Origin: Desulfonatronospira thiodismutans ASO3-1
Lineage (GTDB): Bacteria > Desulfobacterota > Desulfovibrionia > Desulfovibrionales > Desulfonatronovibrionaceae
Length of the DNA stretch: 64,000 nt
NCBI RefSeq assembly: GCF_000174435.1
Contig: NZ_ACJN02000001.1
Coordinates: 671,658-735,657, forward strand
Reading direction: 5' to 3'
Part shown: piece by piece, positions 1 to 64,000 of the stretch
Layout: the number at the start of each line of letters is the position of its first letter
How positions within the stretch are numbered: the stretch's first letter is position 1
Notes under the pieces: model-generated
Told to the model about the DNA's origin: nothing
What the model saw: the letters and a program-made list of their open reading frames with translations, nothing else
Databases searched by the model: none
Made by a program: the position numbers and the translations under genes

Positions 1-377
1 GCACCGGCGACCTCGACCTGAACTCCGATTTTTGCCATTTCCTCAGCCAGTTCAGGGCTGGCCGCCGCCAGGTGACGGTTGACCCGCAGAATGTCCGGTT
101 GGCCATTCAAGCCCTCGGCATTACCCCACGCCTCCAGAAGAACATCCCGGAAGGGTCTGGGCTGATCGACCGGAGTGAAGGTCATCCACCGAATGGGTAA
201 CCCGGCAACGGTCAATCCATAAAGTATGAGCGGGCTGAGCCCGTATCGCCCTGCATCCTTGAGCCTGATCGGGTCCCGCACTGATACGATGCCATGCTGC
301 GAGTGGTGAAAAAGGAACTTGGCTATCGCAACGTAAAAATGATGCTCTCTTGGTGATGGCTGCGTCTGCTGATTCAT
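1..377 (-). CDS. Hypothetical protein, C-terminal part cut off by the window edge
   Basis: An open frame runs from an ATG at 377 to the left edge with no stop, giving about 125 residues beginning MNQQTQPSPREHHFYVAIAK. The sequence CCAGGAGGGAGC lies directly before the ATG and is a convincing ribosome binding site, so this start is likely right. The product has no signal peptide or membrane segment in the visible part and contains no motif I recognise. It lies upstream of the toxin-antitoxin and defence-like island and is read leftwards out of the window. Function unknown. Confidence 0.6.
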   Translation of the reverse strand, partial: MNQQTQPSPREHHFYVAIAKFLFHHSQHGIVSVRDPIRLKDAGRYGLSPLILYGLTVAGLPIRWMTFTPVDQPRPFRDVLLEAWGNAEGLNGQPDILRVNRHLAAASPELAEEMAKIGVQVEVAG

Positions 378-561
378 GCTCCCTCCTGGGGAAATGCGAG
401 CTTTCCCCGAGAATTATTGTAAAGTACTCCTGTCATTTTCCGGGTCAGCCCGACGGTTTCACTTTGCCTGGGGGAAAATATCTATTGGCTCTGATCATGT
501 TTTCTTACATCTATGTTTTTGGCCCTGTTCGACCCCGAGTCTGAACATAGATCTGTCATTC

Positions 562-1236
562 TCATAAACTTTCCAGCCTGTGGAGCCATCGGTCCAGCCA
601 CGGGCATTTACTCCGCAGAGTGGAAAGCCCTACTTCTTGGACTGTCAAAACCCCACATGCAACCTTGTCGTAATTGGACACAAGCTGAATAATCCTCATG
701 GAGGGAGCATTTTCCGGAGAATCGTCAATCATCTCCACCTGTCCAGCAAAACTACTCTTTATCTCTTCCAGTTCTCTGGTGATTTTCTGGGAAGAAACGG
801 TCATACCGGTGACACTCTGTATGACTCGGGCTGTAGTTTCGGGGTCAACAAAGAGAAGACTTTCAAATTCATGCAGTTGGACACAAGGATGAAACAAGCC
901 TCCAAGTTCGGGAAGATCATCAATCAAGGCTTCTTCAACGTAACGACCTCGACTGGACAAGGGTTGTTTGGATGCATCATCTCGTCCCGGCCAGGAATGT
1001 GGCATCCGAAAATAATAGATTAAAAGGCTGACGTGCCGTCCTGTTCTTTGCCTGGCCAGACGTATCAGCTCTTTGCGATATACGGACCAGTTTTTCACAC
1101 CACCTCGTTTTTGTTGCGGTCTTCCAGCCAGAGTACCCTGAACCGCCACTCCCCGGGATGCGATATAGGGGGCAACCACACTTTTGCAGAATTCTCGCTC
1201 GGTGTGACCCTCACAGAGTACAAGAACATCAAGCAT
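562..1236 (-). CDS. DUF4276 family protein (TOPRIM-like partner of an ATPase)
   Basis: This 224-residue protein starts at an ATG (MLDVLVLCEGHTEREF) that overlaps the end of the upstream ATPase gene by 8 bases, so the two were translationally coupled. The N-terminal hydrophobic strand followed by EGHTE is the acidic signature of the DUF4276/TOPRIM-like fold. The later HEFESLLF and DDSPENAPS motifs are also typical of this family. Family members are commonly paired with an AAA-type ATPase in OLD-like defence modules. That suggests a nuclease or nucleotide-processing effector, but this is inference. An ORF start 7 codons upstream (1257) exists but has no better support. Because the partner ATPase is frameshifted, the pair may no longer work. 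Confidence 0.75.
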   Translation of the reverse strand: MLDVLVLCEGHTEREFCKSVVAPYIASRGVAVQGTLAGRPQQKRGGVKNWSVYRKELIRLARQRTGRHVSLLIYYFRMPHSWPGRDDASKQPLSSRGRYVEEALIDDLPELGGLFHPCVQLHEFESLLFVDPETTARVIQSVTGMTVSSQKITRELEEIKSSFAGQVEMIDDSPENAPSMRIIQLVSNYDKVACGVLTVQEVGLSTLRSKCPWLDRWLHRLESL

Positions 1237-2336
1237 AGTTGATCCCGCCCCCGACATTGCCCTTGAGCCATAACTCTCCCAGACTGAACTCCTGCAGCCA
1301 TTCTGCCAGTTCTTTGCTGTCCAGGCGCGTCAGCCTGGTTGCGCCTTCTATCTGATCCACCGTTATGACCTGCTCAGGCTCGAATTCGCTTAAAAATATG
1401 GGAGCCTGGGTACAGATGATGATTTGCATCCTTGAAGACGCGGAGCGGACCAGACCCGCCAGGATAACCAGGGCCTCGGGATGCAGACCGAGCTCTGGCT
1501 CATCGATAATGATCGTGGAGGGAGGGCAAGGTTGAAGAAGCGCGGTGATCAGACATAAAAAGCGAATGGTCCCGTCTGAGAGATGACCAGGGGAAAAGAT
1601 GTAGTCTTTGTCCTTTTGACGCCAGGTAAGGCGCACCTGATCCTCGGTTTTGTTCTTGCGCACTGTCAATTCAAAATCGTCAAAAAACGGAGCCATGCGC
1701 TGCATTGTTCTGCGAATGACCTTGATACGTTTCAGGATGTTTCTCTCTCAGGCCATACAAAAAAGCCGCCAGGTTTTCCCCATAAGGATCCAGCCTCTTG
1801 GTCTGCTCAACTCCGGAGTCCCGCCGCATACCTGCGGTCATGCTGGTGTCATGAAAATGATACACCTGCCAGCTGGAGACTGAATTCCATACGTACCAGT
1901 TGGTACCCAGCCTGGCAGTAAAACCGGGCTCGTCTTTGCAATCCTTCAAAACCGATTCCAACCGTCCCTCAGCAAGGGTAAAAAGAGAGCCGTCCCCAGT
2001 ATATTGGGTCTGCTCCTCACCTATCAGGATATCCCCTTCAGCAGTGGGCTCCAGGGAAAAGATGTAGCGGTTGTCACCGAAAGCAAGGTCTGCTGTGATC
2101 TGTTTCGTATATTGAACCCCGTTGAAAAAGTATCCATCTGCTGGACCAAACTTTTTTATGTATTTTTGAAGCCGCTGCTGCACCAACTCCCGCAACAGAC
2201 GGAAGAACTCCACGACATTGCTCTTACCTGCTCCGTTGGCACCGATAAGAACATTCAGGTCATGGAGCTTAAAGCCTTCCAGGGATTCAAAAGACTTGAA
2301 TCCGTAAATCGAGATCTTATCCAGCTTTTTGGCCAT
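1229..2336 (-). pseudogene. AAA_21-type ATPase, frameshifted
   Basis: Two overlapping frames together encode one ABC/SMC-like ATPase of about 368 residues. The upstream frame (2336 to about 1715) has the N-terminal segment and Walker A (LIGANGAGKSN, residues about 31-41). The downstream frame (entering near 1715, ending at 1229) has the signature region SPGHLSDGTIR and Walker B STIIIDEPELGLHP. The shift falls where the protein reads HPETYQ and should continue into VIRRTMQRMAPFF. Either one base too many or two missing bases would explain it. The gene overlaps the DUF4276 partner by 8 bases. This is the usual ATPase plus TOPRIM-like layout of OLD-like defence pairs. A sequencing error cannot be excluded, but several neighbouring genes are also damaged. 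Confidence 0.75.
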
Positions 2337-2402
2337 GTAAATTTGCTCCGCAAAAAGTAGCTGTAAGAGGATGGAAAGCTTACCCTTACAACCCTTTGGT
2401 TA

Positions 2403-2669
2403 TCAAAAATTATCCACAGACCACCTGCTGCCTTCCGTATCAGATCCGGCTATCCCCGCCTCCCTTCTGATCACCAGCCACCCGGGCGGAGCATCCGGAT
2501 TGATCTGCTCACCCACAATCAGCTCCGGATGCCTGTCCACGATATCCTGCAGCATGTCCTCGCTCTGGTACTCCTGGTGAGGTACCCTTTTCAGACTGCC
2601 GCTTTTATCCGGCAGAAAGATGCTATCCCTGGATACTTTTTGCAGTTGCATCATGCATGCTATGGGCAT
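2403..2669 (-). pseudogene. N-terminal fragment of a PDDEXK/NucS-like protein
   Basis: The frame encodes 88 residues, with a start at MPIACMMQLQK or the internal Met a few codons on. The core QSEDMLQDIVDRHPELIVGE and WLVIRREAGIAG resemble the N-terminal part of longer proteins whose next segment carries a PDDEXK-type nuclease core (a pattern like DQDxxPTLVEVK). Here translation stops immediately after RWSVDNF, just where that core would begin, so the catalytic part is missing. It lies 20 bases downstream of the higA stop. Best read as a truncated remnant; the family assignment is from memory of the motif and not certain. Confidence 0.5.
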
Positions 2670-2688
2670 AATTTTTGAGTCGGCTGAA

Positions 2689-2997
2689 TTAACATTTTTG
2701 GGCTGAAGATTCAGACCACGGTTTAATTTTATTAAGCAATGGGCCAAGAGTTCTTTCAGCGACTTCTGTATCGTATGCAGCTTGAGCACGTAACCAATAA
2801 CCATTCGACAGGCCGAAGAATCGGCATAACCGCAAATCGGTATCGGCAGAAATGGAACGTTTATTTGAAACAATCTCACTTATACGTTGGGGGGGAACAT
2901 CAATCTCCTTGGCCAGGCGATACTGGCTAAGTCCCATAGGTTTAAGAAATTCTTCCAACAAAAGTTCGCCCGGTGTGATGGGATCGAGTTTTTTCAT
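2689..2997 (-). CDS. higA: HigA family antitoxin (XRE-type HTH)
   Basis: This 102-residue protein opens MKKLDPITPGELLLEEFLKP, the typical beginning of the HigA/VapI antitoxin family. A Cro/C1-type helix-turn-helix spans residues about 20-75, with LSQYRLAKEIDVPPQRISEI as the helix-turn-helix core. It binds the operator of its own operon and neutralises HigB. The gene begins 12 bases after the toxin stop, in the usual toxin-first order of higBA. The C-terminus carries an extension of about 25 residues after the domain. Regulation is expected to be autorepression by the HigA/HigB complex. Confidence 0.88.
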   Translation of the reverse strand: MKKLDPITPGELLLEEFLKPMGLSQYRLAKEIDVPPQRISEIVSNKRSISADTDLRLCRFFGLSNGYWLRAQAAYDTEVAERTLGPLLNKIKPWSESSAQKC

Positions 2998-3009
2998 AAT
3001 AGGTACTCC

Positions 3010-3288
3010 TTAGTGGTAATCTACGATTTCCACATTTTCTGCTCCCGCATTTGTCCAATTAAAGCATATTCGAAACTTATCGTTTATGCGGATGCTATAT
3101 TGACCGGCACGATCACCTTTGAGTGCTTCGAGACGATTCCCGGGGGGCACTTTTAAATCATCAAGTCGATTCGCGATTTGGAGCTGGCGAATTTTTCGGC
3201 GGGCTATCTTAGCAATATTCGAGAATTTTTTGACACGGGAACCTTGTGATAGTGCTTCAGTATATTCACATTTGAATGATATAATCAT
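3010..3288 (-). CDS. higB: HigB family toxin (RelE/ParE fold mRNA interferase)
   Basis: The 92-residue protein matches the HigB/plasmid maintenance killer family in length and motifs. LDDLKVPPGNRLEALKGDRAGQ is followed by YSIRINDKFRICF, the conserved beta strand containing the active-site Arg of ribosome-dependent mRNA interferases. It would cleave mRNA on the ribosome unless bound by HigA, which is encoded 12 bases downstream. The N-terminus MIISFKCEYTEAL is acceptable for this family. Both genes appear intact, so this is probably a working type II toxin-antitoxin pair. Confidence 0.88.
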   Translation of the reverse strand: MIISFKCEYTEALSQGSRVKKFSNIAKIARRKIRQLQIANRLDDLKVPPGNRLEALKGDRAGQYSIRINDKFRICFNWTNAGAENVEIVDYH

Positions 3289-3468
3289 GCATCAGATGCA
3301 TAACGCGCAGCGTGATTAATGTCAAGTCAGAATATAATGAACCCGTCCCCCTTGGAGGCTTTTAGCTACAACCATCCTGGATTGCCCAGTTTATGCATTG
3401 CCTGAAATGAGTAAATTACATGTTAAATTGCCCAAAATATACTATGCATAAAATGGGACTTGGCAGTG

Positions 3469-3510
3469 AAAAAACCCCGACCTGGCAAGGAGCCGGGACG
3501 GGGGGATTTT
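3469..3510. terminator. Bidirectional terminator-like hairpin in a 361-bp gene-free gap
   Basis: An A-run, a GC-rich imperfect stem (CCCCGACCTGGC against GCCGGGACGGGG) and a run ending in ATTTT form a hairpin with A/T tails on both sides. It lies in the gene-free stretch 3289-3649, downstream of the HigA-like orphan on the minus strand. Nothing else convincing is seen in that gap. Confidence 0.5.
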
Positions 3511-3649
3511 CGACATATTGGCTGGGTCCGACCCGATCAAAGATTCGCACAGCGACCGCCGGAGAATGGCCTGCCCAGGAGTACATGGGTTATAGTAAGT
3601 TTGAACGCTTACACCTTTATCAGCAATAAAAGACACCTTCCTGGGTGTA

Positions 3650-4069
3650 TTAATGCTGCACAAAAACCGGAGTCCCGCCGCCAGCACTTTGCTCCTTACC
3701 CTGACAGCGAACTCCATCCTCCTGCAACAGGACCTCTGCCGGTATATTCAGATGTGCATGCAAAGCGCGAATCATGGCCAGGGACAGCCGTCGTTTTTTA
3801 TTCAGCACTTCAGATACCTTGGAAGAGGAACCAATAATCTCGGCCAAATCCTTCTGTCTTAGTCCCAGATCCTGCATCCGCAGCCTGATGGCACTAACAG
3901 GATCCGGGTATTCTATTGGGTACTGTTCCCTTTCATACTTGTCCACCAAGTGCACCAAAAGCTCCAGCTCTCTTTCCTCTTCATGGTCCATACCAGCGGA
4001 TGTAAGAGTTTCAATCCTTTCCAGGGCCTGATAGTATTCGGTATCGTTCTTTATCAATCCAAGAACCAT
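3650..4069 (-). CDS. HigA-like (YgjM-type) HTH antitoxin without a visible toxin
   Basis: The 139-residue protein has an N-terminal helical region rich in Glu (MDHEEERELELLVHLVDKYE). An XRE helix-turn-helix follows at about residues 65-120 (LRMQDLGLRQKDLAEIIGSS and VSEVLNKKRRLSL). This two-part arrangement is characteristic of HigA2/YgjM antitoxins. Their HigB2/YgjN toxin normally lies immediately upstream. Here the upstream side (4070 onward on the minus strand) is an imperfect repeat array instead, and no toxin ORF is seen. It is therefore an orphan antitoxin or the survivor of a decayed pair. No clear Shine-Dalgarno sequence precedes the ATG. Confidence 0.7.
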   Translation of the reverse strand: MVLGLIKNDTEYYQALERIETLTSAGMDHEEERELELLVHLVDKYEREQYPIEYPDPVSAIRLRMQDLGLRQKDLAEIIGSSSKVSEVLNKKRRLSLAMIRALHAHLNIPAEVLLQEDGVRCQGKEQSAGGGTPVFVQH

Positions 4070-4071
4070 AT

Positions 4072-4350
4072 TTTAAGCTTAGTGGCTTAGCGGCTTAGCG
4101 TGCCACCTCTTGAAGAATTTTCTCACGCGAAGGCGCAACGGCGCAAGGAAGACCTCTTTTAAGCTTAGCGGCTTAGCGGCTTGGCGTGAGGTTTTCTCGG
4201 AACTTTACTCCGAACTTTTCACCGAACACTCAACCCAAAAGATCCTCTTGAAAGCTTAGCGTGCCACCTCTTTCTTGAAGAATTTTTTCACGCAACGGCG
4301 CGACGGCGCTAAGAAAAAGGGTTTAAAAGCTTGGCGGCTTAGCGTGGGAT
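4072..4350. repeat. Imperfect GCTTAGCGGC repeat array
   Basis: Units built on AAGCTTAGCGGCTTAGCGTG occur at about 4074, 4160, 4252 and 4328. Each of the first and third is followed by GAAGAATTTT and a CACGC-AACGGCGC block (about 4124 and 4289). The block around 4074-4151 is thus repeated at 4252-4316. It replaces the expected toxin position upstream of the HigA-like gene and contains no ORF of its own. Confidence 0.75.
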
Positions 4351-4362
4351 TCCTTCTCCATC

Positions 4363-4930
4363 TTATTCTAAACTGTCACCCAACACCTTCCAGTGACCAC
4401 CTTTGGCAGGACCAATTCTCTTTAGCTGGCCGCCCAACTTAAGCATTTTGATGCTTTTCTACACTGCCCGGGTGGTTATACCCAGTTCTCCGGCAAGTTC
4501 TGCAATGGTCATTTGAGGGTTTTTGACCAGAAGTCGCAGAATTTTCTCCGAACTTTTCTCCGAACTTTTTTTCTTTGTTTCAACTCCGGCTCTTCCTGCA
4601 ACTGTAACAGATCTGGATAAGCTTTTTTGCCCTCAAATGTCTGCGGCTTTGGCAGGAACACTGTGAAGCGCAGACGCATGCCGATTTCCTGAATCAGGGG
4701 AGAACGGACACCCAGTTCCTGGGCCTGACGCATGATGCTTGGAATACCGCTGCCCCACTGCTCTATTAGTCTCAGTTCACGGAACACCCTTGCAATGACT
4801 GAATTGCGAATTTTTGAAATGCCCTGCATCATATCCTCAATAGTCATTCCAGGCAGAAGGATGCCGGGGTTTTCAACTTCAATACGGTCATCAAAATCCC
4901 CATGTGTCAGGATAGATGTCGCTTTGGATG
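4363..4930 (-). pseudogene. AlbA_2/RecG-like ATP-binding protein, C-terminal remnant with several lesions
   Basis: The remnant encodes the conserved C-terminal part of the AlbA_2/HATPase_c_4 transcription-factor family. It reads IEVENPGILLPGMTIEDM, then the motif SKIRNSVIARVFRELRLIEQ and a GSGIPSIMRQA helix. A winged-helix tail (ILRLLVKNPQMTIAELAGEL) lies in another frame near 4545-4480, so there is a frameshift in the repeated (T/C)TCCGAACTTT tract. That tail is also interrupted by an in-frame TAG at 4461-4459 before it ends GPAKGGHWKVL at a TAA near 4363. The N-terminal AlbA domain is absent upstream of about 4920. At least three independent lesions make this a clear pseudogene. Confidence 0.8.
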
Positions 4931-4965
4931 AAATTCATGAAGGGACTCTCAATCTTAGTTTAGAG

Positions 4966-5054
4966 CGTTTTGAAGAGGAAGGACAACCACCAAAAACATA
5001 TCTGTTGGCAGGTAAGTGCCATATTTCAGCAGAACAGACAAGGACAACAAACTG
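4966..5054. repeat. Dispersed repeat, copy 1
   Basis: A segment of about 85 bp contains the block GTAAGTGCCATATTTCAGCA followed by GACAAGGACAACAAACTGA. It is nearly identical to 5425-5514, and its downstream part (GGCAAAAGAACCCCGGG) is related to 6971-7031. Its plus-strand translation just upstream (…LDEIHEGTLNLSLERFEEEG) looks protein-like and may be the tail of a lost gene. Confidence 0.7.
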
Positions 5055-5187
5055 ACCTGGACAGGCAAAAGAACCCCGGGATATGCCGGGATTAAGCCTG
5101 GGTTGAAATACAGAACAACATTTTACCCGTTTTGTGAGACGGACCCTGAAGGGGCAACTGGTATTGGTAAGGGATGTAAACAACTCT

Positions 5188-5403
5188 TCAGGCATACATC
5201 AGGCGACGTCCTTTGGGTTCCGGAACAGGGTCTCCAAATTCCCTGGCAGTATCTATCCAGAGCTGTATCGCCTCTTTTACATTGGCAAGCGCAGCTTCAT
5301 AGGAATCTCCATGAGCCATGCACCCTGGCAGTTCAGGCACTTCTGCCAGATAGGCCTGGTCTTCTTCGCTCCAGTAAATGATTGTTTCATACTTAAACAT
5401 CAT
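5188..5403 (-). CDS. hicB: HicB family antitoxin, solitary
   Basis: The 71-residue protein is a minimal HicB/UPF0150 domain. It opens with YETIIYWSEEDQAYLAEVPE, continues with LPGCMAHGDSYEAALANVKE and ends in AIQLWIDTARE. This partial RNase H-like fold binds HicA toxins. No hicA reading frame is found upstream (5404-5606 on the minus strand) or downstream. It lacks a separate DNA-binding domain, as is common for short HicB proteins. It lies between two copies of a dispersed 85-bp repeat, which suggests the locus has been rearranged. Confidence 0.8.
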   Translation of the reverse strand: MMFKYETIIYWSEEDQAYLAEVPELPGCMAHGDSYEAALANVKEAIQLWIDTAREFGDPVPEPKGRRLMYA

Positions 5404-5424
5404 TCATCCCTATTAGTTTAAACC

Positions 5425-5514
5425 AGTTGAAAAGAAAGGATAACGACCATAAGAATATTTGTTGGCTTGGTAAGTGCCATATTTCAGCAGGATAGACAAG
5501 GACAACAAACTGAT
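5425..5514. repeat. Dispersed repeat, copy 2
   Basis: Nearly the same sequence as 4966-5054 in the same orientation, including GTAAGTGCCATATTTCAGCA and GACAAGGACAACAAACTGAT. Copies 1 and 2 flank the hicB gene. Confidence 0.7.
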
Positions 5515-5541
5515 CATAGGCATCCGGTTGGTTGATAAGCC

Positions 5542-5603
5542 GACTATTTTGAAATGTATTTTAAAAAAGTCTTGACTATTATAAAATGTGAATTTAAAAA
5601 GTC
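5542..5603 (+). promoter_or_regulatory. Tandem 30-bp operator-like repeats with an embedded promoter
   Basis: Two consecutive imperfect copies, each bounded by GACTATT at the left and AAAAAGTC at the right, occupy 5542-5571 and 5574-5603. They lie immediately before the ATG of the AAA_14 ATPase at 5607. A TTGACT (5572-5577) with a 17-bp spacer leads to TAAAAA (5595-5600). If used, this would start transcription almost at the ATG, giving a nearly leaderless mRNA. The tandem arrangement suggests binding sites for a regulator, possibly autoregulation. Confidence 0.45.
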
Positions 5604-5606
5604 AAA

Positions 5607-6919
5607 ATGAAGCGTTATATCTTTCCCTGGGTCAAAGAAGACCTGTCCAGAAAAATGGTCCTGATTACCGGCCCCAGACAAGTGGGCAAGACTTATCTGT
5701 CCAGGCAGTTCCTTCCCTTTTTCACAAGCCACAATACCTGAACTTTGATGGTAAGCATTCAGGGGGTGCCGGAACCGGCCAGGGGACAGTCCCCGCGACA
5801 CCTTTCCTGCACAAAATAATCTGACAAACGCGAAGTTGTGTGAACCTGCTCAGTTAGTGCTTAGCGGGGGACAGTCCCCAGGCCTGGTGCCAGGGACTAA
5901 AACTGAGTACCCCCTGAATGCTTACCTTTGATGTGCCTTCGAATGCAGGCATTATAAAAAAACAAACCTGGCCGCTTGGCGCTGATCTGCTTGTTTTTGA
6001 TGAATTGCATAAAATGAAAGGCTGGAAAAAATACCTCAAGGGTGTTTTTGATGGACGGGAAGAGAATCAGGCGGTTTTAGTGACGGGCAGCGCCAGAATG
6101 GAAACCTTTCGGCAAAGCGGGGAATCCCTGGCAGGAAGGTACTTTCATTATCACCTGCTGCCCCTTGGTGTGCCTGAACTGGCCGGTCATATGCCACCGC
6201 AAGACGCCCTTGAAGTACTTAATGAGCTGGGGGGCTTTCCTGAACCCTGTCTGTCCGGCTCAGCTGATTATGCCGCCAGGTGGCGCAAGCAGTATTACAC
6301 TGACCTTGTCAGGGAAGATATTCTGGAATTCGGCAGGATCAGCGAACTAAAAACCATGAAGTTTCTCCTGGAAATGCTTAGATCCAGGGCAGGTTCACCC
6401 CTTTCTTTCAGCTCCATTGCCCGGGATCTGCAGGTTGCTCCGCAGACCGTGCAGAACTACATATCCATTCTGGAAAGTCTGTATATTGTCTTCCTGGTAC
6501 GCCCTTATCATAAGAATGTCGCCCGTTCTATTTTAAAGGAACCCAAACTTTATTTTTATGATACCGGTCTGGTGCTCGGGGATCAGGGAGTAAAGCTGGA
6601 AAATACTATTGCCGTATCTCTGCTCAAGCATGTGAATTTTATTAACGACACCACTGCCAAAGACGTACACCTGCATTATCTGCGGACCAAAGACGGTAAA
6701 GAAATCGACTTTGCCCTGCTGGATGATTCCGGGGATATGCATATGATTGAAGTGAAACTTTCTGATGAATCTCCTTCCAGGTCCTTTAATTTCTTCAGAG
6801 AAAAATTCTTTCAAAACGCACAGTGCACTCAGGCAATAATGAATTTAAGGCGCGAACAGTATGTAGATGGGATCCAGATCAGAAACGCGGCCGCATTTCT
6901 GGCGGAGTTAAGCTCCTGA
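5607..6919 (+). pseudogene. AAA_14/DUF4143 family ATPase interrupted by a small transposable element
   Basis: The 5' part starts MKRYIFPWVKEDLSRK and contains the P-loop GPRQVGKT. One missing base near 5720 shifts the frame. The proper frame continues HKPQYLNFD up to the insertion at 5751-5925. After it, FDVPSNAG leads into LLVFDELHKMKGWKKY (Walker B), VLVTGSARMETFRQSGESLA and the DUF4143 C-terminal domain ending at 6919. Removing the element plus one 8-bp target copy (183 bp) restores continuous family sequence. Adding one base also gives a 376-residue protein, normal for the family. A 333-residue ORF still begins at an ATG in the element's right terminus (5918) but lacks the P-loop. Originally an ATPase of unknown client. 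Confidence 0.88.
5751..5925. mobile_element. Family 1 inverted-repeat element, copy A (MITE-like, 175 bp)
   Basis: The element has perfect 17-bp terminal inverted repeats, GTAAGCATTCAGGGGGT, and no coding capacity. It is flanked by an exact 8-bp target duplication, CTTTGATG, at 5743-5750 and 5926-5933. Inside, inverted copies of GGGGACAGTCCCC can form further stems. The GTAA(G/C)C termini and 8-bp duplications resemble the IS66 family, so it may be a non-autonomous IS66 derivative (inference). Confidence 0.9.
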
Positions 6920-6970
6920 CTTTGCTGCCATTCAAAAGTTATGCATCAGGGTCCGTTGACGTGACTGCTT

Positions 6971-7031
6971 TCAGGATAGGCAAGGACAAGAGGCTGACCG
7001 GGGCAGGCAAAAAATCCCCGGGGGATACTGG
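6971..7031. repeat. Dispersed repeat, partial copy 3
   Basis: A diverged segment related to the right half of copies 1 and 2: AGGATAGGCAAGGACAAG, then CTGACC, GGCAGGCAAAAAATCCCCGG. It lies just beyond the AAA_14 pseudogene and before mazF. Confidence 0.45.
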
Positions 7032-7385
7032 TCAGCCGCCGACAATCTCATTCAACCCGTCAATGATGCTTACAAGTTCCTCCGAAGATGCGCTGGCAAT
7101 CTTTTTCCCAATCCGCTTTGTTGAGAGCGTACGTACCTGGCTGATTTTGGCCCAGGATCTTTTGGGAAGTTCTGTATCTGACAGTTCAAGGGTCAAAGGA
7201 AAACCCGCCCGTTGAGGCTGACTGGTAATGGCTACGGCAATGACCGTGCCGGATCTCTCATTAAAGACGTTGTGGCTTAAAACAAGAACAGGGCGTAAGC
7301 CGCCCTGTTCCTGGCCAGTTACCGGGTTTAAATCTGCCCAGTAGATTTCCCCCCTTAATATTCCGGCCATTCTTCCAACTCCCAT
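7032..7385 (-). CDS. mazF: MazF/PemK family toxin (endoribonuclease)
   Basis: The 117-residue protein has the PemK/MazF signature near its N-terminus ([20 protein letters not shown]). [20 protein letters not shown] and ITSQ follow, and the C-terminal part includes [20 protein letters not shown]. These contain the conserved Arg and Thr/Ser residues of the RNase active site. It would cleave RNA at short sequence motifs when not bound by the antitoxin. Its start overlaps the antitoxin's end. The ATG at 7385 has AGAAGG six bases upstream; an internal ATG at 7370 has GGAG eight bases upstream and gives a more typical N-terminus. Confidence 0.9.
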
Positions 7386-7597
7386 GCGAAGCCTTCTTCA
7401 GCTGACGATTGTTCAACTCCCGGATCAAGCTTGGCGCATTCCCGGGCCAGACGGCTTTTGTCAATGCGTTGCAGCTTTTCAGCAACAGCCTGCTGAATGG
7501 CGTTGCTGCGATTGGGGTACACTTTGGATTTAACGAGAAGATCAAGCCGCTTAAGTGTCTTGTCGTCAATTGTGATTGCAATTTTTGAAGCAGCCAT
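7355..7597 (-). CDS. mazE: Ribbon-helix-helix antitoxin of the mazF operon
   Basis: The 80-residue protein starting [20 protein letters not shown] has the N-terminal beta strand and two helices of a CopG/MetJ-type ribbon-helix-helix domain. These are followed by [14 protein letters not shown] and an acidic C-terminal tail that would wrap the toxin. GGAGGTGATAAAT before the ATG at 7597 is a strong ribosome binding site; the ORF could begin 8 codons earlier, but with poorer support. It precedes and overlaps mazF. The complex is expected to repress its own promoter. It is CopG-like rather than AbrB-like MazE, so the symbol reflects role only. Confidence 0.85.
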
Positions 7598-7736
7598 ATT
7601 TATCACCTCCGAGTATGACAATAAATCATACCTGGATCGTTTTCAAATGTTTTTTGAAGGCCGGGGACATTGAATTATAGCCGGCTTGAGGCAATGAGTA
7701 CTTATGCAATTCAATGCAGCCTGAATACAGAAGCTC

Positions 7737-7776
7737 TTTTTACCCATTTTGCGTCAAACTCATTCTGGGTAAAAAA
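7737..7776. terminator. Bidirectional hairpin terminator TTTTTACCCA…TGGGTAAAAA
   Basis: A stem of TTTTTACCCA and TGGGTAAAAA lies 10 bases beyond the stop of the DUF294 gene. The same hairpin, with a related loop, recurs at 63154-63194. Confidence 0.75.
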
Positions 7777-7785
7777 CGGACCTTT

Positions 7786-9696
7786 TCAGGATATGCCTAT
7801 GTCCTGGGTGAGTTCCATGCGCATTTTGCCCTGAGCGGTTTTGATTCTTTTGAAGGCCTCCTTCAGGGACTGCCGGTCGATATAGGTGAGCATCTTCGGC
7901 TGTATCAGGTTGTCCGCGGGTTTACCATCGTCCACTATCATCCGGGCCTGGTGCGACAGGCGCAGAAGCATCATGAAGCCGTAGGCATGGGATAGCTCAT
8001 CAAAGTCCTGTCCAGAGAGTACGCCCTGTTGACGCAGTTTTTCCAGCCTGTCCAGGGTGTTGGTTTCAGCAATAAAATACTTCAGGGCATAAAGTCGGGC
8101 GAAATCCACCAGAAGCTGCATGGGCTGCTTTATATCCAGGCAGTTTTTCTTTTCTTTGGTGTTTTTTATAACCAGGTTGCCGAAAAAGTCCAGCGGCGGC
8201 TTGAAATGCAGAGCATTTTCGGCAAAGTGCCTGAAAAAACCCTTCCATTTTCCCAGGGATTCAAAAAGGTACTGCCTGAGCTCATTCACCATGCCTTTAT
8301 CCCCGTAGCCCAGCCTGAAGTCAAAAAATATACTGGAATGCAGAAGATCCTCCGGCTCCACCTGGTGAATCCAGTCCCAGAAGTATGTTTTCCACTGGCC
8401 CAGTGACTGGCACCACTTGGGATTCCGGGCCATTATGCCGAAATTACAGAAAGAAAAACCCACCTCATCCAGCCGGGTGCATATCCTGTCGCCAAGTTCC
8501 AGAAAATATTTTCTTACCTCCTCTTCCCGCTCCGGCTCTACGTCTTCGTACACTATGGCATTGTCCTGGTCCGTCTTGAGGGTCTGCTCCTTACGCCCTT
8601 CGCTGCCCAGGATCATGAATGCAAACCGCGCCGGAGGATGCCCCATTTCGTCTATTGTCCAGGCTGCGATTTTTTTAAGTATGGCATCGGAAATCTCGGT
8701 GATGATCCGGTTCAGATGACCCGCCCTGGCCCCGCTGTCCATGAGGGACTTGATCATGCCCGGCACCTGGAGCTGCCTGTGTTTGAGCTCTTCAAGGGTC
8801 TGAGCCAGTTGAATCTCCCTCATGAGATAAACCGGGGATCTGCCCTGAGCCAGCAGAAGGTCCTGTTCCGTGGCTATGCCCAGTACATTGTCCCGGTCGT
8901 CGGTGATTACCAGATGTTTAACACTGTGTTTCATCATCATGATAATGGCTTCAAACACCTGGGAATCTTCGGGCAGCGTAATCAGGGGCCTGGATGCAAT
9001 CTCCTTCACCGGGTTGTGTACCGGGTAATTTTGGCTGACCACCTTGCTGCGCAGGTCATTGTCTGTAAGCAGTCCTATGCTTTGATCCAGGGCGTTCATG
9101 GTTACCACGGCGCTTTTTTTCTGGTCCCGCATGAGGGCGGCCGCCTCCTTGATGCTGGCGTACTCGCTGCATGAGGCGAATTCTCTTGAAAAAATATCCT
9201 TTAGCTTAAGGTTTAGAAAGGCAGAGGGTGATACCTGTTTTTCATCGTCCATGCTGCCGGTAATCAGGGCCTGGTATGGTGCCTGAAGCATATGACTGCA
9301 GAAATTCCGGGCGAAGTGCTGAATGAATTCAGGATAGCGGGAACAAATATCCAGGAAGTGCTCTTTGGGCAGCAGGTAAATATTTGACTCCTCCAGGGTC
9401 CTTACGGTGCGGATGGAGATGCTCTTGTTGAAAAGTACGGACAGACCTCCGTAAATACTTTTCTCTCCCAGGATTTCGCGAAGTTTTTTGTCTTCTTCTT
9501 CCAGAATAAATTTTTCCATCTTTCCCGAAGAGACAATGTATATGTGATTTAAAATAGACTTGTTCTGGACAAAAAGTGTCCTGTCCGCCGGGAATCCGGC
9601 ATGGGTAAGATTTTGTGCTGCCCTGGAAATTTCATTTTCAGGAAGGATATCAAAAGGTTCTACTGAGGACAAAAACTTTACGGTCTGCTCATTCAT
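7786..9696 (-). CDS. cNMP-binding/CBS/DUF294 nucleotidyltransferase-like signalling protein
   Basis: The 636-residue protein has three recognisable parts. Residues about 10-140 form a cyclic-nucleotide-binding (Crp-like) domain (IYIVSSGKMEKFI, SIYGGLSVLFN). Residues about 165-290 form a CBS pair (VVTMNALDQSIGLLTDNDLR and VITDDRDNVLGIATEQDLLL). The rest is a DUF294 nucleotidyltransferase-like domain with FMILGSEGRKEQTLKTDQDN (GS…D-x-D), plus its C-terminal helical domain. The fold is related to GlnD uridylyltransferases. Such proteins often sit next to SSS-type acetate symporters, as here, where the DUF4212/symporter pair is divergent. A role in sensing cellular energy or nucleotides and controlling the transporter is plausible but inferred. 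Confidence 0.88.
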   Translation of the reverse strand: MNEQTVKFLSSVEPFDILPENEISRAAQNLTHAGFPADRTLFVQNKSILNHIYIVSSGKMEKFILEEEDKKLREILGEKSIYGGLSVLFNKSISIRTVRTLEESNIYLLPKEHFLDICSRYPEFIQHFARNFCSHMLQAPYQALITGSMDDEKQVSPSAFLNLKLKDIFSREFASCSEYASIKEAAALMRDQKKSAVVTMNALDQSIGLLTDNDLRSKVVSQNYPVHNPVKEIASRPLITLPEDSQVFEAIIMMMKHSVKHLVITDDRDNVLGIATEQDLLLAQGRSPVYLMREIQLAQTLEELKHRQLQVPGMIKSLMDSGARAGHLNRIITEISDAILKKIAAWTIDEMGHPPARFAFMILGSEGRKEQTLKTDQDNAIVYEDVEPEREEEVRKYFLELGDRICTRLDEVGFSFCNFGIMARNPKWCQSLGQWKTYFWDWIHQVEPEDLLHSSIFFDFRLGYGDKGMVNELRQYLFESLGKWKGFFRHFAENALHFKPPLDFFGNLVIKNTKEKKNCLDIKQPMQLLVDFARLYALKYFIAETNTLDRLEKLRQQGVLSGQDFDELSHAYGFMMLLRLSHQARMIVDDGKPADNLIQPKMLTYIDRQSLKEAFKRIKTAQGKMRMELTQDIGIS

Positions 9697-9952
9697 GGCT
9701 TCTCTCCTGTAGTCTTCAACGGATCAAGCGCGAACTTGAGGGGGTAACCGGCGTATGTAATCGATAAATGAGCAGGACTGTTTTGTAAATGCGCCATTTT
9801 AGCTTTTTGCTGTTTTGACCAGCATTTTTCTGCCGCTGACCACAAAATGCATGCATTTTTTTTGGATCACATAAAAAATATCGAAATGGGATGTATACCC
9901 TTGAGGCTTTCCGGGTAGGCTCCGGGAGACAGAAAGTCCACCCCGGAAAAAA

Positions 9953-10015
9953 GTAACCATTCAGGGGGTCCTCGGTGCTGACTAATGGCCGGTACCTGCC
10001 CCCCTGAATGGTTAC
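9953..10015. mobile_element. Family 1 inverted-repeat element, short copy D (63 bp)
   Basis: The element is bounded by GTAACCATTCAGGGGG and its inverted copy. It is flanked by near-identical 8-mers, GGAAAAAA (9945-9952) and GGAAAAAC (10016-10023), consistent with an 8-bp target duplication. Its sequence equals the two outer parts of copy C joined without the internal segment. It lies in the 371-bp divergent region between the DUF294 gene and the symporter genes, 53 bp before the DUF4212 start, so it may affect their promoters. Confidence 0.85.
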
Positions 10016-10067
10016 GGAAAAACAATCCGCAAGCATTGGTCACGAATATCTATTTAAGGAGGAGGTT

Positions 10068-10322
10068 ATGTCCAAAAGTTTTGAAGAGTACTGGAAGAAA
10101 AATCTGACCCTCATCGGCATTCTGCTGGCCATCTGGGCCTTTGTGTCCTACGGGCTGGGTATTTTTCTGGTACAGCCACTGAACAACTTCTGGATAGCCG
10201 GATTCCCTCTGGGATTCTGGTTTGCTCAGCAAGGTTCAATCTATGTGTTCGTTATCCTGATCCTGGTTTACTGCGTACTCATGAACAAGCTGGACCGTGA
10301 TTATGATGTTGATGAACAATAA
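10068..10322 (+). CDS. DUF4212 small subunit of a sodium/substrate symporter
   Basis: This 84-residue protein starts at ATG 10068 after AAGGAGGAGG, and has two predicted membrane segments (about residues 15-37 and 50-75). FPLGFWFAQQGSIYVFVILI is typical of the DUF4212 family. These proteins are encoded just before large SSS-family symporters, as here with 51 bp between the genes, and are thought to be their small subunits in the inner membrane. The stop is followed by the SD-containing leader of the large subunit. Confidence 0.9.
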   Translation: MSKSFEEYWKKNLTLIGILLAIWAFVSYGLGIFLVQPLNNFWIAGFPLGFWFAQQGSIYVFVILILVYCVLMNKLDRDYDVDEQ

Positions 10323-10373
10323 CCGCCCGGGACAGAGGCGGCCAACCTTGTGTGTTTTCAGGAGGAAAAAATA

Positions 10374-12149
10374 ATGTCCATTCTGGCCTGGACCTATATA
10401 ATGGTCATCTTATCATTCGGATTATACATTTTTATTGCCTGGCGCTCCAGGGTCAAAGAGACCAAAGGATTCTACGTGGCCGGATCTTCGGTGCCGCCCC
10501 TGGCCAATGGAATGGCCACGGCAGCGGACTGGATGAGCGCTGCTTCATTTATTTCCATGGCAGGTCTGGTATCCTTTATGGGTTACGCCGGAACGGTTTA
10601 TCTCATGGGATGGACCGGCGGGTACGTGCTCCTGGCCCTGCTGCTGGCCCCTTATCTGCGCAAATTCGGCAAATTCACCGTACCCGACTTCGTGGGGGAC
10701 AGGTACTATTCTTCCACAGCCAGGATAGTGGCCCTTATCTGTGCCATATTCGTATCCCTGACCTACGTGGCAGGACAGATGCGCGGTGCAGGCATCGTTT
10801 TCAGCCGCTTTCTGGAAGTGGAAGTCAGCACCGGGGTGGTCATAGGTATGGCCGTGGTCTTTTTCTACGCCGCCCTGGGGGGAATGAAGGGCATTACCTG
10901 GACCCAGGTGGCCCAGTACTGTGTCCTGATTGTTGCCTTTATCCTGGCCGCTGCCGCCATTTCCTATAAACTCACAGGCATGCCTGTCCCGCAGCTTGGA
11001 TTCGGCTCCACCCTTATCGAGGGAGAGCGCGCCGGGCAGTATGTCCTGCAGGCCATCGACGGCATCCACGAAGATCTCGGTCTGCACCGCTATACCGAGG
11101 CCTTTCATCCGGGAGGCATGGGCATGCTTTCCGTGGTCAGCATTACCCTGGCTCTCATGGTGGGCACAGCCGGGCTGCCCCACGTCATAATCCGCTTTTT
11201 CACCGTTCCAAGCGTAAAAGCTGCCAGAATAAGCGCCTTCTGGGCTCTCCTGTTCATCGCCCTTCTGTACACTACAGCACCCACAGTGGCCGGATTTGCG
11301 CGCTATAATATGATCGATACCATCAACGATACCCCCTACACTGAAGCCCCCAGCTGGTTCAAGAACTGGGAGCAGACCGGCCTGGTGGCCTGGGTGGACA
11401 AAGCAGGAGACGGGATAATCCGGTTCAGGGACGGCGATCCTTTTGTAGGATCTCCCGATTTGACCGGGGAAAGAGGGGAACACGGTGAAAGACTGGTTTC
11501 CAATGAATTAACAGATAATGACAACGAACTTTATATCGACCGGGATATAATCGTGCTGGCCAGCCCGGAAATGGGCAATCTGCCGGCCTGGATGGTGGGA
11601 CTTGTAGCTGCAGGAGGTCTGGCTGCGGCCCTTTCTACGGCCTCGGGGCTGCTCATAGTCATAGCTTCGTCCATTTCCCACGATCTGTATTACCGGATAC
11701 TTAACCCCCAGGCCACTGAACGACAGCGAATGGCGGTGGGACGGATTATGATTGCCATTGCCGTGCTCATCGCCGGATATTTCGGGATAAATCCGCCCGG
11801 ATTCGTGGCTGAGGTGGTGGCCTTTGCCTTCGGGCTGGCCGCCTCGTCCTTCTTTCCCATAATAATACTGGGCATATTCACCACCTGGGTCAACCGGGAA
11901 GGAGCCATTGCCGGGATGATCGCCGGCATCAGCTTTACCATGATGTATATCATCCAGACCAAGTTCATGGGCATGGATCCCTGGTTCTTCGGTATCGTAC
12001 CTGAAGGCATAGGTACTGTGGGCATGCTCATAAACGCCGCAGTCACCCTGACCGTGTCCTCCTTTACCAAGTCGCCCCCGGCCCATATCCGGGAACTGGT
12101 ACAAAATGTGCGCACACCGCGCGGTTCAGGAGAAGCCTCCGGGCATTAA
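10374..12149 (+). CDS. Sodium/solute symporter large subunit (SSS family, ActP-like)
   Basis: This 591-residue polytopic membrane protein begins at ATG 10374, preceded by GGAGG. It has the SSS pattern of about 13 hydrophobic helices. Motifs include GFYVAGSSVPPLANGMATAA, DWMSAASFISMAG, the GGMKGITWTQVAQY region and AAALSTASGLLIVIASSISH. A hydrophilic insert near residues 330-390 distinguishes the VC_2705-like symporters that pair with DUF4212 proteins. The likely substrate is acetate or another small carboxylate, driven by sodium; this is inferred from family relatives. An acetate carrier fits a genome with an acetyl-CoA pathway. A strong terminator follows. Confidence 0.88.
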   Translation: MSILAWTYIMVILSFGLYIFIAWRSRVKETKGFYVAGSSVPPLANGMATAADWMSAASFISMAGLVSFMGYAGTVYLMGWTGGYVLLALLLAPYLRKFGKFTVPDFVGDRYYSSTARIVALICAIFVSLTYVAGQMRGAGIVFSRFLEVEVSTGVVIGMAVVFFYAALGGMKGITWTQVAQYCVLIVAFILAAAAISYKLTGMPVPQLGFGSTLIEGERAGQYVLQAIDGIHEDLGLHRYTEAFHPGGMGMLSVVSITLALMVGTAGLPHVIIRFFTVPSVKAARISAFWALLFIALLYTTAPTVAGFARYNMIDTINDTPYTEAPSWFKNWEQTGLVAWVDKAGDGIIRFRDGDPFVGSPDLTGERGEHGERLVSNELTDNDNELYIDRDIIVLASPEMGNLPAWMVGLVAAGGLAAALSTASGLLIVIASSISHDLYYRILNPQATERQRMAVGRIMIAIAVLIAGYFGINPPGFVAEVVAFAFGLAASSFFPIIILGIFTTWVNREGAIAGMIAGISFTMMYIIQTKFMGMDPWFFGIVPEGIGTVGMLINAAVTLTVSSFTKSPPAHIRELVQNVRTPRGSGEASGH

Positions 12150-12180
12150 CCCCTTGTATTTTCATCTCAATATTCTGCAG

Positions 12181-12213
12181 CCGGCCCGGAAACAATTCCG
12201 GGCCGGTTTTTTT
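12181..12213 (+). terminator. Rho-independent terminator after the symporter
   Basis: The stem CCGGCCCGGAA/TTCCGGGCCGG with a short loop is followed by seven T residues, 31 bp after the stop codon. Confidence 0.92.
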
Positions 12214-12345
12214 GTGGTTATCTGGACATTGCTTAGGCAAAAGAAATGAGTTATCAACTCCTGATGCAGGCTAATGCCTCCTGTTACCGGTTACAGGGGC
12301 AGAAGACCGTATCTGTGGCCCGCAATAAACAACAAGGAGATAATT

Positions 12346-12600
12346 ATGAGTAAAAAGGTATATGTATATGCCCTGAGTACCTGTGTGCACTGCAAAAATA
12401 CAAAAAAATTCCTGGAAGAAGAGGGAATAGAGTATGATCATGTGGACGTGGATCAGCTCACCGGAGACGAGAGAGAAAAGGTTGTCAATGAAATCAAGGA
12501 ATACAACCCCAAGCTGTCTTTTCCCACCCTGGTTGTAGACGGGGAAAAAGTTATTGTAGGACTGCAAAAAGATGAAATCAAGGAGGCCTGCGGAAAATGA
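12346..12600 (+). CDS. Glutaredoxin-like thiol reductase
   Basis: This 84-residue thioredoxin-fold protein has the redox motif C13-V-H-C16 after the first strand (VYVYALSTCVHCKNTKKFLE). The cis-Pro segment SFPTLVVDG and the ending VGLQKDEIKEA follow. It begins at ATG 12346 after AAGGAG. Its stop overlaps the start of the ferredoxin-thioredoxin reductase gene by four bases (ATGA), so the two are translationally coupled. It is therefore probably the disulfide partner reduced by that enzyme with ferredoxin electrons, replacing a thioredoxin. This coupling is common in anaerobes. Confidence 0.88.
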   Translation: MSKKVYVYALSTCVHCKNTKKFLEEEGIEYDHVDVDQLTGDEREKVVNEIKEYNPKLSFPTLVVDGEKVIVGLQKDEIKEACGK

Positions 12601-12929
12601 CCCCGGAACAACTTTATGAAACCCTGCAGAAAATACAGGAACCCAAGGGATATTTTTTCAACAGGGACCGCGAGATGGTCATGGAACTTCTCCAGAGCCT
12701 TATTTACAACAGGGACCACCTGGGTTACATGGCCTGCCCATGCAGACTGGCCTCCGGGGACAGGGATCAGGACAGGGACATAATCTGCCCCTGCGTATAC
12801 CGCGAGCCCGACGTACAGGAATATGGAAGCTGCTACTGCGGTCTTTACGTTTCCAAGGAATGGAACGAGGGTGAAATTCCCAGAGAATACGTCCCGGAAC
12901 GCAGGCCTCCGGAAAAGAACTTATTGTAG
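12597..12929 (+). CDS. Ferredoxin-thioredoxin reductase catalytic subunit
   Basis: The 110-residue protein carries the six hallmark cysteines of the FTR catalytic chain: CPC at 47-49, CPC at 64-66 and CYC at 79-81. They hold a [4Fe-4S] cluster next to an active-site disulfide. It takes single electrons from ferredoxin and reduces a thioredoxin or glutaredoxin disulfide. The start overlaps the glutaredoxin-like gene by four bases, indicating the likely partner. As in other non-photosynthetic FTRs, the variable subunit is absent. Confidence 0.92.
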   Translation: MTPEQLYETLQKIQEPKGYFFNRDREMVMELLQSLIYNRDHLGYMACPCRLASGDRDQDRDIICPCVYREPDVQEYGSCYCGLYVSKEWNEGEIPREYVPERRPPEKNLL

Positions 12930-12986
12930 ACCGGTTTGCCGGCCCAGGCAAATATCACACAATATATTACCCAAAGGAAAAAGAAT

Positions 12987-13208
12987 ATGAAGGAGCAGGT
13001 ACAGGAAGTACTGGAAAAGATCAGGCCATCGCTTCAGGCTGATGGCGGAGACGTGGAGCTGGTGGAGGTTACCGAGGACAACGTGGTCAAGGTCCAGCTG
13101 CAGGGTGCATGCAAGGGCTGCCCCATGTCCCAGATGACCCTTAAAAACGGCATTGAGCGCTTGATTATGCAGGAGCTGCCCCAGATCAAGTCCGTTGAAT
13201 CTGTATAA
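12987..13208 (+). CDS. NifU C-terminal domain (Nfu-type) iron-sulfur carrier
   Basis: The 73-residue protein is a stand-alone Nfu domain. It reads VLEKIRPSLQADGGDVELVE, then QGACKGCPMSQMTLKNGIE with C42-x2-C45, which would hold a shared [4Fe-4S] cluster between two subunits. It delivers clusters to apo-proteins. Such a factor fits the many Fe-S enzymes encoded nearby. AAAGGAAAAAG upstream serves as its ribosome binding site, and a hairpin terminator follows at 13234. Confidence 0.9.
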   Translation: MKEQVQEVLEKIRPSLQADGGDVELVEVTEDNVVKVQLQGACKGCPMSQMTLKNGIERLIMQELPQIKSVESV

Positions 13209-13233
13209 CTCTCTTCCAGATATTTTTTTATAT

Positions 13234-13264
13234 GGCGGATCTGCATGGGTCCGCCTTTATTTTT
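13234..13264 (+). terminator. Terminator between nfu and gltX
   Basis: The stem GGCGGA…TCCGCC is followed by TTTATTTTT, about 25 bp after the nfu stop and before the gltX ribosome binding site. Confidence 0.8.
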
Positions 13265-13291
13265 ACAAATCCTGATTTCAAGGAGAACAAG

Positions 13292-14683
13292 ATGAGCAAG
13301 GTTGTTGCCAGGTTTGCCCCCAGCCCCACCGGGTATCTACACATCGGCGGAGCAAGGACCGCCCTTTTCAACTGGCTGCTGGCCCGGGGAAGCGGCGGGC
13401 GTTTTCTTCTGCGCATCGAGGACACCGATGTGGAACGTTCCTCTCAAGAGATGACTCAGGCCATTCTGGATTCCATGCACTGGCTGGGCCTGGATTATGA
13501 CCAGGAGCCCTATTACCAGAGCAAACGTTTTGAGGTATACAAGGAGTATATCCAGAAGCTGGTGCGCACAGGCCATGCATATTATTGCCGCTGCACTCCG
13601 GAAGAGGTTGAAGAGATGCGCGAAAAGGCCCGGGCCCTGGGACAAAAGCCCAAGTACTCCGGCAAATGCAGGGAAGCCTGCCTGCAGCCCGGACCGGATA
13701 CGGTCATAAGGCTGAAGGCCCCACAGGCTGGTCAGACTGTGTACCAGGACCAGGTCAAGGGCAGCATAGCCGTGGACAATACCCAGTTGGACGACCTTGT
13801 TCTGGAACGGATGGACGGCACACCCACCTACAACCTGGCCGTGGTGGCCGATGACATCGAAATGGGCATAACCCACGTCCTGCGCGGGGATGACCATATA
13901 AACAACACCCCCAGGCAGCTGCTCATCTACCAGGCCCTGGATGTTACCCCGCCGTTTTTTGGTCATGTGCCCATGATCCTGGGACCGGACAAAAAAAAGC
14001 TTTCCAAGCGTCACGGGGCCCTTTCTGTAATGGCCTACAAGGAAATGGGCTACCTGCCCGAGGCCCTGGTGAACTATCTGGCCCGGCTTGGCTGGTCCTA
14101 CAAGGACGAAGAGATATTCAGCCTGGAGGACCTGCTGCAAAAATTTTCCCTGGACAACCTGGGAGCCTCGGCCTGTGTTTTTGATACTGAAAAGCTTAAA
14201 TGGCTCAATTCCCATTATATAAAAGAATCTTCCCCGGCGAGGCTGGCACTTATCCTTCAGCAGCACCTGGATGCATCACAGCCGGTTCCTGCGCAAGCAT
14301 ACCTGGAAAATATAATCCCCCTTCTACAGCCAAGGGCTTCCACCATGCAGGAGATGGCGGAAATGGCGCATTTCTTCTTAGTGCCGGACCAGGAACTGGA
14401 AATGGACCAGAAGGCCGTGGACAAGTTTTTGACCCCGGAGGCCAGGGAGTACCTGAGAGAGATCGCGGAGATACTTGCAGGAATGGAAGAGTTTGACCAG
14501 GAAAACCTGGAGCAGGCCATGAAGGTCTACATCGAGGAGAAAAACATCAAATTCAAGGCCATAGCCCAGCCCCTGCGGGTGGCCCTCACCGGCAAGACCG
14601 CCAGCCCGGGCATCTTTGAAACCATGCAGGTACTGGGCAGGGAAAGCTGTGTCAACCGGCTGAGGCGGGTTCAGGGTATATAG
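13292..14683 (+). CDS. gltX: Glutamate-tRNA ligase
   Basis: This 463-residue class I aminoacyl-tRNA synthetase has RFAPSPTGYLHIGGARTALF (the HIGH-type motif at residues 17-20) and KKLSKRHGALSV (the KMSKS-type motif). It charges tRNA with glutamate in the cytoplasm. The start at ATG 13292 follows AAGGAGAACAAG; an earlier in-frame Met at 13232 lies before the terminator of the previous gene and is unlikely. The zinc-binding-like segment YYCRCTPEEVEEMREKA is present. Length and motif order are normal. Confidence 0.96.
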   Translation: MSKVVARFAPSPTGYLHIGGARTALFNWLLARGSGGRFLLRIEDTDVERSSQEMTQAILDSMHWLGLDYDQEPYYQSKRFEVYKEYIQKLVRTGHAYYCRCTPEEVEEMREKARALGQKPKYSGKCREACLQPGPDTVIRLKAPQAGQTVYQDQVKGSIAVDNTQLDDLVLERMDGTPTYNLAVVADDIEMGITHVLRGDDHINNTPRQLLIYQALDVTPPFFGHVPMILGPDKKKLSKRHGALSVMAYKEMGYLPEALVNYLARLGWSYKDEEIFSLEDLLQKFSLDNLGASACVFDTEKLKWLNSHYIKESSPARLALILQQHLDASQPVPAQAYLENIIPLLQPRASTMQEMAEMAHFFLVPDQELEMDQKAVDKFLTPEAREYLREIAEILAGMEEFDQENLEQAMKVYIEEKNIKFKAIAQPLRVALTGKTASPGIFETMQVLGRESCVNRLRRVQGI

Positions 14684-14689
14684 GCCTGC

Positions 14690-14729
14690 TTGACACTTTT
14701 TTTCCACATGAATACTGCATAGCTATGCA
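14690..14729 (+). promoter_or_regulatory. Candidate promoter and palindromic operator of the RelB/DinJ-like gene
   Basis: TTGACA (14690-14695) is separated by 17 bp from a weak -10, TACTGC. A perfect 14-bp palindrome, TGCATAGCTATGCA (14716-14729), overlaps the -10 region. Such placement is typical of autoregulated antitoxin operators. Confidence 0.5.
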
Positions 14730-14746
14730 TAAAAGGAGCAGGATAT

Positions 14747-14983
14747 ATGAGCAGCACCACAACCAGCCATAACCGGGTGGATCCCAATATCAAACGGGAC
14801 GCCGACCAGATAATCAAAGATATGGGTATAACCATATCAGACGCGCATGAACTTTTTTATCGGCAGATTATCGCCAACCAGGGGCTGCCTTTTTTTGTTG
14901 CTTATAGGCAAATCAACGGTTCATGGCATCATCTGCCCGGTTGGCAGGCTAATGTGAACTGTATTGGCGCAATATTTCTATGA
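14747..14983 (+). CDS. RelB/DinJ-like antitoxin, probably with an altered C-terminus and no toxin
   Basis: The 78-residue product starts after AAAAGGAGCAGG. Its first 50 residues match RelB/DinJ ribbon-helix-helix antitoxins: TSHNRVDPNIKRDADQIIKD, then MGITISDAHELFYRQI and GLPF. After GLPF the usual acidic toxin-binding tail is replaced by unrelated residues, and the stop lies within the convergent DUF2520 gene, overlapping it by 35 bases. No RelE/YafQ toxin follows. It therefore looks like an antitoxin gene truncated by loss of its 3' end and its toxin. DNA binding may be retained. Confidence 0.65.
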   Translation: MSSTTTSHNRVDPNIKRDADQIIKDMGITISDAHELFYRQIIANQGLPFFVAYRQINGSWHHLPGWQANVNCIGAIFL

Positions 14984-15833
14984 TTTTCTGGGCGTCATGT
15001 TCCTTCAGGGTCCCCTTTTCACGGGCCAGCTTTACAGTGTATTTGCCCAGTTCGCAGTAAAGCCCCAGCAGGTCAGGGCTTTCCCGGGAAATGGCTGCCA
15101 GGTGATCTTCGACAGTTTGAGCGTCCCCCCGGGCAATGGGACCGGTAAGGGCGGCAGGTATACCAATCTTCTCGATGTTTTTAAGGGTACCCTGAATCAG
15201 GGGCAGAAGAGCATTCAGCGAATCCTGCCTGTCTATTCCGGCGCTTTCGTGCAGTTGCAGGCCGAATCCTATTGTAGCCACAAAAAAATTGGACACCACT
15301 GCAGCGCCGGCATGATATAAAGGCTTGCCCCCCAGCTGAATATTCAGCTCTTTGCCCTGAAACACCCGGACCATATCCCTGGCCGTGTCCAGAGCCGTTT
15401 CATCCTCGCTTTCCAGGCAGAAATAAGAGCCGGGCATGTTTTTTATAGCCTCCTGCACACTGGGCAGACTCTGCAGGGGATGCATGGAAACTGTAACGGC
15501 CCCTTTATGTTTTGCGGACGCCAAGGCTTCAACGGACAAGGCCCCGCTGGTATGAATAACCAGGCTGCCTGGCCTGAACCCGTCCCTGCCGGCGATATCC
15601 TCGCAGACCAGCCTCACGGCGTCATCTGAAGTTGTAATAAGTACAATGCCGGCGGAGCGGGCAGTTCCGGCCAGGTCGGTGGAGGCCTCGCCCTGCCCGA
15701 TGAAATCCCTTGCCTTGACCGCGGACTCCAGGCTTCTGCTGGCAATGCCAGTAATATTATATCCAGCATTGCTCAGCAGATACCCCATAGCCGTGCCCAC
15801 TACTCCGGCACCGATGATAGCTGTGTTCTTCAT
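14949..15833 (-). CDS. DUF2520/Rossmann-fold oxidoreductase-like protein
   Basis: The 294-residue protein starts MKNTAIIGAGVVGTAMGYLL, a dinucleotide-binding GxGxxG motif. IHTSGALSVEALASAKHKGA and SMHPLQSLP follow, typical of Rossmann plus DUF2520 proteins. The C-terminal helical domain contains GAAVVSNFFVATIGFGLQLH. The reaction is unknown. The fold resembles prephenate or ketopantoate reductases. It begins 30 bp after metF on the same strand, so it is the last gene of the Wood-Ljungdahl string. An upstream ATG (15851) is possible, but the protein motif starts at the one chosen. Confidence 0.82.
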   Translation of the reverse strand: MKNTAIIGAGVVGTAMGYLLSNAGYNITGIASRSLESAVKARDFIGQGEASTDLAGTARSAGIVLITTSDDAVRLVCEDIAGRDGFRPGSLVIHTSGALSVEALASAKHKGAVTVSMHPLQSLPSVQEAIKNMPGSYFCLESEDETALDTARDMVRVFQGKELNIQLGGKPLYHAGAAVVSNFFVATIGFGLQLHESAGIDRQDSLNALLPLIQGTLKNIEKIGIPAALTGPIARGDAQTVEDHLAAISRESPDLLGLYCELGKYTVKLAREKGTLKEHDAQKIIEILRQYSSH

Positions 15834-15863
15834 GGGTCCCCGCACCCCCATACTCCCATGGGT

Positions 15864-16739
15864 CTAAAGCCCTGCCTCATCCAGAACCATGGGGATCTTT
15901 TTCTCCCAGCCTATGGCCATAATATGTACGCCGTGGCAAATGTCCTTCATGCCTTTTACTAAGTGGGATGCTATTTCCACGCTGGTTTTGACCTTGTCGT
16001 CTGTATCAGTCATAGCCTTGATCTGGGACTCGGGCACAGATATTCCGGCGACGTTTTTATTCATGAATTTGGCCATGCCTGCGGATTTAAGCATGATTAT
16101 CCCGCCCATTACAGGCACATTAAACCCTTCAACCCGTTTCATGAATTTCTCGAAACTGTCCAGTTCGAATACCCCCTGGGTCTGGATATACCTGGCCCCG
16201 GCCTCGATCTTTTTTTCCAGCTTGATAAGCTGCATTTCCAGACCGGCCCCGGCGTCCGCACCGGGATTGACCACTGCCCCCGGAAAAAAGTCCGGTACAC
16301 CTTTAAGCTCGTTGCCGGCCATGTCATGTCCACCATTCAGGGTCTGCATCATCTGCAGAAGGCTTACTGAATCACAGTCAAAAACCGGCTTGGATTCGGG
16401 GTGATCCCCCAGAACAGGATGGTCGCCGGTGAGGGCCAGGACATTCTGAATCCCCAGGACCCAGGCGCTCAAAAGGTCAGACTGCAGGGCCAGCCTGTTT
16501 CTATCCCGGCAGGTCAGCTGGTATATGGGCTCAATGCCTTTATCCGCCAGGATATGACTGACCGCCAGGGAGCCCAGCCGCATGACCGAGCTTTGCAGGT
16601 CAGTGACATTTATGGCATGTATTCTGTCTTTGATGGCCTCGGCGTCCTCCAGCAGCTCATGCATGTCAGTGCCTTTGCCCGGCCCTACCTCTGCGGTTAT
16701 CAAAAACTTGCCTGACTCTACTGCTTCCCTGAATCCCAT
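15864..16739 (-). CDS. metF: Methylenetetrahydrofolate reductase, catalytic subunit
   Basis: The 291-residue TIM-barrel protein matches MetF: FLITAEVGPGKGTDMHELLE, INVTDLQSSVMRLGSLAVSH, YQLTCRDRNRLALQSDLLSA (flavin-binding region), NVLALTGDHP and the late GGIIMLKSAGMAKFMNKNVA. It reduces methylene-H4folate to methyl-H4folate in the methyl branch. MetV is encoded 52 bp upstream and the GltD/MvhD fusion protein lies beyond it. The reducing equivalents therefore probably arrive through those subunits rather than directly from NADH, as in the acetogenic MetFV systems. Confidence 0.93.
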   Translation of the reverse strand: MGFREAVESGKFLITAEVGPGKGTDMHELLEDAEAIKDRIHAINVTDLQSSVMRLGSLAVSHILADKGIEPIYQLTCRDRNRLALQSDLLSAWVLGIQNVLALTGDHPVLGDHPESKPVFDCDSVSLLQMMQTLNGGHDMAGNELKGVPDFFPGAVVNPGADAGAGLEMQLIKLEKKIEAGARYIQTQGVFELDSFEKFMKRVEGFNVPVMGGIIMLKSAGMAKFMNKNVAGISVPESQIKAMTDTDDKVKTSVEIASHLVKGMKDICHGVHIMAIGWEKKIPMVLDEAGL

Positions 16740-16791
16740 ACTATAACTCCTGTTATTGTGAATACTTGTAACCCAACAAGTACTTAAACAA

Positions 16792-17439
16792 TTATTCTTC
16801 GCGTTTCAGCCTGGCCGGATGAACTCTTGCGGCCTTGGGCGGATTGATTTCCTTTAGAATATGCAGCTGGCCCAGACGCATCATGCGCACATAGATGAGC
16901 TGCCAGGCGCACCTGGTATCCTTGTCCACCTCACAGTTGCCCTCCTGCGCCCCTCCACAGGGTCCGTCGGCAAGGCTTTTGGCGCACCTGGCCACAGGGC
17001 ATACACCTCCGGTCCTGGACAGGATGCACTGCCCGCAGGCTGCGCAGGTTTCCACGAACCCGCCCTTTCCGTCGGCACCGCCGAAAAACACTGTATCCAG
17101 GGCCGGATATACAGGAATATTGCCCAGGGTCTCGGCCATGGTCTGCACTCCCGCTCCACATCCCATGGACAGGATGGCCTCGTACCCGGCAGCCTTGTCC
17201 TTGATCTGTTCGATAAACATGGGATCGCACTGGCGCACCTGGGTTTCCTCACCTAGCTCCAACTGCTGACCCTGAGCTTTTGCAGCGGTACGCAGGGAAG
17301 AAGCCAGCACTTCCACCTGCTGGGCCCCGCCGCTGAGGCAGACTGTCACACAGCTGCCGCAACCGGTTATAAGTACCTTGCCGTACTTTTTTATCGTTTC
17401 CTGAATCTCGGCCATGGGCTTGACTTCAGCAACAATCAT
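16792..17439 (-). CDS. metV: Methylenetetrahydrofolate reductase zinc/Fe-S accessory subunit
   Basis: The protein (215 residues from the ATG at 17439, which follows GAGGGTGAGAAC) is rich in cysteines. Motifs are GKVLITGCGSCVTVCLSGGA, AILSMGCGAGVQTMAETLG and FVETCAACGQCILSRTGGVC, with PVARCAKSLADGPCGG near the end. This is the MetV/MTHFR C-terminal zinc-finger family that forms a complex with MetF and supports its reduction. Gene order metV-metF is conserved in bacteria with the Wood-Ljungdahl pathway. An in-frame start at 17505 would add 22 residues with no family support. Confidence 0.92.
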   Translation of the reverse strand: MIVAEVKPMAEIQETIKKYGKVLITGCGSCVTVCLSGGAQQVEVLASSLRTAAKAQGQQLELGEETQVRQCDPMFIEQIKDKAAGYEAILSMGCGAGVQTMAETLGNIPVYPALDTVFFGGADGKGGFVETCAACGQCILSRTGGVCPVARCAKSLADGPCGGAQEGNCEVDKDTRCAWQLIYVRMMRLGQLHILKEINPPKAARVHPARLKREE

Positions 17440-17570
17440 GTTCTCACCCTCTTTTGTTTTCAGTATCTGGCCTGCAATCTTGAAAGAAGCAGTGATCAGC
17501 CCCATCCTGCATTCAAAGGGCCCTTCAGATACATTTTTATTACAATCCAGCCGGGAACCTTGGGAAAACC

Positions 17571-19502
17571 TTACTCAACAAGCCTTATCCGTTCAGGTTC
17601 GAGGCCGATACTTTGAAGCACCCGGGAGGCTCTCTGCACGTTTCTGCGGGTCCACAGGCTGCAGTCCTTGAACTTGCAGTCCTCTTCACCGCAACCGGAC
17701 ACCAGAACTTCTCTGGCCCCGGCCTCAAAAGGGACCAGGAGTTCATATACGTCAATGCGTCCCAACCCGGGCCTGGTTATAGTGTATACATTTTCGCCCT
17801 GAACATCTCCTGGCCTGGATTTGCTGAAATCACAGACATAAGCGAAGCTGAAGTCACCAGGGGAGCTACTTTCAGCTTTTTCAAGCACCCGGCGGATATT
17901 CTGGCGCAGCTCTGTTCTGGGTTCCAGGCCAAGATCGATGGCCGCAGCCGGGCATTGACCGGCGCAGATCCCGCAGGCCTGGCACTGGCTCATATCAATG
18001 ACAGCCTTTTCCTCACCCGGCCTGGGGACATTATACGGACAGACCAGGACGCAGTTCAGGCATACTGCGCAGTCTTGGGAAACATGGGCCCCAAGGCTGC
18101 AGTGCAGGCAGCGGGATGCTTCCGCCCTGGCCTGTTCTGGAGTGAAAGCATGCTCCACTTCATCGAAGGAATGAACCCTGGAGCCGGGATCAAGGCAAAC
18201 CGGCTTTTCCCTGCCGGCCTCAGGCACAAGGCGGGCCACATCATCATCCAGGTCCTCAAGAACCTCTTCCTGTTCTTCCGGTGACTGATCCATGCCGCGC
18301 AGATACCTGTGCACTGCATCAGCCGCCTTTCTGCCCGATGCTATGGCCTGCACCACTGTAGTGGGTCCGCTGACAAAATCTCCTCCGGCAAACACCCCTG
18401 AAGTCCTGGTGGCCCCGGCGGCGTCCTTTATTTCCAGCCTGTCCCCTCCTTCTGTGCAGAGTTCCTGCACGGCCTCGGTCCTGGGTGCGTAGCCCGTGGC
18501 CAGGATGATGGTATCCGCCTCCATCTCGAAAGCAGAGTCCTCCACACAGGTCAGCTTGCCTTTTCCCCCGCAGGACTTGTCCAGATCCATGCGCACGCAG
18601 CGCATTTTTTCTACTTTGCCGCTGCCTTCAAAGGCTTCCGGAGCCGTAAGGAACTCAAACCTGACCCCTTCTTCCCGGGCATCTTCCACCTCGTCCATCC
18701 CTGCGGGCATTTCATCAATGGTGCGGCGATAAGCAATGGTTACATCTTTGGCCCCCAGCCTTAGACAGGTCCGGGCCGCATCTATGGCTGTATGACCGCC
18801 TCCGATGACAATGACTTTATTGCCCGGATTGAATTTTTTACCCCGGCTGACGTCCTTTAAAAACTCCACGGCAGTCCAGACTCCGGAGAGCTCCATTCCG
18901 CTGCACTCGGGACAGGTGCTTTTTTCACTGCCCATACCCAGAAATACAGCATCAAAATCCTTTTGCAGGTCCTGCAGGAAAATATCCCTGCCCAGCATGT
19001 ACCCGGTTTTTATTTCCACGCCCAGGGAACGGATGCGGTCCACCTCTGAGCGCACCAGGTCCAGGGGCAGCCTGTACCTGGGAATACCCCGGGTGAGCAT
19101 GCCTCCAGGCTCATCCTCGGATTCAAAGACCGTTACGCTGTAGCCCATGAGAGCCAGGTCGTGGGCCGCAGTCAGGCCGGCAGGGCCGGCTCCCACTATG
19201 CCGATTTTCTCTGAAAAACGAACTTCCGGGCCTGGAACTTCTGAACCAACGGAGGCACTGTCCGAGGCAAAACGCTTAAGGGCCCTGATGGCCACCGGCT
19301 CATCCACGCTTTTACCCCGGCGGCAAACGGATTCGCATTCCCGGGTACAGATACGCCCGCAAACTGAAGGAAAAGGGTTGGTTCTGCGGATAATCCTGTC
19401 GGCTTCCTGCACGTCTCCCCTGGCAATGGCCGCCACATAGCCCTGGACATCCATGTGGATGGGGCATTTTGCCTGGCAGGGAGGCATTGCATTAATCTTC
19501 AT
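17571..19502 (-). CDS. GltD-type FAD/NAD(P) oxidoreductase fused to ferredoxin and MvhD-like domains
   Basis: The 643-residue protein begins with a GltD-like cysteine domain (CQAKCPIHMDVQGYV, VCGRICTRECESVC). Two nucleotide-binding folds follow: KIGIVGAGPAGLTAAHDLAL for FAD near residue 100 and VIVIGGGHTAIDAARTCLRL for NAD(P) near residue 235. Two ferredoxin motifs come next (CLNCVLVCPYNVP, CQACGICAGQCPAAAIDL). The C-terminal about 90 residues resemble MvhD/FlpD (VLVSGCGEEDCKFKDCSLWT). This links pyridine nucleotide, flavin and Fe-S centres in one chain. It lies directly upstream of metV-metF and is the likely electron donor of that reductase. It replaces the separate RnfC2-HdrA-MvhD proteins seen in some acetogens (inferred). 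Confidence 0.88.
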   Translation of the reverse strand: MKINAMPPCQAKCPIHMDVQGYVAAIARGDVQEADRIIRRTNPFPSVCGRICTRECESVCRRGKSVDEPVAIRALKRFASDSASVGSEVPGPEVRFSEKIGIVGAGPAGLTAAHDLALMGYSVTVFESEDEPGGMLTRGIPRYRLPLDLVRSEVDRIRSLGVEIKTGYMLGRDIFLQDLQKDFDAVFLGMGSEKSTCPECSGMELSGVWTAVEFLKDVSRGKKFNPGNKVIVIGGGHTAIDAARTCLRLGAKDVTIAYRRTIDEMPAGMDEVEDAREEGVRFEFLTAPEAFEGSGKVEKMRCVRMDLDKSCGGKGKLTCVEDSAFEMEADTIILATGYAPRTEAVQELCTEGGDRLEIKDAAGATRTSGVFAGGDFVSGPTTVVQAIASGRKAADAVHRYLRGMDQSPEEQEEVLEDLDDDVARLVPEAGREKPVCLDPGSRVHSFDEVEHAFTPEQARAEASRCLHCSLGAHVSQDCAVCLNCVLVCPYNVPRPGEEKAVIDMSQCQACGICAGQCPAAAIDLGLEPRTELRQNIRRVLEKAESSSPGDFSFAYVCDFSKSRPGDVQGENVYTITRPGLGRIDVYELLVPFEAGAREVLVSGCGEEDCKFKDCSLWTRRNVQRASRVLQSIGLEPERIRLVE

Positions 19503-19568
19503 GGATATAGCACTCCTTGTAAGTTTGGACGGGGCCGGCTATGCCAAGAGGCCGGCCCCCTGAAAAAT

Positions 19569-20348
19569 TTATTCCAGGTATGAGTCGCAGTAGAGGATGT
19601 CGTTTTTGAAAAGGCGGGCGGTCTTCATACTCTCCATGAGCCTTTGATCCATGGGATCGGCTATGGCTGCGTCCAGGCCTACGGTCATGAGCATGACCAG
19701 GTAGGTGGAACTTAGAATACTGTGCAGCCTTTCAGGTGTGCCATTATAAACGTTACTCAGGCCCACCACGGATTTGATGGGCGGGTCGTTGAGCTGGCGA
19801 AACATCTTGATGGCCTCCACCACTTCCATGGCCTGGTTCTGGGCCACTCCCACCGGGAGAATCAGGGGGTCAAGATACAAACGCTCCACGGGAACGTCGA
19901 ATTCAGCCATGGCTGTCATGATATCCACGGCAATGGCCACCCGCTCGTTGGCGTCCCGGGAGACGCCGGCCGAAGTCATGGTCAGGCCTATGACGTCGGC
20001 ATCGTATTTTTTGGCCATGGGCATAATTGTCTCCAGCTTGGCCCTGTCCCCGGAAGTAGAGTTGATTATTGCCGGATTTTTGCATACCTGCAGCCCGGCC
20101 TCCATGGCCTCGGCGTTGGTGGTGTCCAGGGACAGGGTCACGTCTGTAACCTCCTGAACAGTGTTCACCAGCCACTGCATGATTTCCGGGCCGTTCTTGG
20201 TGGCCGGACCAGCGTTTATGTCCAGGGCATTGGCTCCTGCCTGCACCTGGCTCACGGCCAGGTCCTGGATGGGCTTTTTGTCCCTGTCCTTCATGGCCTG
20301 CCCGATCTGCTTGAGCATGACATTGATCTTCTCACCGATAATTAACAT
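19569..20348 (-). CDS. acsE: Methyltetrahydrofolate:corrinoid/iron-sulfur protein methyltransferase
   Basis: The 259-residue pterin-binding TIM barrel starts MLIIGEKINVMLKQIGQAMK after a CAAGGGGGAAAT ribosome binding site; an earlier Met (20381) is not supported. Characteristic segments are ALDINAGPATKNGPEIMQWL, TLSLDTTNAEAMEAGLQVC, INSTSGDRAKLE, IGLTMTSAGV, DPLILPVGV and SVVGLSNVYNGTPERLHSIL. It moves the methyl group from methyl-H4folate to cob(I)alamin of AcsC/AcsD. It lies between the acsF-like gene and the GltD/MvhD fusion; a family 2 repeat element separates it from acsF. Confidence 0.93.
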   Translation of the reverse strand: MLIIGEKINVMLKQIGQAMKDRDKKPIQDLAVSQVQAGANALDINAGPATKNGPEIMQWLVNTVQEVTDVTLSLDTTNAEAMEAGLQVCKNPAIINSTSGDRAKLETIMPMAKKYDADVIGLTMTSAGVSRDANERVAIAVDIMTAMAEFDVPVERLYLDPLILPVGVAQNQAMEVVEAIKMFRQLNDPPIKSVVGLSNVYNGTPERLHSILSSTYLVMLMTVGLDAAIADPMDQRLMESMKTARLFKNDILYCDSYLE

Positions 20349-20406
20349 ATTTCCCCCTTGATTCCAGGTCAGAATATCCATTTCTTGTTACTGCAACCTT
20401 ACGTAA

Positions 20407-20606
20407 CTAAGGTCCGGGGACTTTGCAAACAGGACGTAAAAACTCACTCCAAGGAAGCGTAAATCAAAACCTACAAACAGTTTTTGATAATCGCAATATT
20501 TACTATAAGATACTTTAAATTAAGTTCGGTGTTTTACGGTTTTGATTAACGCTTCCTACGTCGTTCAGACAGTTTACGCCCATTTTGCAAAGCCCCCGGA
20601 CCATAG
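20407..20606. mobile_element. Family 2 inverted-repeat element, copy 1 (200 bp)
   Basis: The ends are CTAAGGTCCGGGGACTTTGC at the left and the inverted CTATGGTCCGGGGGCTTTGC at the right. Each is followed by CGTAAA about 10 bases inward. The right end continues inwards with CTGTCTGAACGACG. The same asymmetric ends occur in opposite orientation at 23999-24150. There is no coding capacity. It lies in the gap between acsF and acsE. Confidence 0.8.
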
Positions 20607-20631
20607 CTCTGTGCTCACAAATAGTGAATAA

Positions 20632-21405
20632 TTACAAACGCTCTTTCAAACCATTCACCAGAACCTCTATCTGCCGGGTGAAAGCGGCATCCCCGGGATC
20701 CGGGGCAGCCTCCTTAAGTGAAGCCAGGCGGACTCCGGGACTGTCCTGCACAACTCCCAGGATATGCATATCCTTGAGTCCCTGTCTTAAAAGCTCTTCC
20801 TCTTCAGAGGAGCGGATCTTGTTTAGAATCACCAGTACTTTTTCTATTCCAGTTTCTCTGGCCAGCCTGTCTATGGTCCTGGCGGTCTGGATGCTCTGGC
20901 GGTCCGGGTCGGCCACCACCAGCAGGGCATCCACCCCCTGGGCGGTGCCCCGGCCCAGGTGCTCTATGCCGGCCTCCATATCCAGAAGGACAAGTTCCTT
21001 TCTTCTGAGCACCACGTGGCTGACCAGGCTCTTGAGCAGAGCGCTCTGGGGGCAGATACAGCCATGCCCCCCTTTTTCTATAGCCCCCAGCACCAGAAGC
21101 CTGACTCCATCGTGCTCTACGGACATGCTGTCCGGAAGGTCGTCCACTCTGGGGTTTAATTTGAACATGGACCCGCTCTGTCCGGGCTTGGCCCCGGTGC
21201 GCTCTTCAATGAGCTCCGTGGCCCTGGAAATGGGCAGGATCTGCTCAGCCTTTTCCGGAGGTATTCCCAGGGCCGAAGCCAGGTTGGAGTCAGGATCCGC
21301 GTCTATGGCCAGCACCCTGTAGCCATGCCCGGCGAAGAGCCTGGCCAGGCAGGCGCTGATGGTGGTCTTGCCCACGCCGCCTTTACCGCTTACTGCCAGT
21401 TTCAT
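20632..21405 (-). CDS. acsF: AcsF/CooC-type nickel insertion ATPase
   Basis: The 257-residue P-loop ATPase opens MKLAVSGKGGVGKTTISACL (deviant Walker A, KGGxGKTT) and has IDADPDSNLASALG. It carries a CxC motif in GGHGCICPQSALLKSL, followed by LVLLDMEAGIEHLGRGTAQG and VVADPDRQSIQTARTIDRLA. Members of this MinD/CooC family mature nickel centres, AcsF for the acetyl-CoA synthase A-cluster. It starts at ATG 21405; the longer frame to 21543 has no homology. It directly follows acsC, which supports the AcsF label over a generic CooC. Confidence 0.88.
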   Translation of the reverse strand: MKLAVSGKGGVGKTTISACLARLFAGHGYRVLAIDADPDSNLASALGIPPEKAEQILPISRATELIEERTGAKPGQSGSMFKLNPRVDDLPDSMSVEHDGVRLLVLGAIEKGGHGCICPQSALLKSLVSHVVLRRKELVLLDMEAGIEHLGRGTAQGVDALLVVADPDRQSIQTARTIDRLARETGIEKVLVILNKIRSSEEEELLRQGLKDMHILGVVQDSPGVRLASLKEAAPDPGDAAFTRQIEVLVNGLKERL

Positions 21406-21433
21406 ATATCTACCTGTCTGTAAAAAAAACAGT

Positions 21434-22777
21434 CTATTGCCAGGACTTGAGAAAACCGGGAATTTCACTTGCTTCCCTGGGCCCGACCATAACTTCCCAG
21501 CCTTCAAGCTCTTCTTCCAGCTCACCCTTGATCTGGGCCACATATCCTGGAATGACTACCTTGCGGTGCTTGACTTTGTCTTCGATGCCGCTTTTCTTGA
21601 TAAATGCCGCAATCTTTTCCGCGGTGAACTTGCCCGCGGCCCAGGCGGTAAGTGTCGACAGGCCCTCGGAATCCACGATGCCCAGGTGGGCCGGACGCTT
21701 GCTGGACTCGATCTCCGAGGACACTATGAAATAGGTCAGGGAGAAATTGGTGGTCACCAGCACAGGTGAAGATTCGTCCGGGGAAGCGAAATCGTAGAAA
21801 CCCTCCTTGACCTGCATAGGCCTCTGGGGGTCGGTATAGATGTTCTGGCGCAGGACAAACAGCGGCAGGGCGCTCCATGGCTCCAGATTGTTCATGACCA
21901 TTATTCCGCCGTACTTCATGACGTAAACAGAGGCGTGGATGGCTTCCAGCATTTCATCCTGGGTTTCCTGGCAGGGAAAAGTGATGGTGGGGTAGCCCAG
22001 GGGACGAAATTTCTTCTTCAGGGCACTACGGCGCATCATGACCAGATTTTCCAGGGTCTTGGACAGGTCCCTGCTGCCGCTGTCCAGGACCAGGTCCTGT
22101 ACCCCGGCCTTGCTTATCTTGTCTGTTAGTCCGGAGAGTTCCTCCACGGAACCAGCGCGCACCACCAGAGGGCACTGGTGTTTTTTGGCCAGCTCGGCCA
22201 TGGCATCACAATTTTCAGGCGTGGCGGAAGCCATCAAAGGCTTGCCGGTCCCGCACACGTCTAAGGCAGCTGACATGACATCGGGGTCATCGCTCATGAG
22301 CACTAAGGGCAGATCGCAGGACCCTTTTACCTTTTCCACCAGGCCGGCAAAGCTGGATTTGTCCCCGGAAGAGCACTTCAGGGCTGCCAGGTCGGTCTTG
22401 AGTTCGTAACCCACGCGCTCAAAGCGCATTTTTTTGAGGCTTTCCAGCCTGGAATCCACTTCCGCGGCCTCCATGGAATCGTCAATAACTAAGGCAAAGC
22501 CGCATGGATTGAAAAAAGTCTTCTCGTGCCTGAAAAGAACCTGCTCCCCGCCTATCTTCAGGGCATTGTCCCCCTGGCCGATGGTTACTTCCCGCATGGG
22601 CGGAGCCGAGGCTTCGGAAAGGGCGTCCTTGGCCTCCTGGCTGACATGGGGGCAGGAATCCAGGCTTGCGCCCCCGGAAGCCAGCTTCATGGCAAAAGCC
22701 AGGCAGGTAGGCACTCCGCATTCTCCGCAGTTGGTCTGGGGAAGCTTCTTGTAAATATCAAGTCCGGTCAAAGCCAT
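21434..22777 (-). CDS. acsC: Corrinoid/iron-sulfur protein large subunit
   Basis: The 447-residue protein begins with a Fes-type [4Fe-4S] domain, C17-x2-C20-x4-C25-x16-C42 (TNCGECGVPTCLAFAMKLAS). A TIM-barrel domain and a C-terminal corrinoid-binding region (KHRKVVIPGYVAQIKGELEE and the following residues) complete it. With AcsD it carries the methyl group on cobalt from AcsE to the acetyl-CoA synthase A-cluster. The Fe-S cluster takes part in reductive reactivation of cob(II)alamin by the RACo protein encoded near 43 kb. acsD lies immediately upstream and acsF downstream. Confidence 0.95.
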   Translation of the reverse strand: MALTGLDIYKKLPQTNCGECGVPTCLAFAMKLASGGASLDSCPHVSQEAKDALSEASAPPMREVTIGQGDNALKIGGEQVLFRHEKTFFNPCGFALVIDDSMEAAEVDSRLESLKKMRFERVGYELKTDLAALKCSSGDKSSFAGLVEKVKGSCDLPLVLMSDDPDVMSAALDVCGTGKPLMASATPENCDAMAELAKKHQCPLVVRAGSVEELSGLTDKISKAGVQDLVLDSGSRDLSKTLENLVMMRRSALKKKFRPLGYPTITFPCQETQDEMLEAIHASVYVMKYGGIMVMNNLEPWSALPLFVLRQNIYTDPQRPMQVKEGFYDFASPDESSPVLVTTNFSLTYFIVSSEIESSKRPAHLGIVDSEGLSTLTAWAAGKFTAEKIAAFIKKSGIEDKVKHRKVVIPGYVAQIKGELEEELEGWEVMVGPREASEIPGFLKSWQ

Positions 22778-22855
22778 TATCGCACCTCCAGGTACATTTT
22801 AATTTTTGTTGTAAATCTCCGTGTCCTGCATGCTTAAAACAAGACTGCTTGAGCC

Positions 22856-23803
22856 CTATTTTACTCCCAGACCTTCCATGGTACTGCGCATGAGCTTAAC
22901 CGTCTCCGGATGCCTGACCACTACTATGTCCGCCCCGGCAACCAGCAGGCTGGTCACTCCGATGGCTTCCCACATTATGCCCCGCTTTACCGGATCACCG
23001 TATTCCGGGTGCTCGTCCGTTCCCACTTTGGCTTCCTTGGCCTTCCAGGCTTCCCGGCCCATGTCGCAGATGATGGGCATCTGCATCATGGCGTCGTTTT
23101 GCTGCAGAGCGGTCAGGCGATCCCTTTCAATTACCGAATAGGTGTATTCCAGTCCGTAACCCAGGGCACCGGTGGAGGGGTCGATCAGGATACGCTCGGC
23201 CGGCATGCCCAGGTTGGTCATGAGGATATTGAGCTGTTTGGCCATATTCACATCAATGGGGGTCTCCCCGGCCACGTTGTGCCCGAAGCCCATGGCCGCA
23301 GCGGATATGGTCTTGTAGTTCTCCTCCACAGCCGGTCCCAGGACCATGGCCCTGCCCTCCATCTGTTCAGCGACCTTTTTCAAGACCTCGCCGTCCTTGG
23401 AGGCGTTGCCGCAGCCGTAAATGATCAGGGGAATCTCCACGGAATCAGCCACCTTTCTGACCACTTCCAGGGCTTCGTCCGGGCCTTTGTCCGCACCGTT
23501 GGGGTCGATGCTCAGAAGTCTCAGGCAGATGAGATCCGCCCCGAACTCGTCTTTGCACTTGGCGGCCCATTTCACTGGATCGTCCCAGACATCCCCCAGC
23601 ACGTCCTCCAGAGCCTTAGCCCAGTCCCCGGGGGCTTCATCGCAGACTTCCATGGCCAGTCTGGGGCGGTTGGGCATTTCCCCTTCAAAGAGATAAAAAG
23701 GTAGAGTAGTTTCCCCTCCTACCTGCACGCTGGCATCACCTGTACCAATTTCAACTTTGTTGATCTTGCCGGTATAACGGTCTATGGGAGCGCTGTAGCT
23801 CAT
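22856..23803 (-). CDS. acsD: Corrinoid/iron-sulfur protein small subunit
   Basis: The 315-residue TIM-barrel protein matches the CFeSP delta subunit: YTGKINKVEIGTG, FYLFEGEMPNRPRLAMEVCD, CLRLLSIDPN, NILMTNLGMPAERILIDPST and GALGYGLEYTYSVIERDRL. It forms the heterodimer with AcsC and caps its cobalamin. The gene precedes acsC by 78 bp on the same strand. A stem-loop and a family 2 element lie upstream, between acsD and folD. Confidence 0.95.
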   Translation of the reverse strand: MSYSAPIDRYTGKINKVEIGTGDASVQVGGETTLPFYLFEGEMPNRPRLAMEVCDEAPGDWAKALEDVLGDVWDDPVKWAAKCKDEFGADLICLRLLSIDPNGADKGPDEALEVVRKVADSVEIPLIIYGCGNASKDGEVLKKVAEQMEGRAMVLGPAVEENYKTISAAAMGFGHNVAGETPIDVNMAKQLNILMTNLGMPAERILIDPSTGALGYGLEYTYSVIERDRLTALQQNDAMMQMPIICDMGREAWKAKEAKVGTDEHPEYGDPVKRGIMWEAIGVTSLLVAGADIVVVRHPETVKLMRSTMEGLGVK

Positions 23804-23910
23804 GATTACCTGTCTCCTTGTGGCTTTTTGCCCGCAGATTACACAGACTTAAACGGATCTGGGTCACCGGAAAACCGGCTCATTTCATAAGTGGCTGCCT
23901 GTGCAATCCG

Positions 23911-23938
23911 CCCCATTGAAGCTTTGCCTTCAACGGGG
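23911..23938. other. Strong stem-loop upstream of acsD
   Basis: CCCCATTGAAG pairs with CTTCAACGGGG (one G-T pair) around a six-base loop. There is no U-run, so it is more likely an mRNA-stabilising or processing structure than a terminator. Confidence 0.55.
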
Positions 23939-23998
23939 CAGGCAGGATTTTTACATTGTCCTGAAAAAACATAATTATTTACCATCAATGGCAAAGAG

Positions 23999-24150
23999 CT
24001 AGGGTCCGGGGGCTTTGCAAACTGGGCGTAAACTGTCTGAACGACGCATCCTTGGAGCTCGCCCTGTTAAATACCGCATAGCGGTCCTGCTTCGCAGGGT
24101 TTATCAGGGTGAAGTCTTTACGTCCTGTTTGCAAAGTCCCCGGACCTTAG
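23999..24150. mobile_element. Family 2 inverted-repeat element, copy 2 (152 bp)
   Basis: The left end is CTAGGGTCCGGGGGCTTTGC, continuing to CTGTCTGAACGACG, and the right end is the inverted CTAAGGTCCGGGGACTTTGC. It is the same element as 20407-20606 in reverse orientation with a shorter, different middle. It sits between folD and acsD and has no ORF. I see no clear target duplication. Confidence 0.8.
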
Positions 24151-24168
24151 GTGAAAAGTTATAGTCCG

Positions 24169-25017
24169 CTAAATGGCTCTTTTTCTCGCGGACTTGACGG
24201 TATTGGACATGAGCATGGCAATGGTCATGGGGCCAACCCCGCCCGGAACCGGAGTAATGGCCGAGGCCTTTTCCTTGACTTCCTCGAAAGCCACATCCCC
24301 TTTGAGGCCGTCTTCCACACGGTGAATGCCCACATCCACCACCACGGCTCCTTGTTTGACCATATCCGCTGTGACCATTTCCTTTCGTCCCACTGCCACC
24401 ACCAGGATATCCGCCCGGCGCGTCACCTCAGCTATGTCTTTGGTCCGGGAGTGGGCCACGGTGACTGTAGCGTTTTCGTTTAAAAGCAGAAGGGCCACAG
24501 GCTTGCCCACAATATTGCTTCGTCCCAGAACCACGGCTTCCTTGCCTTCCAGAGTCACATTGCTGCGTTTTAAAAGCTCGATGATTCCGGCCGGCGTGGC
24601 CGCCCTGAACCCATCCTGAGCCAGCACCACCCGGCCGATGCTTTCCGGGTGAAATCCGTCCACATCTTTTTCTACCTTGATGCGGTCCAGGACCTTGTTT
24701 TCATCAATGTGTCCCGGCAGGGGCAATTGTACTAAGATGCCGTCAATCTCCGGGTCATTGTTCAGATCGTCCACCATGGACAGGAGTTTTTCCTCGGATA
24801 CGTCTTCAGGCAAGACATGCTTGCGGGAGACAATGCCTAAGGCATTGCATGTCTTTTCCTTCATGTTGACATACACCTGGGATGCCGGGTCTTCTCCCAC
24901 CAGGACCACAGCCAAACCGGGGGTGACGTTTTTCTTTTGAAGCTCTTTGATTTCTTCGGCAAGCTCTTCCTTGATTTTTGCGGATACGCCCTTGCCGTCG
25001 AGTATTTTGTCCTGCAT
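24169..25017 (-). CDS. folD: Bifunctional methylene-H4folate dehydrogenase/methenyl-H4folate cyclohydrolase
   Basis: The 282-residue protein has the FolD signatures. These are [20 protein letters not shown] followed by [10 protein letters not shown] (catalytic Tyr and Lys), [45 protein letters not shown] and the ending TPVGGVGP-like [16 protein letters not shown]. It carries out the two middle steps of the methyl branch. The start follows TAAAGGAGGATTTAAACT, a strong ribosome binding site. Its place between the formate dehydrogenase module and acsD keeps the methyl-branch enzymes together. Confidence 0.96.
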
Positions 25018-25189
25018 AGTTTAAATCCTCCTTTAAGACCGGAAAAGAAAAATGCGGCTGGTTAAATAACCTATGGTCTGCAACACACTTCCCTTCCAGG
25101 CGACTTTTAAATGTTTAGGTTCTTAAAGCCAGACCTGCATATATTTTTAGACGAACGGTAAATATACTGAGCGCAACGGTGCAGATGGC

Positions 25190-25645
25190 CTAATAGCTTA
25201 TGAGAACGCTTAAGAATTTGTCATTCATACGCCTCAGGTTGGAGCTCAGTGCCACCACCATGCTCTTGAAAAAATCCATGGCCAGGGCGCAGTCATCCGC
25301 CACAAGCTCTTCAAAGGATTCCTTGGGAATCAGAAAAAGCTCTGTGTCTTCCATGGCCTCGGCCTTGGAAACGTGCTTGCGCTTCTCGACAATGGCCAGT
25401 TCCCCGAAAAAATGCCCTTCGCCCAGCACCACCAGAGTCTGCCTCCAGCCGTCGGCGGCCATCTTGGATATCTGGATCTTTCCGGAATGGATAAGCCACA
25501 GTCCCCTGGTATCATCCTCTTCCTGAAACAGGACTTCGCCCTGTTTTATGGATACCTTTTCCACGATCTTGGCAATTTTGCCCAGCTCATACTCATCCAT
25601 ATCCTGAAGCAAAATCTGTTTTTTCAGCATCTGCGCATCAATCAT
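25190..25645 (-). CDS. Cyclic-nucleotide-binding domain protein
   Basis: The 151-residue protein is a single Crp-like effector domain. It includes VSIKQGEVLFQEEDDTRGLW, LIHSGKIQISKMAADGWRQT, GEGHFFGELAIVEKRKHVSK and EDTELFLIPKESFEELV. No helix-turn-helix follows, so it is not a classical transcription factor. It lies between fdhA (81 bp upstream) and folD on the same strand, within the Wood-Ljungdahl cluster. It may sense a nucleotide or act as a protein-level regulator of the pathway. Whether it binds cAMP or c-di-GMP cannot be told from sequence alone. Confidence 0.82.
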   Translation of the reverse strand: MIDAQMLKKQILLQDMDEYELGKIAKIVEKVSIKQGEVLFQEEDDTRGLWLIHSGKIQISKMAADGWRQTLVVLGEGHFFGELAIVEKRKHVSKAEAMEDTELFLIPKESFEELVADDCALAMDFFKSMVVALSSNLRRMNDKFLSVLISY

Positions 25646-25726
25646 GACTTCTCCTTGCTTTCATACTCCCTGGTTTGACAAACTTTAAAAAGGCCAAAGG
25701 ACATTAGTTGAGAGGCCTTTGAACGT

Positions 25727-28489
25727 TTACGTATTCTCTATGGGTTCCAGCTTTACTGCACAAACTTTCAGTTCCGGAATTCTGGCAATGGGATCCACTG
25801 CGGTATTGGTAAGCATATTGGCCGCAGCCTCAGTAAAGTGAAAAGGAATGAACACTGTACCCTGAAGAGGCCTGTTGCTCACCAGGCCATGGATATCAAT
25901 GCTGCCTCTTCTGGAACTGACCCGGACTAACTGATCCTTATCTATGCCCAGCCTGCGGGCATCCTCCGGGTGGATCTCCACATAACCCCGGGGCATGACC
26001 TTGTTCACGGCCGGGCTGCGCCTGGTCATGGTCCCGGTATGATAATTGAAAAGCTCCCTGCCGGTGTTGAGAACCAAAGGATATTCACTATCCGGCAACT
26101 CTTCCGAGGGACGGTAATCCACAGGAGTAAAAGCCGGTATCCTTTTGGGAAAGGCCCCTTTGAAAAGGTAGGGAGTGCCGGGATGATCACTCGTGGGGCA
26201 GGGCCACTGCAGACCTCTGTGCTCCAGGCGTTGATAGTCCATGCCTCCCAGGGCGGGCCAGGCCTTGCCCGCTTCCTGGAAAACATCCTCGATGCGGTCA
26301 TAAGAAATATCATAGCCCATACTTGAAGACAGACTGGCAATGATCCAGGAATCCTCCCTGGCCTCTCCCGGGGGTTCCACTGCCTTGCGCACCCGCTGCA
26401 CCCGTCTCTCGCTGTTGGTGAAAGTGCCCTCCTTTTCGGCAAAACAGGCCGCAGGCAGTATAACATCCGCCATCCGGGCCGTCTCCGTCATGAAGATATC
26501 CTGGACCACCAGAAAGTCCAGGTTCTGCAAGGCCTTTACCGTATGCTGCATATCCGGATCGCTTACCACGGGGTTTTCTCCTTTTATGTACAGAGCCCTG
26601 AAATTGCCTTCTGCAGCAGCATCAACCATTTCCGTGGCTGTAAGACCGGGGGTGGATGAAAGCTGTGCCCTCCACAGTCTTTCAAACCGGGCTTTGACCT
26701 CGGGAGAGGCCACGCTCTGGTATCCGGGGTAAAACGGAGGGACACAGCCCATGTCAGTGGACCCCTGAACATTGTTTTGACCCCGCAGGGGATTCACTCC
26801 AGTGGAACGGCGTCCCAGGTTGCCGGTCATAAGGGCCAGGTTGGCAATGGCAAAGACATTGTCCGTGCCGTGGGTATGCTGGGTGATCCCCATGGTATAG
26901 TAAATCCCGGCTTTTGATGCCCTGGCGTACGTCCTGGCCGCATCGATTATTTTTTCCCTGGCCACTCCGGTCACTTCTTCCCCGTATTCCGGCGTGTACC
27001 CCTCCAGGGACCTGGCCAGGGCCGGATAGCCCTGGGTGCGCTCGTCGATATAAGTCTTGTCCGCAAGGTTTTCCTGAATGATGACATTCATGATGCAGTT
27101 GAGAAGGGCCACATCGGTTCCGGGCTTGAGCTGCAGATGATCATGGGACCACCTGACCAGCTCGATCTTTCTGGGATCAATGACGATGAGTTTTGCCCCG
27201 CGCCGCACCGCCTTTTTCATCTCCAACCCTATAATGGGATGGGTCTCCGTAGTGTTGGAGCCGATCACCAGCAGGACATCGTTGTCCTTGATCTCCTCAT
27301 AGGAATTGGTCATGGCTCCTGAACCGAATACTGTTGCCAGACCGGCAATGGTGGAACTATGTCAGTATCTGGCACAATGGTCAACATTGTTGGTGCCCAC
27401 TGCCATACGCATGAACTTCTGAAACAGATAATTATCCTCGTTTGTGCACCTGGCCGAAGCCAGACCGCCGATGACATCAGGGCCATGGCGGTCCTTTATT
27501 TCCTTGAGCCTCAAGGCAACAAGATCCAGGGCTTCCTCCCAGGAGGCTTCTCTGAACTGTTCATAATCAGGCCTGGAGGCGTGACCCTTCTTTGATTCCC
27601 TGTATGGGTTGTCCCGGTTCAAAACAAAATCTTTTTTTGCCCCGGTCCTGATGAGTGGCTTAGTCAGTCTGTCCGGACTGTTTACAAAATCGTAGGCAAA
27701 CCTGCCCTTGACGCAGAGCATGCCCTGGTTGATGCTGTCTTTTCTGGAATATATCCTGGCGATTTCATTCTTTTTCACAGCCAGGGTGAGATTGCAGCCG
27801 CACCCGCAGTACGGGCAGACTGTATCCACTTCCCTGAATTTCTGACGCCCCTTGCTGGCCCACATCCTGCCGGTGAGAGCCCCGGTGGGGCACACTGCCA
27901 CGCACTGTCCGCAGAACTCACAGTCCAGGTCCTTTTCAAAAGGCGGGCAGACTTTGGTCCAGAGTCCCTTGTAGGCGAAATCAATGGCCCCCACTCCCTG
28001 AATCTCATCGCATATGCGCACGCATTGCCCACACATGATGCATTTTTCCATTTCCCTGCGGATGAAGGGGTTCTGGTCCTGCTCCGGATACTTTCTGTTT
28101 TCGCCCTCAAACCTGTTTTCCCGGATTCCGTAGTAATAGGCCAGTTCCTGGAGCTTGCAGTTACCTGCCCGCTCGCAGAGCATGCAGTCATTGGGGTGAT
28201 CTGAAAGCAGAAGCTCTACGTTGGTCCGCCTGAGCCTTTCCAGGTAATTGCTGGAGGTTTTGACCTTCATGCCCTCCTGGACCAGGGCCGCACATGAGGC
28301 CACCGGCCTGGATGTGCCGGTCACCTCCACCAGGCACAGCCTGCAGCCTCCGAAAGGAATCAGGTCCGGATTGTGACACAGGGAGGGAATGGTTAGATCC
28401 AGTTTCCTGGCAGCATCCAGGATGGTGCTGTCTTTATCCACTGTGACGTCTTTGCCGTCTATGTTCAAGGTTACCATGTCAGTACCCAT
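25727..28489 (-). CDS. fdhA: Selenocysteine-containing formate dehydrogenase catalytic subunit
   Basis: Two adjacent frames are one gene of 920 codons read through an in-frame TGA at 27364-27362 (Sec376). The context CARY-U-HSSTIAGLATVFG is the active site of Mo/W formate dehydrogenases. A hairpin with a GGTCT loop lies 18 nt downstream (27334-27348). The N-terminus has a [2Fe-2S] site (C38, C49, C52, C66), then NuoG-like and ferredoxin clusters (CIMCGQCVRIC, CEFCGQCVAVC) and the CPYCGCGC cluster near residue 225. The molybdopterin domains follow. It reduces CO2 to formate or works in reverse. It is the last gene of the Nuo-like module, 8 bp after the NuoF-like gene, so its electrons pass to those subunits. 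Confidence 0.95.
27334..27348 (-). promoter_or_regulatory. SECIS element of fdhA
   Basis: The stem-loop TTGCC-GGTCT-GGCAA has a five-base apical loop. The GGT starts 18 nt after the TGA codon, the spacing and GGUCU loop known for the bacterial fdhF SECIS that binds SelB. It is also coding sequence (IAGLA). Confidence 0.88.
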
Positions 28490-28497
28490 ATATTCAC

Positions 28498-30279
28498 CTA
28501 CTCTTTGAGTATTGCACCGAATTTGCAGGAATCAAAACAGGAACCGCACTTTACGCACAGTTCCTGGTCGATGAAGTGCGGTTTCTTCCTGGTTCCGCGA
28601 ATGGCGTCCGCCGGGCAGACCCTCTTGCACATGCCGCATCCGGTACAGGTCTCTTCTATGCAGGAAAAGGTCAGAAGACTTTTGCATACCAGTGCCGGGC
28701 ATTTCCTGTCCCGGATATGTATATTGTATTCGTCCCGGAAATACCGGACCGTGGACAGCACCGGGTTGGGAGCGGTCATGCCGAAACCGCAGAGTGAAGT
28801 GGCCCGGATATGGCTGCCCAGGTCCTCCAGGAGTTCCACGTCGCCGTCCCGGCCGTTTCCAATGGTTATGCGCTCAAGGATCTCGTACATCCTGCGCATG
28901 CCGATCCTGCACGGAGTGCACTTGCCGCAGGACTCGGCCTGGGTGATATCCAGAAAGAACTTGGCCGTGTCCACTATACAGTTGGTCTCATCCAGGACCA
29001 CCATGCCCCCGGAGCCCATGATGGTTCCGGCTAAGGCCAGGGATTCATAATCCACCCGGCTGTCCAGGCAGGACCCGGGCACACATCCTCCTGTGGGACC
29101 ACCCAGCTGGATGCCCTTGAAAGCCCGGTCCTGGTCTATGCCGCCGCCCACCTTGTACACCACGTCCCTCAAGGTGGCTCCCATGGGGACCTCCACCAGT
29201 CCGTTGCTTTTCACCTTGCCGGTAAGGGAAAAGACCTTGGTGCCGCCGCTGGTGTCGGTACCCAGGCCTGCAAACCAGGATGCGCCGTTTCTAAGGATTT
29301 TGGGAACATTGGCCAGAGTTTCGGCATTATTGATAACCGTGGGTTTGCCCCGGATTCCATTTTCCGAAGTGCGGGTCATCCTTGGGGTGGGCATGGCCCT
29401 TTTGCCTTCGATGGACTGCACCAGGGCGGTGGCCTCTCCGCAAATGAAGGCTCCAGGAGCGGGATACAGCTTTATGTCCAGGTCATGACCGGATTCAAAA
29501 ATGTTTTTACCCAGAAGTCCGCGCTCGTAGCACTGCTTCAGGGCCAGGCGCAGACGCTTCACAGCCAGGGAATATCCGTCCCGGATATAAATATAGCCCT
29601 TGCCGGCTCCAATGGCCCGGGCACAGATCATCATGCCTTCTATCACGGCATGGGGATCTCCCTCCATGATGCACCTGTCGGCGAAGGCTCCGGGATCGCT
29701 TTCATTGCCGTTGCAGACTACATATTTCTCCTGATCGTCAACCTTGTAGGCAAACTCCCATTTGTGCCCGGTGGAAAAACCGGCTCCACCCCTGCCCCTG
29801 AGCTTAGAGCGCTTGATCTTTTCGATAATTTCCACGGGATGCATGTTGTTGAAAGCGTTGCGGGCAGCTTGGTATCCCTTTACATTCAGGTAGGCATCCA
29901 GGTCTTCGGGATCGATTTCTCCGCAATGAGCCAGTACGACTTTTTTCTGGTTGTCCTGAAAGGACTGGTGCAGCTCGTCTGCTGTCCATTCCTGAACAGG
30001 ACTGCCGCCCAGGATGTGCTCTTCAAAGATCCTGGGCACCATGTCTGACTTGACGCGTTCGTAGGTGGTCTTCTCCCCGTCAACAACCACGTCCACCAGG
30101 ACATCCCTGGCACAGAAACCCCGGCATCCCACTTTGTCCGCCCTGCACCTGTTCTGAAAACTCGCCTCCAGGTCGGAAGAAAGCACCAGTTTCCTGAAAG
30201 CGTCCAGAACTAAAGCGCCTCCAGCAGAAATGCTTCCGGTGCCGGAACAAACCTTTATCACAACAGAGTTGTTATCCAT
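28498..30279 (-). CDS. fdhB: NuoF-like FMN/NADH subunit of the formate dehydrogenase module
   Basis: The 593-residue protein has an N-terminal thioredoxin-like [2Fe-2S] region (CRADKVGCRGFCA). The FMN-binding motif LRGRGGAGFSTGHKW is followed by NGNESDPGAFADRCIMEGDP, a variant of the usual N(A/G)DEGDPG. An SLBB domain and the N3 cluster motif ESCGKCTPCRIG come next, and two C-terminal ferredoxin clusters (CTGCGMCKRVCPADAI, CVKCGSCFDSCKFGAI) end it. It would exchange electrons between NAD(P)H and Fe-S clusters. It lies 8 bp before fdhA and is the FdhB/HydB-type diaphorase subunit. The start at 30279 is the first Met of the frame. A second, larger NuoF paralogue is encoded at 34453-36780. Confidence 0.9.
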   Translation of the reverse strand: MDNNSVVIKVCSGTGSISAGGALVLDAFRKLVLSSDLEASFQNRCRADKVGCRGFCARDVLVDVVVDGEKTTYERVKSDMVPRIFEEHILGGSPVQEWTADELHQSFQDNQKKVVLAHCGEIDPEDLDAYLNVKGYQAARNAFNNMHPVEIIEKIKRSKLRGRGGAGFSTGHKWEFAYKVDDQEKYVVCNGNESDPGAFADRCIMEGDPHAVIEGMMICARAIGAGKGYIYIRDGYSLAVKRLRLALKQCYERGLLGKNIFESGHDLDIKLYPAPGAFICGEATALVQSIEGKRAMPTPRMTRTSENGIRGKPTVINNAETLANVPKILRNGASWFAGLGTDTSGGTKVFSLTGKVKSNGLVEVPMGATLRDVVYKVGGGIDQDRAFKGIQLGGPTGGCVPGSCLDSRVDYESLALAGTIMGSGGMVVLDETNCIVDTAKFFLDITQAESCGKCTPCRIGMRRMYEILERITIGNGRDGDVELLEDLGSHIRATSLCGFGMTAPNPVLSTVRYFRDEYNIHIRDRKCPALVCKSLLTFSCIEETCTGCGMCKRVCPADAIRGTRKKPHFIDQELCVKCGSCFDSCKFGAILKE

Positions 30280-30337
30280 TCATACCACTCCAGTTATATA
30301 TACACAGTCCTTTGATAATAACTTACCATTGGACAAT

Positions 30338-30799
30338 TTACTCCTCGGCCCGGAGCTCATTTACTTCCTTCATCATCTTCTTGATGTTCACCTCGCCCTG
30401 GACCTGCTGATTTATGACTACAACCGGTGCCATGCCGCAGGCCCCCACACAGTTGACCTCTTCCACGGTAAACATACGGTCCTCGGATGTCTCCTCCCCG
30501 GAGGGGATGTCCAGTTCCATGCGCATGCGGCTCAGGATTTTTTCCGAGCCCTTGACATGGCAGGGGGTGCCGCGGCAGACGGTAATGATGTTTTTGCCCC
30601 TGGGCTTAAGGTGCAATTGAGAGAAAAATGTGGCTATGCCGAAAAACCGGCTGGGTGGTATGTTCAACCTGTCTGACAGTTCATAAACCGTCTCTTCCGG
30701 GACATATCCAAAATTTTCCTCCAGGTCCTGCAAAAGAGTCAGGGCATTGCCCTCATTTTCATGATAATTTTCAATTACTTTATCCAAGACATGGTCCAT
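30338..30799 (-). CDS. NuoE-like [2Fe-2S] subunit, copy 2
   Basis: The 153-residue thioredoxin-like ferredoxin has the four NuoE cysteines, in CRGTPCHVKG and EVNCVGACGMAPVVVIN. The N-terminal helical segment includes LLQDLEENFGYVPEETVYEL. It passes electrons between the FMN of its NuoF partner and a ferredoxin-type acceptor. It precedes the NuoF-like gene at 28498-30279 by 58 bp. A gene-free gap of 318 bp lies upstream. Confidence 0.9.
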   Translation of the reverse strand: MDHVLDKVIENYHENEGNALTLLQDLEENFGYVPEETVYELSDRLNIPPSRFFGIATFFSQLHLKPRGKNIITVCRGTPCHVKGSEKILSRMRMELDIPSGEETSEDRMFTVEEVNCVGACGMAPVVVINQQVQGEVNIKKMMKEVNELRAEE

Positions 30800-30854
30800 T
30801 GTATCATCCCTGGTTTTCTAATATGTTACTTATGTTTCAGATGGCTGGCTAAAA

Positions 30855-30979
30855 GATGTGACTGCAAAAAGTCTTATTTCCAATCGCAGTAGTCAGTGGC
30901 CAGTAGTCAGTAAAATCAAAGAACTAGATGATCCATATTTACCACTACAAGTTAATGTCTGACTTTTTGCAGATGCATC
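30855..30979. repeat. Inverted repeat in the gap before the NuoE-like gene
   Basis: GACTGCAAAAAGTC near 30860 and GACTTTTTGCAG at 30961-30972 face each other. A short direct repeat, CAGTAGTCAGT, lies inside (about 30887 and 30901). This occupies most of the 318-bp gap 30800-31117. Only two arms are seen, so classification as a mobile element is not possible. Confidence 0.5.
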
Positions 30980-31067
30980 CTAAAAACAACTTTTTTAGCT
31001 GAAAACCCGTGGAAACTGAAATCAGCCCTGGCCAGCAGAGGAAAGTGGTGTTGTGTAATGTAAAATG

Positions 31068-31085
31068 GCCGGATAACTATCCGGC
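31068..31085 (-). terminator. Weak terminator or attenuator hairpin
   Basis: GCCGGATA and TATCCGGC pair around AG/GT, 33 bp after the NuoG-like stop. The trailing sequence is only CATTTTACATT, so termination would be partial at best. Confidence 0.4.
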
Positions 31086-31117
31086 TTATGCAGTATACCC
31101 GGCCATTAAAAGCAGAT

Positions 31118-33166
31118 CTAAGTCATGCCGGACTCTTTAAGCCATAAGAGCCTGGAGGTTTCAAGCACCGGGGCATTGAGGGCCTGCAGATAGGATTCCG
31201 GGGTTTCCTGAAACGCTTCCTTTCTGGTCATATCTGCAACCGATAGACTGACCTCTGAACCGGCTGCCTTTTTTACTTCCGAAAAAGTGGGCTTTTTCAG
31301 GGTAACCCCCATGTTTTTGGCCAGCTGAATGAAAATGTCCCGGTGGGTTCTAGATTCACCCCGGGGTTCTATGGCCTGCTCCACTGTCTTTAGTTGCCCC
31401 AGATAATCCACCATGCTCCCGGAGGACTCCAGGTAAGTAGCTGCAGGCAGAACCATGTCCGCCTCCCTGGCCAGTCCGGTAAAGCTTGAGGACTGCACCA
31501 CAAGGAAATCCACACCGTCCGGCTTTTTGCTCAAAGGCACATCACCCACGGCGTAAAGAAGCTTTACAGTGCTTCTGCCCCGCTGCACCAGGCCATGCTC
31601 CACAGCAGCCATATCCTGAAAAGTATTGTCCTTGCTTTTGACACCCATGAGCACCACACCCCGGGCGTTACTTTCCAGGGGCATGGCCATGGCCTGCCCC
31701 TTGATCCAGGCCAGGTTGGATGCAACGTCAAAAAAAGCAGGATCGGAAATGATCAGGGGATTGCTGCTGCCGGCGAACATCTCAGCCGCCTGCTGCATGT
31801 TCTTGTCCGTTGAGGCTTCCTGGACATGTTTTAAAAGCTTCTGGTCCACCTTGATTCCATGGTCCGGGACAGATTTGATCATGCCTTGTATGGCCTGTAT
31901 CTCGTCCCCGTTTAAGTTTATTTCCGCCAGCTTATCTAAAGCGGTTTCCTGGGAGTTGATGGTTATAAGCCTGCCCTTGCGGGAAAGTCTTCTGCGCACT
32001 GCGACATCCAGTGCAGGAAGCACCCTGGTCCACTGGGATGGGTTTACCCCCACCAGGATAATGAGATCAGCCTTGTCTATTTTTGCCTTCTGGGATTTTT
32101 CAAGCTGCTCCGGCCGGGCATAAAGGCTGGCTGTGGAGTCGATGCTGGAGGTCTTGACCACTTCCCCGGAAAATCTCTGCAGGGTCATGGCATCCTCGTT
32201 GAGAATAGAGGCCGTGCTTATAAACCCTGTGTTTTTTCCGGCTTTCTTGAGTCTGCCCGCCAGGTCCTCCAGGGCATCCTTCATGGACACCTCCTGGAGC
32301 TGACCCCCCTTTCGCACCATAGGAGAAAGAATGCGCTTGCCCCCGTCGACATGCTCGTAACCGAACCTGCCGTAGGTGCAGATAAAATGCTGTTCAGTGG
32401 AGGGAGCTTTGCTTCCGGCATTGATCTTCTGGATCAAGTCGCCTTTTGTACTCACGGTGATATCGCAACCGCAGCCGCAAAGCATGCATACGGATTCATG
32501 CCTGGAAAATTCCCACTCCCGGCCCTTTTGCTCCCTGTCCGCCTCGCGCAGGGCGCTTACAGGACATACATCTATACAGCTGCCGCAGAAAGTGCACCCG
32601 GACTCATGCAGAGGCATGTCATTAGCTGTAATGACCTTGGATTCGATTCCCCGGCCCATGAAGTCCAGGACATTGGTCCCCTGTTCCTTGCACACCCGCA
32701 CACATCTGCCGCACAGGATGCAGTAGGCCGGGTCCCTTTTAACGAAAGGATTGCCTTCGTCCACGGGATAGGTAAATTTTTTCCTGCTGAAGGAACTTTC
32801 CCTGAGCCCGAATTCGTAGGCGTAATCCTGCAGATTGCAGACACCGGACTTGGTACAGGTAACGCAGTCCAGGGGATGCATGGACAAAATAAGATCCACG
32901 ACGAATCTTCTGATTTCCTGGACTCTTTCAGTCCTGGTATGGACCGCCATATCCTGCTTTACTTTTGTATTGCAGGCTATTACAGGTGCCTTTAGCCCCT
33001 CCACCTCCACCAGGCACATCCTGCAGGCGCCTATCCCTTTCATGCCCTTGAGATAACACAGATTGGGGATGTGAATCCCGGCGAGTTCAGCAGCATCTAT
33101 GAGATTCATCCCGGCGGGAGCCTGGACTTCCTGGCCGTCTATCCGGAGTTTTACCTGCTTATCCAT
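31118..33166 (-). CDS. NuoG-like iron-sulfur subunit with an inactive molybdopterin domain
   Basis: The 682-residue protein begins with a [2Fe-2S] domain (CYLKGMKGIGACRMCLVEVE). The NuoG His-Cys cluster region (HPLDCVTCTKSGVCNLQ) and two ferredoxin clusters (CILCGRCVRVCKEQG, CTFCGSCIDVCPVSAL) follow, with CMLCGCGCDITV before the molybdopterin-like fold. Where fdhA has CARYU this protein reads ASLYARP, so neither Cys nor Sec is available to a metal. Like NuoG of complex I, it is probably an electron conduit, not a second formate dehydrogenase. It lies between the ferredoxin-like NuoF fragment (17 bp upstream) and NuoE copy 2. Confidence 0.88.
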   Translation of the reverse strand: MDKQVKLRIDGQEVQAPAGMNLIDAAELAGIHIPNLCYLKGMKGIGACRMCLVEVEGLKAPVIACNTKVKQDMAVHTRTERVQEIRRFVVDLILSMHPLDCVTCTKSGVCNLQDYAYEFGLRESSFSRKKFTYPVDEGNPFVKRDPAYCILCGRCVRVCKEQGTNVLDFMGRGIESKVITANDMPLHESGCTFCGSCIDVCPVSALREADREQKGREWEFSRHESVCMLCGCGCDITVSTKGDLIQKINAGSKAPSTEQHFICTYGRFGYEHVDGGKRILSPMVRKGGQLQEVSMKDALEDLAGRLKKAGKNTGFISTASILNEDAMTLQRFSGEVVKTSSIDSTASLYARPEQLEKSQKAKIDKADLIILVGVNPSQWTRVLPALDVAVRRRLSRKGRLITINSQETALDKLAEINLNGDEIQAIQGMIKSVPDHGIKVDQKLLKHVQEASTDKNMQQAAEMFAGSSNPLIISDPAFFDVASNLAWIKGQAMAMPLESNARGVVLMGVKSKDNTFQDMAAVEHGLVQRGRSTVKLLYAVGDVPLSKKPDGVDFLVVQSSSFTGLAREADMVLPAATYLESSGSMVDYLGQLKTVEQAIEPRGESRTHRDIFIQLAKNMGVTLKKPTFSEVKKAAGSEVSLSVADMTRKEAFQETPESYLQALNAPVLETSRLLWLKESGMT

Positions 33167-33183
33167 TCAAACCTCCTAATATC

Positions 33184-33795
33184 TTAACTATTGTCTTCTT
33201 TTCTGGGATTGGATCCGACAACTATGGCCCCCTCAGGGCAAACGTCCACGCACTCCCCGCACCCTGTGCACCTTTTCAGCCTGATTTCAAAGGGCTGATA
33301 TCCGGTAAAATAGGGCTTTTTGGTCTCGCCGAGTACAGCATTGTACCTGCATACCTTTTTGCATTCCCCGCACATGGTGCAGAGTTCAGGCACTATTTCA
33401 TATCTGACCAGGCTTTTACATTCCCTGCTTGGGCATGACCGGTCTACATGCTCCATGATTTCGTCCCGAGAATTTTCAAGCAGCTCCAGGATAAACTCAC
33501 CAGTGTCTTTACCCCTTTTGCACAGGGAGCCTCGGACCATGTTGTCTCCGATACGCCTGAGCAGGTCCAGGTCCCGGGAGTCAACCTCGGCCCCCCGGCT
33601 GGCCAGCCTGGCCACCCGGATCTGGGCCTCCCCGGTACCCAGGGCGCAGGGGTAACATTTACCACACATGGGTTTGTCCAGGAACTCGTCAATAAAATAC
33701 TGCATCTGCTGCACAGGACAGGCCCGTTCTTCTGCTTCCTTCCTTATATCTTTGAGTTTTTTCGGTTTTTCTTCCACATAGTTTTCCGTGCTCAT
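33184..33795 (-). CDS. NuoF C-terminus-like iron-sulfur protein
   Basis: The 203-residue protein corresponds to only the C-terminal, Fe-S part of NuoF. An N3-type motif (MCGKCYPCALGTGEAQIRVA) with a distant Cys (GSLCKRG) is followed by two ferredoxin motifs (CTMCGECKKVCRYNAVLG and CTGCGECVDVCPEGAIVV). There is no FMN- or NADH-binding domain. Such pieces occur as electron-wiring subunits of multi-subunit hydrogenases and formate dehydrogenases. The ATG at 33795 (after AGAGGTGACA) is preferred over a GTG two codons upstream. A family 1 element (33826-33999) separates it from the CBS gene upstream. Confidence 0.86.
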   Translation of the reverse strand: MSTENYVEEKPKKLKDIRKEAEERACPVQQMQYFIDEFLDKPMCGKCYPCALGTGEAQIRVARLASRGAEVDSRDLDLLRRIGDNMVRGSLCKRGKDTGEFILELLENSRDEIMEHVDRSCPSRECKSLVRYEIVPELCTMCGECKKVCRYNAVLGETKKPYFTGYQPFEIRLKRCTGCGECVDVCPEGAIVVGSNPRKEDNS

Positions 33796-33825
33796 TGTCA
33801 CCTCTGCTCATTGATGCGGTTGTTC

Positions 33826-33999
33826 GTAACCATTCAGGGGGTGCCGCAACGGCCTGGGGACAGTCCCCGCGACACCTTTCCTGCACAATTAAAATATGAC
33901 AAACGCTAAGTTGCGTGAACCTTCAAAGATAGTACTTAGCGGGGACAGTCCCCAGACCTTGTGCCAGGAACTACAAGTGAGTGCCCCCTGAATGGTTAC
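33826..33999. mobile_element. Family 1 inverted-repeat element, copy B (174 bp)
   Basis: The termini GTAACCATTCAGGGGGTGCC and the inverted GTAACCATTCAGGGGG bound the element. It is flanked by 8-mers GGTTGTTC (33818-33825) and AGTTGTTC (34000-34007), a target duplication with one mismatch. The internal sequence is closely related to copy A, in the same orientation. It has no ORF and separates the CBS gene from the downstream NuoF-fragment gene of the formate dehydrogenase module. Confidence 0.88.
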
Positions 34000-34014
34000 A
34001 GTTGTTCTTATTTC

Positions 34015-34422
34015 CTACATGGCCTCGGCCATGAAGCATATCTCGGGCAGGACATGTGATACCAGATCTCTATAGGTGATCATGCCCTTTATTTCATCCC
34101 CCTGGACTATGGGCAGATGCCGCATTTTGTTTTTTGAAGCAGTTGCCAGTGCCAGGCTTACTTCAGTGGAAGGTTCAAAGGTAACAAGATCACCCCTTTT
34201 TACCTCCCGCACCCTGGTATCAGAGGCCTGCACCCCGGTGGCGAAGCAGGTAACCACGTCTTTTTCCGTGAATATGCCGCGCAGCCTGTCATTGTCGTCC
34301 ACAACGAACACACCGCTGACGTTCATTTCTTCCAGGAGTTTTATGGTCTCGGCCACGGTCTCGTCCTGGTGCACCTTGACCACCTGGGCCAGCTTGGAAT
34401 CCAGTATATCTTGCAGTAGCAT
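34015..34422 (-). CDS. Stand-alone CBS-domain pair protein
   Basis: The 135-residue protein consists of two CBS motifs: VKVHQDETVAETIKLLEEMN, VSGVFVVDDNDRLRGIFTEK, then FEPSTEVSLALATASKNKMR and HLPIVQGDEIKGMITYRDLV. Such Bateman modules bind adenine nucleotides or similar ligands. It is clearly related along its whole length to the CBS pair at the C-terminus of the NuoF protein encoded 30 bp upstream, and probably arose by duplication. The two may form a mixed CBS dimer that regulates the complex (inferred). Confidence 0.9.
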   Translation of the reverse strand: MLLQDILDSKLAQVVKVHQDETVAETIKLLEEMNVSGVFVVDDNDRLRGIFTEKDVVTCFATGVQASDTRVREVKRGDLVTFEPSTEVSLALATASKNKMRHLPIVQGDEIKGMITYRDLVSHVLPEICFMAEAM

Positions 34423-34452
34423 TTGTTTTTCTCCTGTAATCCCCGGCTTGGT

Positions 34453-36780
34453 TTAAATGTAGCTTATTTCAGGCAACAGGTATGAAACCAGGTCCCTGAA
34501 AGTTACCATGCCCAGGATCCTGTCTCCATCCACAATGGGCATATGCCTCTTCTTGTTCCTGGAAGCGATGAGGATGGCTGAACTGATGCCCATGGACGGC
34601 TCGAACTTGATAAGATCCTTGCGGGCCACGTGTCCCACAGGTGTATCCTGGCAGGAAAAGCCCTTGTTGTAGCAATGCACCACATCGCGCTCAGTAAAAA
34701 TACCTATGAGCTTTGCGTTGTCATCCACCACGAAAACACTGCTGACATTGCGGTCATGCAGGGTCCTGATGGCGTCGGCAACAGTGGAATCATGATATAT
34801 GGTTATTACCACATGCGGTTTGGATTTGAGAACATCCCACAAGGTCAGTTTGGCCTTGCGTTTGACTGAAACCATTGCTTCATAGGGTATTTTGATTTTT
34901 TCCACGGCAATCTGAGCCTTCTTCTTTACCTTGACCGCTCCTACAGGGCAGATCTCAAAACAGGCCTTGCACTTGGTGCAGTATTCCTGGTCTATGAAAT
35001 AGCTGGACCGCCTTTCCCGCACAGCATCAAAGGCACAGGCATCCCTGCACAGACCGCACAGTATGCAGGCCTTCTGATCGATGGTAAAAACTCCCATGCC
35101 GCTGCAGACATTGGCCCGGCAGTACTTGTCATGGATGTGCTCCTCGTATTCCTCCCGGAAATACCTGAGGGTGGTGGCCACGGGATTGGGAGCGCTTCTG
35201 CCCAGTCCGCACAGTGATCCTTCCCCTACGGTTTCAATGAGCTTTTCCAGCCTTTCTATGTCTCCGGGCTGTCCCTCTCCGGAAGTTATGCGCTCCATTA
35301 TCTGCAGCATCTGGTAGGTCCCCACCCTGCACGGGGGGCACTTGCCGCAGGACTCGGACTGACAGAAGGCCAGAAAAAACTTGGCAATATCCACCATGCA
35401 GTCACTTTCGTCCATGACCACCATGCCCCCGGATCCCATCATGGAACCTACCTGCCACAGGGAATCAAAATCCACCGGCAGGTCCAGGTACTGCTCCGGA
35501 ATACAGCCCCCGGAAGGCCCTCCGGTCTGAATGGCCTTGAACTTCCTGTTGTTCAGGATTCCTCCGCCGATCTCGTCCACGATTTCGCGCAAGGTGATCC
35601 CCATGGGTACTTCCACCAGTCCGGTGTTGTTGACCTTTCCCGCCAGGGAGAAGACCTTGGTTCCCGGAGAACCCGGTGTGCCTATGCCCAGAAACCAGTC
35701 TGCCCCTTTTTCGATAATGGGGGGTACACAGGCGTAAGTCTCGATATTGTTCAGGTTGGAAGGGTACCCCCATGCTCCGCCCCCGACCTCCGAAAGCCTT
35801 GGAGGCCTGGCCCTGGGGAATCCTCTCTGGCCTTCCAGGGAGGCCACCAGGGAGGTGGCTTCGCCGCATACGAATGCTCCGGCCCCTTCCTTGATGAATA
35901 CGCTGAAATCAAAGCCTGTGCCCAGGATATTCCTGCCCAGAAGGCCCATCTCTTCTGCCTGCTTAATGGCTTTTTCCAGGGTCTTTATGGCCAGAGGGTA
36001 TTCGTGACGGACATAAATAAATCCAAAGTTTGCATCAATGGAATAAGCGCAGATGAGCATGCCCTCCAGCAGACTGAAAGGGTCGCCTTCCATGATGGAG
36101 CGGTCCATGAAGGCCCCGGGATCGCCCTCGTCCCCGTTGGCGATGACCAGCTTGGGCACCCCTTTGCCGGAACGCTTGGTATGGGCCCATTTAAAACCGG
36201 CCGGGAACCCGGCCCCTCCCCTGCCCCTGAGATTGGCCTTTTTGACCTCCTCCAGGACATCATCGGGGCTCATTCTGGAAAACATCTTTTTCACGGCCTT
36301 GAATCCGCCTGCGGCTATATACTGGTGGATATCATGGGGATCCACCTTCCCGGTGTTGCGCAGAGCTATTTTGACCTGCTTGCTGTAAAAGGGCACCTCC
36401 TGAATCTGTTCTTTTACCTCGTCCAGAAAGGAATCACGGTAAAGAAATTCCCGGACAGGCTGACCACTGCCCATGGTTTTGGAAATCATTTCTCCGGCAC
36501 GTTCGGGTTTTACTTTTTGATAAAAATACCCGTGCGGTTCCACCTGCATCAGAGGACCTTTCTGGCACAGACCCTGACAGCCGGTTTTGACTATATCAAC
36601 CTCTATCCCCTGCCTGGCGGATTCATCAGCCAGTTCCCGGGCAATCTCCTGAGAGCCCAGGGCAGTACAGGGCAAACCGCAGCAAACCGACGCCCTGACC
36701 TTGGCTCCATTGCCTTCCTGCCGGCGCAGTGAGCCTTCCAGGGATTTAAAATCTTTTAAGCTCTTCAGCCTCTCCATCAA
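34453..36780 (-). CDS. NuoF-like flavoprotein fused to a C-terminal CBS-domain pair
   Basis: The 775-residue protein has, in order, an N-terminal thioredoxin-like [2Fe-2S] domain (C33/34, C38, C68, C72) and the FMN loop LRGRGGAGFPAGFKW at about 185-198. ANGDEGDPGAFMDRS for NADH (about 214-228), an SLBB region and the N3 cluster (C478, C481, C484, C524) follow. Two ferredoxin clusters lie at about 572-583 and 601-612, and a CBS pair (about 647-775, VFVVDDNAKLIGIFTERDVV) ends the protein. The fused CBS pair is unusual for this family. The protein is the second diaphorase-type subunit of the formate dehydrogenase module, between NuoE copy 1 and the stand-alone CBS gene. Confidence 0.92.
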   Translation of the reverse strand: MMERLKSLKDFKSLEGSLRRQEGNGAKVRASVCCGLPCTALGSQEIARELADESARQGIEVDIVKTGCQGLCQKGPLMQVEPHGYFYQKVKPERAGEMISKTMGSGQPVREFLYRDSFLDEVKEQIQEVPFYSKQVKIALRNTGKVDPHDIHQYIAAGGFKAVKKMFSRMSPDDVLEEVKKANLRGRGGAGFPAGFKWAHTKRSGKGVPKLVIANGDEGDPGAFMDRSIMEGDPFSLLEGMLICAYSIDANFGFIYVRHEYPLAIKTLEKAIKQAEEMGLLGRNILGTGFDFSVFIKEGAGAFVCGEATSLVASLEGQRGFPRARPPRLSEVGGGAWGYPSNLNNIETYACVPPIIEKGADWFLGIGTPGSPGTKVFSLAGKVNNTGLVEVPMGITLREIVDEIGGGILNNRKFKAIQTGGPSGGCIPEQYLDLPVDFDSLWQVGSMMGSGGMVVMDESDCMVDIAKFFLAFCQSESCGKCPPCRVGTYQMLQIMERITSGEGQPGDIERLEKLIETVGEGSLCGLGRSAPNPVATTLRYFREEYEEHIHDKYCRANVCSGMGVFTIDQKACILCGLCRDACAFDAVRERRSSYFIDQEYCTKCKACFEICPVGAVKVKKKAQIAVEKIKIPYEAMVSVKRKAKLTLWDVLKSKPHVVITIYHDSTVADAIRTLHDRNVSSVFVVDDNAKLIGIFTERDVVHCYNKGFSCQDTPVGHVARKDLIKFEPSMGISSAILIASRNKKRHMPIVDGDRILGMVTFRDLVSYLLPEISYI

Positions 36781-36858
36781 TACTGCTCCTTATGTATTTG
36801 ACCGCAGGCTGCGTGCCTTTGGTTTCAGCCGGGGAACAAAGCGAATATTACCGGTACC

Positions 36859-37344
36859 CTACTCCTCTTTTACGGAATCAATGAAAGCATCCAGCTTTTT
36901 CCCGTCTATTTCGCCAACCACCTCTTCGTTGCAGGTGACCACCGGGGCCAGGCCGCAACAGCCTACACATCCCACCGTCTCTAAGGTCATGGTCAGATCT
37001 TCTGTGGTTTCCCCGTCCTTGACGTCAAACTCTTCAGACAAAGAGTCCAGAACCACCTTGGCCCCCCGCACATAGCAGGCTGTCCCGAAGCATACCTTGA
37101 CGATTTTTTTGCCCCTGGGCTTGAAATGAAACATCTTGTAGAAGCTGGCCACGCTGTATATCTCGGTCAGGGATATGTTCAGGGACTTAGAAAGTTCTTT
37201 TAGTTCTTCCGGGTCAAGATAGCCCATCTTGTTCTGTATCTCGTGCAGGGCCGGAATGAGTATGCCTCTTTTTCTTTCCTCCTCGCCGATGATGGCTCCA
37301 AGTTCGCCCATTTTTTCATCAAAGTTCATATCTTCCAACTTCAT
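36859..37344 (-). CDS. NuoE-like [2Fe-2S] subunit, copy 1
   Basis: The 161-residue protein has the NuoE pattern: ILIPALHEIQNKMGYLDPEE, SVASFYKMFHFKPRGKKIVK, then VCFGTACYVRG with two cysteines and TVGCVGCCGLAPVVTCN with more. It transfers electrons from the NuoF-CBS protein encoded 78 bp downstream. As the first gene after cooS on this strand, it opens the formate dehydrogenase module. It is only moderately similar to NuoE copy 2, so the two are ancient paralogues. Confidence 0.9.
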   Translation of the reverse strand: MKLEDMNFDEKMGELGAIIGEEERKRGILIPALHEIQNKMGYLDPEELKELSKSLNISLTEIYSVASFYKMFHFKPRGKKIVKVCFGTACYVRGAKVVLDSLSEEFDVKDGETTEDLTMTLETVGCVGCCGLAPVVTCNEEVVGEIDGKKLDAFIDSVKEE

Positions 37345-37416
37345 AGATATTTGTCCCCTCTTATGCTTTTAGGTTCAAAGTCGCGTTGCATGACCTGCTC
37401 ATGTCCACTTAAAAAC

Positions 37417-39375
37417 CTACAGACTGCTCTCGCGCCGGGCGGCCATATCCATGAGCACCCTTTCCACGCCGAACTTGCCCGGCTCATACTTCTTAAGCTT
37501 GAGGGCATCCCTGGCTGCGTCAATGTATTTCAGGGCCATGTCGAATATCTTTTCCGGATCCGGCTCAAAATGAAAAGCCCCCTTGAATCTCTCATACCAG
37601 GTCTCGCTCATGATTCTGGTCACTTCGTTACTGGCCCCTACCGGAGACTCGCCGCCAAAAATAACCGGCACACCGGACGCAGCGAAATAGGTCCCGATGG
37701 CCAGGGCCTTTTCGGACATCCATTCCGGGGCAATGCCCACTCCGGGCATGCCGCCTATCTCTTCGGACAGGCCGCCTTCAGCGGCCATGGCGGTAAGAAT
37801 GGTCAAAATCCTGGAGTTGTCCACGCAGGAGCCCAGGGGTAGAATTGGGGGAATGCCTATGGCCTCGCAGACTTCCTTCAGCCCTGGACCGGCATGCTCC
37901 AGGGCCATTTCCGGAGTCATATACCCGGCAGCCTGGCAGGCATGTGAACCGCATCCAGTGGAAACCACCAGCACGTCCGACTTGATGAATTCCTTGGCCA
38001 GGTAGCGATGCAGCCCCTGGGCCGGAACCCTGGGGTTGTCGCATCCGGCCAGGCCTACAACTCCCCGGATACGGCCCACCTGGATGGCGTCGTTTAAAGG
38101 CCTGAAAGAAGCACGCATACGCCCGCCCTGCATATATTCGATGTATTCCTGGGAAAATCCGGCCACCAGGTCCTGCTGATCCGTGGCTGTGTATCCGTTT
38201 TTCTTGCGGTTGGGAAAATTATCCACGGCAAGCTTGATGATTTCCTTGGCAATCTCTGCGGCCCGGTGCTCTTCATAGCCCACATGAGTGGCACCGGTAA
38301 ATTTGGCCTTGTCAGAGGTGGTTACTACCTTGGTGTGAAACCGTTCCGAGAGTTTTACCAGGGCAGGCATGATGCACTGCACGTCTACAGTCATGGCATC
38401 CACCTTGCCGGTTAAAATGGCCAGTTCCTGGTTGGTGAAACCTCCGGCTGTGGGTATGCCGTGGCGCATGAGGATCTCGTTGGCGGTACAGCACATGCCG
38501 CCAAGGTTTATGCCTGCGGCCCCCTTGGAGCGCGCATACTCCTGCATTTCCGGGTCATCGGCCATTAATACTATCATCTCCGCCAGGGTGGGCTCGTGGC
38601 CATGCACCACGATATTCACCTCGTCATCCTTGAACATGCCGAAGCCGGCCTTGCCCCGCATGGGATGGGGAGTGCCGAAAAGGACATCGGAGATATCAGT
38701 TGAAATCATGCTGCCGGCCCACCCGTCAGCCAGGGCAACCTTGACAGCGTTTAAAAGCAGGTTGTCCGGGTCGTGATCCACACCCATATGGGTGCGGTGC
38801 ATGCCCTCGCAAACCTCCCGGTCAACTCCCCTGGGGATGACCCCCCACTTTTTCCACCGTTCCTGGGTCTTTTGTGGAGCCCGTTTGAGGTAGTTGATCT
38901 CGCCCCTCTGGCGGCCGAAATCATCAATAAGGGTGGTGGCCACGTCCTTGGCTACTTCCATTACATCACGGCCCTGGTGATTAATTTCCAGGATATCGGC
39001 CATCTTGAAAAGCTTGTGCTCGTCAGCGATTCTAAAGTCTTTGGCCTCGCCAGTGGCCACGGCCAGCAGGGTAAAGGCCATATCCCGGGCATGATCCGAG
39101 TGAGCCGCTGTACCGGACACCACTTTTCTCAGAAAATTCCTGGCCACAATGCTTGGCAGGCTTGCCCCGCATACTCCTGTAGCCTCTTCTTCGGCATTGG
39201 AGCCGATGAGCCTGCAGGGTCCCACATGACAGTTGGAACAGCAGGCTCCTGATGAGCCTATGGGGCAGGACTTCATTTTGCCGGCCTTGTCAAAACAAAT
39301 ACTTATATTCTGTTCATCGCTCCATCTGACGATCTGCTCGGCAGCCTCGTTGGCGCTTCTAATGGGCTTATCCAT
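37417..39375 (-). CDS. acsA: Carbon monoxide dehydrogenase catalytic subunit
   Basis: The 652-residue protein is a Ni-Fe-S CO dehydrogenase (CooS/AcsA). The N-terminal cysteines for the B and D clusters are in SCPIGSSGACCSNCHVGPCR. Conserved C-cluster segments include GMCCTANEILMRHGIPTAGG, STGCGSHACQAAGYMTPEM and GSCVDNSRILTILTAMAAEG. It interconverts CO2 and CO and passes CO to AcsB through an internal channel. acsB lies directly upstream (46 bp), as in bacterial CODH/ACS operons. Length is normal. An alternative name is cooS. Confidence 0.96.
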   Translation of the reverse strand: MDKPIRSANEAAEQIVRWSDEQNISICFDKAGKMKSCPIGSSGACCSNCHVGPCRLIGSNAEEEATGVCGASLPSIVARNFLRKVVSGTAAHSDHARDMAFTLLAVATGEAKDFRIADEHKLFKMADILEINHQGRDVMEVAKDVATTLIDDFGRQRGEINYLKRAPQKTQERWKKWGVIPRGVDREVCEGMHRTHMGVDHDPDNLLLNAVKVALADGWAGSMISTDISDVLFGTPHPMRGKAGFGMFKDDEVNIVVHGHEPTLAEMIVLMADDPEMQEYARSKGAAGINLGGMCCTANEILMRHGIPTAGGFTNQELAILTGKVDAMTVDVQCIMPALVKLSERFHTKVVTTSDKAKFTGATHVGYEEHRAAEIAKEIIKLAVDNFPNRKKNGYTATDQQDLVAGFSQEYIEYMQGGRMRASFRPLNDAIQVGRIRGVVGLAGCDNPRVPAQGLHRYLAKEFIKSDVLVVSTGCGSHACQAAGYMTPEMALEHAGPGLKEVCEAIGIPPILPLGSCVDNSRILTILTAMAAEGGLSEEIGGMPGVGIAPEWMSEKALAIGTYFAASGVPVIFGGESPVGASNEVTRIMSETWYERFKGAFHFEPDPEKIFDMALKYIDAARDALKLKKYEPGKFGVERVLMDMAARRESSL

Positions 39376-39421
39376 CTTTAATTCCTCCGGATTAATTTAA
39401 TCAAACTTTAGCTGATGCTCT

Positions 39422-41602
39422 CTACATCATGGGATCCATGCCAAGAGCTGGATGTCCTACCTTTTCCAGGTATTCTAGTACTTCCATCTCGGTGGTGGCC
39501 ACTGTCTCATCGGCGATCTTGTCCAGCATGTCAGGCTCGCCCACCTTTTCGGCCTGGGCCTGGAGCATGTTGCGCAGGCGTTCCTTCAGGTGCGAGGGCA
39601 TCCATACCAGGCGTTTGAATCCTCCCTCTGCTGAAATGAATTTGTCGCTGCCCAGGTAAAACTTGCCCACCCCCAGAAATCCCGGGGTCTGTATACCGCC
39701 GCCAACCATTCCAGCCAGGGTGGAAAAGGTCATACCGCTGGGGGTCATGCCGGAAAAGTCGCGATCCACCACCATAACCCCGTTGGCAGCGGGCAGCAGG
39801 GCCACAATGCACTCAAAGCAGCCGCAGGAGGTCATGGGGTCTTCCAGGATGCTGTAGGCCTTGAGCCTTTCCAGGTTGCCCTTGGAGGCCTGGGATATAA
39901 ATTCGTTGACCCCCTGCCATTCACCCTTGTGCTGGTCTATAACCTCGCCCTTGGCCACCGGCTTATTGGGTCCGGATGGGTCGATTTCGTAGGAGGCCTG
40001 GCCGTCCAGCCAGTTGTAAGCGCCGCACAGGCCCAGACGCTCCGGAGTAATGACGCAGACATGGTTGGGTGCAAAGGACTGACACAGGCTGCAGGAGTAA
40101 AAGGTATCCACTGATTCGTCCTTGAGACCGGCCAGGCGCTCGTCACGTTCATTATACAGGGTCCTGGCCTCCTGCAGGATTTCGTTGACCTTGTCCTCTT
40201 CTGTATAAAGGGTTACCTGGACCTTGTCCGCAATGGAGGGAAAATCGGACAATAGCTTGGCATGCAGGATATCGCCTATATGACTGAGCTTGAACCCCTT
40301 TTCCCTGGCCTGCCTGCTGATGCGGATCCAGGAAATGTCCCTCTGGCCCATGTGCATTATACCCTCGGCGCTGTTTATCAGGTGATGAAACTGCCTTTCC
40401 AGAATGGGCTCAAAATCCTTCTGCATCTTGCGTCCGGCAACGTCCACCACTATAGCTAAGGGCAGTACCCCCACCGGCTCCAGCTCATCGATGTCCGGAC
40501 CCACAACCTCTATCCGGCCGTCCTCCACCTCTTCCATCTCCCGCATGCGCAGCAGTTCGCAGCAGGTGGATTTGCGGCCTCCGCATTCGGCGAAAAGATC
40601 ATCCTTGCGCACCCGCTCGCCCTCAAAGGCCGGGCCGTAGGACAGGGGAATGGGTATCTCGGTGACCGTCACCTTGAGCCCGCGCACCTCGATGGCTTTC
40701 TGAACGATCTTGTCGTGGGGTATGGACGACACCACGTGCTCGTAGGTACAGACACCCGTGGGCAGAATCTCCGGAATATCCGTGTCTGCAATGGTGGGAA
40801 ATCCGTAGCTTATGGCCCCGGCGGCGGTGGCGTACTTCTCGTCGTCCACCTCGCCCAGGGCGATGACAAAGGCGAATATGCGCTGCTTGTTGTATTTTAA
40901 GATATTCTTGAAGTCCCCCGGCTTTACCCCGCCGAAGGACATGGCCGCCCTGGCCGCAAAGCCAAGGGAGTAAACCTGGCCGTGGACTTCATTGTCAAAG
41001 GGGACCAGTCGGGTGTCCCAGCCCAGCTGCACCCCTTCCTCGGCCAGCTGGTCAGCGAAACAGACCCCGTTGGTGCTGCCGGCCATAAATACGTACAGGC
41101 TTTTCTGCTGCAGTTCCCTGGCGATCTTCACCGCGGTCTCGTTGTCCGGTGCCGCTCCCACAACAGCAGCAAATCCGGGAGCGCTGCCGTCAACAAACTC
41201 CACTCCGCGCTGGCGCATGATAGCGTCATCAGCAGCACCCAGGTAAATGCCGTGAACCGGTGAAGGGCCAATTACATAACGCACTCCCTGCATTATCTCC
41301 TGGGCGAAAAGTGTGGATATGCCGCTGTCTAAGGTCTGACCCAGGTAAGGCAGCCAGAGGGAATCCGTGGGAATCTCGCCCAGCATGTCCCTGGCCAGTG
41401 CCAGGGGCTTTTCCATATCTGAAAGCTTCTCTACCTTGTGTCCGCTCAAGGCGTAAATCACAGGCAGATAGTAGCCGGTATTGGGAAAGGCCACCGGTTC
41501 ATCCGGGCCTTTGGCGTCAATGGCCTCTTTGAGGCGCTCCTCGGCACGTGAGACTATGGCATGCGCTCCGCGTATGGCTGCAGACGCTATTATCTTTGAC
41601 AT
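39422..41602 (-). CDS. acsB: Acetyl-CoA synthase (CODH/ACS alpha subunit)
   Basis: The 726-residue bacterial-type AcsB includes an N-terminal CODH-contact domain (about residues 1-310), with PDNETAVKIARELQQKSLYV. The C-terminal A-cluster domain has the cysteine ligands in YSCSLCQSFAPNHVCVITPE, RLGLCGAYNWLDG and DPMTSCGCFECIVALLPAAN. The CGC tripeptide binds the distal nickel. It makes acetyl-CoA from CO, the methyl group on AcsC/AcsD and CoA. The acsB-acsA order and the full-length N-terminal domain mark it as bacterial, not archaeal. A long repeat-rich gap separates it from cooC upstream. Confidence 0.97.
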   Translation of the reverse strand: MSKIIASAAIRGAHAIVSRAEERLKEAIDAKGPDEPVAFPNTGYYLPVIYALSGHKVEKLSDMEKPLALARDMLGEIPTDSLWLPYLGQTLDSGISTLFAQEIMQGVRYVIGPSPVHGIYLGAADDAIMRQRGVEFVDGSAPGFAAVVGAAPDNETAVKIARELQQKSLYVFMAGSTNGVCFADQLAEEGVQLGWDTRLVPFDNEVHGQVYSLGFAARAAMSFGGVKPGDFKNILKYNKQRIFAFVIALGEVDDEKYATAAGAISYGFPTIADTDIPEILPTGVCTYEHVVSSIPHDKIVQKAIEVRGLKVTVTEIPIPLSYGPAFEGERVRKDDLFAECGGRKSTCCELLRMREMEEVEDGRIEVVGPDIDELEPVGVLPLAIVVDVAGRKMQKDFEPILERQFHHLINSAEGIMHMGQRDISWIRISRQAREKGFKLSHIGDILHAKLLSDFPSIADKVQVTLYTEEDKVNEILQEARTLYNERDERLAGLKDESVDTFYSCSLCQSFAPNHVCVITPERLGLCGAYNWLDGQASYEIDPSGPNKPVAKGEVIDQHKGEWQGVNEFISQASKGNLERLKAYSILEDPMTSCGCFECIVALLPAANGVMVVDRDFSGMTPSGMTFSTLAGMVGGGIQTPGFLGVGKFYLGSDKFISAEGGFKRLVWMPSHLKERLRNMLQAQAEKVGEPDMLDKIADETVATTEMEVLEYLEKVGHPALGMDPMM

Positions 41603-41640
41603 GTGAAATCCTCCTGGTATGCTTTAATATCTCTTGACCA

Positions 41641-41950
41641 ACGCGGGCTGTGCCCGCAACCCAATAAAGAAAAGAGCTATTTGACAGGATTAACAGGATT
41701 AAGAGATGGATAAAGAAAAAAATCATTTTGTCCTGGCCGGAAGCCAGGCCAAAAGGTTATCACTCCAGCACTCACTTTTTTCCTGCATTCATGGGTGCCG
41801 GAAGAAAGTGAGTGCTGGATGGCTAATGCAATCTGCGGCTTCCGGCCGCTGATTGCTTATCCTGTCATCCTGTTAATCCTGTCTAAGTTTCTTGTTTTTT
41901 CTGACAGGCTTTCATCAGTAAGTCGCTAATGCGGGCTGTGCCCGCAACCC
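41641..41950. repeat. Nested direct and inverted repeats in the gap upstream of acsB
   Basis: The 357-bp gap 41603-41959 has direct copies of GCGGGCTGTGCCCGCAACCC near 41644 and 41931. Inside these, GACAGGATTAACAGGATT (about 41683) faces AATCCTGTC (about 41876). Centrally, AGCACTCACTTT and AAAGTGAGTGCT form a stem near 41768-41817, inside GGCCGGAAGCC and its inverted partner. No ORF is present. The whole region could fold into one long cruciform or RNA hairpin between cooC and acsB. Confidence 0.7.
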
Positions 41951-41959
41951 AGTTATCGG

Positions 41960-42730
41960 TTATCTGTTACCCGTAATTACTTCCCGGCACAACCTGTCCA
42001 CCGCTTCCACCGCTTTAGAATCCCCGGGGAGTTCCAGCAGGGATTGCCCCCGGGCCGTAAAATCCAGAATCATCTCGTCCGCCGGCAGCAGTACGACCGG
42101 TTCCAGGCCCTGTTCCTGGACGGTTTTTTTCAGATTGTCAGGAATATTCGAGCTGCTGCGGTTTATCACCAGCCTGCTTTTCTCCACATTCAACTGCAAC
42201 TCCCTGCTCAGATTCCTGATACGCCCCGCAGTTATAACTCCAACCGGCGTGGGCTCGGATACAATGAGCATTATATCGATATTTCTGGTGGTGCGCCGGC
42301 TCAAATGCTCCATGCCGGCCTCATTGTCCACCACTACAAAAGGATAATTTTCTGCCAGGCTGTCAATATGGCGGCGCAGGAGGTTGTTGGCATAGCAGTA
42401 ACAGCCCTGGCCCTCGGGACGACCCATGGCCAGCAGGTCAAAACCGCTGGACTCCACCAGGGCCTGCTGCATCTGGTACTCTACATAAGCCTCTTTGGAC
42501 ATTCCAGCGGGGATTTCTCCATCCCTTATCTCCTGGGTCATATCTTCACGCATGCCGCCTATGGTCTTATCCACTTCCACTCCCAGGGACAGGTTCAAAG
42601 TGGAATTGGAATCAGCATCAACTGCCAGCACCGGCCCGTGACCGTTTTGAATCAAAAATTTTAGTATAAGCGAGGCCAGAGTGGTTTTCCCGGTCCCCCC
42701 CTTGCCCACCAGGGCAATGGTCTTACTCAC
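41960..42730 (-). CDS. cooC: CooC-type CO dehydrogenase maturation ATPase
   Basis: The 256-residue MinD-like ATPase has SKTIALVGKGGTGKTTLASL (deviant Walker A), AVDADSNSTLNLSLG and the CxC motif in EGQGCYCYANNLLRRHIDSL. VVDNEAGMEHLSRRTTRNID and LIVSEPTPVGVITAGRIRNL follow. CooC dimers bind nickel at the CxC motif and insert it into the CODH C-cluster. It lies upstream of acsB-acsA, and the RACo gene precedes it, so it belongs to the same transcription direction. It is a distinct paralogue of the AcsF-like ATPase at 20632-21405. Confidence 0.92.
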   Translation of the reverse strand: MSKTIALVGKGGTGKTTLASLILKFLIQNGHGPVLAVDADSNSTLNLSLGVEVDKTIGGMREDMTQEIRDGEIPAGMSKEAYVEYQMQQALVESSGFDLLAMGRPEGQGCYCYANNLLRRHIDSLAENYPFVVVDNEAGMEHLSRRTTRNIDIMLIVSEPTPVGVITAGRIRNLSRELQLNVEKSRLVINRSSSNIPDNLKKTVQEQGLEPVVLLPADEMILDFTARGQSLLELPGDSKAVEAVDRLCREVITGNR

Positions 42731-42894
42731 TTTAACATTCTCCTTATAGATTAAACCCAGACAGCCTAAAACTTCAAGTAAAACATTAACTATTTATTCA
42801 GCAATTACTTTTGAAATTTATTCCTGCTCTTGAGATTGACAATAACCAGCAGAAATAAATGCGGAACTGATTCCTGGCACTCAACTCTCTAACT

Positions 42895-42972
42895 TTTCTG
42901 ACTTCTGCCCCATGCCCTTTGCCCTATGCTTTCTTACCCCATGCCCTCTGCCCCATGCGCCATGCCCTCCCA
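42895..42972. repeat. Low-complexity CCCCATGCCCT tract
   Basis: Seven or so variants of GCCCCATGCCCT and similar 10-12-mers occur in tandem just downstream of the RACo stop, between it and cooC. A comparable C-rich tract (CCCTACTCCC units) is at about 47478-47510. There is no ORF. Confidence 0.6.
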
Positions 42973-42976
42973 AAGC

Positions 42977-44872
42977 TCACCCCATAAGGCTGGCCTGAAC
43001 TGATGGAAACATGGACATGTCCGTATGGGGCATAAAAAGAGCGGATACGTACTGATCCATGAATGAAGGATCCTGGCTGAGCTCCAGGTAGGTCATTTTT
43101 TTGCAGACCTGCAGGGCCTCCTGGCGCATCCGCCTGGACAGAAGCATTACCCTGGATCCCAGCAGAGAGCCGTTGCCTATGTATTTGACCCTGTCCGGGC
43201 TGATTTCCGGAAGAAGTCCTATGGTAACCGCCTTGTCCAGCTCAAGGTAGCGGCCGAACCCACCGGCTATGAGCAGTTCGTCAACATCCTGCAGAGTTAT
43301 GCCCACAGCGTTCAGCAGGGTGGTGATGCCGGCGAATACCGCAGCCTTGGCCCGCAGAAGATTGTCCAGATCACCCTCGGTGATGACTATATCCTGACCA
43401 TTTTGGGCGTCTTCAGCCCAGACCAGGACATATTCCAGAGCCTCCTGTCCGCGGATCCTGGGGGTGTCCAGTTCTGTATTAAAGCGTCCTTTGGAGGTTA
43501 TCACTCCGGCCATGAGCAGTTCGGCCATGGCGTCAATGAGCCCTGAACCGCAGATCCCCCTGGGGCTGGACTGGCCAACGGTCAAAATCATGGGCTCAAA
43601 GGTACCGGGATCGATCCGGACCTGTTCCACAGCTCCTGTGGCGGCGCGCATCCCGTGCTTGATGGCTCCCCCTTCAAAGGCCGGCCCTGCAGAGCACGAA
43701 CATCCGATGAGCCACTCGGAGCCGCCCAGGACTATTTCTCCGTTGGTGCCCACATCTATATAAAGGGTCAGCTTTTCCGAACGAAAGAGGTTGGAGCCGA
43801 TAAGCCCGGCAGTAATGTCTCCTCCCATATAGCTGGCCCTGGAAGGAGTCAGGTATATCCTGGCCGAATCACTCCACTCCAGGGATAGTTCACCGGCCTG
43901 AAGAACAGGCGGAGCACTTGTCACCGGCACATAAGGCTCCTCCCTGATGCCTGGTTCCACGCCCATAAACAGATGAGTCATGGTGGTATTGCCGGACATG
44001 ACCACGTCGGCTATATCCTGACTTTGCACCCCGGTCTCCTTGAGCATCTCCTGAATCAGGCCGTTTAGAGTACTGTGGACCAGGCCCTGGATATGGGCAA
44101 GGTTTTCCCGGTTTCTGGAGGCGTAGACTATGCGGGAGATGACGTCTTCTCCGCAAGAGTACTGGCTGTTGTAATCCGAGCGATGAGCCTGGACCCGGCC
44201 GTTTTCCAGGTTGACCAGTTCCGCGCAGATGGTGGTGGTGCCGATGTCTACGGCCAGACCGTAAACTGGCTCTGTCCTGTGGCCGGGAAAGACCTGGGTA
44301 ACCTCGAAACCCTCATCAGTGGCAAAAACGGTAAAGGTGGCCTTCCATCCGGAAGATCGAAGAGTACTGGAAGCCTGCTTGATTAGCGGCAAGGAAAGAT
44401 GGATCTTTTTGCTGCCAAGCTGTTTTTCCAGGGCCCTTGTCAATCTGTCAATATCACTGACATTGTCTTCCAGGGAGGGAGGAGGCAGTTCCAGATAGAT
44501 CCTCTGGACCGAAGGGTTGATCTCAATATGGCCAAGCAGCTCGGAAGGTTCCACGCTGGTGAGCATGGCCCTTTCAATGGCCTGGCGGTCGATTGCCCGG
44601 GCATCTTCAGGCAGGTGGACCTCTATATCCGAGTTGATCCTGGTGATGCAGGCAAGGGCATATCCCTTTTCCTGATCAGCGGCACTTATTCTGGCAGATA
44701 CATCAGACTCAAACTCACCCTTTTCCACCAGAACCTTACACTTGCCGCAGCTGCCGCTGCCGCCGCAGGAAGCGCTGAACTGTACCCCGGCCAGCATGGC
44801 TGCCCGCAGCAGGTTTTCGCCCTGCTCCACCTGGACCTGTTTGCCTGCGGGAAGAAAAGTCACATTGAACAT
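42977..44872 (-). CDS. acsV: Reductive activator of corrinoid protein (RACo/ASKHA, DUF4445)
   Basis: The 631-residue protein starts with a plant-type [2Fe-2S] ferredoxin domain (C36, C42, C45, C75; SASCGGSGSCGKCKVLVEKG). A linker domain and an actin-like ATPase domain of the DUF4445 family follow: GLAVDIGTTTICAELVNLEN, MSGNTTMTHLFMGVEPG, YIDVGTNGEIVLGGSEWL and GICGSGLIDAMAELLMAGVI. It uses ATP and one electron to bring inactive cob(II)alamin of AcsC/AcsD back to cob(I)alamin. It sits at the upstream end of the CODH/ACS genes. A shortened paralogue is encoded at 47514-49064. Confidence 0.94.
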   Translation of the reverse strand: MFNVTFLPAGKQVQVEQGENLLRAAMLAGVQFSASCGGSGSCGKCKVLVEKGEFESDVSARISAADQEKGYALACITRINSDIEVHLPEDARAIDRQAIERAMLTSVEPSELLGHIEINPSVQRIYLELPPPSLEDNVSDIDRLTRALEKQLGSKKIHLSLPLIKQASSTLRSSGWKATFTVFATDEGFEVTQVFPGHRTEPVYGLAVDIGTTTICAELVNLENGRVQAHRSDYNSQYSCGEDVISRIVYASRNRENLAHIQGLVHSTLNGLIQEMLKETGVQSQDIADVVMSGNTTMTHLFMGVEPGIREEPYVPVTSAPPVLQAGELSLEWSDSARIYLTPSRASYMGGDITAGLIGSNLFRSEKLTLYIDVGTNGEIVLGGSEWLIGCSCSAGPAFEGGAIKHGMRAATGAVEQVRIDPGTFEPMILTVGQSSPRGICGSGLIDAMAELLMAGVITSKGRFNTELDTPRIRGQEALEYVLVWAEDAQNGQDIVITEGDLDNLLRAKAAVFAGITTLLNAVGITLQDVDELLIAGGFGRYLELDKAVTIGLLPEISPDRVKYIGNGSLLGSRVMLLSRRMRQEALQVCKKMTYLELSQDPSFMDQYVSALFMPHTDMSMFPSVQASLMG

Positions 44873-45144
44873 AAAAGTTTTCCGTTTTCCTGGATGTATA
44901 CTCGGGATCTGGATATTATGGCAACGCTTTACACCAGCTCACTTGATTGTGCTGATACGGAAAGAACACATACATTAAAAAAACAATTCCTGTAAAGCTT
45001 TAAAAAATAATCCCCTCTCACCTTTTAGATGAGCGGCAATTTTTTAAAGTGGAGCGGAGCTGTGTTCTTCACCGGAAAAAACTTGATAAAAAACAGGACT
45101 TGTGCTTAGGCTTTCAGTTTTAAGCGCTGACACATAATTTTATT

Positions 45145-45190
45145 GTAAGCATTCAGGGAGTCCTCGGTGGTGATTACTGGCACCAGGCCG
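45145..45190. mobile_element. Family 1 element, partial copy F, in a 427-bp gap
   Basis: GTAAGCATTCAGGGAGTCCT and the following bases match the left end of copies C to E, but no good right end follows. A degenerate match, CCACCTGAAATGACC (about 45267), may be the decayed end. It lies in the divergent gap 44873-45299 between the RACo gene and the DUF3786 gene. Apart from it, I see only AT-rich sequence and no ORF there. Confidence 0.55.
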
Positions 45191-45299
45191 GTTTCGCTGC
45201 TAAAGCCTGGTTGCAGGGCAGCCCGGAAAAATTTCTTCAATGAAAACCTGCAGGCTCTTAATGTACCACCTGAAATGACCTTCATAATCCGGAGAACTC

Positions 45300-46121
45300 A
45301 TGAGCAAGAATTTGAACCCCATGCAGATCTATCAGCTTTTGAACCAGTCCAACTGCCGGGAATGCGGGGAACCTACCTGCATGGCCTTTGCTGCTTCAGT
45401 TTTCAAGGGACATAAACAGCTTTCTGCATGTCCTTATGTTGATAAAGAGACACTGAATAAATATTCTGACCTGGAACCGGCCCGGACAGGCACTGAAGAA
45501 AATATGCAGCAGGCCATGCATTACCTGCAGCAGAAAATCCCTGAAACTGATCTGGCAGAGGCCGCCCGGAGAACCGGTGGTATTTTTGAAAACCAAAAAC
45601 TGACCCTGCAGATAATGGGCAAGAACTTCAGTGTGGACACAAAGGGTGGCCTGGACTCGGAAATACATGTCAACCCCTGGGTCAGCATACCTGTTCTTCA
45701 ATACATACTGCATGGAAAAGGCAAAGAACCCACCGGCAACTGGGCTCCCTTCAAGGAACTGCCCCATGGCCGGCCCAGGGCGGGCCTTTTTGAGCAGCGC
45801 TGTGAAAAACCTCTGAAAAGGGTGGCGGATAACTATCCGGATCTTTTTTATGATATACTGGACCTGTTCGACGCTATGGAAGTGGACAAAGGCTTCAGGG
45901 CGGATGTTTCTTTTCTTCTATATCCTCTGCCCAGACTGCCCATGATCATTGCCTGGTGGTATCCGGCGGAAGACCTGGAGTCGGCTTTGCATATCTTTTT
46001 CGATGAAACAGCCAAGGACAACCTGGGGGTGGACGGTGTTTTCGCCCTGGGGACCGGGCTGGCCATGATGGTGGAAAAGCTGGCTCTGCGGCACGGAGTA
46101 AAAGGGTTCATTCCTTTATAA
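45300..46121 (+). CDS. Fes-domain/DUF3786 protein
   Basis: The 273-residue protein opens with a Fes-type [4Fe-4S] motif, C19-x2-C22-x4-C27-x16-C44 (SNCRECGEPTCMAFAASVFK). This is the same spacing as the N-terminus of AcsC. The rest is a DUF3786 domain (VNPWVSIPVLQYILHGKGKE, FLLYPLPRLPMIIAWWYPAE, GVFALGTGLAMMVEKLALRH). The function is unknown. The domain shared with AcsC and its place beside the two RACo-like genes suggest it handles electrons for corrinoid or Fe-S chemistry. A second DUF3786 protein without the Fes domain follows 21 bp later. Confidence 0.82.
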   Translation: MSKNLNPMQIYQLLNQSNCRECGEPTCMAFAASVFKGHKQLSACPYVDKETLNKYSDLEPARTGTEENMQQAMHYLQQKIPETDLAEAARRTGGIFENQKLTLQIMGKNFSVDTKGGLDSEIHVNPWVSIPVLQYILHGKGKEPTGNWAPFKELPHGRPRAGLFEQRCEKPLKRVADNYPDLFYDILDLFDAMEVDKGFRADVSFLLYPLPRLPMIIAWWYPAEDLESALHIFFDETAKDNLGVDGVFALGTGLAMMVEKLALRHGVKGFIPL

Positions 46122-46142
46122 ACACTTTTGCCAGGACAGATC

Positions 46143-46772
46143 ATGACAGACGAATACAATACAAATGACGGTGAACAGGAGGCCTGGGCCATACTGCAGG
46201 GCCTGGATCCGCAGCTGGTAAAAAAAAGGACCCTGGCCGGGTCTGGGGCAGGTTCAAAAAGTTTCAGCCTCATGTGCCTGGGCCGCAAACTGGACATCGA
46301 CCCGGCAGAGCGCGTTATAAGCACCCATTCCAGGCAGGCCCAGGTCCTGCTGCAGGACCTGGGCTGCTATACCCGGCTGTCCATTCTCAGGTACCTGGTG
46401 CACTGCCCTGATGAACCCCTGCACAATGAGTGGATCAAGCCGGCAAGCATTCCCGGAGGCAGAATATTTGACCAGGGGACCCATGTCCTGCCCCTGAATG
46501 AACCGGCCGCACTTATTCAAAAAAAAACCGGGAGCGCACAAAAGGCATGCGCCGGGCTGGGCGGCCACCTTCATGGCAACGGCGACCTGAGCATGATACT
46601 TTACCCCATGCCCCGCTTCCCGGTCCTGTTTATCTTCTGGTACGGGGACGAGGAGTTTGCACCTGTCGGCTCAATCCTCATAGATGCCCTGTGGCGGGAT
46701 CACCTGCCAGTGGACATCACCTGGGCTGCAGCAAAGCTCTCTTTTGAAATGCTTTTTAACCAGTTGAAATAA
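46143..46772 (+). CDS. DUF3786 protein without a Fes domain
   Basis: The 209-residue protein starts MTDEYNTNDGEQEAWAILQG; an upstream Met at 46128 is possible but lies before a weaker site. It shares the DUF3786 pattern with its upstream neighbour: LSILRYLVHCPDEPL, LSMILYPMPRFPVLFIFWYG, DEEFAPVGSILIDALWRDHL and WAAAKLSFEMLF. There is no cysteine cluster. The pair probably forms an operon and may act together. Reaction unknown. The gene ends 10 bp from the convergent flavodoxin-family gene. Confidence 0.78.
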   Translation: MTDEYNTNDGEQEAWAILQGLDPQLVKKRTLAGSGAGSKSFSLMCLGRKLDIDPAERVISTHSRQAQVLLQDLGCYTRLSILRYLVHCPDEPLHNEWIKPASIPGGRIFDQGTHVLPLNEPAALIQKKTGSAQKACAGLGGHLHGNGDLSMILYPMPRFPVLFIFWYGDEEFAPVGSILIDALWRDHLPVDITWAAAKLSFEMLFNQLK

Positions 46773-46782
46773 TACGATATGT

Positions 46783-47364
46783 TCAAAGATCATAATACAT
46801 GTCCCGCCCCAGAGAATATGCCTCATCCAGGTATTCCGGGTAGTTCTGGACATCGTTCGCCCCGTCCAGGCCACGAAACAGCAGGCTTCCCCAGAGCTGC
46901 ATATCCAGCACATCAAAGAAATATCGTACGCTTAACACTGCCCCGTCAAAAAGCCTGGCCCCCCTGGTGGCCCCTGCGGAAATAAAAAGCCCCTTGCGCT
47001 TTAGATCTTTTTTTCCGGGCTGCTCCTCATCTATCCAGTACTTGCGTACCCACATGGACTGAAAACGGTCCATGAAAGCCTTGGTATGGGCGCTTACAGA
47101 GTAGAAAAAAATTGGCGAGGCCAGAATAAGCCCCCTGGCTTGCAGTATCCGGTCCCGGACTTCCTGGAAATCATCCTCAATGGCGCATTCCCCGTCCTTT
47201 TGACATTTGTATATCTCCAGGCAGGGGGATATCTTCAGGTCCCGGAGTACATACTCCTGCACCGAGGCCCCGCTGTCCCTGGCCCCCTGCACCGCCCTGG
47301 ATAAAAGTGCAGCAGTATTGCCCTTGCGCCTGGGACTGCCGTATATGGCTACTAAATCGGACAT
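46783..47364 (-). CDS. Flavodoxin-family NAD(P)H-dependent oxidoreductase
   Basis: The 193-residue protein has the FMN-reductase fold. The phosphate loop is AIYGSPRRKGNTAALLSRAV, and a Cys-rich segment KISPCLEIYKCQKDGECAIE, ILASPIFFYSVSAHTKAFMD and a C-terminal helix follow. It carries FMN and could transfer one or two electrons. It lies 149 bp downstream of the second RACo-like gene on the same strand. It might supply the electron that the Fe-S-less RACo paralogue cannot hold itself; this is inferred from gene order alone. Confidence 0.86.
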   Translation of the reverse strand: MSDLVAIYGSPRRKGNTAALLSRAVQGARDSGASVQEYVLRDLKISPCLEIYKCQKDGECAIEDDFQEVRDRILQARGLILASPIFFYSVSAHTKAFMDRFQSMWVRKYWIDEEQPGKKDLKRKGLFISAGATRGARLFDGAVLSVRYFFDVLDMQLWGSLLFRGLDGANDVQNYPEYLDEAYSLGRDMYYDL

Positions 47365-47513
47365 GACATTACTCCTTAAACTTTATACAGACTTATGAAC
47401 TTCTGATAGTTGCAATTTCAGTTCAGTTATTTCAGTATGTTGCTGTCACACAATTTTGGATTCATAAAGGCTTTTACTCCCCTACTCCCCTACTCCCATA
47501 CACCCATACGCCC

Positions 47514-49064
47514 TTACCTGCATACTTCCTGAGGCCTGGGAACTGACGGAAAAAGGCTGACATCAGTATGGGGAATAAACCTGGCCCCGGAAAACCTGTG
47601 CATGAATTCCTGGTTCACGTTCAGCTCGATATAGGTTACCCTTCTGGCGGCATCCATTATCCTCTGCCTGAAATCACAGTCTGTTATGGCCCGCACGGCT
47701 CCCTTCAAAGAAGTATTGCCTACCGGATGGTACACGTTCAGGGGCAGATCCGGAAGCATTCCCAGGACCACGGCCTTTTCCGGATCTATGTGTCTGCCGA
47801 AGGCCCCGGCCACGTTTATCCTGCCCAGGTCCTCAAAAGACAGGCCCACCTGCTGCAGAAGGGTGCTTAAAACCGCATACATGGCGGCCTTGGAACGGAT
47901 CAGGGCATTTATATCCGACTGGCGTACCGTCACCGGCTGACCATGGCCGCTCTGCTCCCCCTGCACAACTACAAAACAGGGGTTGTGCTCGTCTTCTACA
48001 AATCTTTCTTTCATGGACTCGGGCCTGAATTTACCCCGTGTATCCAACATGCCGGCCAGGTACATCTGTGCAGCCAGATCGATAAGACCGGATCCACAGA
48101 TGCCAAGAGCAGGCTCACCGCCGATGGTTGAATAATCCAGGAATTTTGAATCCGGGTCAATGCTGACCTTGTCTATGGCCCCGGGACCGGCCCGCATCCC
48201 CATCCTGGCCACACCGCCCTCCAGCGCGGGACCGGCAGCCCCGGCGCAGGCCAGGAGCCAGTCTTTGCCTCCCAGAATCACTTCGGCATTGGTGCCCACG
48301 TCAACAAGCATGCCCGGCTGGTCCTCAAGGTCCAGGTCACAGGCGACAATCCCGGCCAGAAGATCCCCCCCGAAATAACTGCCGACGCTGGGAGCAACCC
48401 AGATTGGTGCACTAGAGCAGATCTCCAGGCCCAGGTCCCTGGCCCGGAAAATATCTACAGTATTTGCAACCGGGATGTAAGGTTCCCTGCACATATGATA
48501 AGGGCTGAGCCCCAGCAGAAAATGGGTCATGGCGGTATTTCCGGCCATGCCCAGGGCCATTAGATCCCCTGAAACCATCCCGGCCCGGCCTGCCAGGTCG
48601 GCCGCCATGGCATTTATGTCCGAAACCGTGGCCCGCTGCAGTTGCGCAAGTCCTGCATTACGTTCAGCATAATGAATCCGGGTCAGGATGTCCGCACCGA
48701 ACTGCCCCTGTGCATGCTCCCGGGATACCCTGGCCATCTCCTGTCCGGACAAAAGATCCACGAGACAGGCCTCCAGGTGGGTTGTTCCCAGATCCAGAGC
48801 CATTCCGGGGAGTTTTTGCGGCATCCCGGGGAAAAAACTGATAATTTCCATCCCGTTGCCCGTATCCCTTACCACAGCCGCGCCCTGGAAGCCTGCGTCC
48901 CTGAAGCTGCCGGCCACCCCGGCCATATCCGGCAATGGACAAGTGATATTCTCCTGCCCGGTTGCCTGGCGGACCGAGCGTTTCAGCCGGTCCAGATCCG
49001 CTGTATTATCTGAAAGACTGGGCTTTGAGGCACTGACCTCTACTGCCTGAACCATACTTTTCAT
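47514..49064 (-). CDS. RACo-like ASKHA protein lacking the [2Fe-2S] domain
   Basis: The 516-residue protein aligns with the linker and actin-like ATPase regions of the RACo at 42977-44872. Motifs are GMALDLGTTHLEACLVDLLS, MALGMAGNTAMTHFLLGLSP, MLVDVGTNAEVILGGKDWLL, GICGSGLIDLAAQMYLAG and INVAGAFGRHIDPEKAVVLG. The ending HTDVSLFPSVPRPQE resembles HTDMSMFPSVQ of the first copy. It starts after the point where the ferredoxin domain would be, so it has no C-x5-C-x2-C cluster. It may activate a different corrinoid protein or need a separate electron donor. It is divergent from fhs. Confidence 0.88.
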   Translation of the reverse strand: MKSMVQAVEVSASKPSLSDNTADLDRLKRSVRQATGQENITCPLPDMAGVAGSFRDAGFQGAAVVRDTGNGMEIISFFPGMPQKLPGMALDLGTTHLEACLVDLLSGQEMARVSREHAQGQFGADILTRIHYAERNAGLAQLQRATVSDINAMAADLAGRAGMVSGDLMALGMAGNTAMTHFLLGLSPYHMCREPYIPVANTVDIFRARDLGLEICSSAPIWVAPSVGSYFGGDLLAGIVACDLDLEDQPGMLVDVGTNAEVILGGKDWLLACAGAAGPALEGGVARMGMRAGPGAIDKVSIDPDSKFLDYSTIGGEPALGICGSGLIDLAAQMYLAGMLDTRGKFRPESMKERFVEDEHNPCFVVVQGEQSGHGQPVTVRQSDINALIRSKAAMYAVLSTLLQQVGLSFEDLGRINVAGAFGRHIDPEKAVVLGMLPDLPLNVYHPVGNTSLKGAVRAITDCDFRQRIMDAARRVTYIELNVNQEFMHRFSGARFIPHTDVSLFPSVPRPQEVCR

Positions 49065-49394
49065 CCTGTCCTGCTCCTGACATTAACAAAGCTTTATTCA
49101 AAAAATATGCTGACCGGGCCTCAAATTGCCAAGTTCTTTATCCAGCAACTTTTATCCTCAACTTGCTGACAATGCAAATATTGTCTATGAAAACTGTCAA
49201 CCGGAAGGCAGACATTTCAAATCCAGGTATAAAGTCCCACACAAACAGAACCGTGTTTTTTTACCGCAGACCAGAAATGTTCTGCCTTTCATCTGATTGC
49301 ATATTGCCGGACGGGTTTACGTGTCTGTAACATTAGATCAGATGATAATGCTTTTTCGGAGACGATATAAAAACCCCACACAAGGAGGACTAAT
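49065..49394. other. Divergent 330-bp promoter region of the RACo-like gene and fhs
   Basis: No ORF is seen. The fhs ribosome binding site ACAAGGAGGACTAAT lies at its right end. I looked for riboswitch-like conserved blocks and -35/-10 pairs and found none convincing. Two divergent promoters must lie here. Confidence 0.5.
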
Positions 49395-51158
49395 ATGGCT
49401 CTTGACCCCACCAAGCACAAAGACTGGGAAATAGCCGAGGAAGCGGAAAGCCGCATGAAGACAGTTTACGAACTGGGCGAACAGCTGGGCCTGGCTAAAG
49501 AGGAACTGCTGCCCCACGGACACTACGTGGCCAAGCTGGATTACCGCAAGATCCTGGAAAGCCGGCAGAGCAAGCCCGACGGCAAGTACGTGGACGTTAC
49601 CGCCATTACCCCTACTCCTCTTGGAGAAGGAAAATCCACCTGCGCCATGGGCCTGGTTCAGGGGCTGGGCAGAAGGAACAAATCTGTAATGGGTGCCATT
49701 AGGCAGCCTTCCGGCGGACCTACGATGAATATCAAGGGTTCCGCGGCAGGTGGAGGCCTGGCCCAGTGCATCCCCTTGACCCCTTTTTCCCTGGGACTCA
49801 CCGGGGACATCAACGCCATCATGAATTCTCATAATCTGGGCATGGTGGCCCTGACTTCCCGCATGCAGCATGAAAACAACTATACCGATGAAGAGCTGGC
49901 CAAACGCGGCCTCAAGCGACTGGACATTCATCCCAAAAAAGTCGAATTCAACTGGATAATCGACTTTTGCGCCCAGGCCCTGCGCAACATCACCATTGGC
50001 CAGGGGGCCAAAATGGACGGCCCCATGATGCAGTCCAGATTCGACATTGCGGTAAGCTCGGAAATCATGGCCATTTTGTCCGTGGCCAAGAACCTGGAGG
50101 ACATGCGCAATAAAATCGGCAAGATCGTTGTGGCCTATGACCGCCAGGACCGCCCCCTCACCACTGCCGACCTGGAAGTGGACGGGGCCATGACCGCCTG
50201 GATGGTGGAGGCCCTGAACCCCAACCTAATGCAGACCCTGGAGGGTCAGCCCGTGGCCGTTCATGCCGGTCCATTCGCCAACATAGCCATTGGACAGAGT
50301 TCGGTCATCGCCGACCGCGTGGCCCTGAAACTGGCCGATTACAACGTCACCGAGAGCGGCTTCGGAGCCGACATCGGATTTGAAAAATTCTGGAACCTCA
50401 AGTGCCGCTATTCCAATCTCAAGCCGCACTGCGCCGTGGTGGTGGCCACCATCCGGGCCCTGAAATGCCACGGTGGAGCGCCCATTCCAGTGCCGGGACG
50501 GCCCATGCCCGAAGAATACGGCAAGGAAAACGTAGGCTGGGTGGAAGAAGGCTGCAAAAACCTCCTGCATCACATCGAGACCGTCAAAAAGGCCGGCATC
50601 AACCCTGTGGTCTGCATCAACGCCTTTTACACGGACACGGATAACGAAATCAAGGCTGTGCGCCGCCTGTGCGAAGAGGCCGGAGCCAGGGTGGCCGTAT
50701 CCAAACACTGGCAGTACGGCGGGGACGGAGCCCTGGAATTTGCCGATGCAGTCACTGATGCCTGTGAAGAGAAAAACGAATTCCGCTTCCTGTACGACCT
50801 GGAAACCCCTCTGGAAAAACGCATCGAGCTCATTGCCAGGGAGGTCTATGGAGCAGACGGTGTAAGCTTCGGGCCGGACGCCCAGGCCAAGCTCAAACGC
50901 ATGGAAAAAGATCCGGACATGAAGGACATGGGAACCTGCATGGTCAAAACCCACCTGTCCCTGTCCCATGAACCCTCTCTCAAGGGCGTGCCCAAAAACT
51001 GGACCCTTCCGGTACGCGACATCCTGACCTACAAGGGTGCGGGATTCGTGGTTCCTGTAGCCGGCACCATCAGTCTCATGCCCGGCACAGGCTCCGATCC
51101 GGCCTATCGCCGCATCGACGTGGATACGGAAACAGGCAAGGTAAAAGGACTGTTCTAA
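49395..51158 (+). CDS. fhs: Formate-tetrahydrofolate ligase
   Basis: The 587-residue protein shows the ligase's ATP site [20 protein letters not shown], then [59 protein letters not shown] and the ending [12 protein letters not shown]. It activates formate with ATP to 10-formyl-H4folate, the step between FdhA and FolD. It is the only methyl-branch gene on the plus strand, with its own promoter region and the terminator at 51188. AAGGAGG precedes the ATG at 49395. Confidence 0.97.
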
Positions 51159-51187
51159 GTCCGCTTTAACCCAATATTAAAGACTTC

Positions 51188-51216
51188 AAAAGGGAGCAGG
51201 CCACTGCTCCCTTTTT
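51188..51216 (+). terminator. Rho-independent terminator of fhs
   Basis: AAAGGGAGCAG and CTGCTCCCTTT form a perfect stem around GCCA, followed by a short T-run, 30 bp after the fhs stop. Confidence 0.92.
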
Positions 51217-51340
51217 CTCTCACCATCAAAACTTTTATCCCCGAAACTTCCATTCATGCTTGCCCTTCTTCCGGTAATGGGTTAATTTCGCCGTCAGTAG
51301 AAATTCTTGCGGCAAAGCCGTATCCATTCGGAGGCTTGAA

Positions 51341-53302
51341 ATGGAGCTTAAAAAAAGCCTGGCAATATGTGCAGCTGCTTTATTTTTCATATTATCTATC
51401 ACCCCTTCCAGCGCCGGAATACAGCAGGAAAGGCAGGATTTTCTTGATGCTGAAAAAGCCCTGCAGGAAAACCGCCTGGATGAATTCCAGTCCCTGAGCG
51501 CCGGGCTGATAGACTATCCCCTCTATCCATACTTAGTTTTTGAAGAACTGCGGGAGAACATCTCCATTTCCCGCGAATCCGATATTCTTGCTTTTCTAAG
51601 AGATTATCAACAAACTCCCCTGGCTTCACAGCTGCGTTCCAGGTGGCTGGATCACCTTGCAGGGAACCAGGAATGGTCCAGGCTGGCCAGGGATTTCCAG
51701 GCAGGCTCATCCCGGGAAAAAACAAAGTGCTCATACGGAAGAGCTCTTCTGGAGACAGGGCAAAAGGACGCAGCCTTTGAACACGCCGAAAAAATGTGGC
51801 TGCATGGCAGATCCAGGCCTGATGAGTGCGATCCCTTGTTTAATGCCTGGCGAGATGAAGACAGGCTGACCCCGGAACTTGTCCGGGAGCGCATCGCCCT
51901 TTCCATTGATCAGGGCCAGCTCGGACTGGCAAGATACCTTGGAAGGTACCTGCCAGAACAGGACAAGCCCTGGCTTGATCTCTGGCTGGATATTGCCCGC
52001 GATCCTTCACTTACACCAGATCAGGACTGGTCCCAAGCAGCCGGCACCCCCCAAGGGAAAATCCTTGTTTACGGCATGAAGAAACTTGTGCGCAAGGATA
52101 CACCGGATGCAGCTGACGACTGGGACCATATCCTGGAAAAAAACCAGCTCGACCGTAAAGACTTTCCGGAAGTAGAGCAGGACATCGCCCTTTACCTGGC
52201 CCTTAGACGCCATGACCAGGCTCTGCAGCGTTTCCAGGATCTCCCCGACGATCTCAAGACCCCCAGGCTTCGCGAATGGCATGTGCGCACAGCGCTTTAC
52301 GAACAGAAATACAGTGAAGTGCTGGATGCCTGGGACAATCTTTCCAGCTCCCAGAAATCATCTCCAAGGTGGCAGTACTGGAGAGCCAGGGCCCTTGAGG
52401 AGCAGGGACTTGTCCAGCAGGCTTCGGGTATCTATCTTGGCCTGCTTGGCAGGCAGAACTATTTTTCATTGCTGGCTGCAGACAGGCTGGGCCAGGCCTA
52501 TTCCCTGAACCATTCCCCATTGGACCCCCATCCTGAAAAGATTGATGACCTTAAAAGCGCCCCAGGAATTCAGAGGTCCTTGGAACTGTATTACCTGGAC
52601 CGTGAAATCCAGGCCCGCCGGGAATGGATGCATGCCCTGCAGGGCAAAGACCGGGAAATGATGGCAGCGGCTGCAGTCCTGGCCCGGAGTATCGGCTGGC
52701 ACGACCGGGCCATTCAGGCTGCTGCAGGTGCAAGACAGTTTGAAGACCTTGCCCTCAGGTTTCCCCTGTCCTACCATGACCTGATAGCCGAGCATGCAGG
52801 CAGCAGGGCACTGGACCCTGCCTGGGTCCTGGCTCTGGCCAGACAGGAAAGCATGTTCATGCCGGACGTACGTTCTCCTGCCGGGGCCATCGGCCTGATG
52901 CAGATCATGCCCGCCACGGGCAGGACTATCGCTGCCAGGCTCCAGGAGTCCCTGAATAATCCCCACCGCCTTACTGATCCCGCCACCAGCGTGCGCTACG
53001 GTGTTTTTTACCTGGATCTGCGGCTGCAGGAACTTCAGCAGAACCCTGTCCTGGCTACCGCCGCATACAATGCAGGGGCCCACCGGGTCAAAAGATGGCT
53101 GCCCAAATCCCAGAACATACCCGCGGATATCTGGGTGGAAAGCATTCCCTTCAATGAAACCAGGGATTACGTGGAGAGAGTCAAGACCTACACCACCATC
53201 TACCAGATCCGCATGGGCATGGAACCCACCAGAGTGTATCAGAGGATGCCGGCCGTCCTGCCGGGACACCTGGCCGCGGAACAGGTTGCCGGAGCAGAGT
53301 AG
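51341..53302 (+). CDS. slt: Soluble lytic murein transglycosylase (Slt70-like)
   Basis: The 653-residue exported protein has an N-terminal signal peptide (LAICAAALFFILSITPSSAG). A long superhelical region of paired helices spans about residues 30-450. The C-terminal SLT domain contains LALARQESMFMPDVRSPAGA with the catalytic Glu, IGLMQIMPATG and AAYNAGAHRVKRWL. It cleaves peptidoglycan glycan strands in the periplasm. Length and domain order are those of Slt70 with its U, L and C domains. It is followed 135 bp later by hisD, so it may be read separately. Confidence 0.94.
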   Translation: MELKKSLAICAAALFFILSITPSSAGIQQERQDFLDAEKALQENRLDEFQSLSAGLIDYPLYPYLVFEELRENISISRESDILAFLRDYQQTPLASQLRSRWLDHLAGNQEWSRLARDFQAGSSREKTKCSYGRALLETGQKDAAFEHAEKMWLHGRSRPDECDPLFNAWRDEDRLTPELVRERIALSIDQGQLGLARYLGRYLPEQDKPWLDLWLDIARDPSLTPDQDWSQAAGTPQGKILVYGMKKLVRKDTPDAADDWDHILEKNQLDRKDFPEVEQDIALYLALRRHDQALQRFQDLPDDLKTPRLREWHVRTALYEQKYSEVLDAWDNLSSSQKSSPRWQYWRARALEEQGLVQQASGIYLGLLGRQNYFSLLAADRLGQAYSLNHSPLDPHPEKIDDLKSAPGIQRSLELYYLDREIQARREWMHALQGKDREMMAAAAVLARSIGWHDRAIQAAAGARQFEDLALRFPLSYHDLIAEHAGSRALDPAWVLALARQESMFMPDVRSPAGAIGLMQIMPATGRTIAARLQESLNNPHRLTDPATSVRYGVFYLDLRLQELQQNPVLATAAYNAGAHRVKRWLPKSQNIPADIWVESIPFNETRDYVERVKTYTTIYQIRMGMEPTRVYQRMPAVLPGHLAAEQVAGAE

Positions 53303-53437
53303 CCCTGAGACACGGTTTCACCTTGATTTGACCGGGACCAAAACCGTTCTTGATAAAATCACCGAAGCGCATTAGATTGTTGTTCTTCTTACGAAAGAGG
53401 TTCGCGAGTTTCGCATACTAAAGCAGGAGCACAATCC

Positions 53438-54748
53438 ATGTTCGGAAGACAGTTTTCTTACACTTCAACCCATGACTGGCCTCATATAAAATCATGGCTG
53501 ACCCTCAGAATGCAGCCGGACATGTCCGTAGAAGGCAAAGTCCGGGAGGTCATGAACAAAATCAGCAAGTCTGGAGACGAGGCCCTGGTGGAATATACCA
53601 GGCTTTTCGACTGCGAAGATTTCAGTCTTGAGAACCTGCGGGTCACACAAACGGAAATCCAGGACTCAATGTCCATGATTCCAGGCAATGACCTGAAAAT
53701 CATCCGCACAGCGGCTGAAAAAATCAGGAACTATCACCTCAAGCAGACCAGGAACTCCTGGTTCACCACTGACCCTGACGGTGCTTTTCTAGGGCAGATG
53801 GTCACTCCCTTGCCCAGGGCCGGCCTTTATGTCCCAGGGGGACAGGGCGGGGATACTCCGCTTATTTCCAGTCTGCTCATGAACGCCATCCCGGCCCAGG
53901 TGGCCGGTGTGGAATCCATCTGCATGGTGTCCCCGCCGCGCAAGGACAAAACTCTCAATCCCTATCTCCTTGCCACTGCACACCTTCTGGGGCTCGATGA
54001 AATCTACAAATGCGGCTCGGCCTGGGCTGTTGCAGCCCTGGCTTACGGTACTCCGGAAATACCCGCCGTGGATATGATAGCCGGACCGGGCAACATATTT
54101 GTGACCACCGCCAAAAAGCTGCTCATGGGCCAGGTGGGCATCGACATGATTGCCGGACCCAGCGAACTGGCGGTTCTGGCGGATTCCAGCGCCAGACCGG
54201 ATTACATTGCCGCTGACCTTCTATCCCAGGCCGAACACGATCCCCTGGCCGGGACCTATCTGGTGACTGATGATGCAGACCTGATTGAAAAAGTGGCCCA
54301 TGAGCTGGAAAACCAGCTCCTGAGTCTGCCCCGTGCGGATAACGCCCGCAAGGCCCTCAAGGACTGGGGAGGATCATTTGAGGTCCCGGACATGCAGACA
54401 GGGATGGAACTGGTCAACCGCATTGCTCCGGAGCACTTTGAACTCTGCCTGCAGGACCCCTGGCCCATGCTGGCCAGGGTCAAAAACGCCGGGGCAGTAT
54501 TTCTGGGGCATACCAGCCCGGAGCCTGTGGGGGACTACTTCGCCGGCCCCAACCACGTACTGCCCACCCTGGGAACAGCCAGGTTCTCCCAGGCATTGTC
54601 AGTTGAAAACTTTCAGAAAAACATAAGCATCCTGGCCACAGACAAAAGTTATCTGCAGCAGCACGCTTCCGGTATCGCCCGCCTGGCCAGGATGGAAAAC
54701 CTGGAGGCACATGCCCGCAGCGTAGAAATAAGACTTAAAGGAGAGTAA
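53438..54748 (+). CDS. hisD: Histidinol dehydrogenase
   Basis: The 436-residue enzyme performs the last two steps of histidine biosynthesis with NAD. Signature parts are YVPGGQGGDTPLISSLLMNA, VSPPRKDKTLNPYLLATAHL, KCGSAWAVAALAYGTPEIP, IAGPGNIFVTTAKKLLMGQV, IDMIAGPSELAVLAD, SQAEHDPLAGTYLVTDD and ISIL-ATD. The zinc-binding residues of the family are in AEHDP and PEHFELCL. Five bases separate its stop from the purC start, indicating a joint transcript. Confidence 0.96.
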   Translation: MFGRQFSYTSTHDWPHIKSWLTLRMQPDMSVEGKVREVMNKISKSGDEALVEYTRLFDCEDFSLENLRVTQTEIQDSMSMIPGNDLKIIRTAAEKIRNYHLKQTRNSWFTTDPDGAFLGQMVTPLPRAGLYVPGGQGGDTPLISSLLMNAIPAQVAGVESICMVSPPRKDKTLNPYLLATAHLLGLDEIYKCGSAWAVAALAYGTPEIPAVDMIAGPGNIFVTTAKKLLMGQVGIDMIAGPSELAVLADSSARPDYIAADLLSQAEHDPLAGTYLVTDDADLIEKVAHELENQLLSLPRADNARKALKDWGGSFEVPDMQTGMELVNRIAPEHFELCLQDPWPMLARVKNAGAVFLGHTSPEPVGDYFAGPNHVLPTLGTARFSQALSVENFQKNISILATDKSYLQQHASGIARLARMENLEAHARSVEIRLKGE

Positions 54749-54753
54749 AGAAC

Positions 54754-55668
54754 ATGCAAGTGGTAACTCAGACCAGCATCACTGAATTTCCATTGATTTC
54801 ACGGGGCAAGGTCCGTGATATTTACGAACTGGATCCGGACACCCTGCTCATTGTGACCACTGACCGTATGAGCGCCTTTGATGTGGTCATGTCTCAGCCC
54901 ATTCCCTACAAGGGAGCCGTGCTCAACCAGATCACGCTGTTCTGGATGGATATGTTCAAGGACCTGGTGGACAATCATCTTATAAGCTCAAATGTAGAAG
55001 ATTTTCCAGAACCTCTAAAACCTTACAGTGAAGAACTGCGTGGACGCTCGGTCATGGTCAGAAGGGCCGCCCCTTTGCCCATTGAATGCATTGTCCGGGG
55101 CTATATCACCGGCTCCGGGTGGAAAGATTACCAGCGCACCGGCCAGGTCTGCGGCTATACCCTGCCTCAGGGACTGGTGGAATCCCAGAAGCTGGAAGAA
55201 CCCCTTTTTACTCCTTCCACCAAGGCCGAGGCCGGAGCACACGACGAAAACATAGACATGAAACAGGCCGGGGAAAAAATCGGCCAGGAAATGCTGCAAC
55301 AGGTGCAGGAGCTTTCTTTATCCATTTACGGCCAGGCCAGGGAATATGCCGAAAAAAAGGGTATTCTCATCGCAGACACCAAGTTTGAATTCGGCACCAG
55401 GGATGGACGCATCATGCTCATTGATGAAGTCCTCACCCCTGACTCCTCCCGTTTCTGGCCCGCGGACACGTATAAGCCCGGACAGGGACAGTCCAGTTTT
55501 GACAAGCAGTATCTGCGGGACTGGCTGGAACGCTCCGGATGGAATAAAAACCCGCCCCCTCCGGATCTTCCGGAAGAAATCATCAATGAAACCACAAAGA
55601 AATATCTGCTGGCATACAAATTACTAACCGGAAAAGACCTGATGCAGGGAGGGACATATGCTGCTTAA
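54754..55668 (+). CDS. purC: Phosphoribosylaminoimidazole-succinocarboxamide synthase
   Basis: The 304-residue SAICAR synthase has SRGKVRDIYELDPDTLLIVT, RMSAFDVVMSQPIPYKGAVL, APLPIECIVRGYITGSGWKD, FTPSTKAEAGAHDENIDMKQ and LIDEVLTPDSSRFWPADTY. It attaches aspartate to CAIR in purine synthesis. It belongs to the longer (about 300-residue) form. Its 3' end overlaps the fabI start by 11 bases. Confidence 0.96.
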   Translation: MQVVTQTSITEFPLISRGKVRDIYELDPDTLLIVTTDRMSAFDVVMSQPIPYKGAVLNQITLFWMDMFKDLVDNHLISSNVEDFPEPLKPYSEELRGRSVMVRRAAPLPIECIVRGYITGSGWKDYQRTGQVCGYTLPQGLVESQKLEEPLFTPSTKAEAGAHDENIDMKQAGEKIGQEMLQQVQELSLSIYGQAREYAEKKGILIADTKFEFGTRDGRIMLIDEVLTPDSSRFWPADTYKPGQGQSSFDKQYLRDWLERSGWNKNPPPPDLPEEIINETTKKYLLAYKLLTGKDLMQGGTYAA

Positions 55669-56422
55669 AGATAAAAAGGCTGTCATCTTCGGAGTGGCCA
55701 ACAACAAAAGCATCGCTTACGGCATCGCGGAACAGTTCAAGGAGCATGGAGCATCCCTGGCCTTCAACTACGTCGGGGAATCTCTAAAAAAAAGAGTTGC
55801 TCCCATAAGCGAAGAACTGGGCGGTGAGTTTATCTTCGACTGCGATGTCACCGATGATGAACAGATCAGGGCGGCAGCCGAAACAGTCCGGGAAAAATGG
55901 GGCCAGGTGGACATCCTGGTACATTCTGTGGCCTTTGCGCACCGGGATGACCTGCAGGGCAGATTCATCGACACCTCCAGGGAAGGATTCAGGCTGGCCA
56001 TGGATGTCTCGGCTTATTCCCTTCCGGCCATCTGCCATGCCTTCGAGCCCCTCATGAATCCCGGGTCCTCGGTTATGACCATGACCTATTACGGCTCAGT
56101 AAAAACCGTGACCAACTATAATGTCATGGGAGTGGCCAAGGCCGCCCTTGAGGCCTCCATGCGCTACCTGGCGGTTGACCTTGGTCCCAAAGGAGTCCGG
56201 GTAAACGCCATCAGCGCCGGTCCCATAAAGACCCTGGCTTCCTCCGGAATCTCCGGGTTCAAGACCATCTTGAGCACCATCGAGGAAAAAGCGCCCCTGC
56301 AGCGCAATGTGACCCAGACAGACGTGGGCAAATCCGCTGTATACCTGGCCTCTGACCTGTCTACCGGCACTACAGGGGAGGTTTTGTTTGTAGACTCCGG
56401 ATACAATATAGTCGGTGTTTAG
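55658..56422 (+). CDS. fabI: Enoyl-[acyl-carrier-protein] reductase (FabI)
   Basis: The 254-residue SDR enzyme begins MLLKDKKAVIFGVANNKSIA with the FabI-type cofactor site. It has HSVAFAHRDDLQGRFIDTSR and the Tyr-x6-Lys catalytic motif in YNVMGVAKAALEASMRYLAV. LGPKGVRVNAISAGPIKTLA and LSTGTTGEVLFVDSGYNIVG follow. It performs the NADH-dependent last reduction in fatty acid elongation. The start ATG at 55658 overlaps purC by 11 bases, so the two are probably coupled. Confidence 0.95.
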   Translation: MLLKDKKAVIFGVANNKSIAYGIAEQFKEHGASLAFNYVGESLKKRVAPISEELGGEFIFDCDVTDDEQIRAAAETVREKWGQVDILVHSVAFAHRDDLQGRFIDTSREGFRLAMDVSAYSLPAICHAFEPLMNPGSSVMTMTYYGSVKTVTNYNVMGVAKAALEASMRYLAVDLGPKGVRVNAISAGPIKTLASSGISGFKTILSTIEEKAPLQRNVTQTDVGKSAVYLASDLSTGTTGEVLFVDSGYNIVGV

Positions 56423-56514
56423 TTGACTCAACGTGTATCATGGTTACAATGACAAATAACCTACCTGTCAGGTACTAAAACCTGCTGGTACACTAAAAAC
56501 CTGCGAGGTCAACA

Positions 56515-56607
56515 ATGGAATCCATTCTGGTTCTTATTTTAGTAGTGGTGGCCATGATATTTTTACTCAAGGTCGTTTTGCCCAGTTGCGGCTTTCAGGG
56601 CGGCTGA
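56515..56607 (+). CDS. Small single-span membrane protein (30 aa)
   Basis: A 30-codon frame starts at ATG 56515 with GCGAGGTC upstream as a fair ribosome binding site. It encodes MESILVLILVVVAMIFLLKV followed by VLPSCGFQGG. About 20 hydrophobic residues form one membrane helix, with a short Cys-containing C-terminal tail. It lies 93 bp after fabI in the gap before htpX. No homology can be claimed; it may be a genuine small protein because the ribosome binding site and composition both fit. Confidence 0.45.
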   Translation: MESILVLILVVVAMIFLLKVVLPSCGFQGG

Positions 56608-56898
56608 AGCCCGGGCAGTTCCAGAGGCCGTGAGCCTGAAAAAGACATGGACCCGGACAATCCTGGAAAACCAGGAGATGAAAAATAAACCTAAACCCTT
56701 TTTCAAACGTTGATATACTGTGCGTCTTTTTCCACACCGCGCACATAATCAGCGCGCTGCATTGAGCATGGGGACGGTTCCGCACCTGCATCCAGGCCTG
56801 CATTTTCCAGCTGCAGGCAACATTCATGCAGGCAGTTTCGGGGCTGTTCCCTGCTTTTGAGATCATCCCCGGACTTGCTTCAAATCTAATGGCCCAGC

Positions 56899-57927
56899 TT
56901 ATTCCCGTCCAAAATCAGGATTTATCCGCCTGATCCTGTCTTCAATGGGAGGGTGGGTGGCAAACAGGCTTTCAAACTTGCTTACAGCCTCTGTAAAAAA
57001 CATGTGGCTGGCCTGTTCTGCATTGGGGTTGTTCAGGTGGTTTTTGTTTTTTGTCCTGGACATATCCCGGATTTTTATCAAGGCCCCCTCCATGGCCTGA
57101 GGCATGCGGGTAAACTGCACTGCCGATGCATCAGCCAGGTATTCTCTCTGCCTGGAAATGGCCGCCTTTATAATATTGCCCAGGAGCATGCCCACGACTC
57201 CGGCCATGATAAGCCCTGCCCCGAGAATCAAGATTACAATCAAGGCCCTTGGATCCGTCCTGGACCTGTTGCCGGAAATCATGGAACCATAAAAAGCTTT
57301 GCGGATGACGAAGCTGCCCATGTAGGTAAGGATCAGCAGGCCGAATATGATGCCCATGAGCTTTATGTTCAGGTACATATCCCCGTTCTGGATATGGCTT
57401 ATTTCGTGACCCACCACCGCCTGGAGTTCAGAACGGCTCAGGCGCTCCATGGCCCCGGAAGTAAGACCGATTACAGCGTCATCCTCATGCCACCCCGCTG
57501 CAAAAGCGTTTATGGAATCTTCTCCATCCATCACGTACAGCTTGGGTATTTTTGTCAGGCCGGAGGCTATGGACATTTCATGCACCACATTCAGGGCCTT
57601 TTGCTCGTTGCTATTCCGGGTTTGCGGGGAAACCAGCCTGGCATTAAGTATGTCAGCTACAACGCTGCCGCCTTTGCTTAACCTGGAAACCTGGAAAAGA
57701 GTGCCTCCCACGATAACTAAAGCCACTACTCCCCCAAGTACTACCATCTCTGTCCGGTAAATGTTCATGGCCATCCAGGCTTGCTCAACCGTACCATAAC
57801 TAAAAATAAAATACCCGAAAATAAACAGATAAATTATGGCAAGTACACCTATGGTACCAAGTATAAATAAAAACACTAAATACCTGCTGGTCCTGATGGC
57901 CTGCTCTTTGTGCTTGAAAAAATCCAT
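56899..57927 (-). CDS. htpX: M48 family metalloprotease (HtpX-like)
   Basis: The 342-residue membrane protein has two N-terminal hydrophobic helices, the zinc motif HEISH in LQAVVGHEISHIQNGDMYLN, and two further membrane helices (about residues 185-210 and 230-260). The third ligand region (YLADASAVQFTRMPQAMEGA) follows, and the C-terminal THPPIEDRIRRI ends it. It degrades damaged membrane proteins, with the catalytic site facing the cytoplasm. The lemA gene lies 78 bp upstream on the same strand, a conserved pairing. Confidence 0.93.
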   Translation of the reverse strand: MDFFKHKEQAIRTSRYLVFLFILGTIGVLAIIYLFIFGYFIFSYGTVEQAWMAMNIYRTEMVVLGGVVALVIVGGTLFQVSRLSKGGSVVADILNARLVSPQTRNSNEQKALNVVHEMSIASGLTKIPKLYVMDGEDSINAFAAGWHEDDAVIGLTSGAMERLSRSELQAVVGHEISHIQNGDMYLNIKLMGIIFGLLILTYMGSFVIRKAFYGSMISGNRSRTDPRALIVILILGAGLIMAGVVGMLLGNIIKAAISRQREYLADASAVQFTRMPQAMEGALIKIRDMSRTKNKNHLNNPNAEQASHMFFTEAVSKFESLFATHPPIEDRIRRINPDFGRE

Positions 57928-58005
57928 ATTGTCCTTTGCAGCAAAATAATTTTGCGTTCAGTGATAATACTTTTGCCCTGCTGGAATACAACCGGACTCA
58001 AAAGT

Positions 58006-58602
58006 TCAGGAAAATGAGACTTTGGGGACTTCTTTTATCTCCTCTCTGTCGAATTCCAGAAAAGAAGCTTTTTTAAAACCCATGGCAGGGGCAAAAACAG
58101 CCTGCGGCATGGACTGCTTGTATGTATTGTAGGCCATAACCGCATCATTGTATGCCTGCCTGGCAAAGGAGATTTTGTTCTCGGTGCTGGTCAGTTCTTC
58201 CGAAAGCTGCATCATATTTTGGTTGGCCTTGAGGTCGGGATAATTTTCGGCCAAGGCGAACAACCTGCCCAGTGACCCGGAAAGAAGCCCCTCAGCACCG
58301 GACAGCTTCTGCATAAGGTCCGGCTCACCCGGATCCGAGCTTGCCTGCTTCGAAGCTTCAAGGGCCTGGTTGCGGGCCTTGATAACGTTTTCCAGGGTTT
58401 CGCGCTCATGCTGCATGTATGACCGGGCAGTCTCCACTAAGTTTGGTATAAGGTCGTACCTGCGCTTAAGCTGGACATCTATCTGGGAAAAGGCATTCTG
58501 GTAGCGGTTCTTGAGCTTGATCAGGTGGTTGTAAGTCCGGAACATATAAAAAATAAAAAAGGCCAGGAGCAAAACCGGGACAATCCATGCGATACTGGAC
58601 AT
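58006..58602 (-). CDS. lemA: LemA family membrane protein
   Basis: The 198-residue protein starts MSSIAWIVPVLLLAFFIFYM, one N-terminal membrane helix. A coiled-coil helical domain of the LemA family follows: RYQNAFSQIDVQLKRRYDLI, PNLVETARSYMQHERETLEN and ALAENYPDLKANQNMMQL. The ATG at 58602 has AAAAGGAGAGAAT before it, better than the upstream in-frame Met (58698). It precedes htpX, forming the familiar lemA-htpX pair. The exact function of LemA is unknown; it is thought to work with the protease. Confidence 0.92.
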   Translation of the reverse strand: MSSIAWIVPVLLLAFFIFYMFRTYNHLIKLKNRYQNAFSQIDVQLKRRYDLIPNLVETARSYMQHERETLENVIKARNQALEASKQASSDPGEPDLMQKLSGAEGLLSGSLGRLFALAENYPDLKANQNMMQLSEELTSTENKISFARQAYNDAVMAYNTYKQSMPQAVFAPAMGFKKASFLEFDREEIKEVPKVSFS

Positions 58603-58710
58603 ATTCTCTCCTTTTAATGCGATGACTGTATTACTTAGTTGACATGGCAAACGATTTACCGACAAAAAAGAGATAGCAGGTTGGGCTGAAGCAGGCAAGA
58701 CCTATCTGCC

Positions 58711-58888
58711 GTAAGCATTCAGGGGATCCTCGATGGTGACTAATGGCACAAGGCCAGGGGACTGTCCCCCGCTAAGTAATAATTATGCAACTTCACAAAA
58801 TTTTGCGTCTGTACTTTGTGTATTTGTGCAGGACAAGTGTCGCGGGGACTGTCCTCCTGGCCGGTACCTGCCCCCCCTGAATGGTTAC
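58711..58888. mobile_element. Family 1 inverted-repeat element, copy C (178 bp)
   Basis: The left end is GTAAGCATTCAGGGGATCCT and the right end is the inverted GTAACCATTCAGGGGGG. The interior matches copies A and B in reverse orientation, including GGGGACTGTCC. No clear 8-bp duplication remains. It lies upstream of lemA, in a 457-bp gap, and may displace or carry promoter sequence. Confidence 0.85.
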
Positions 58889-59059
58889 ACTTAAACAGTC
58901 CCGCTACGGTACACTTACAACCTGGCTATCCGGCAGATTTCCGGAGTCTAGTAAAAAACTGTCATAATCAGCTTGTGATTTTTTATGTAAAGTGATACAG
59001 GAATTCCAGTGATAGATTTTTGTGGCTTTTAAACTATCAAATCAACGGAGGAGGAGGCA

Positions 59060-59218
59060 ATGAAAACAGTCAGTTTTTTGTTTGCACTGATGCTGTGCGG
59101 TATGCTGATTTTTGGTTTTATGGGATGTAACGCAGAGCGTTCAGCCGCACCTACAGACAGCCCTGCACCTGTCAAGCCGGCTCCTGAACTTCCAGAGCCA
59201 GTTGATCCCCAGTCTTGA
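59060..59218 (+). CDS. Small lipoprotein (52 aa)
   Basis: The frame starts at ATG 59060 after GGAGGAGGAGGC, a strong ribosome binding site. MKTVSFLFALMLCGMLIFGF is a signal peptide ending in the lipobox FMGC (Cys23). The mature part is short and Pro-rich (NAERSAAPTDSPAPVKPAPE). It is too short for many gene finders but has both a signal and a good ribosome binding site, so it is likely a real small membrane-anchored lipoprotein of unknown role. Confidence 0.65.
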   Translation: MKTVSFLFALMLCGMLIFGFMGCNAERSAAPTDSPAPVKPAPELPEPVDPQS

Positions 59219-59297
59219 GCCAGCTGGTTGTCAGCTTTATGCATCACTTACTGGGGCAGGGCATGTGTCAGGTACAACTTTCCCCGGAAGAGAAATG

Positions 59298-59360
59298 GTA
59301 ACCATTCAGGGGTTCCTCGGTATTGATTGCTGGCCGATTCCGTTCCCCCTGAATGGTTAC
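59298..59360. mobile_element. Family 1 inverted-repeat element, short copy E (63 bp)
   Basis: Bounded by GTAACCATTCAGGGG and its inverse, the same length as copy D, with a diverged middle. The flanking 8-mers do not match. It lies in the 509-bp gene-free stretch between the lipoprotein gene and tRNA-Ser. Confidence 0.8.
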
Positions 59361-59407
59361 AATTAACCTGTCAACGACAATCATTTGTTCCTCAAGGGAC
59401 TGGCTCT

Positions 59408-59463
59408 CCCCGCACTTATTTTTAAAAATCAGCAAAACTTCCTTCAGATAAACAAGTGCGGGG
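59408..59463. repeat. Inverted repeat CCCCGCACTT…AAGTGCGGGG
   Basis: Two perfect 10-bp arms are separated by 36 bp of AT-rich sequence, downstream of copy E. Further along, TTGACT (59590-59595), a 17-bp spacer and TATATG (59613-59618) form a possible promoter reading toward the tRNA, with a palindrome ATCGTACGAT in its spacer. Confidence 0.5.
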
Positions 59464-59727
59464 ATACCTGTCCCTGATGTAACAAGCAAACCACTTTATT
59501 AGTGTCGCTGCAGGTTGAATCCACATAAGGATCACCCCTTTATTTGAGTGGATAAACAGTATTATAAGAAAAATGGAGATGATTTACTATTGACTATATC
59601 GTACGATTCGATTATATGATTTCTTCTTAACGCAATGGTTTATGAGCAAATGTTCATAGTCGATTCTGTTGTAAAACGGGAAAACTTTAGGAAAATACAA
59701 TCGCTCAACCATGCGGATAAATCAAGT

Positions 59728-59819
<92 letters not shown>

Positions 59820-59923
59820 CAAGTCAATAATTTCAAGCCCTTACAGCCAAGAATCTCACTCATCTCCCATCTAATACAATTATTATTAACAAGCAACACC
59901 AAACCAGCACCAGTGGAGGCATC

Positions 59924-60259
59924 ATGAAAATCAACATCGATAACAACCTGGTGGAATTAGCTCCTGAAAACACTGATGAAGCCCAGGACCTGGAAAAACT
60001 GTGGAAGTTGATTGTGGACTGTGTGCGTGAGAACAAAAAGCTCAATCCTGTTGGTGAATACCACCCGCAGAAAAACAGCCAGGCCCGTTTTCACATCGAA
60101 GACATCCCAGCCCCCGAACCCCGGAAAACTCAATGGTCAACCAGCAAGGCCTCTGAAGATAATACCTTCTACTGTTCTATATGCAACAAGTATATTCACA
60201 TAGTTAAAGACCAGGAAATACCTCTGTGCTGCGGACGGGAAATGGAGCCCATTGAATAA
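59924..60259 (+). CDS. Hypothetical protein with a C-terminal zinc-ribbon-like motif
   Basis: The 111-residue protein starts MKINIDNNLVELAPENTDEA and has an acidic helical first half. The C-terminal part has FYCSICNKYIHIVKDQEIPL followed by CCGRE, so the pattern C-x2-C…C-C could bind a metal, like a rubredoxin-type or zinc ribbon. It has no signal or membrane segment. No family is recognised. It follows the tRNA gene and is convergent with the decayed receiver domain downstream. Confidence 0.6.
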   Translation: MKINIDNNLVELAPENTDEAQDLEKLWKLIVDCVRENKKLNPVGEYHPQKNSQARFHIEDIPAPEPRKTQWSTSKASEDNTFYCSICNKYIHIVKDQEIPLCCGREMEPIE

Positions 60260-60315
60260 TCGAGGGATTCAGGAAGTCCCTTTAACCAAAGGGCTCCCTG
60301 TCGTAGACAGGGGTT

Positions 60316-60478
60316 TCAATGGGGCTCCATGCTTCTTATCCGCCGCGTGGACTCCAGCCCGTCCATGACCGGCATGTGAATATCCATAAGAATTACAGTC
60401 GAATTCCTGGTGTGCAAGCATTGTCAAAACCTGCTCGCCTTTTTTGGCCAGGCTTACGAGAAAATTCTGGTCTGGATT
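60316..60478 (-). pseudogene. Remnant of a response-regulator receiver domain
   Basis: Directly after the stop of the hybrid kinase, the same strand encodes receiver-domain sequence in two frames. The first is NPDQNFLVSLAKKGEQVLTM and LAHQEFDC; the second, after a one-base shift, is ILMDIHMPVMDGLESTRRIR, with the phospho-acceptor Asp in LMDI, ending SMEPH. The N-terminal acidic pocket and C-terminal Lys region are missing. It probably was part of a second receiver domain or of a neighbouring regulator gene. It differs in sequence from the intact receiver of the kinase. Confidence 0.7.
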
Positions 60479-60480
60479 AT

Positions 60481-62910
60481 TTATACCGGCGTATACAAAT
60501 ATCCCCCGACCTTATTCTGTATACCTTGCAGAACCTTTTCCAGATCTTCTTTCTGTACGGGCTTGGCCAGATAACCATTCATACCGGCCTGAAAAAATAC
60601 CTCTCTGTCCCCTTCCATGGCATGAGCGGTCATGGCGATTATAGGTACATCTCTTCTGGCTCCCAGTTCCCGGGAAGTACGAATGGCCCTGGCAGCCTCC
60701 AGACCGTCCATAAAGGGCATGCGTATATCCATAAGGATGCAGTCGAATTCATGTTGTTGCAAAAGCTCCAAAGCCTGAGAGCCATCCTCGGCAATCATCA
60801 CTTTATGCCCCAGGTATTCAAGAAGTCTGCCGGCAAACAACTGGTTGGTAGGTTCGTCCTCGGCCACGAGAATACGCAAGGGTTTACCGGCACCTTTATG
60901 GTTTTGCAGGGCATCATCCTGGTCTGCTTCAGGAGCAGCAGGAACCTTTAACGGCAGAAATATGTAAAATGCTGTTCCTTCGCCCGGTGCACTATCCACA
61001 GAAATAGTTCCGTGCATCAGATCCACCAGCCTGCTTACTATTGAGAGACCAAGGCCTGCCCCTTCATGCCTGCGGGTGCTGGAGCCGTCCTCCTGGACAA
61101 ATGGCTGAAAAAGGTCATCCAGTTTTTCCGGTGCTATCCCAGAACCGGTATCAGTCACCGTGATGAGCACCTGATGCCTGTCCAACCCCCGTTTCTGAAG
61201 GGTCCAGTTTATCCTTACCCTGCCCTCCCTGGTAAACTTAAGTGAATTGCCCACCAGGTTAAAAAGTATCTGCTGCAGCCGGGTCTCATCCCCCATGAGC
61301 CTGGAGGGCAGGGATGGATCCAGGGTATATTCCAGTTCAATACCCTTTTCACCGGCCTGAATCCTGAACAGCTCGCATACTGATCTGCAAAGCTCCTGGA
61401 CATTAAACTCCTCCTCCAAAATAACCATCCGACCGGCCTCGACCCTGGAAAGATCCAGGATATCCGAAAGCAGTCGCGTCAATCTGCTGGCTGATGACAG
61501 GGCCAGGTCGACGTATTCCTTTTGGTTGCTGTCCAGCCTGGTGGTCTGCAGAAGCTGCATCATGCCAGTAATGCCGTTCAATGGCGTTCGTATCTCATGG
61601 CTCATGTTGGCCAGAAACTCACTCTTGGCCCTGTTGGCGGTTTCAGCTTTATCCCTGGCCGCTTCCAGCTGGCTGGATTTTTCTTCCAGCTCGCCGGTCC
61701 TCTCCCTGACCCTGTCCTCCAGCTCCCTGGTATGGCTTTTGATCTTCCGGGCCATACCGGAAAAGGCCCGGGTCAGACCTCCTACCTCATCAGACCCGGC
61801 AGGAGGCAGGTCAACATCATACTCCCCACGGGCCAGGGCATCGGCAGAATTATGCAGCTTATTCAAAGGACGCAGCACTATTCTCTCCACCCCATAAGCA
61901 AACATAAAAAGCAAAAGCACCAGCATGACAGCCAGAACAGCCACAGCCTTGCTCAACCAGGCACCTTCCACCACCTGTGCCGACTGCAGATCCACGGCAG
62001 TGACCACATGCCAGCTCAATTCAGGAATCCAGGCAAGTGATATGAGCTGTTTTCTACCATCCAGGTCGGCCCAGAAAGTCTGAACCTGAGCGGGATTTTC
62101 CCGGGCCATCTGCATGGCCTGATTCAGTCTTTGAACGTACCCCGGTGTGGAGAAATGGCTCTGTAGAAAAGACTGATGCCTCTCAGGACGCAGCTGCGCA
62201 TCAATCTCTGCACCTGAACCATAGGCTATGAGGCTATGGTCCGGATGGGCCTGGATAAGACCTGCCGAGTCCAGAATAACAGGAGTTACCCCGGGTTCAT
62301 CCACCGCAATGAACTCCTGGAGAAAGCCGGATAGATCAAGGCCAGTGCCGGCCATGCCAATCTTTTGTTCACCATTCCATACTGGCACATTTATCCAGAC
62401 CTTGACTTCATCCAGGTGCACATCCGGATTTACATTGATATTGTAGGTGCCGAACTCCATTGCACTGAAAAACCAGGAATCGTCAGGATTTTCAGGGTCC
62501 AGATAATAGCGGGGCTCCTGGCTTTTTTCCTTGTCGGGACCGTTGTAGTAGTAAGCCAGGGTTTCCCGGTTGACTAAAAAATAGCTGCTGTCCTGAAAAA
62601 CATCCTGGTATCCCTGTGCTTCCTGAAAAAAGATGGACCTTTTGTTTTCCGAAAGAGGATCCTGCAGCCACTGCCTCAACAGGACTGAGTCTGCAAAGCG
62701 CTGGGCCAGGGCCAGCTCTTTGCTTACAGGCTCCTTAATCTCCTGGGCCTTGAGCAGGGTAAAGTTTTCTGTGTAGGCCCGCCCGAAATAGTTCTTGCCG
62801 CTCTCCAAGACCTGCCAACCAATGAGGATGGTCGGCACCAGGGCCACCAGACAGGCTGCAACCAGAGCAAGAAGGAATTTTTTGCGGAGGGTAAGCTTGA
62901 ATATATTCAT
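60481..62910 (-). CDS. Hybrid sensor histidine kinase with extracellular Cache-like domain and receiver
   Basis: The 809-residue membrane protein has helix 1 near residues 13-33, a periplasmic dCache-like sensor domain of about 290 residues ([34 protein letters not shown]) and helix 2 near residue 330 ([20 protein letters not shown]). A HAMP domain, a coiled coil and a HisKA domain follow, with the phospho-His in [20 protein letters not shown]. An HATPase ([33 protein letters not shown]) and a receiver with Asp in [20 protein letters not shown] end it. The ligand is unknown. Just downstream lies a receiver-domain relic. Confidence 0.94.
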
Positions 62911-63153
62911 TTTTTTAGTTCAGCTGGACAAGCACATTACGCTGCAACAGCTGCATTCAATCTGCTTTAGATTTGTTCGGGACCTGTTCATAACTGCATG
63001 GAAAAAGGCCTTGGGCAGGAAGTGAACCTACAGCCCGAAGTTTTAAGTAACATGGAAGGTTTTAAAATTGCAAGCACTCTTAGGGAAGGTGCCAGGATGG
63101 ATTTGTCACTCACCAAAAAATACAATGACTATTGCCCTTAATAGCAAAGGGCG

Positions 63154-63194
63154 TTTTTTACCCATTTTCGGTCAAACCTGATCTGGGTAAAAAA
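63154..63194. terminator. Bidirectional hairpin terminator, second occurrence
   Basis: TTTTTTACCCA and TGGGTAAAAAA flank a loop related to that at 7737-7776. It lies 8 bp after the stop of the coiled-coil gene (minus strand). Confidence 0.75.
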
Positions 63195-63201
63195 GCCAAT
63201 G

Positions 63202-64000
63202 TCATCCTGCCTGCCCGGAATACTGCCGGATCCATTTTTCCAGCTCCTGCCGGTGGATGAGATCCAGCACTTGAAGTTCATCTTTTTCATACCTGATCAT
63301 AAGCCGGTGATAAAGTCCGATGCGCACCCTGTAAACCGAGGAAAGCCGCTCCAGCCTTTTACTCTGGCGCAGGGTGTCCCTGTGGTGCGAGGCAAATCCT
63401 GCTGCGGCCCGCAGGGCTTTGGCTACAATGCCTGCCGGCAGATTCTCGCAGCTTTTTCTGAACTGTTCGGTATATACAGGAATAAACACTTTGTTGACCG
63501 CCAGGCCATCTTCCTGGGCCGGTTCCTGCTCAACATCTTCAGACTTTTCCTTGTCCTGCCCGGCCTGATCCTGAGTTTTGTACTTTTCCTTCTGCTTGGA
63601 CTCAAGCTGGCTGCGCAACCTGCTGCGCTCATTCTGCTGCTCTTTGATTTCCATTTTCAAACGCTCAATACGCCGCTTTAAATGAGCAACATCGGCCTGC
63701 TCCCCGGTCCGGTCCTGACTTTGAGCCTGCTCTGCACCGCCGGTCTTTTTGAGTCTGTTTTCCTTTTCCAGCCTCTCGCTCAGATTTTCAAGTTCACGTT
63801 CCTTGTCCCGCAATTCCCGCTCCTGCCTGAGAGCATCACGGCGTCCTTCTGAGATTTGTTGTTTAAGCTCCTGGATCTCCCTGTCTTTGGCCTCGAGATC
63901 AACATCCTGCTCAAACTTATCCATGGACCATTCCAGATAATCTTCAACAGGGTCATCCAGGGGATCAAGGTCCAGATCCGCTCTGGAACTGCGAAGAACA
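63202..64000 (-). CDS. Coiled-coil protein with a RelE/ParE-like C-terminal domain, N-terminus cut by the window edge
   Basis: The frame is open to the right edge, so the true start lies outside; 265 residues are visible. Residues preceding and following MDKFEQDVDLEAKDREIQEL form a long charged coiled coil of about 130 residues (many E, K, R, Q heptads). The last 100 residues read NKVFIPVYTEQFRKSCENLP, then RQSKRLERLSSVYRVRIGLY and HRLMIRYEKDELQVLDLIHR. This beta-rich pattern resembles RelE/ParE toxins. No antitoxin follows downstream. It may be a coiled-coil-tethered relative rather than a classical toxin. Confidence 0.7.
   Translation of the reverse strand, partial: VLRSSRADLDLDPLDDPVEDYLEWSMDKFEQDVDLEAKDREIQELKQQISEGRRDALRQERELRDKERELENLSERLEKENRLKKTGGAEQAQSQDRTGEQADVAHLKRRIERLKMEIKEQQNERSRLRSQLESKQKEKYKTQDQAGQDKEKSEDVEQEPAQEDGLAVNKVFIPVYTEQFRKSCENLPAGIVAKALRAAAGFASHHRDTLRQSKRLERLSSVYRVRIGLYHRLMIRYEKDELQVLDLIHRQELEKWIRQYSGQAG

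Follow-up and report, generated by a model that had tools for sequence, protein, structure and literature searches.

What can a RACo-type ATPase do for the Wood-Ljungdahl pathway when it carries no [2Fe-2S] domain? The question is raised by a gene of the sulfate reducer Desulfonatronospira thiodismutans ASO3-1, which we analyzed within a stretch of 64,000 nucleotides (here called the window). The window holds a Wood-Ljungdahl cluster with genes for CODH, AcsB, CooC, two NuoEF-like units, formate dehydrogenase, FolD, AcsD, AcsC, AcsE, MetF/MetV-like proteins and FTHFS, several of these names being assigned from sequence and from matches in relatives. The cluster encodes a full-length RACo/AcsV and, in addition, a shorter paralogue (Table 1). 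How RACo couples ATP hydrolysis to uphill electron transfer is unsettled; the key steps proposed are ligation of cobalt by Ser398 and delivery of the electron from the attached [2Fe-2S] domain. The short RACo is a natural and widespread paralogue that has neither element and keeps the ATPase, and it occurs in about one third of the ACS genomes sampled in its phylum. Our search of the open literature found no paper on a ferredoxin-less form of RACo.

Table 1. Features of the window discussed in the text (positions counted from its first nucleotide).
Feature	Position	Strand	Remarks
AcsC, CoFeSP large subunit	21434..22777	-	expected target; starts with a 4Fe-4S motif; served as reference, to which AcsC in f2 and f40 loci matches
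AcsD, CoFeSP small subunit	22856..23803	-	matches in f2 and f40 loci
CooS/AcsA, Ni-CO dehydrogenase	37417..39375	-	
AcsB, acetyl-CoA synthase	39422..41602	-	
CooC-type P-loop ATPase	41960..42730	-	between full RACo and AcsB
Full-length RACo/AcsV	42977..44872	-	631 aa; Fer2, linker, middle and ASKHA domains; Ser394 retained
DUF3786 protein	45300..46121	+	N-terminal PF04060 Fe-S domain resembling AcsC's
DUF3786 protein without Fe-S domain	46128..46772	+	
FMN_red/Flavodoxin_2 flavodoxin-fold protein	46783..47364	-	193 aa; 149-bp gap to short RACo
Short RACo paralogue	47514..49064	-	516 aa, ATG start; partial linker, middle and ASKHA ATPase domains; no [2Fe-2S] domain
Ala276 codon of short RACo	48237..48239	-	equivalent of RACo Ser398; alignment gap-free there
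Formate-tetrahydrofolate ligase (FTHFS)	49395..51158	+	divergent neighbour of short RACo

A conserved RACo paralogue without the ferredoxin domain

The short RACo matches the Pfam families RACo_linker (residues 1-80, profile positions 8-82 of 86), Raco_middle and RACo_C_ter, with scores for the middle (PF17651) and ASKHA (PF14574) domains far above the Pfam cut-offs, and the same search of the window proteins found no Fer2 match in it. By sequence alignment it corresponds to residues 129 to 630 of Carboxydothermus RACo (PDB 3ZYY/4C1N). Its AlphaFold model (pLDDT 93.5) matches residues 122-629 of 3ZYY in structure comparison, with a Z score of 53.2 and an rmsd of 2.7 for 506 aligned residues. 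The ATP-site motifs are conserved in the short and the full-length clades alike, and the protein ends in HTDVSLFPSV. A frameshift or a wrong start concealing a ferredoxin domain can be ruled out, since all three reading frames of the 330-bp stretch that separates the short RACo from the divergent FTHFS gene are interrupted by stops, and none contains the ferredoxin motif C-x4-6-C-x2-C. The original prediction, of a RACo paralogue that lacks the [2Fe-2S] domain and keeps the ATPase motifs and the HTD-SLFPSV ending, is thus borne out: there is no Fer2 match, the protein begins at RACo residue 122, and no remnant lies upstream. Against the NCBIfam AcsV model NF040756 (cut-off 800 bits) it scores 466, and the bona fide full-length paralogue of the window also falls below the cut-off, at 693. 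When compared with a congener, dN/dS is 0.15 for the short RACo, 0.14 for the full RACo and 0.03 for AcsB. The dN/dS value, the confidence of the model and the widespread orthologues confirm that the short RACo is a real paralogue and not a chance reading frame.

Searching genome contigs yielded 80 loci. Most of these encode proteins without the ferredoxin domain, about 490-545 residues long, from Desulfobacterota and, in two cases, from Nitrospirota. The phylogeny that had been suggested as a check places the ferredoxin-less proteins in a single clade: in a quick tree of 107 sequences, with SH-aLRT as the only support measure, 70 of them stand on one side of a branch with support of 100 and the Fer2-bearing sequences on the other. 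The ferredoxin-less clade sits beside the CODH/ACS-type RACo. Since this clade is single and the outgroups carry Fer2, one loss of the [2Fe-2S] domain is the simplest account, and the short RACo belongs to an old, conserved paralogous branch, at whose origin both this domain and the cobalt-ligating serine disappeared. In the alignment 86 columns are conserved at 97% or more. Orthologues share 87% and 96% identity with the short RACo of the window in two congeners and 42-49% in the order-level family f2. Both forms of RACo are present in two genomes of the window genus (G002 and G006), and neither form in four others (G001, G003, G004 and G005).

Neighbouring genes and other DUF4445 proteins

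The original prediction had noted a flavodoxin-family gene downstream on the same strand and two adjacent DUF3786 genes. These neighbours are as described, except that the DUF3786 genes lie on the opposite strand. Isf-type proteins have the compact motif C-x2-C-x2-C-x4-7-C; the flavoprotein of the window, like those of G002 and G006, has C-x2-I-x2-C-x5-C, that is, three of the four Isf cysteines, the second being missing. Its orthologues occur (72-73%) in the congeners G003, G004 and G005, which have neither of the two RACo forms, and (61-66%) in f2, where they lie far from the short RACo or on a different contig altogether; retention of the flavoprotein thus does not depend on RACo. Almost no other short-RACo locus has the gene as a neighbour, and where it is one, the gap varies (149 bp in the window, 135 bp in G002, 398 bp in G006). 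The RACo-less congeners and the lack of linkage elsewhere led us to reject the flavoprotein as a conserved partner and dedicated electron carrier, although within this genus alone it might conceivably serve as a donor.

The DUF3786 pair (45300-46772, +) adjoins the flavoprotein and the short RACo in G002 and G006 too, and a DUF3786-like gene also adjoins acs genes in other loci (L042/L066 and L118). Elsewhere in the window (28498-36780, -) there are two NuoEF-like/Fe-S flavoprotein units, the second of which (34453-36780) carries a C-terminal fusion to CBS domains and lies between the formate dehydrogenase and CODH genes.

The window genome (4.1 Mb, 5 contigs) encodes four DUF4445 proteins. 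The three other than the short RACo each have an N-terminal ferredoxin-type [2Fe-2S] Cys motif, and for one of these the gene of another corrinoid protein lies at a distance of about 7.5 kb. A DUF4445 protein with a ferredoxin domain reactivates the B12-dependent methionine synthase of Phaeobacter (PGA1_c15200), and DUF4445 proteins of Desulfovibrio are also known in this connection (PMC5764234). The short RACo shares with PGA1_c15200 a DUF4445 ATPase of the kind used for cobalamin reactivation; it has no counterpart of that protein's ferredoxin domain, and the target of PGA1_c15200 is methionine synthase. Separately from the short RACo, the window genome encodes a DUF4445 protein with a Fer2 motif (G000:C1:1223350-1224057 region), whose type is shared by most relatives.

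Association with CODH/ACS

We searched 345 genomes of the phylum (at least 90% completeness requested) with the ACS C-terminal family and a short-RACo profile. The short RACo was called by a gap in the scores, at 563.9 bits or more, the next match, at 512.8, having long frames; at least five lower-scoring short proteins of family f31 (in G210, G252, G347, G381 and G397) were thereby left out of the count. ACS was detected in 222 genomes and the short RACo in 81. Eighty of these 81 have ACS, as against 142 of the 264 genomes without the short RACo (Fisher p 4e-17, with genomes treated as independent and relatedness uncorrected). The one exception (G178) belongs to a family in which most other genomes have ACS. 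About 64% of the ACS genomes in the sample are without the short RACo.

Gene order points the same way. In family f2 the operon reads, with variations, CooC-CooC-PrmA-like-short RACo-full RACo-AcsD-(CooS)-AcsB-AcsC-AcsE. In many Desulfobacterales the short RACo is apart from acsC/acsD, near genes for CooC, histone-deacetylase-like, CBS, PrmA-like, metallo-beta-lactamase and Sir2 proteins. Among the 45 loci with enough flanking sequence, CooC-type genes were found in 15 and PrmA-like genes in 16, and the short and full RACo genes are linked in four. Co-occurrence and operons together show that the short RACo belongs to the CODH/ACS pathway. The suggestion that it serves a different corrinoid protein finds no support. 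Other corrinoid proteins do exist in the genome, as four B12-binding_2 proteins attest, but across genomes it is ACS that the short RACo accompanies, it sits in acs operons, and the other three DUF4445 proteins have a [2Fe-2S] motif of their own.

The PrmA-like methyltransferase was rejected as an obligatory partner: genomes have strong matches to it whether or not they carry the short RACo, and the window genome has none at E 1e-30. A subfamily of these methyltransferases is encoded in CODH/ACS operons or beside CooC and the short RACo (L037-L043, L061-L123). Within four genes of the short RACo, in 69 loci, no convincing gene for a small [2Fe-2S] protein was found; the sole regex match for a detached Fer2 (L061) is doubtful and lies in an apparent antisense ORF.

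A full-length RACo is present in 73 of the 81 short-RACo genomes as well. Of the eight without it, four belong to family f40 and one is G162; in the remaining three (G131, G143 and G432) an assembly gap may account for its absence. In family f40 (5 species of 4 genera, 95-99% complete) there is one RACo_C_ter match per genome, and it is the short RACo, while both CoFeSP subunits and ACS are encoded in all five species, in an acs operon. There the short RACo keeps the same neighbours in the five species (L148-L152): a Cys-rich CxxCxxCC-type gene, a DivIC-like gene and a DUF362/4Fe-4S gene. On the other hand, four ACS genomes (G109 and G145 of f14; G137 and G170 of f42) have no DUF4445 match at all, and the sole presence of the short RACo in f40 is therefore no proof of an activator role.

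The missing cobalt ligand and possible modes of action

The RACo/AcsV of Carboxydothermus hydrogenoformans (3ZYY, 4C1N) is among the closest known systems. The short RACo resembles it over the full length of the linker, middle and ASKHA domains (36% identity), in its ATP motifs and in its link to CODH/ACS, and differs from it in lacking RACo residues 1-121, which form the [2Fe-2S] domain, and in having Ala in place of Ser398. RamA and RamA-like proteins (TIGR04270) have the DUF4445/ASKHA core in common with it. RamA carries [4Fe-4S] clusters at its C terminus; the short RACo is without such a C-terminal Cys motif and scores 102.6 bits against the TIGR04270 cut-off of 500, and no C-x2-C-x2-C follows the ASKHA domain in any of the collected sequences. 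In a further group of ASKHA ATPases that drive electron transfer a [4Fe-4S] cluster bridges the dimer. The structural match of these to the short RACo has a Z score of 14, compared with 53 for RACo.

Ser398 was the one residue covered in our comparison of CoFeSP contacts. It is conserved in 25 of 25 CODH/ACS-type full RACos, whereas the corresponding residue is Ala in 70 of 70 short RACos, which makes this one of only eight columns that separate the clades at the thresholds applied. Within the AlphaFold model the lowest internal confidence falls on the Ala276 loop (block means 80 and 67). In the complex of RACo with CoFeSP, Ser398 ligates Co(II), which is thought to be a prerequisite for ATP-driven activation (PMC4934906). 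Another Fer2-bearing DUF4445 protein of the genome (L003) also has Ala at this position; Ser is therefore a trait of CoFeSP-type RACo and not of all corrinoid activators. In eight of eight Fer2-bearing relatives from other phyla, the majority encoded close to methyltransferase genes, the residue is Pro. Such proteins with Pro adjoin AcsE-like methyltransferase genes in Pseudomonadota and other groups (L122, L127, L128, L131 and L132).

The most likely reading, to which we give an even chance, is that the short RACo is an ATP-driven partner of CoFeSP/CODH-ACS that no longer donates the electron itself, its exact target and the electron source being deduced indirectly. Much like RACo, it would dock on CoFeSP, whether free or part of the CODH/ACS assembly, and through binding and hydrolysis of ATP it would remodel the complex or bring about its release, while neither ligating Co(II) nor supplying an electron. 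Because the protein has no electron-delivering domain, any electron must come from elsewhere: presumably from the full-length RACo that nearly all of these genomes also have or, in those with the short RACo only, from a diffusible ferredoxin or AcsC's [4Fe-4S] cluster.

Alternatively, the short RACo could itself reduce and activate CoFeSP with an electron taken from a separate carrier, such as a ferredoxin, an Fe-S protein or a flavoprotein. The original prediction had proposed a split activator, though for a different corrinoid protein; of that reading the missing electron-delivering domain stands, and the sole DUF4445 protein of f40 keeps such a system conceivable, but the neighbouring flavoprotein as carrier is not supported. 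The five f40 species, in which that protein accompanies AcsC, AcsD and ACS and adjoins the DUF362/4Fe-4S and Cys-rich genes, argue for such a system, as does an Rnf-like 4Fe-4S gene two genes away in three Desulfosarcina-type loci. However, no carrier gene is conserved across the short RACo clade, the flavoprotein of the window is no conserved partner, and the cobalt-ligating Ser, thought necessary for ATP-driven activation, is absent, so that we consider a split activator rather doubtful. For f40 in particular, it is conceivable, as a tentative suggestion, that the short RACo, acting alone and with neither a cluster of its own nor cobalt ligation, spends ATP on making CoFeSP accessible to reduction, the electron coming from a separate carrier or from AcsC's [4Fe-4S] cluster. 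If so, the two halves of corrinoid activation, which RACo unites in a single protein, would be separated in f40.

The presence of both forms in 73 of 81 genomes, and their tandem genes in f2 and several Desulfobacteraceae loci, would also fit a regulatory or structural subunit, with short and full RACo forming a heterodimer in which one protomer has the cluster and Ser and the other only the ATPase. Heterodimeric ASKHA activators are known in benzoyl-CoA reductases, and a 3-methylbenzoyl-CoA reductase subunit is among the structural matches to the short RACo. Yet the short form is alone in f40 and the two genes are far apart in most Desulfobacterales loci (4 of 45 linked), which makes a heterodimer unlikely.

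The Desulfobacterales neighbourhood away from acsC/acsD would also be in keeping with a function in the maturation of CODH/ACS. The short RACo would then be a maturation or quality-control ATPase of CODH/ACS, acting for instance with CooC, and not a CoFeSP factor. CooC-type and PrmA-like genes do lie near about one third of the well-flanked loci, and in the f2 operons, but many CODH/ACS genes have a CooC gene beside them in any case, the PrmA-like family occurs as well in ACS genomes that have no short RACo and is absent from the window genome, and the RACo frame is retained throughout the short RACo. We think this role quite unlikely. Finally, one missing domain might bespeak a functionless relic, either a decaying duplicate or a RACo whose start was mis-called, but the empty upstream region, the dN/dS of 0.15, the single deep clade in two phyla and the 86 highly conserved columns leave this reading highly improbable.
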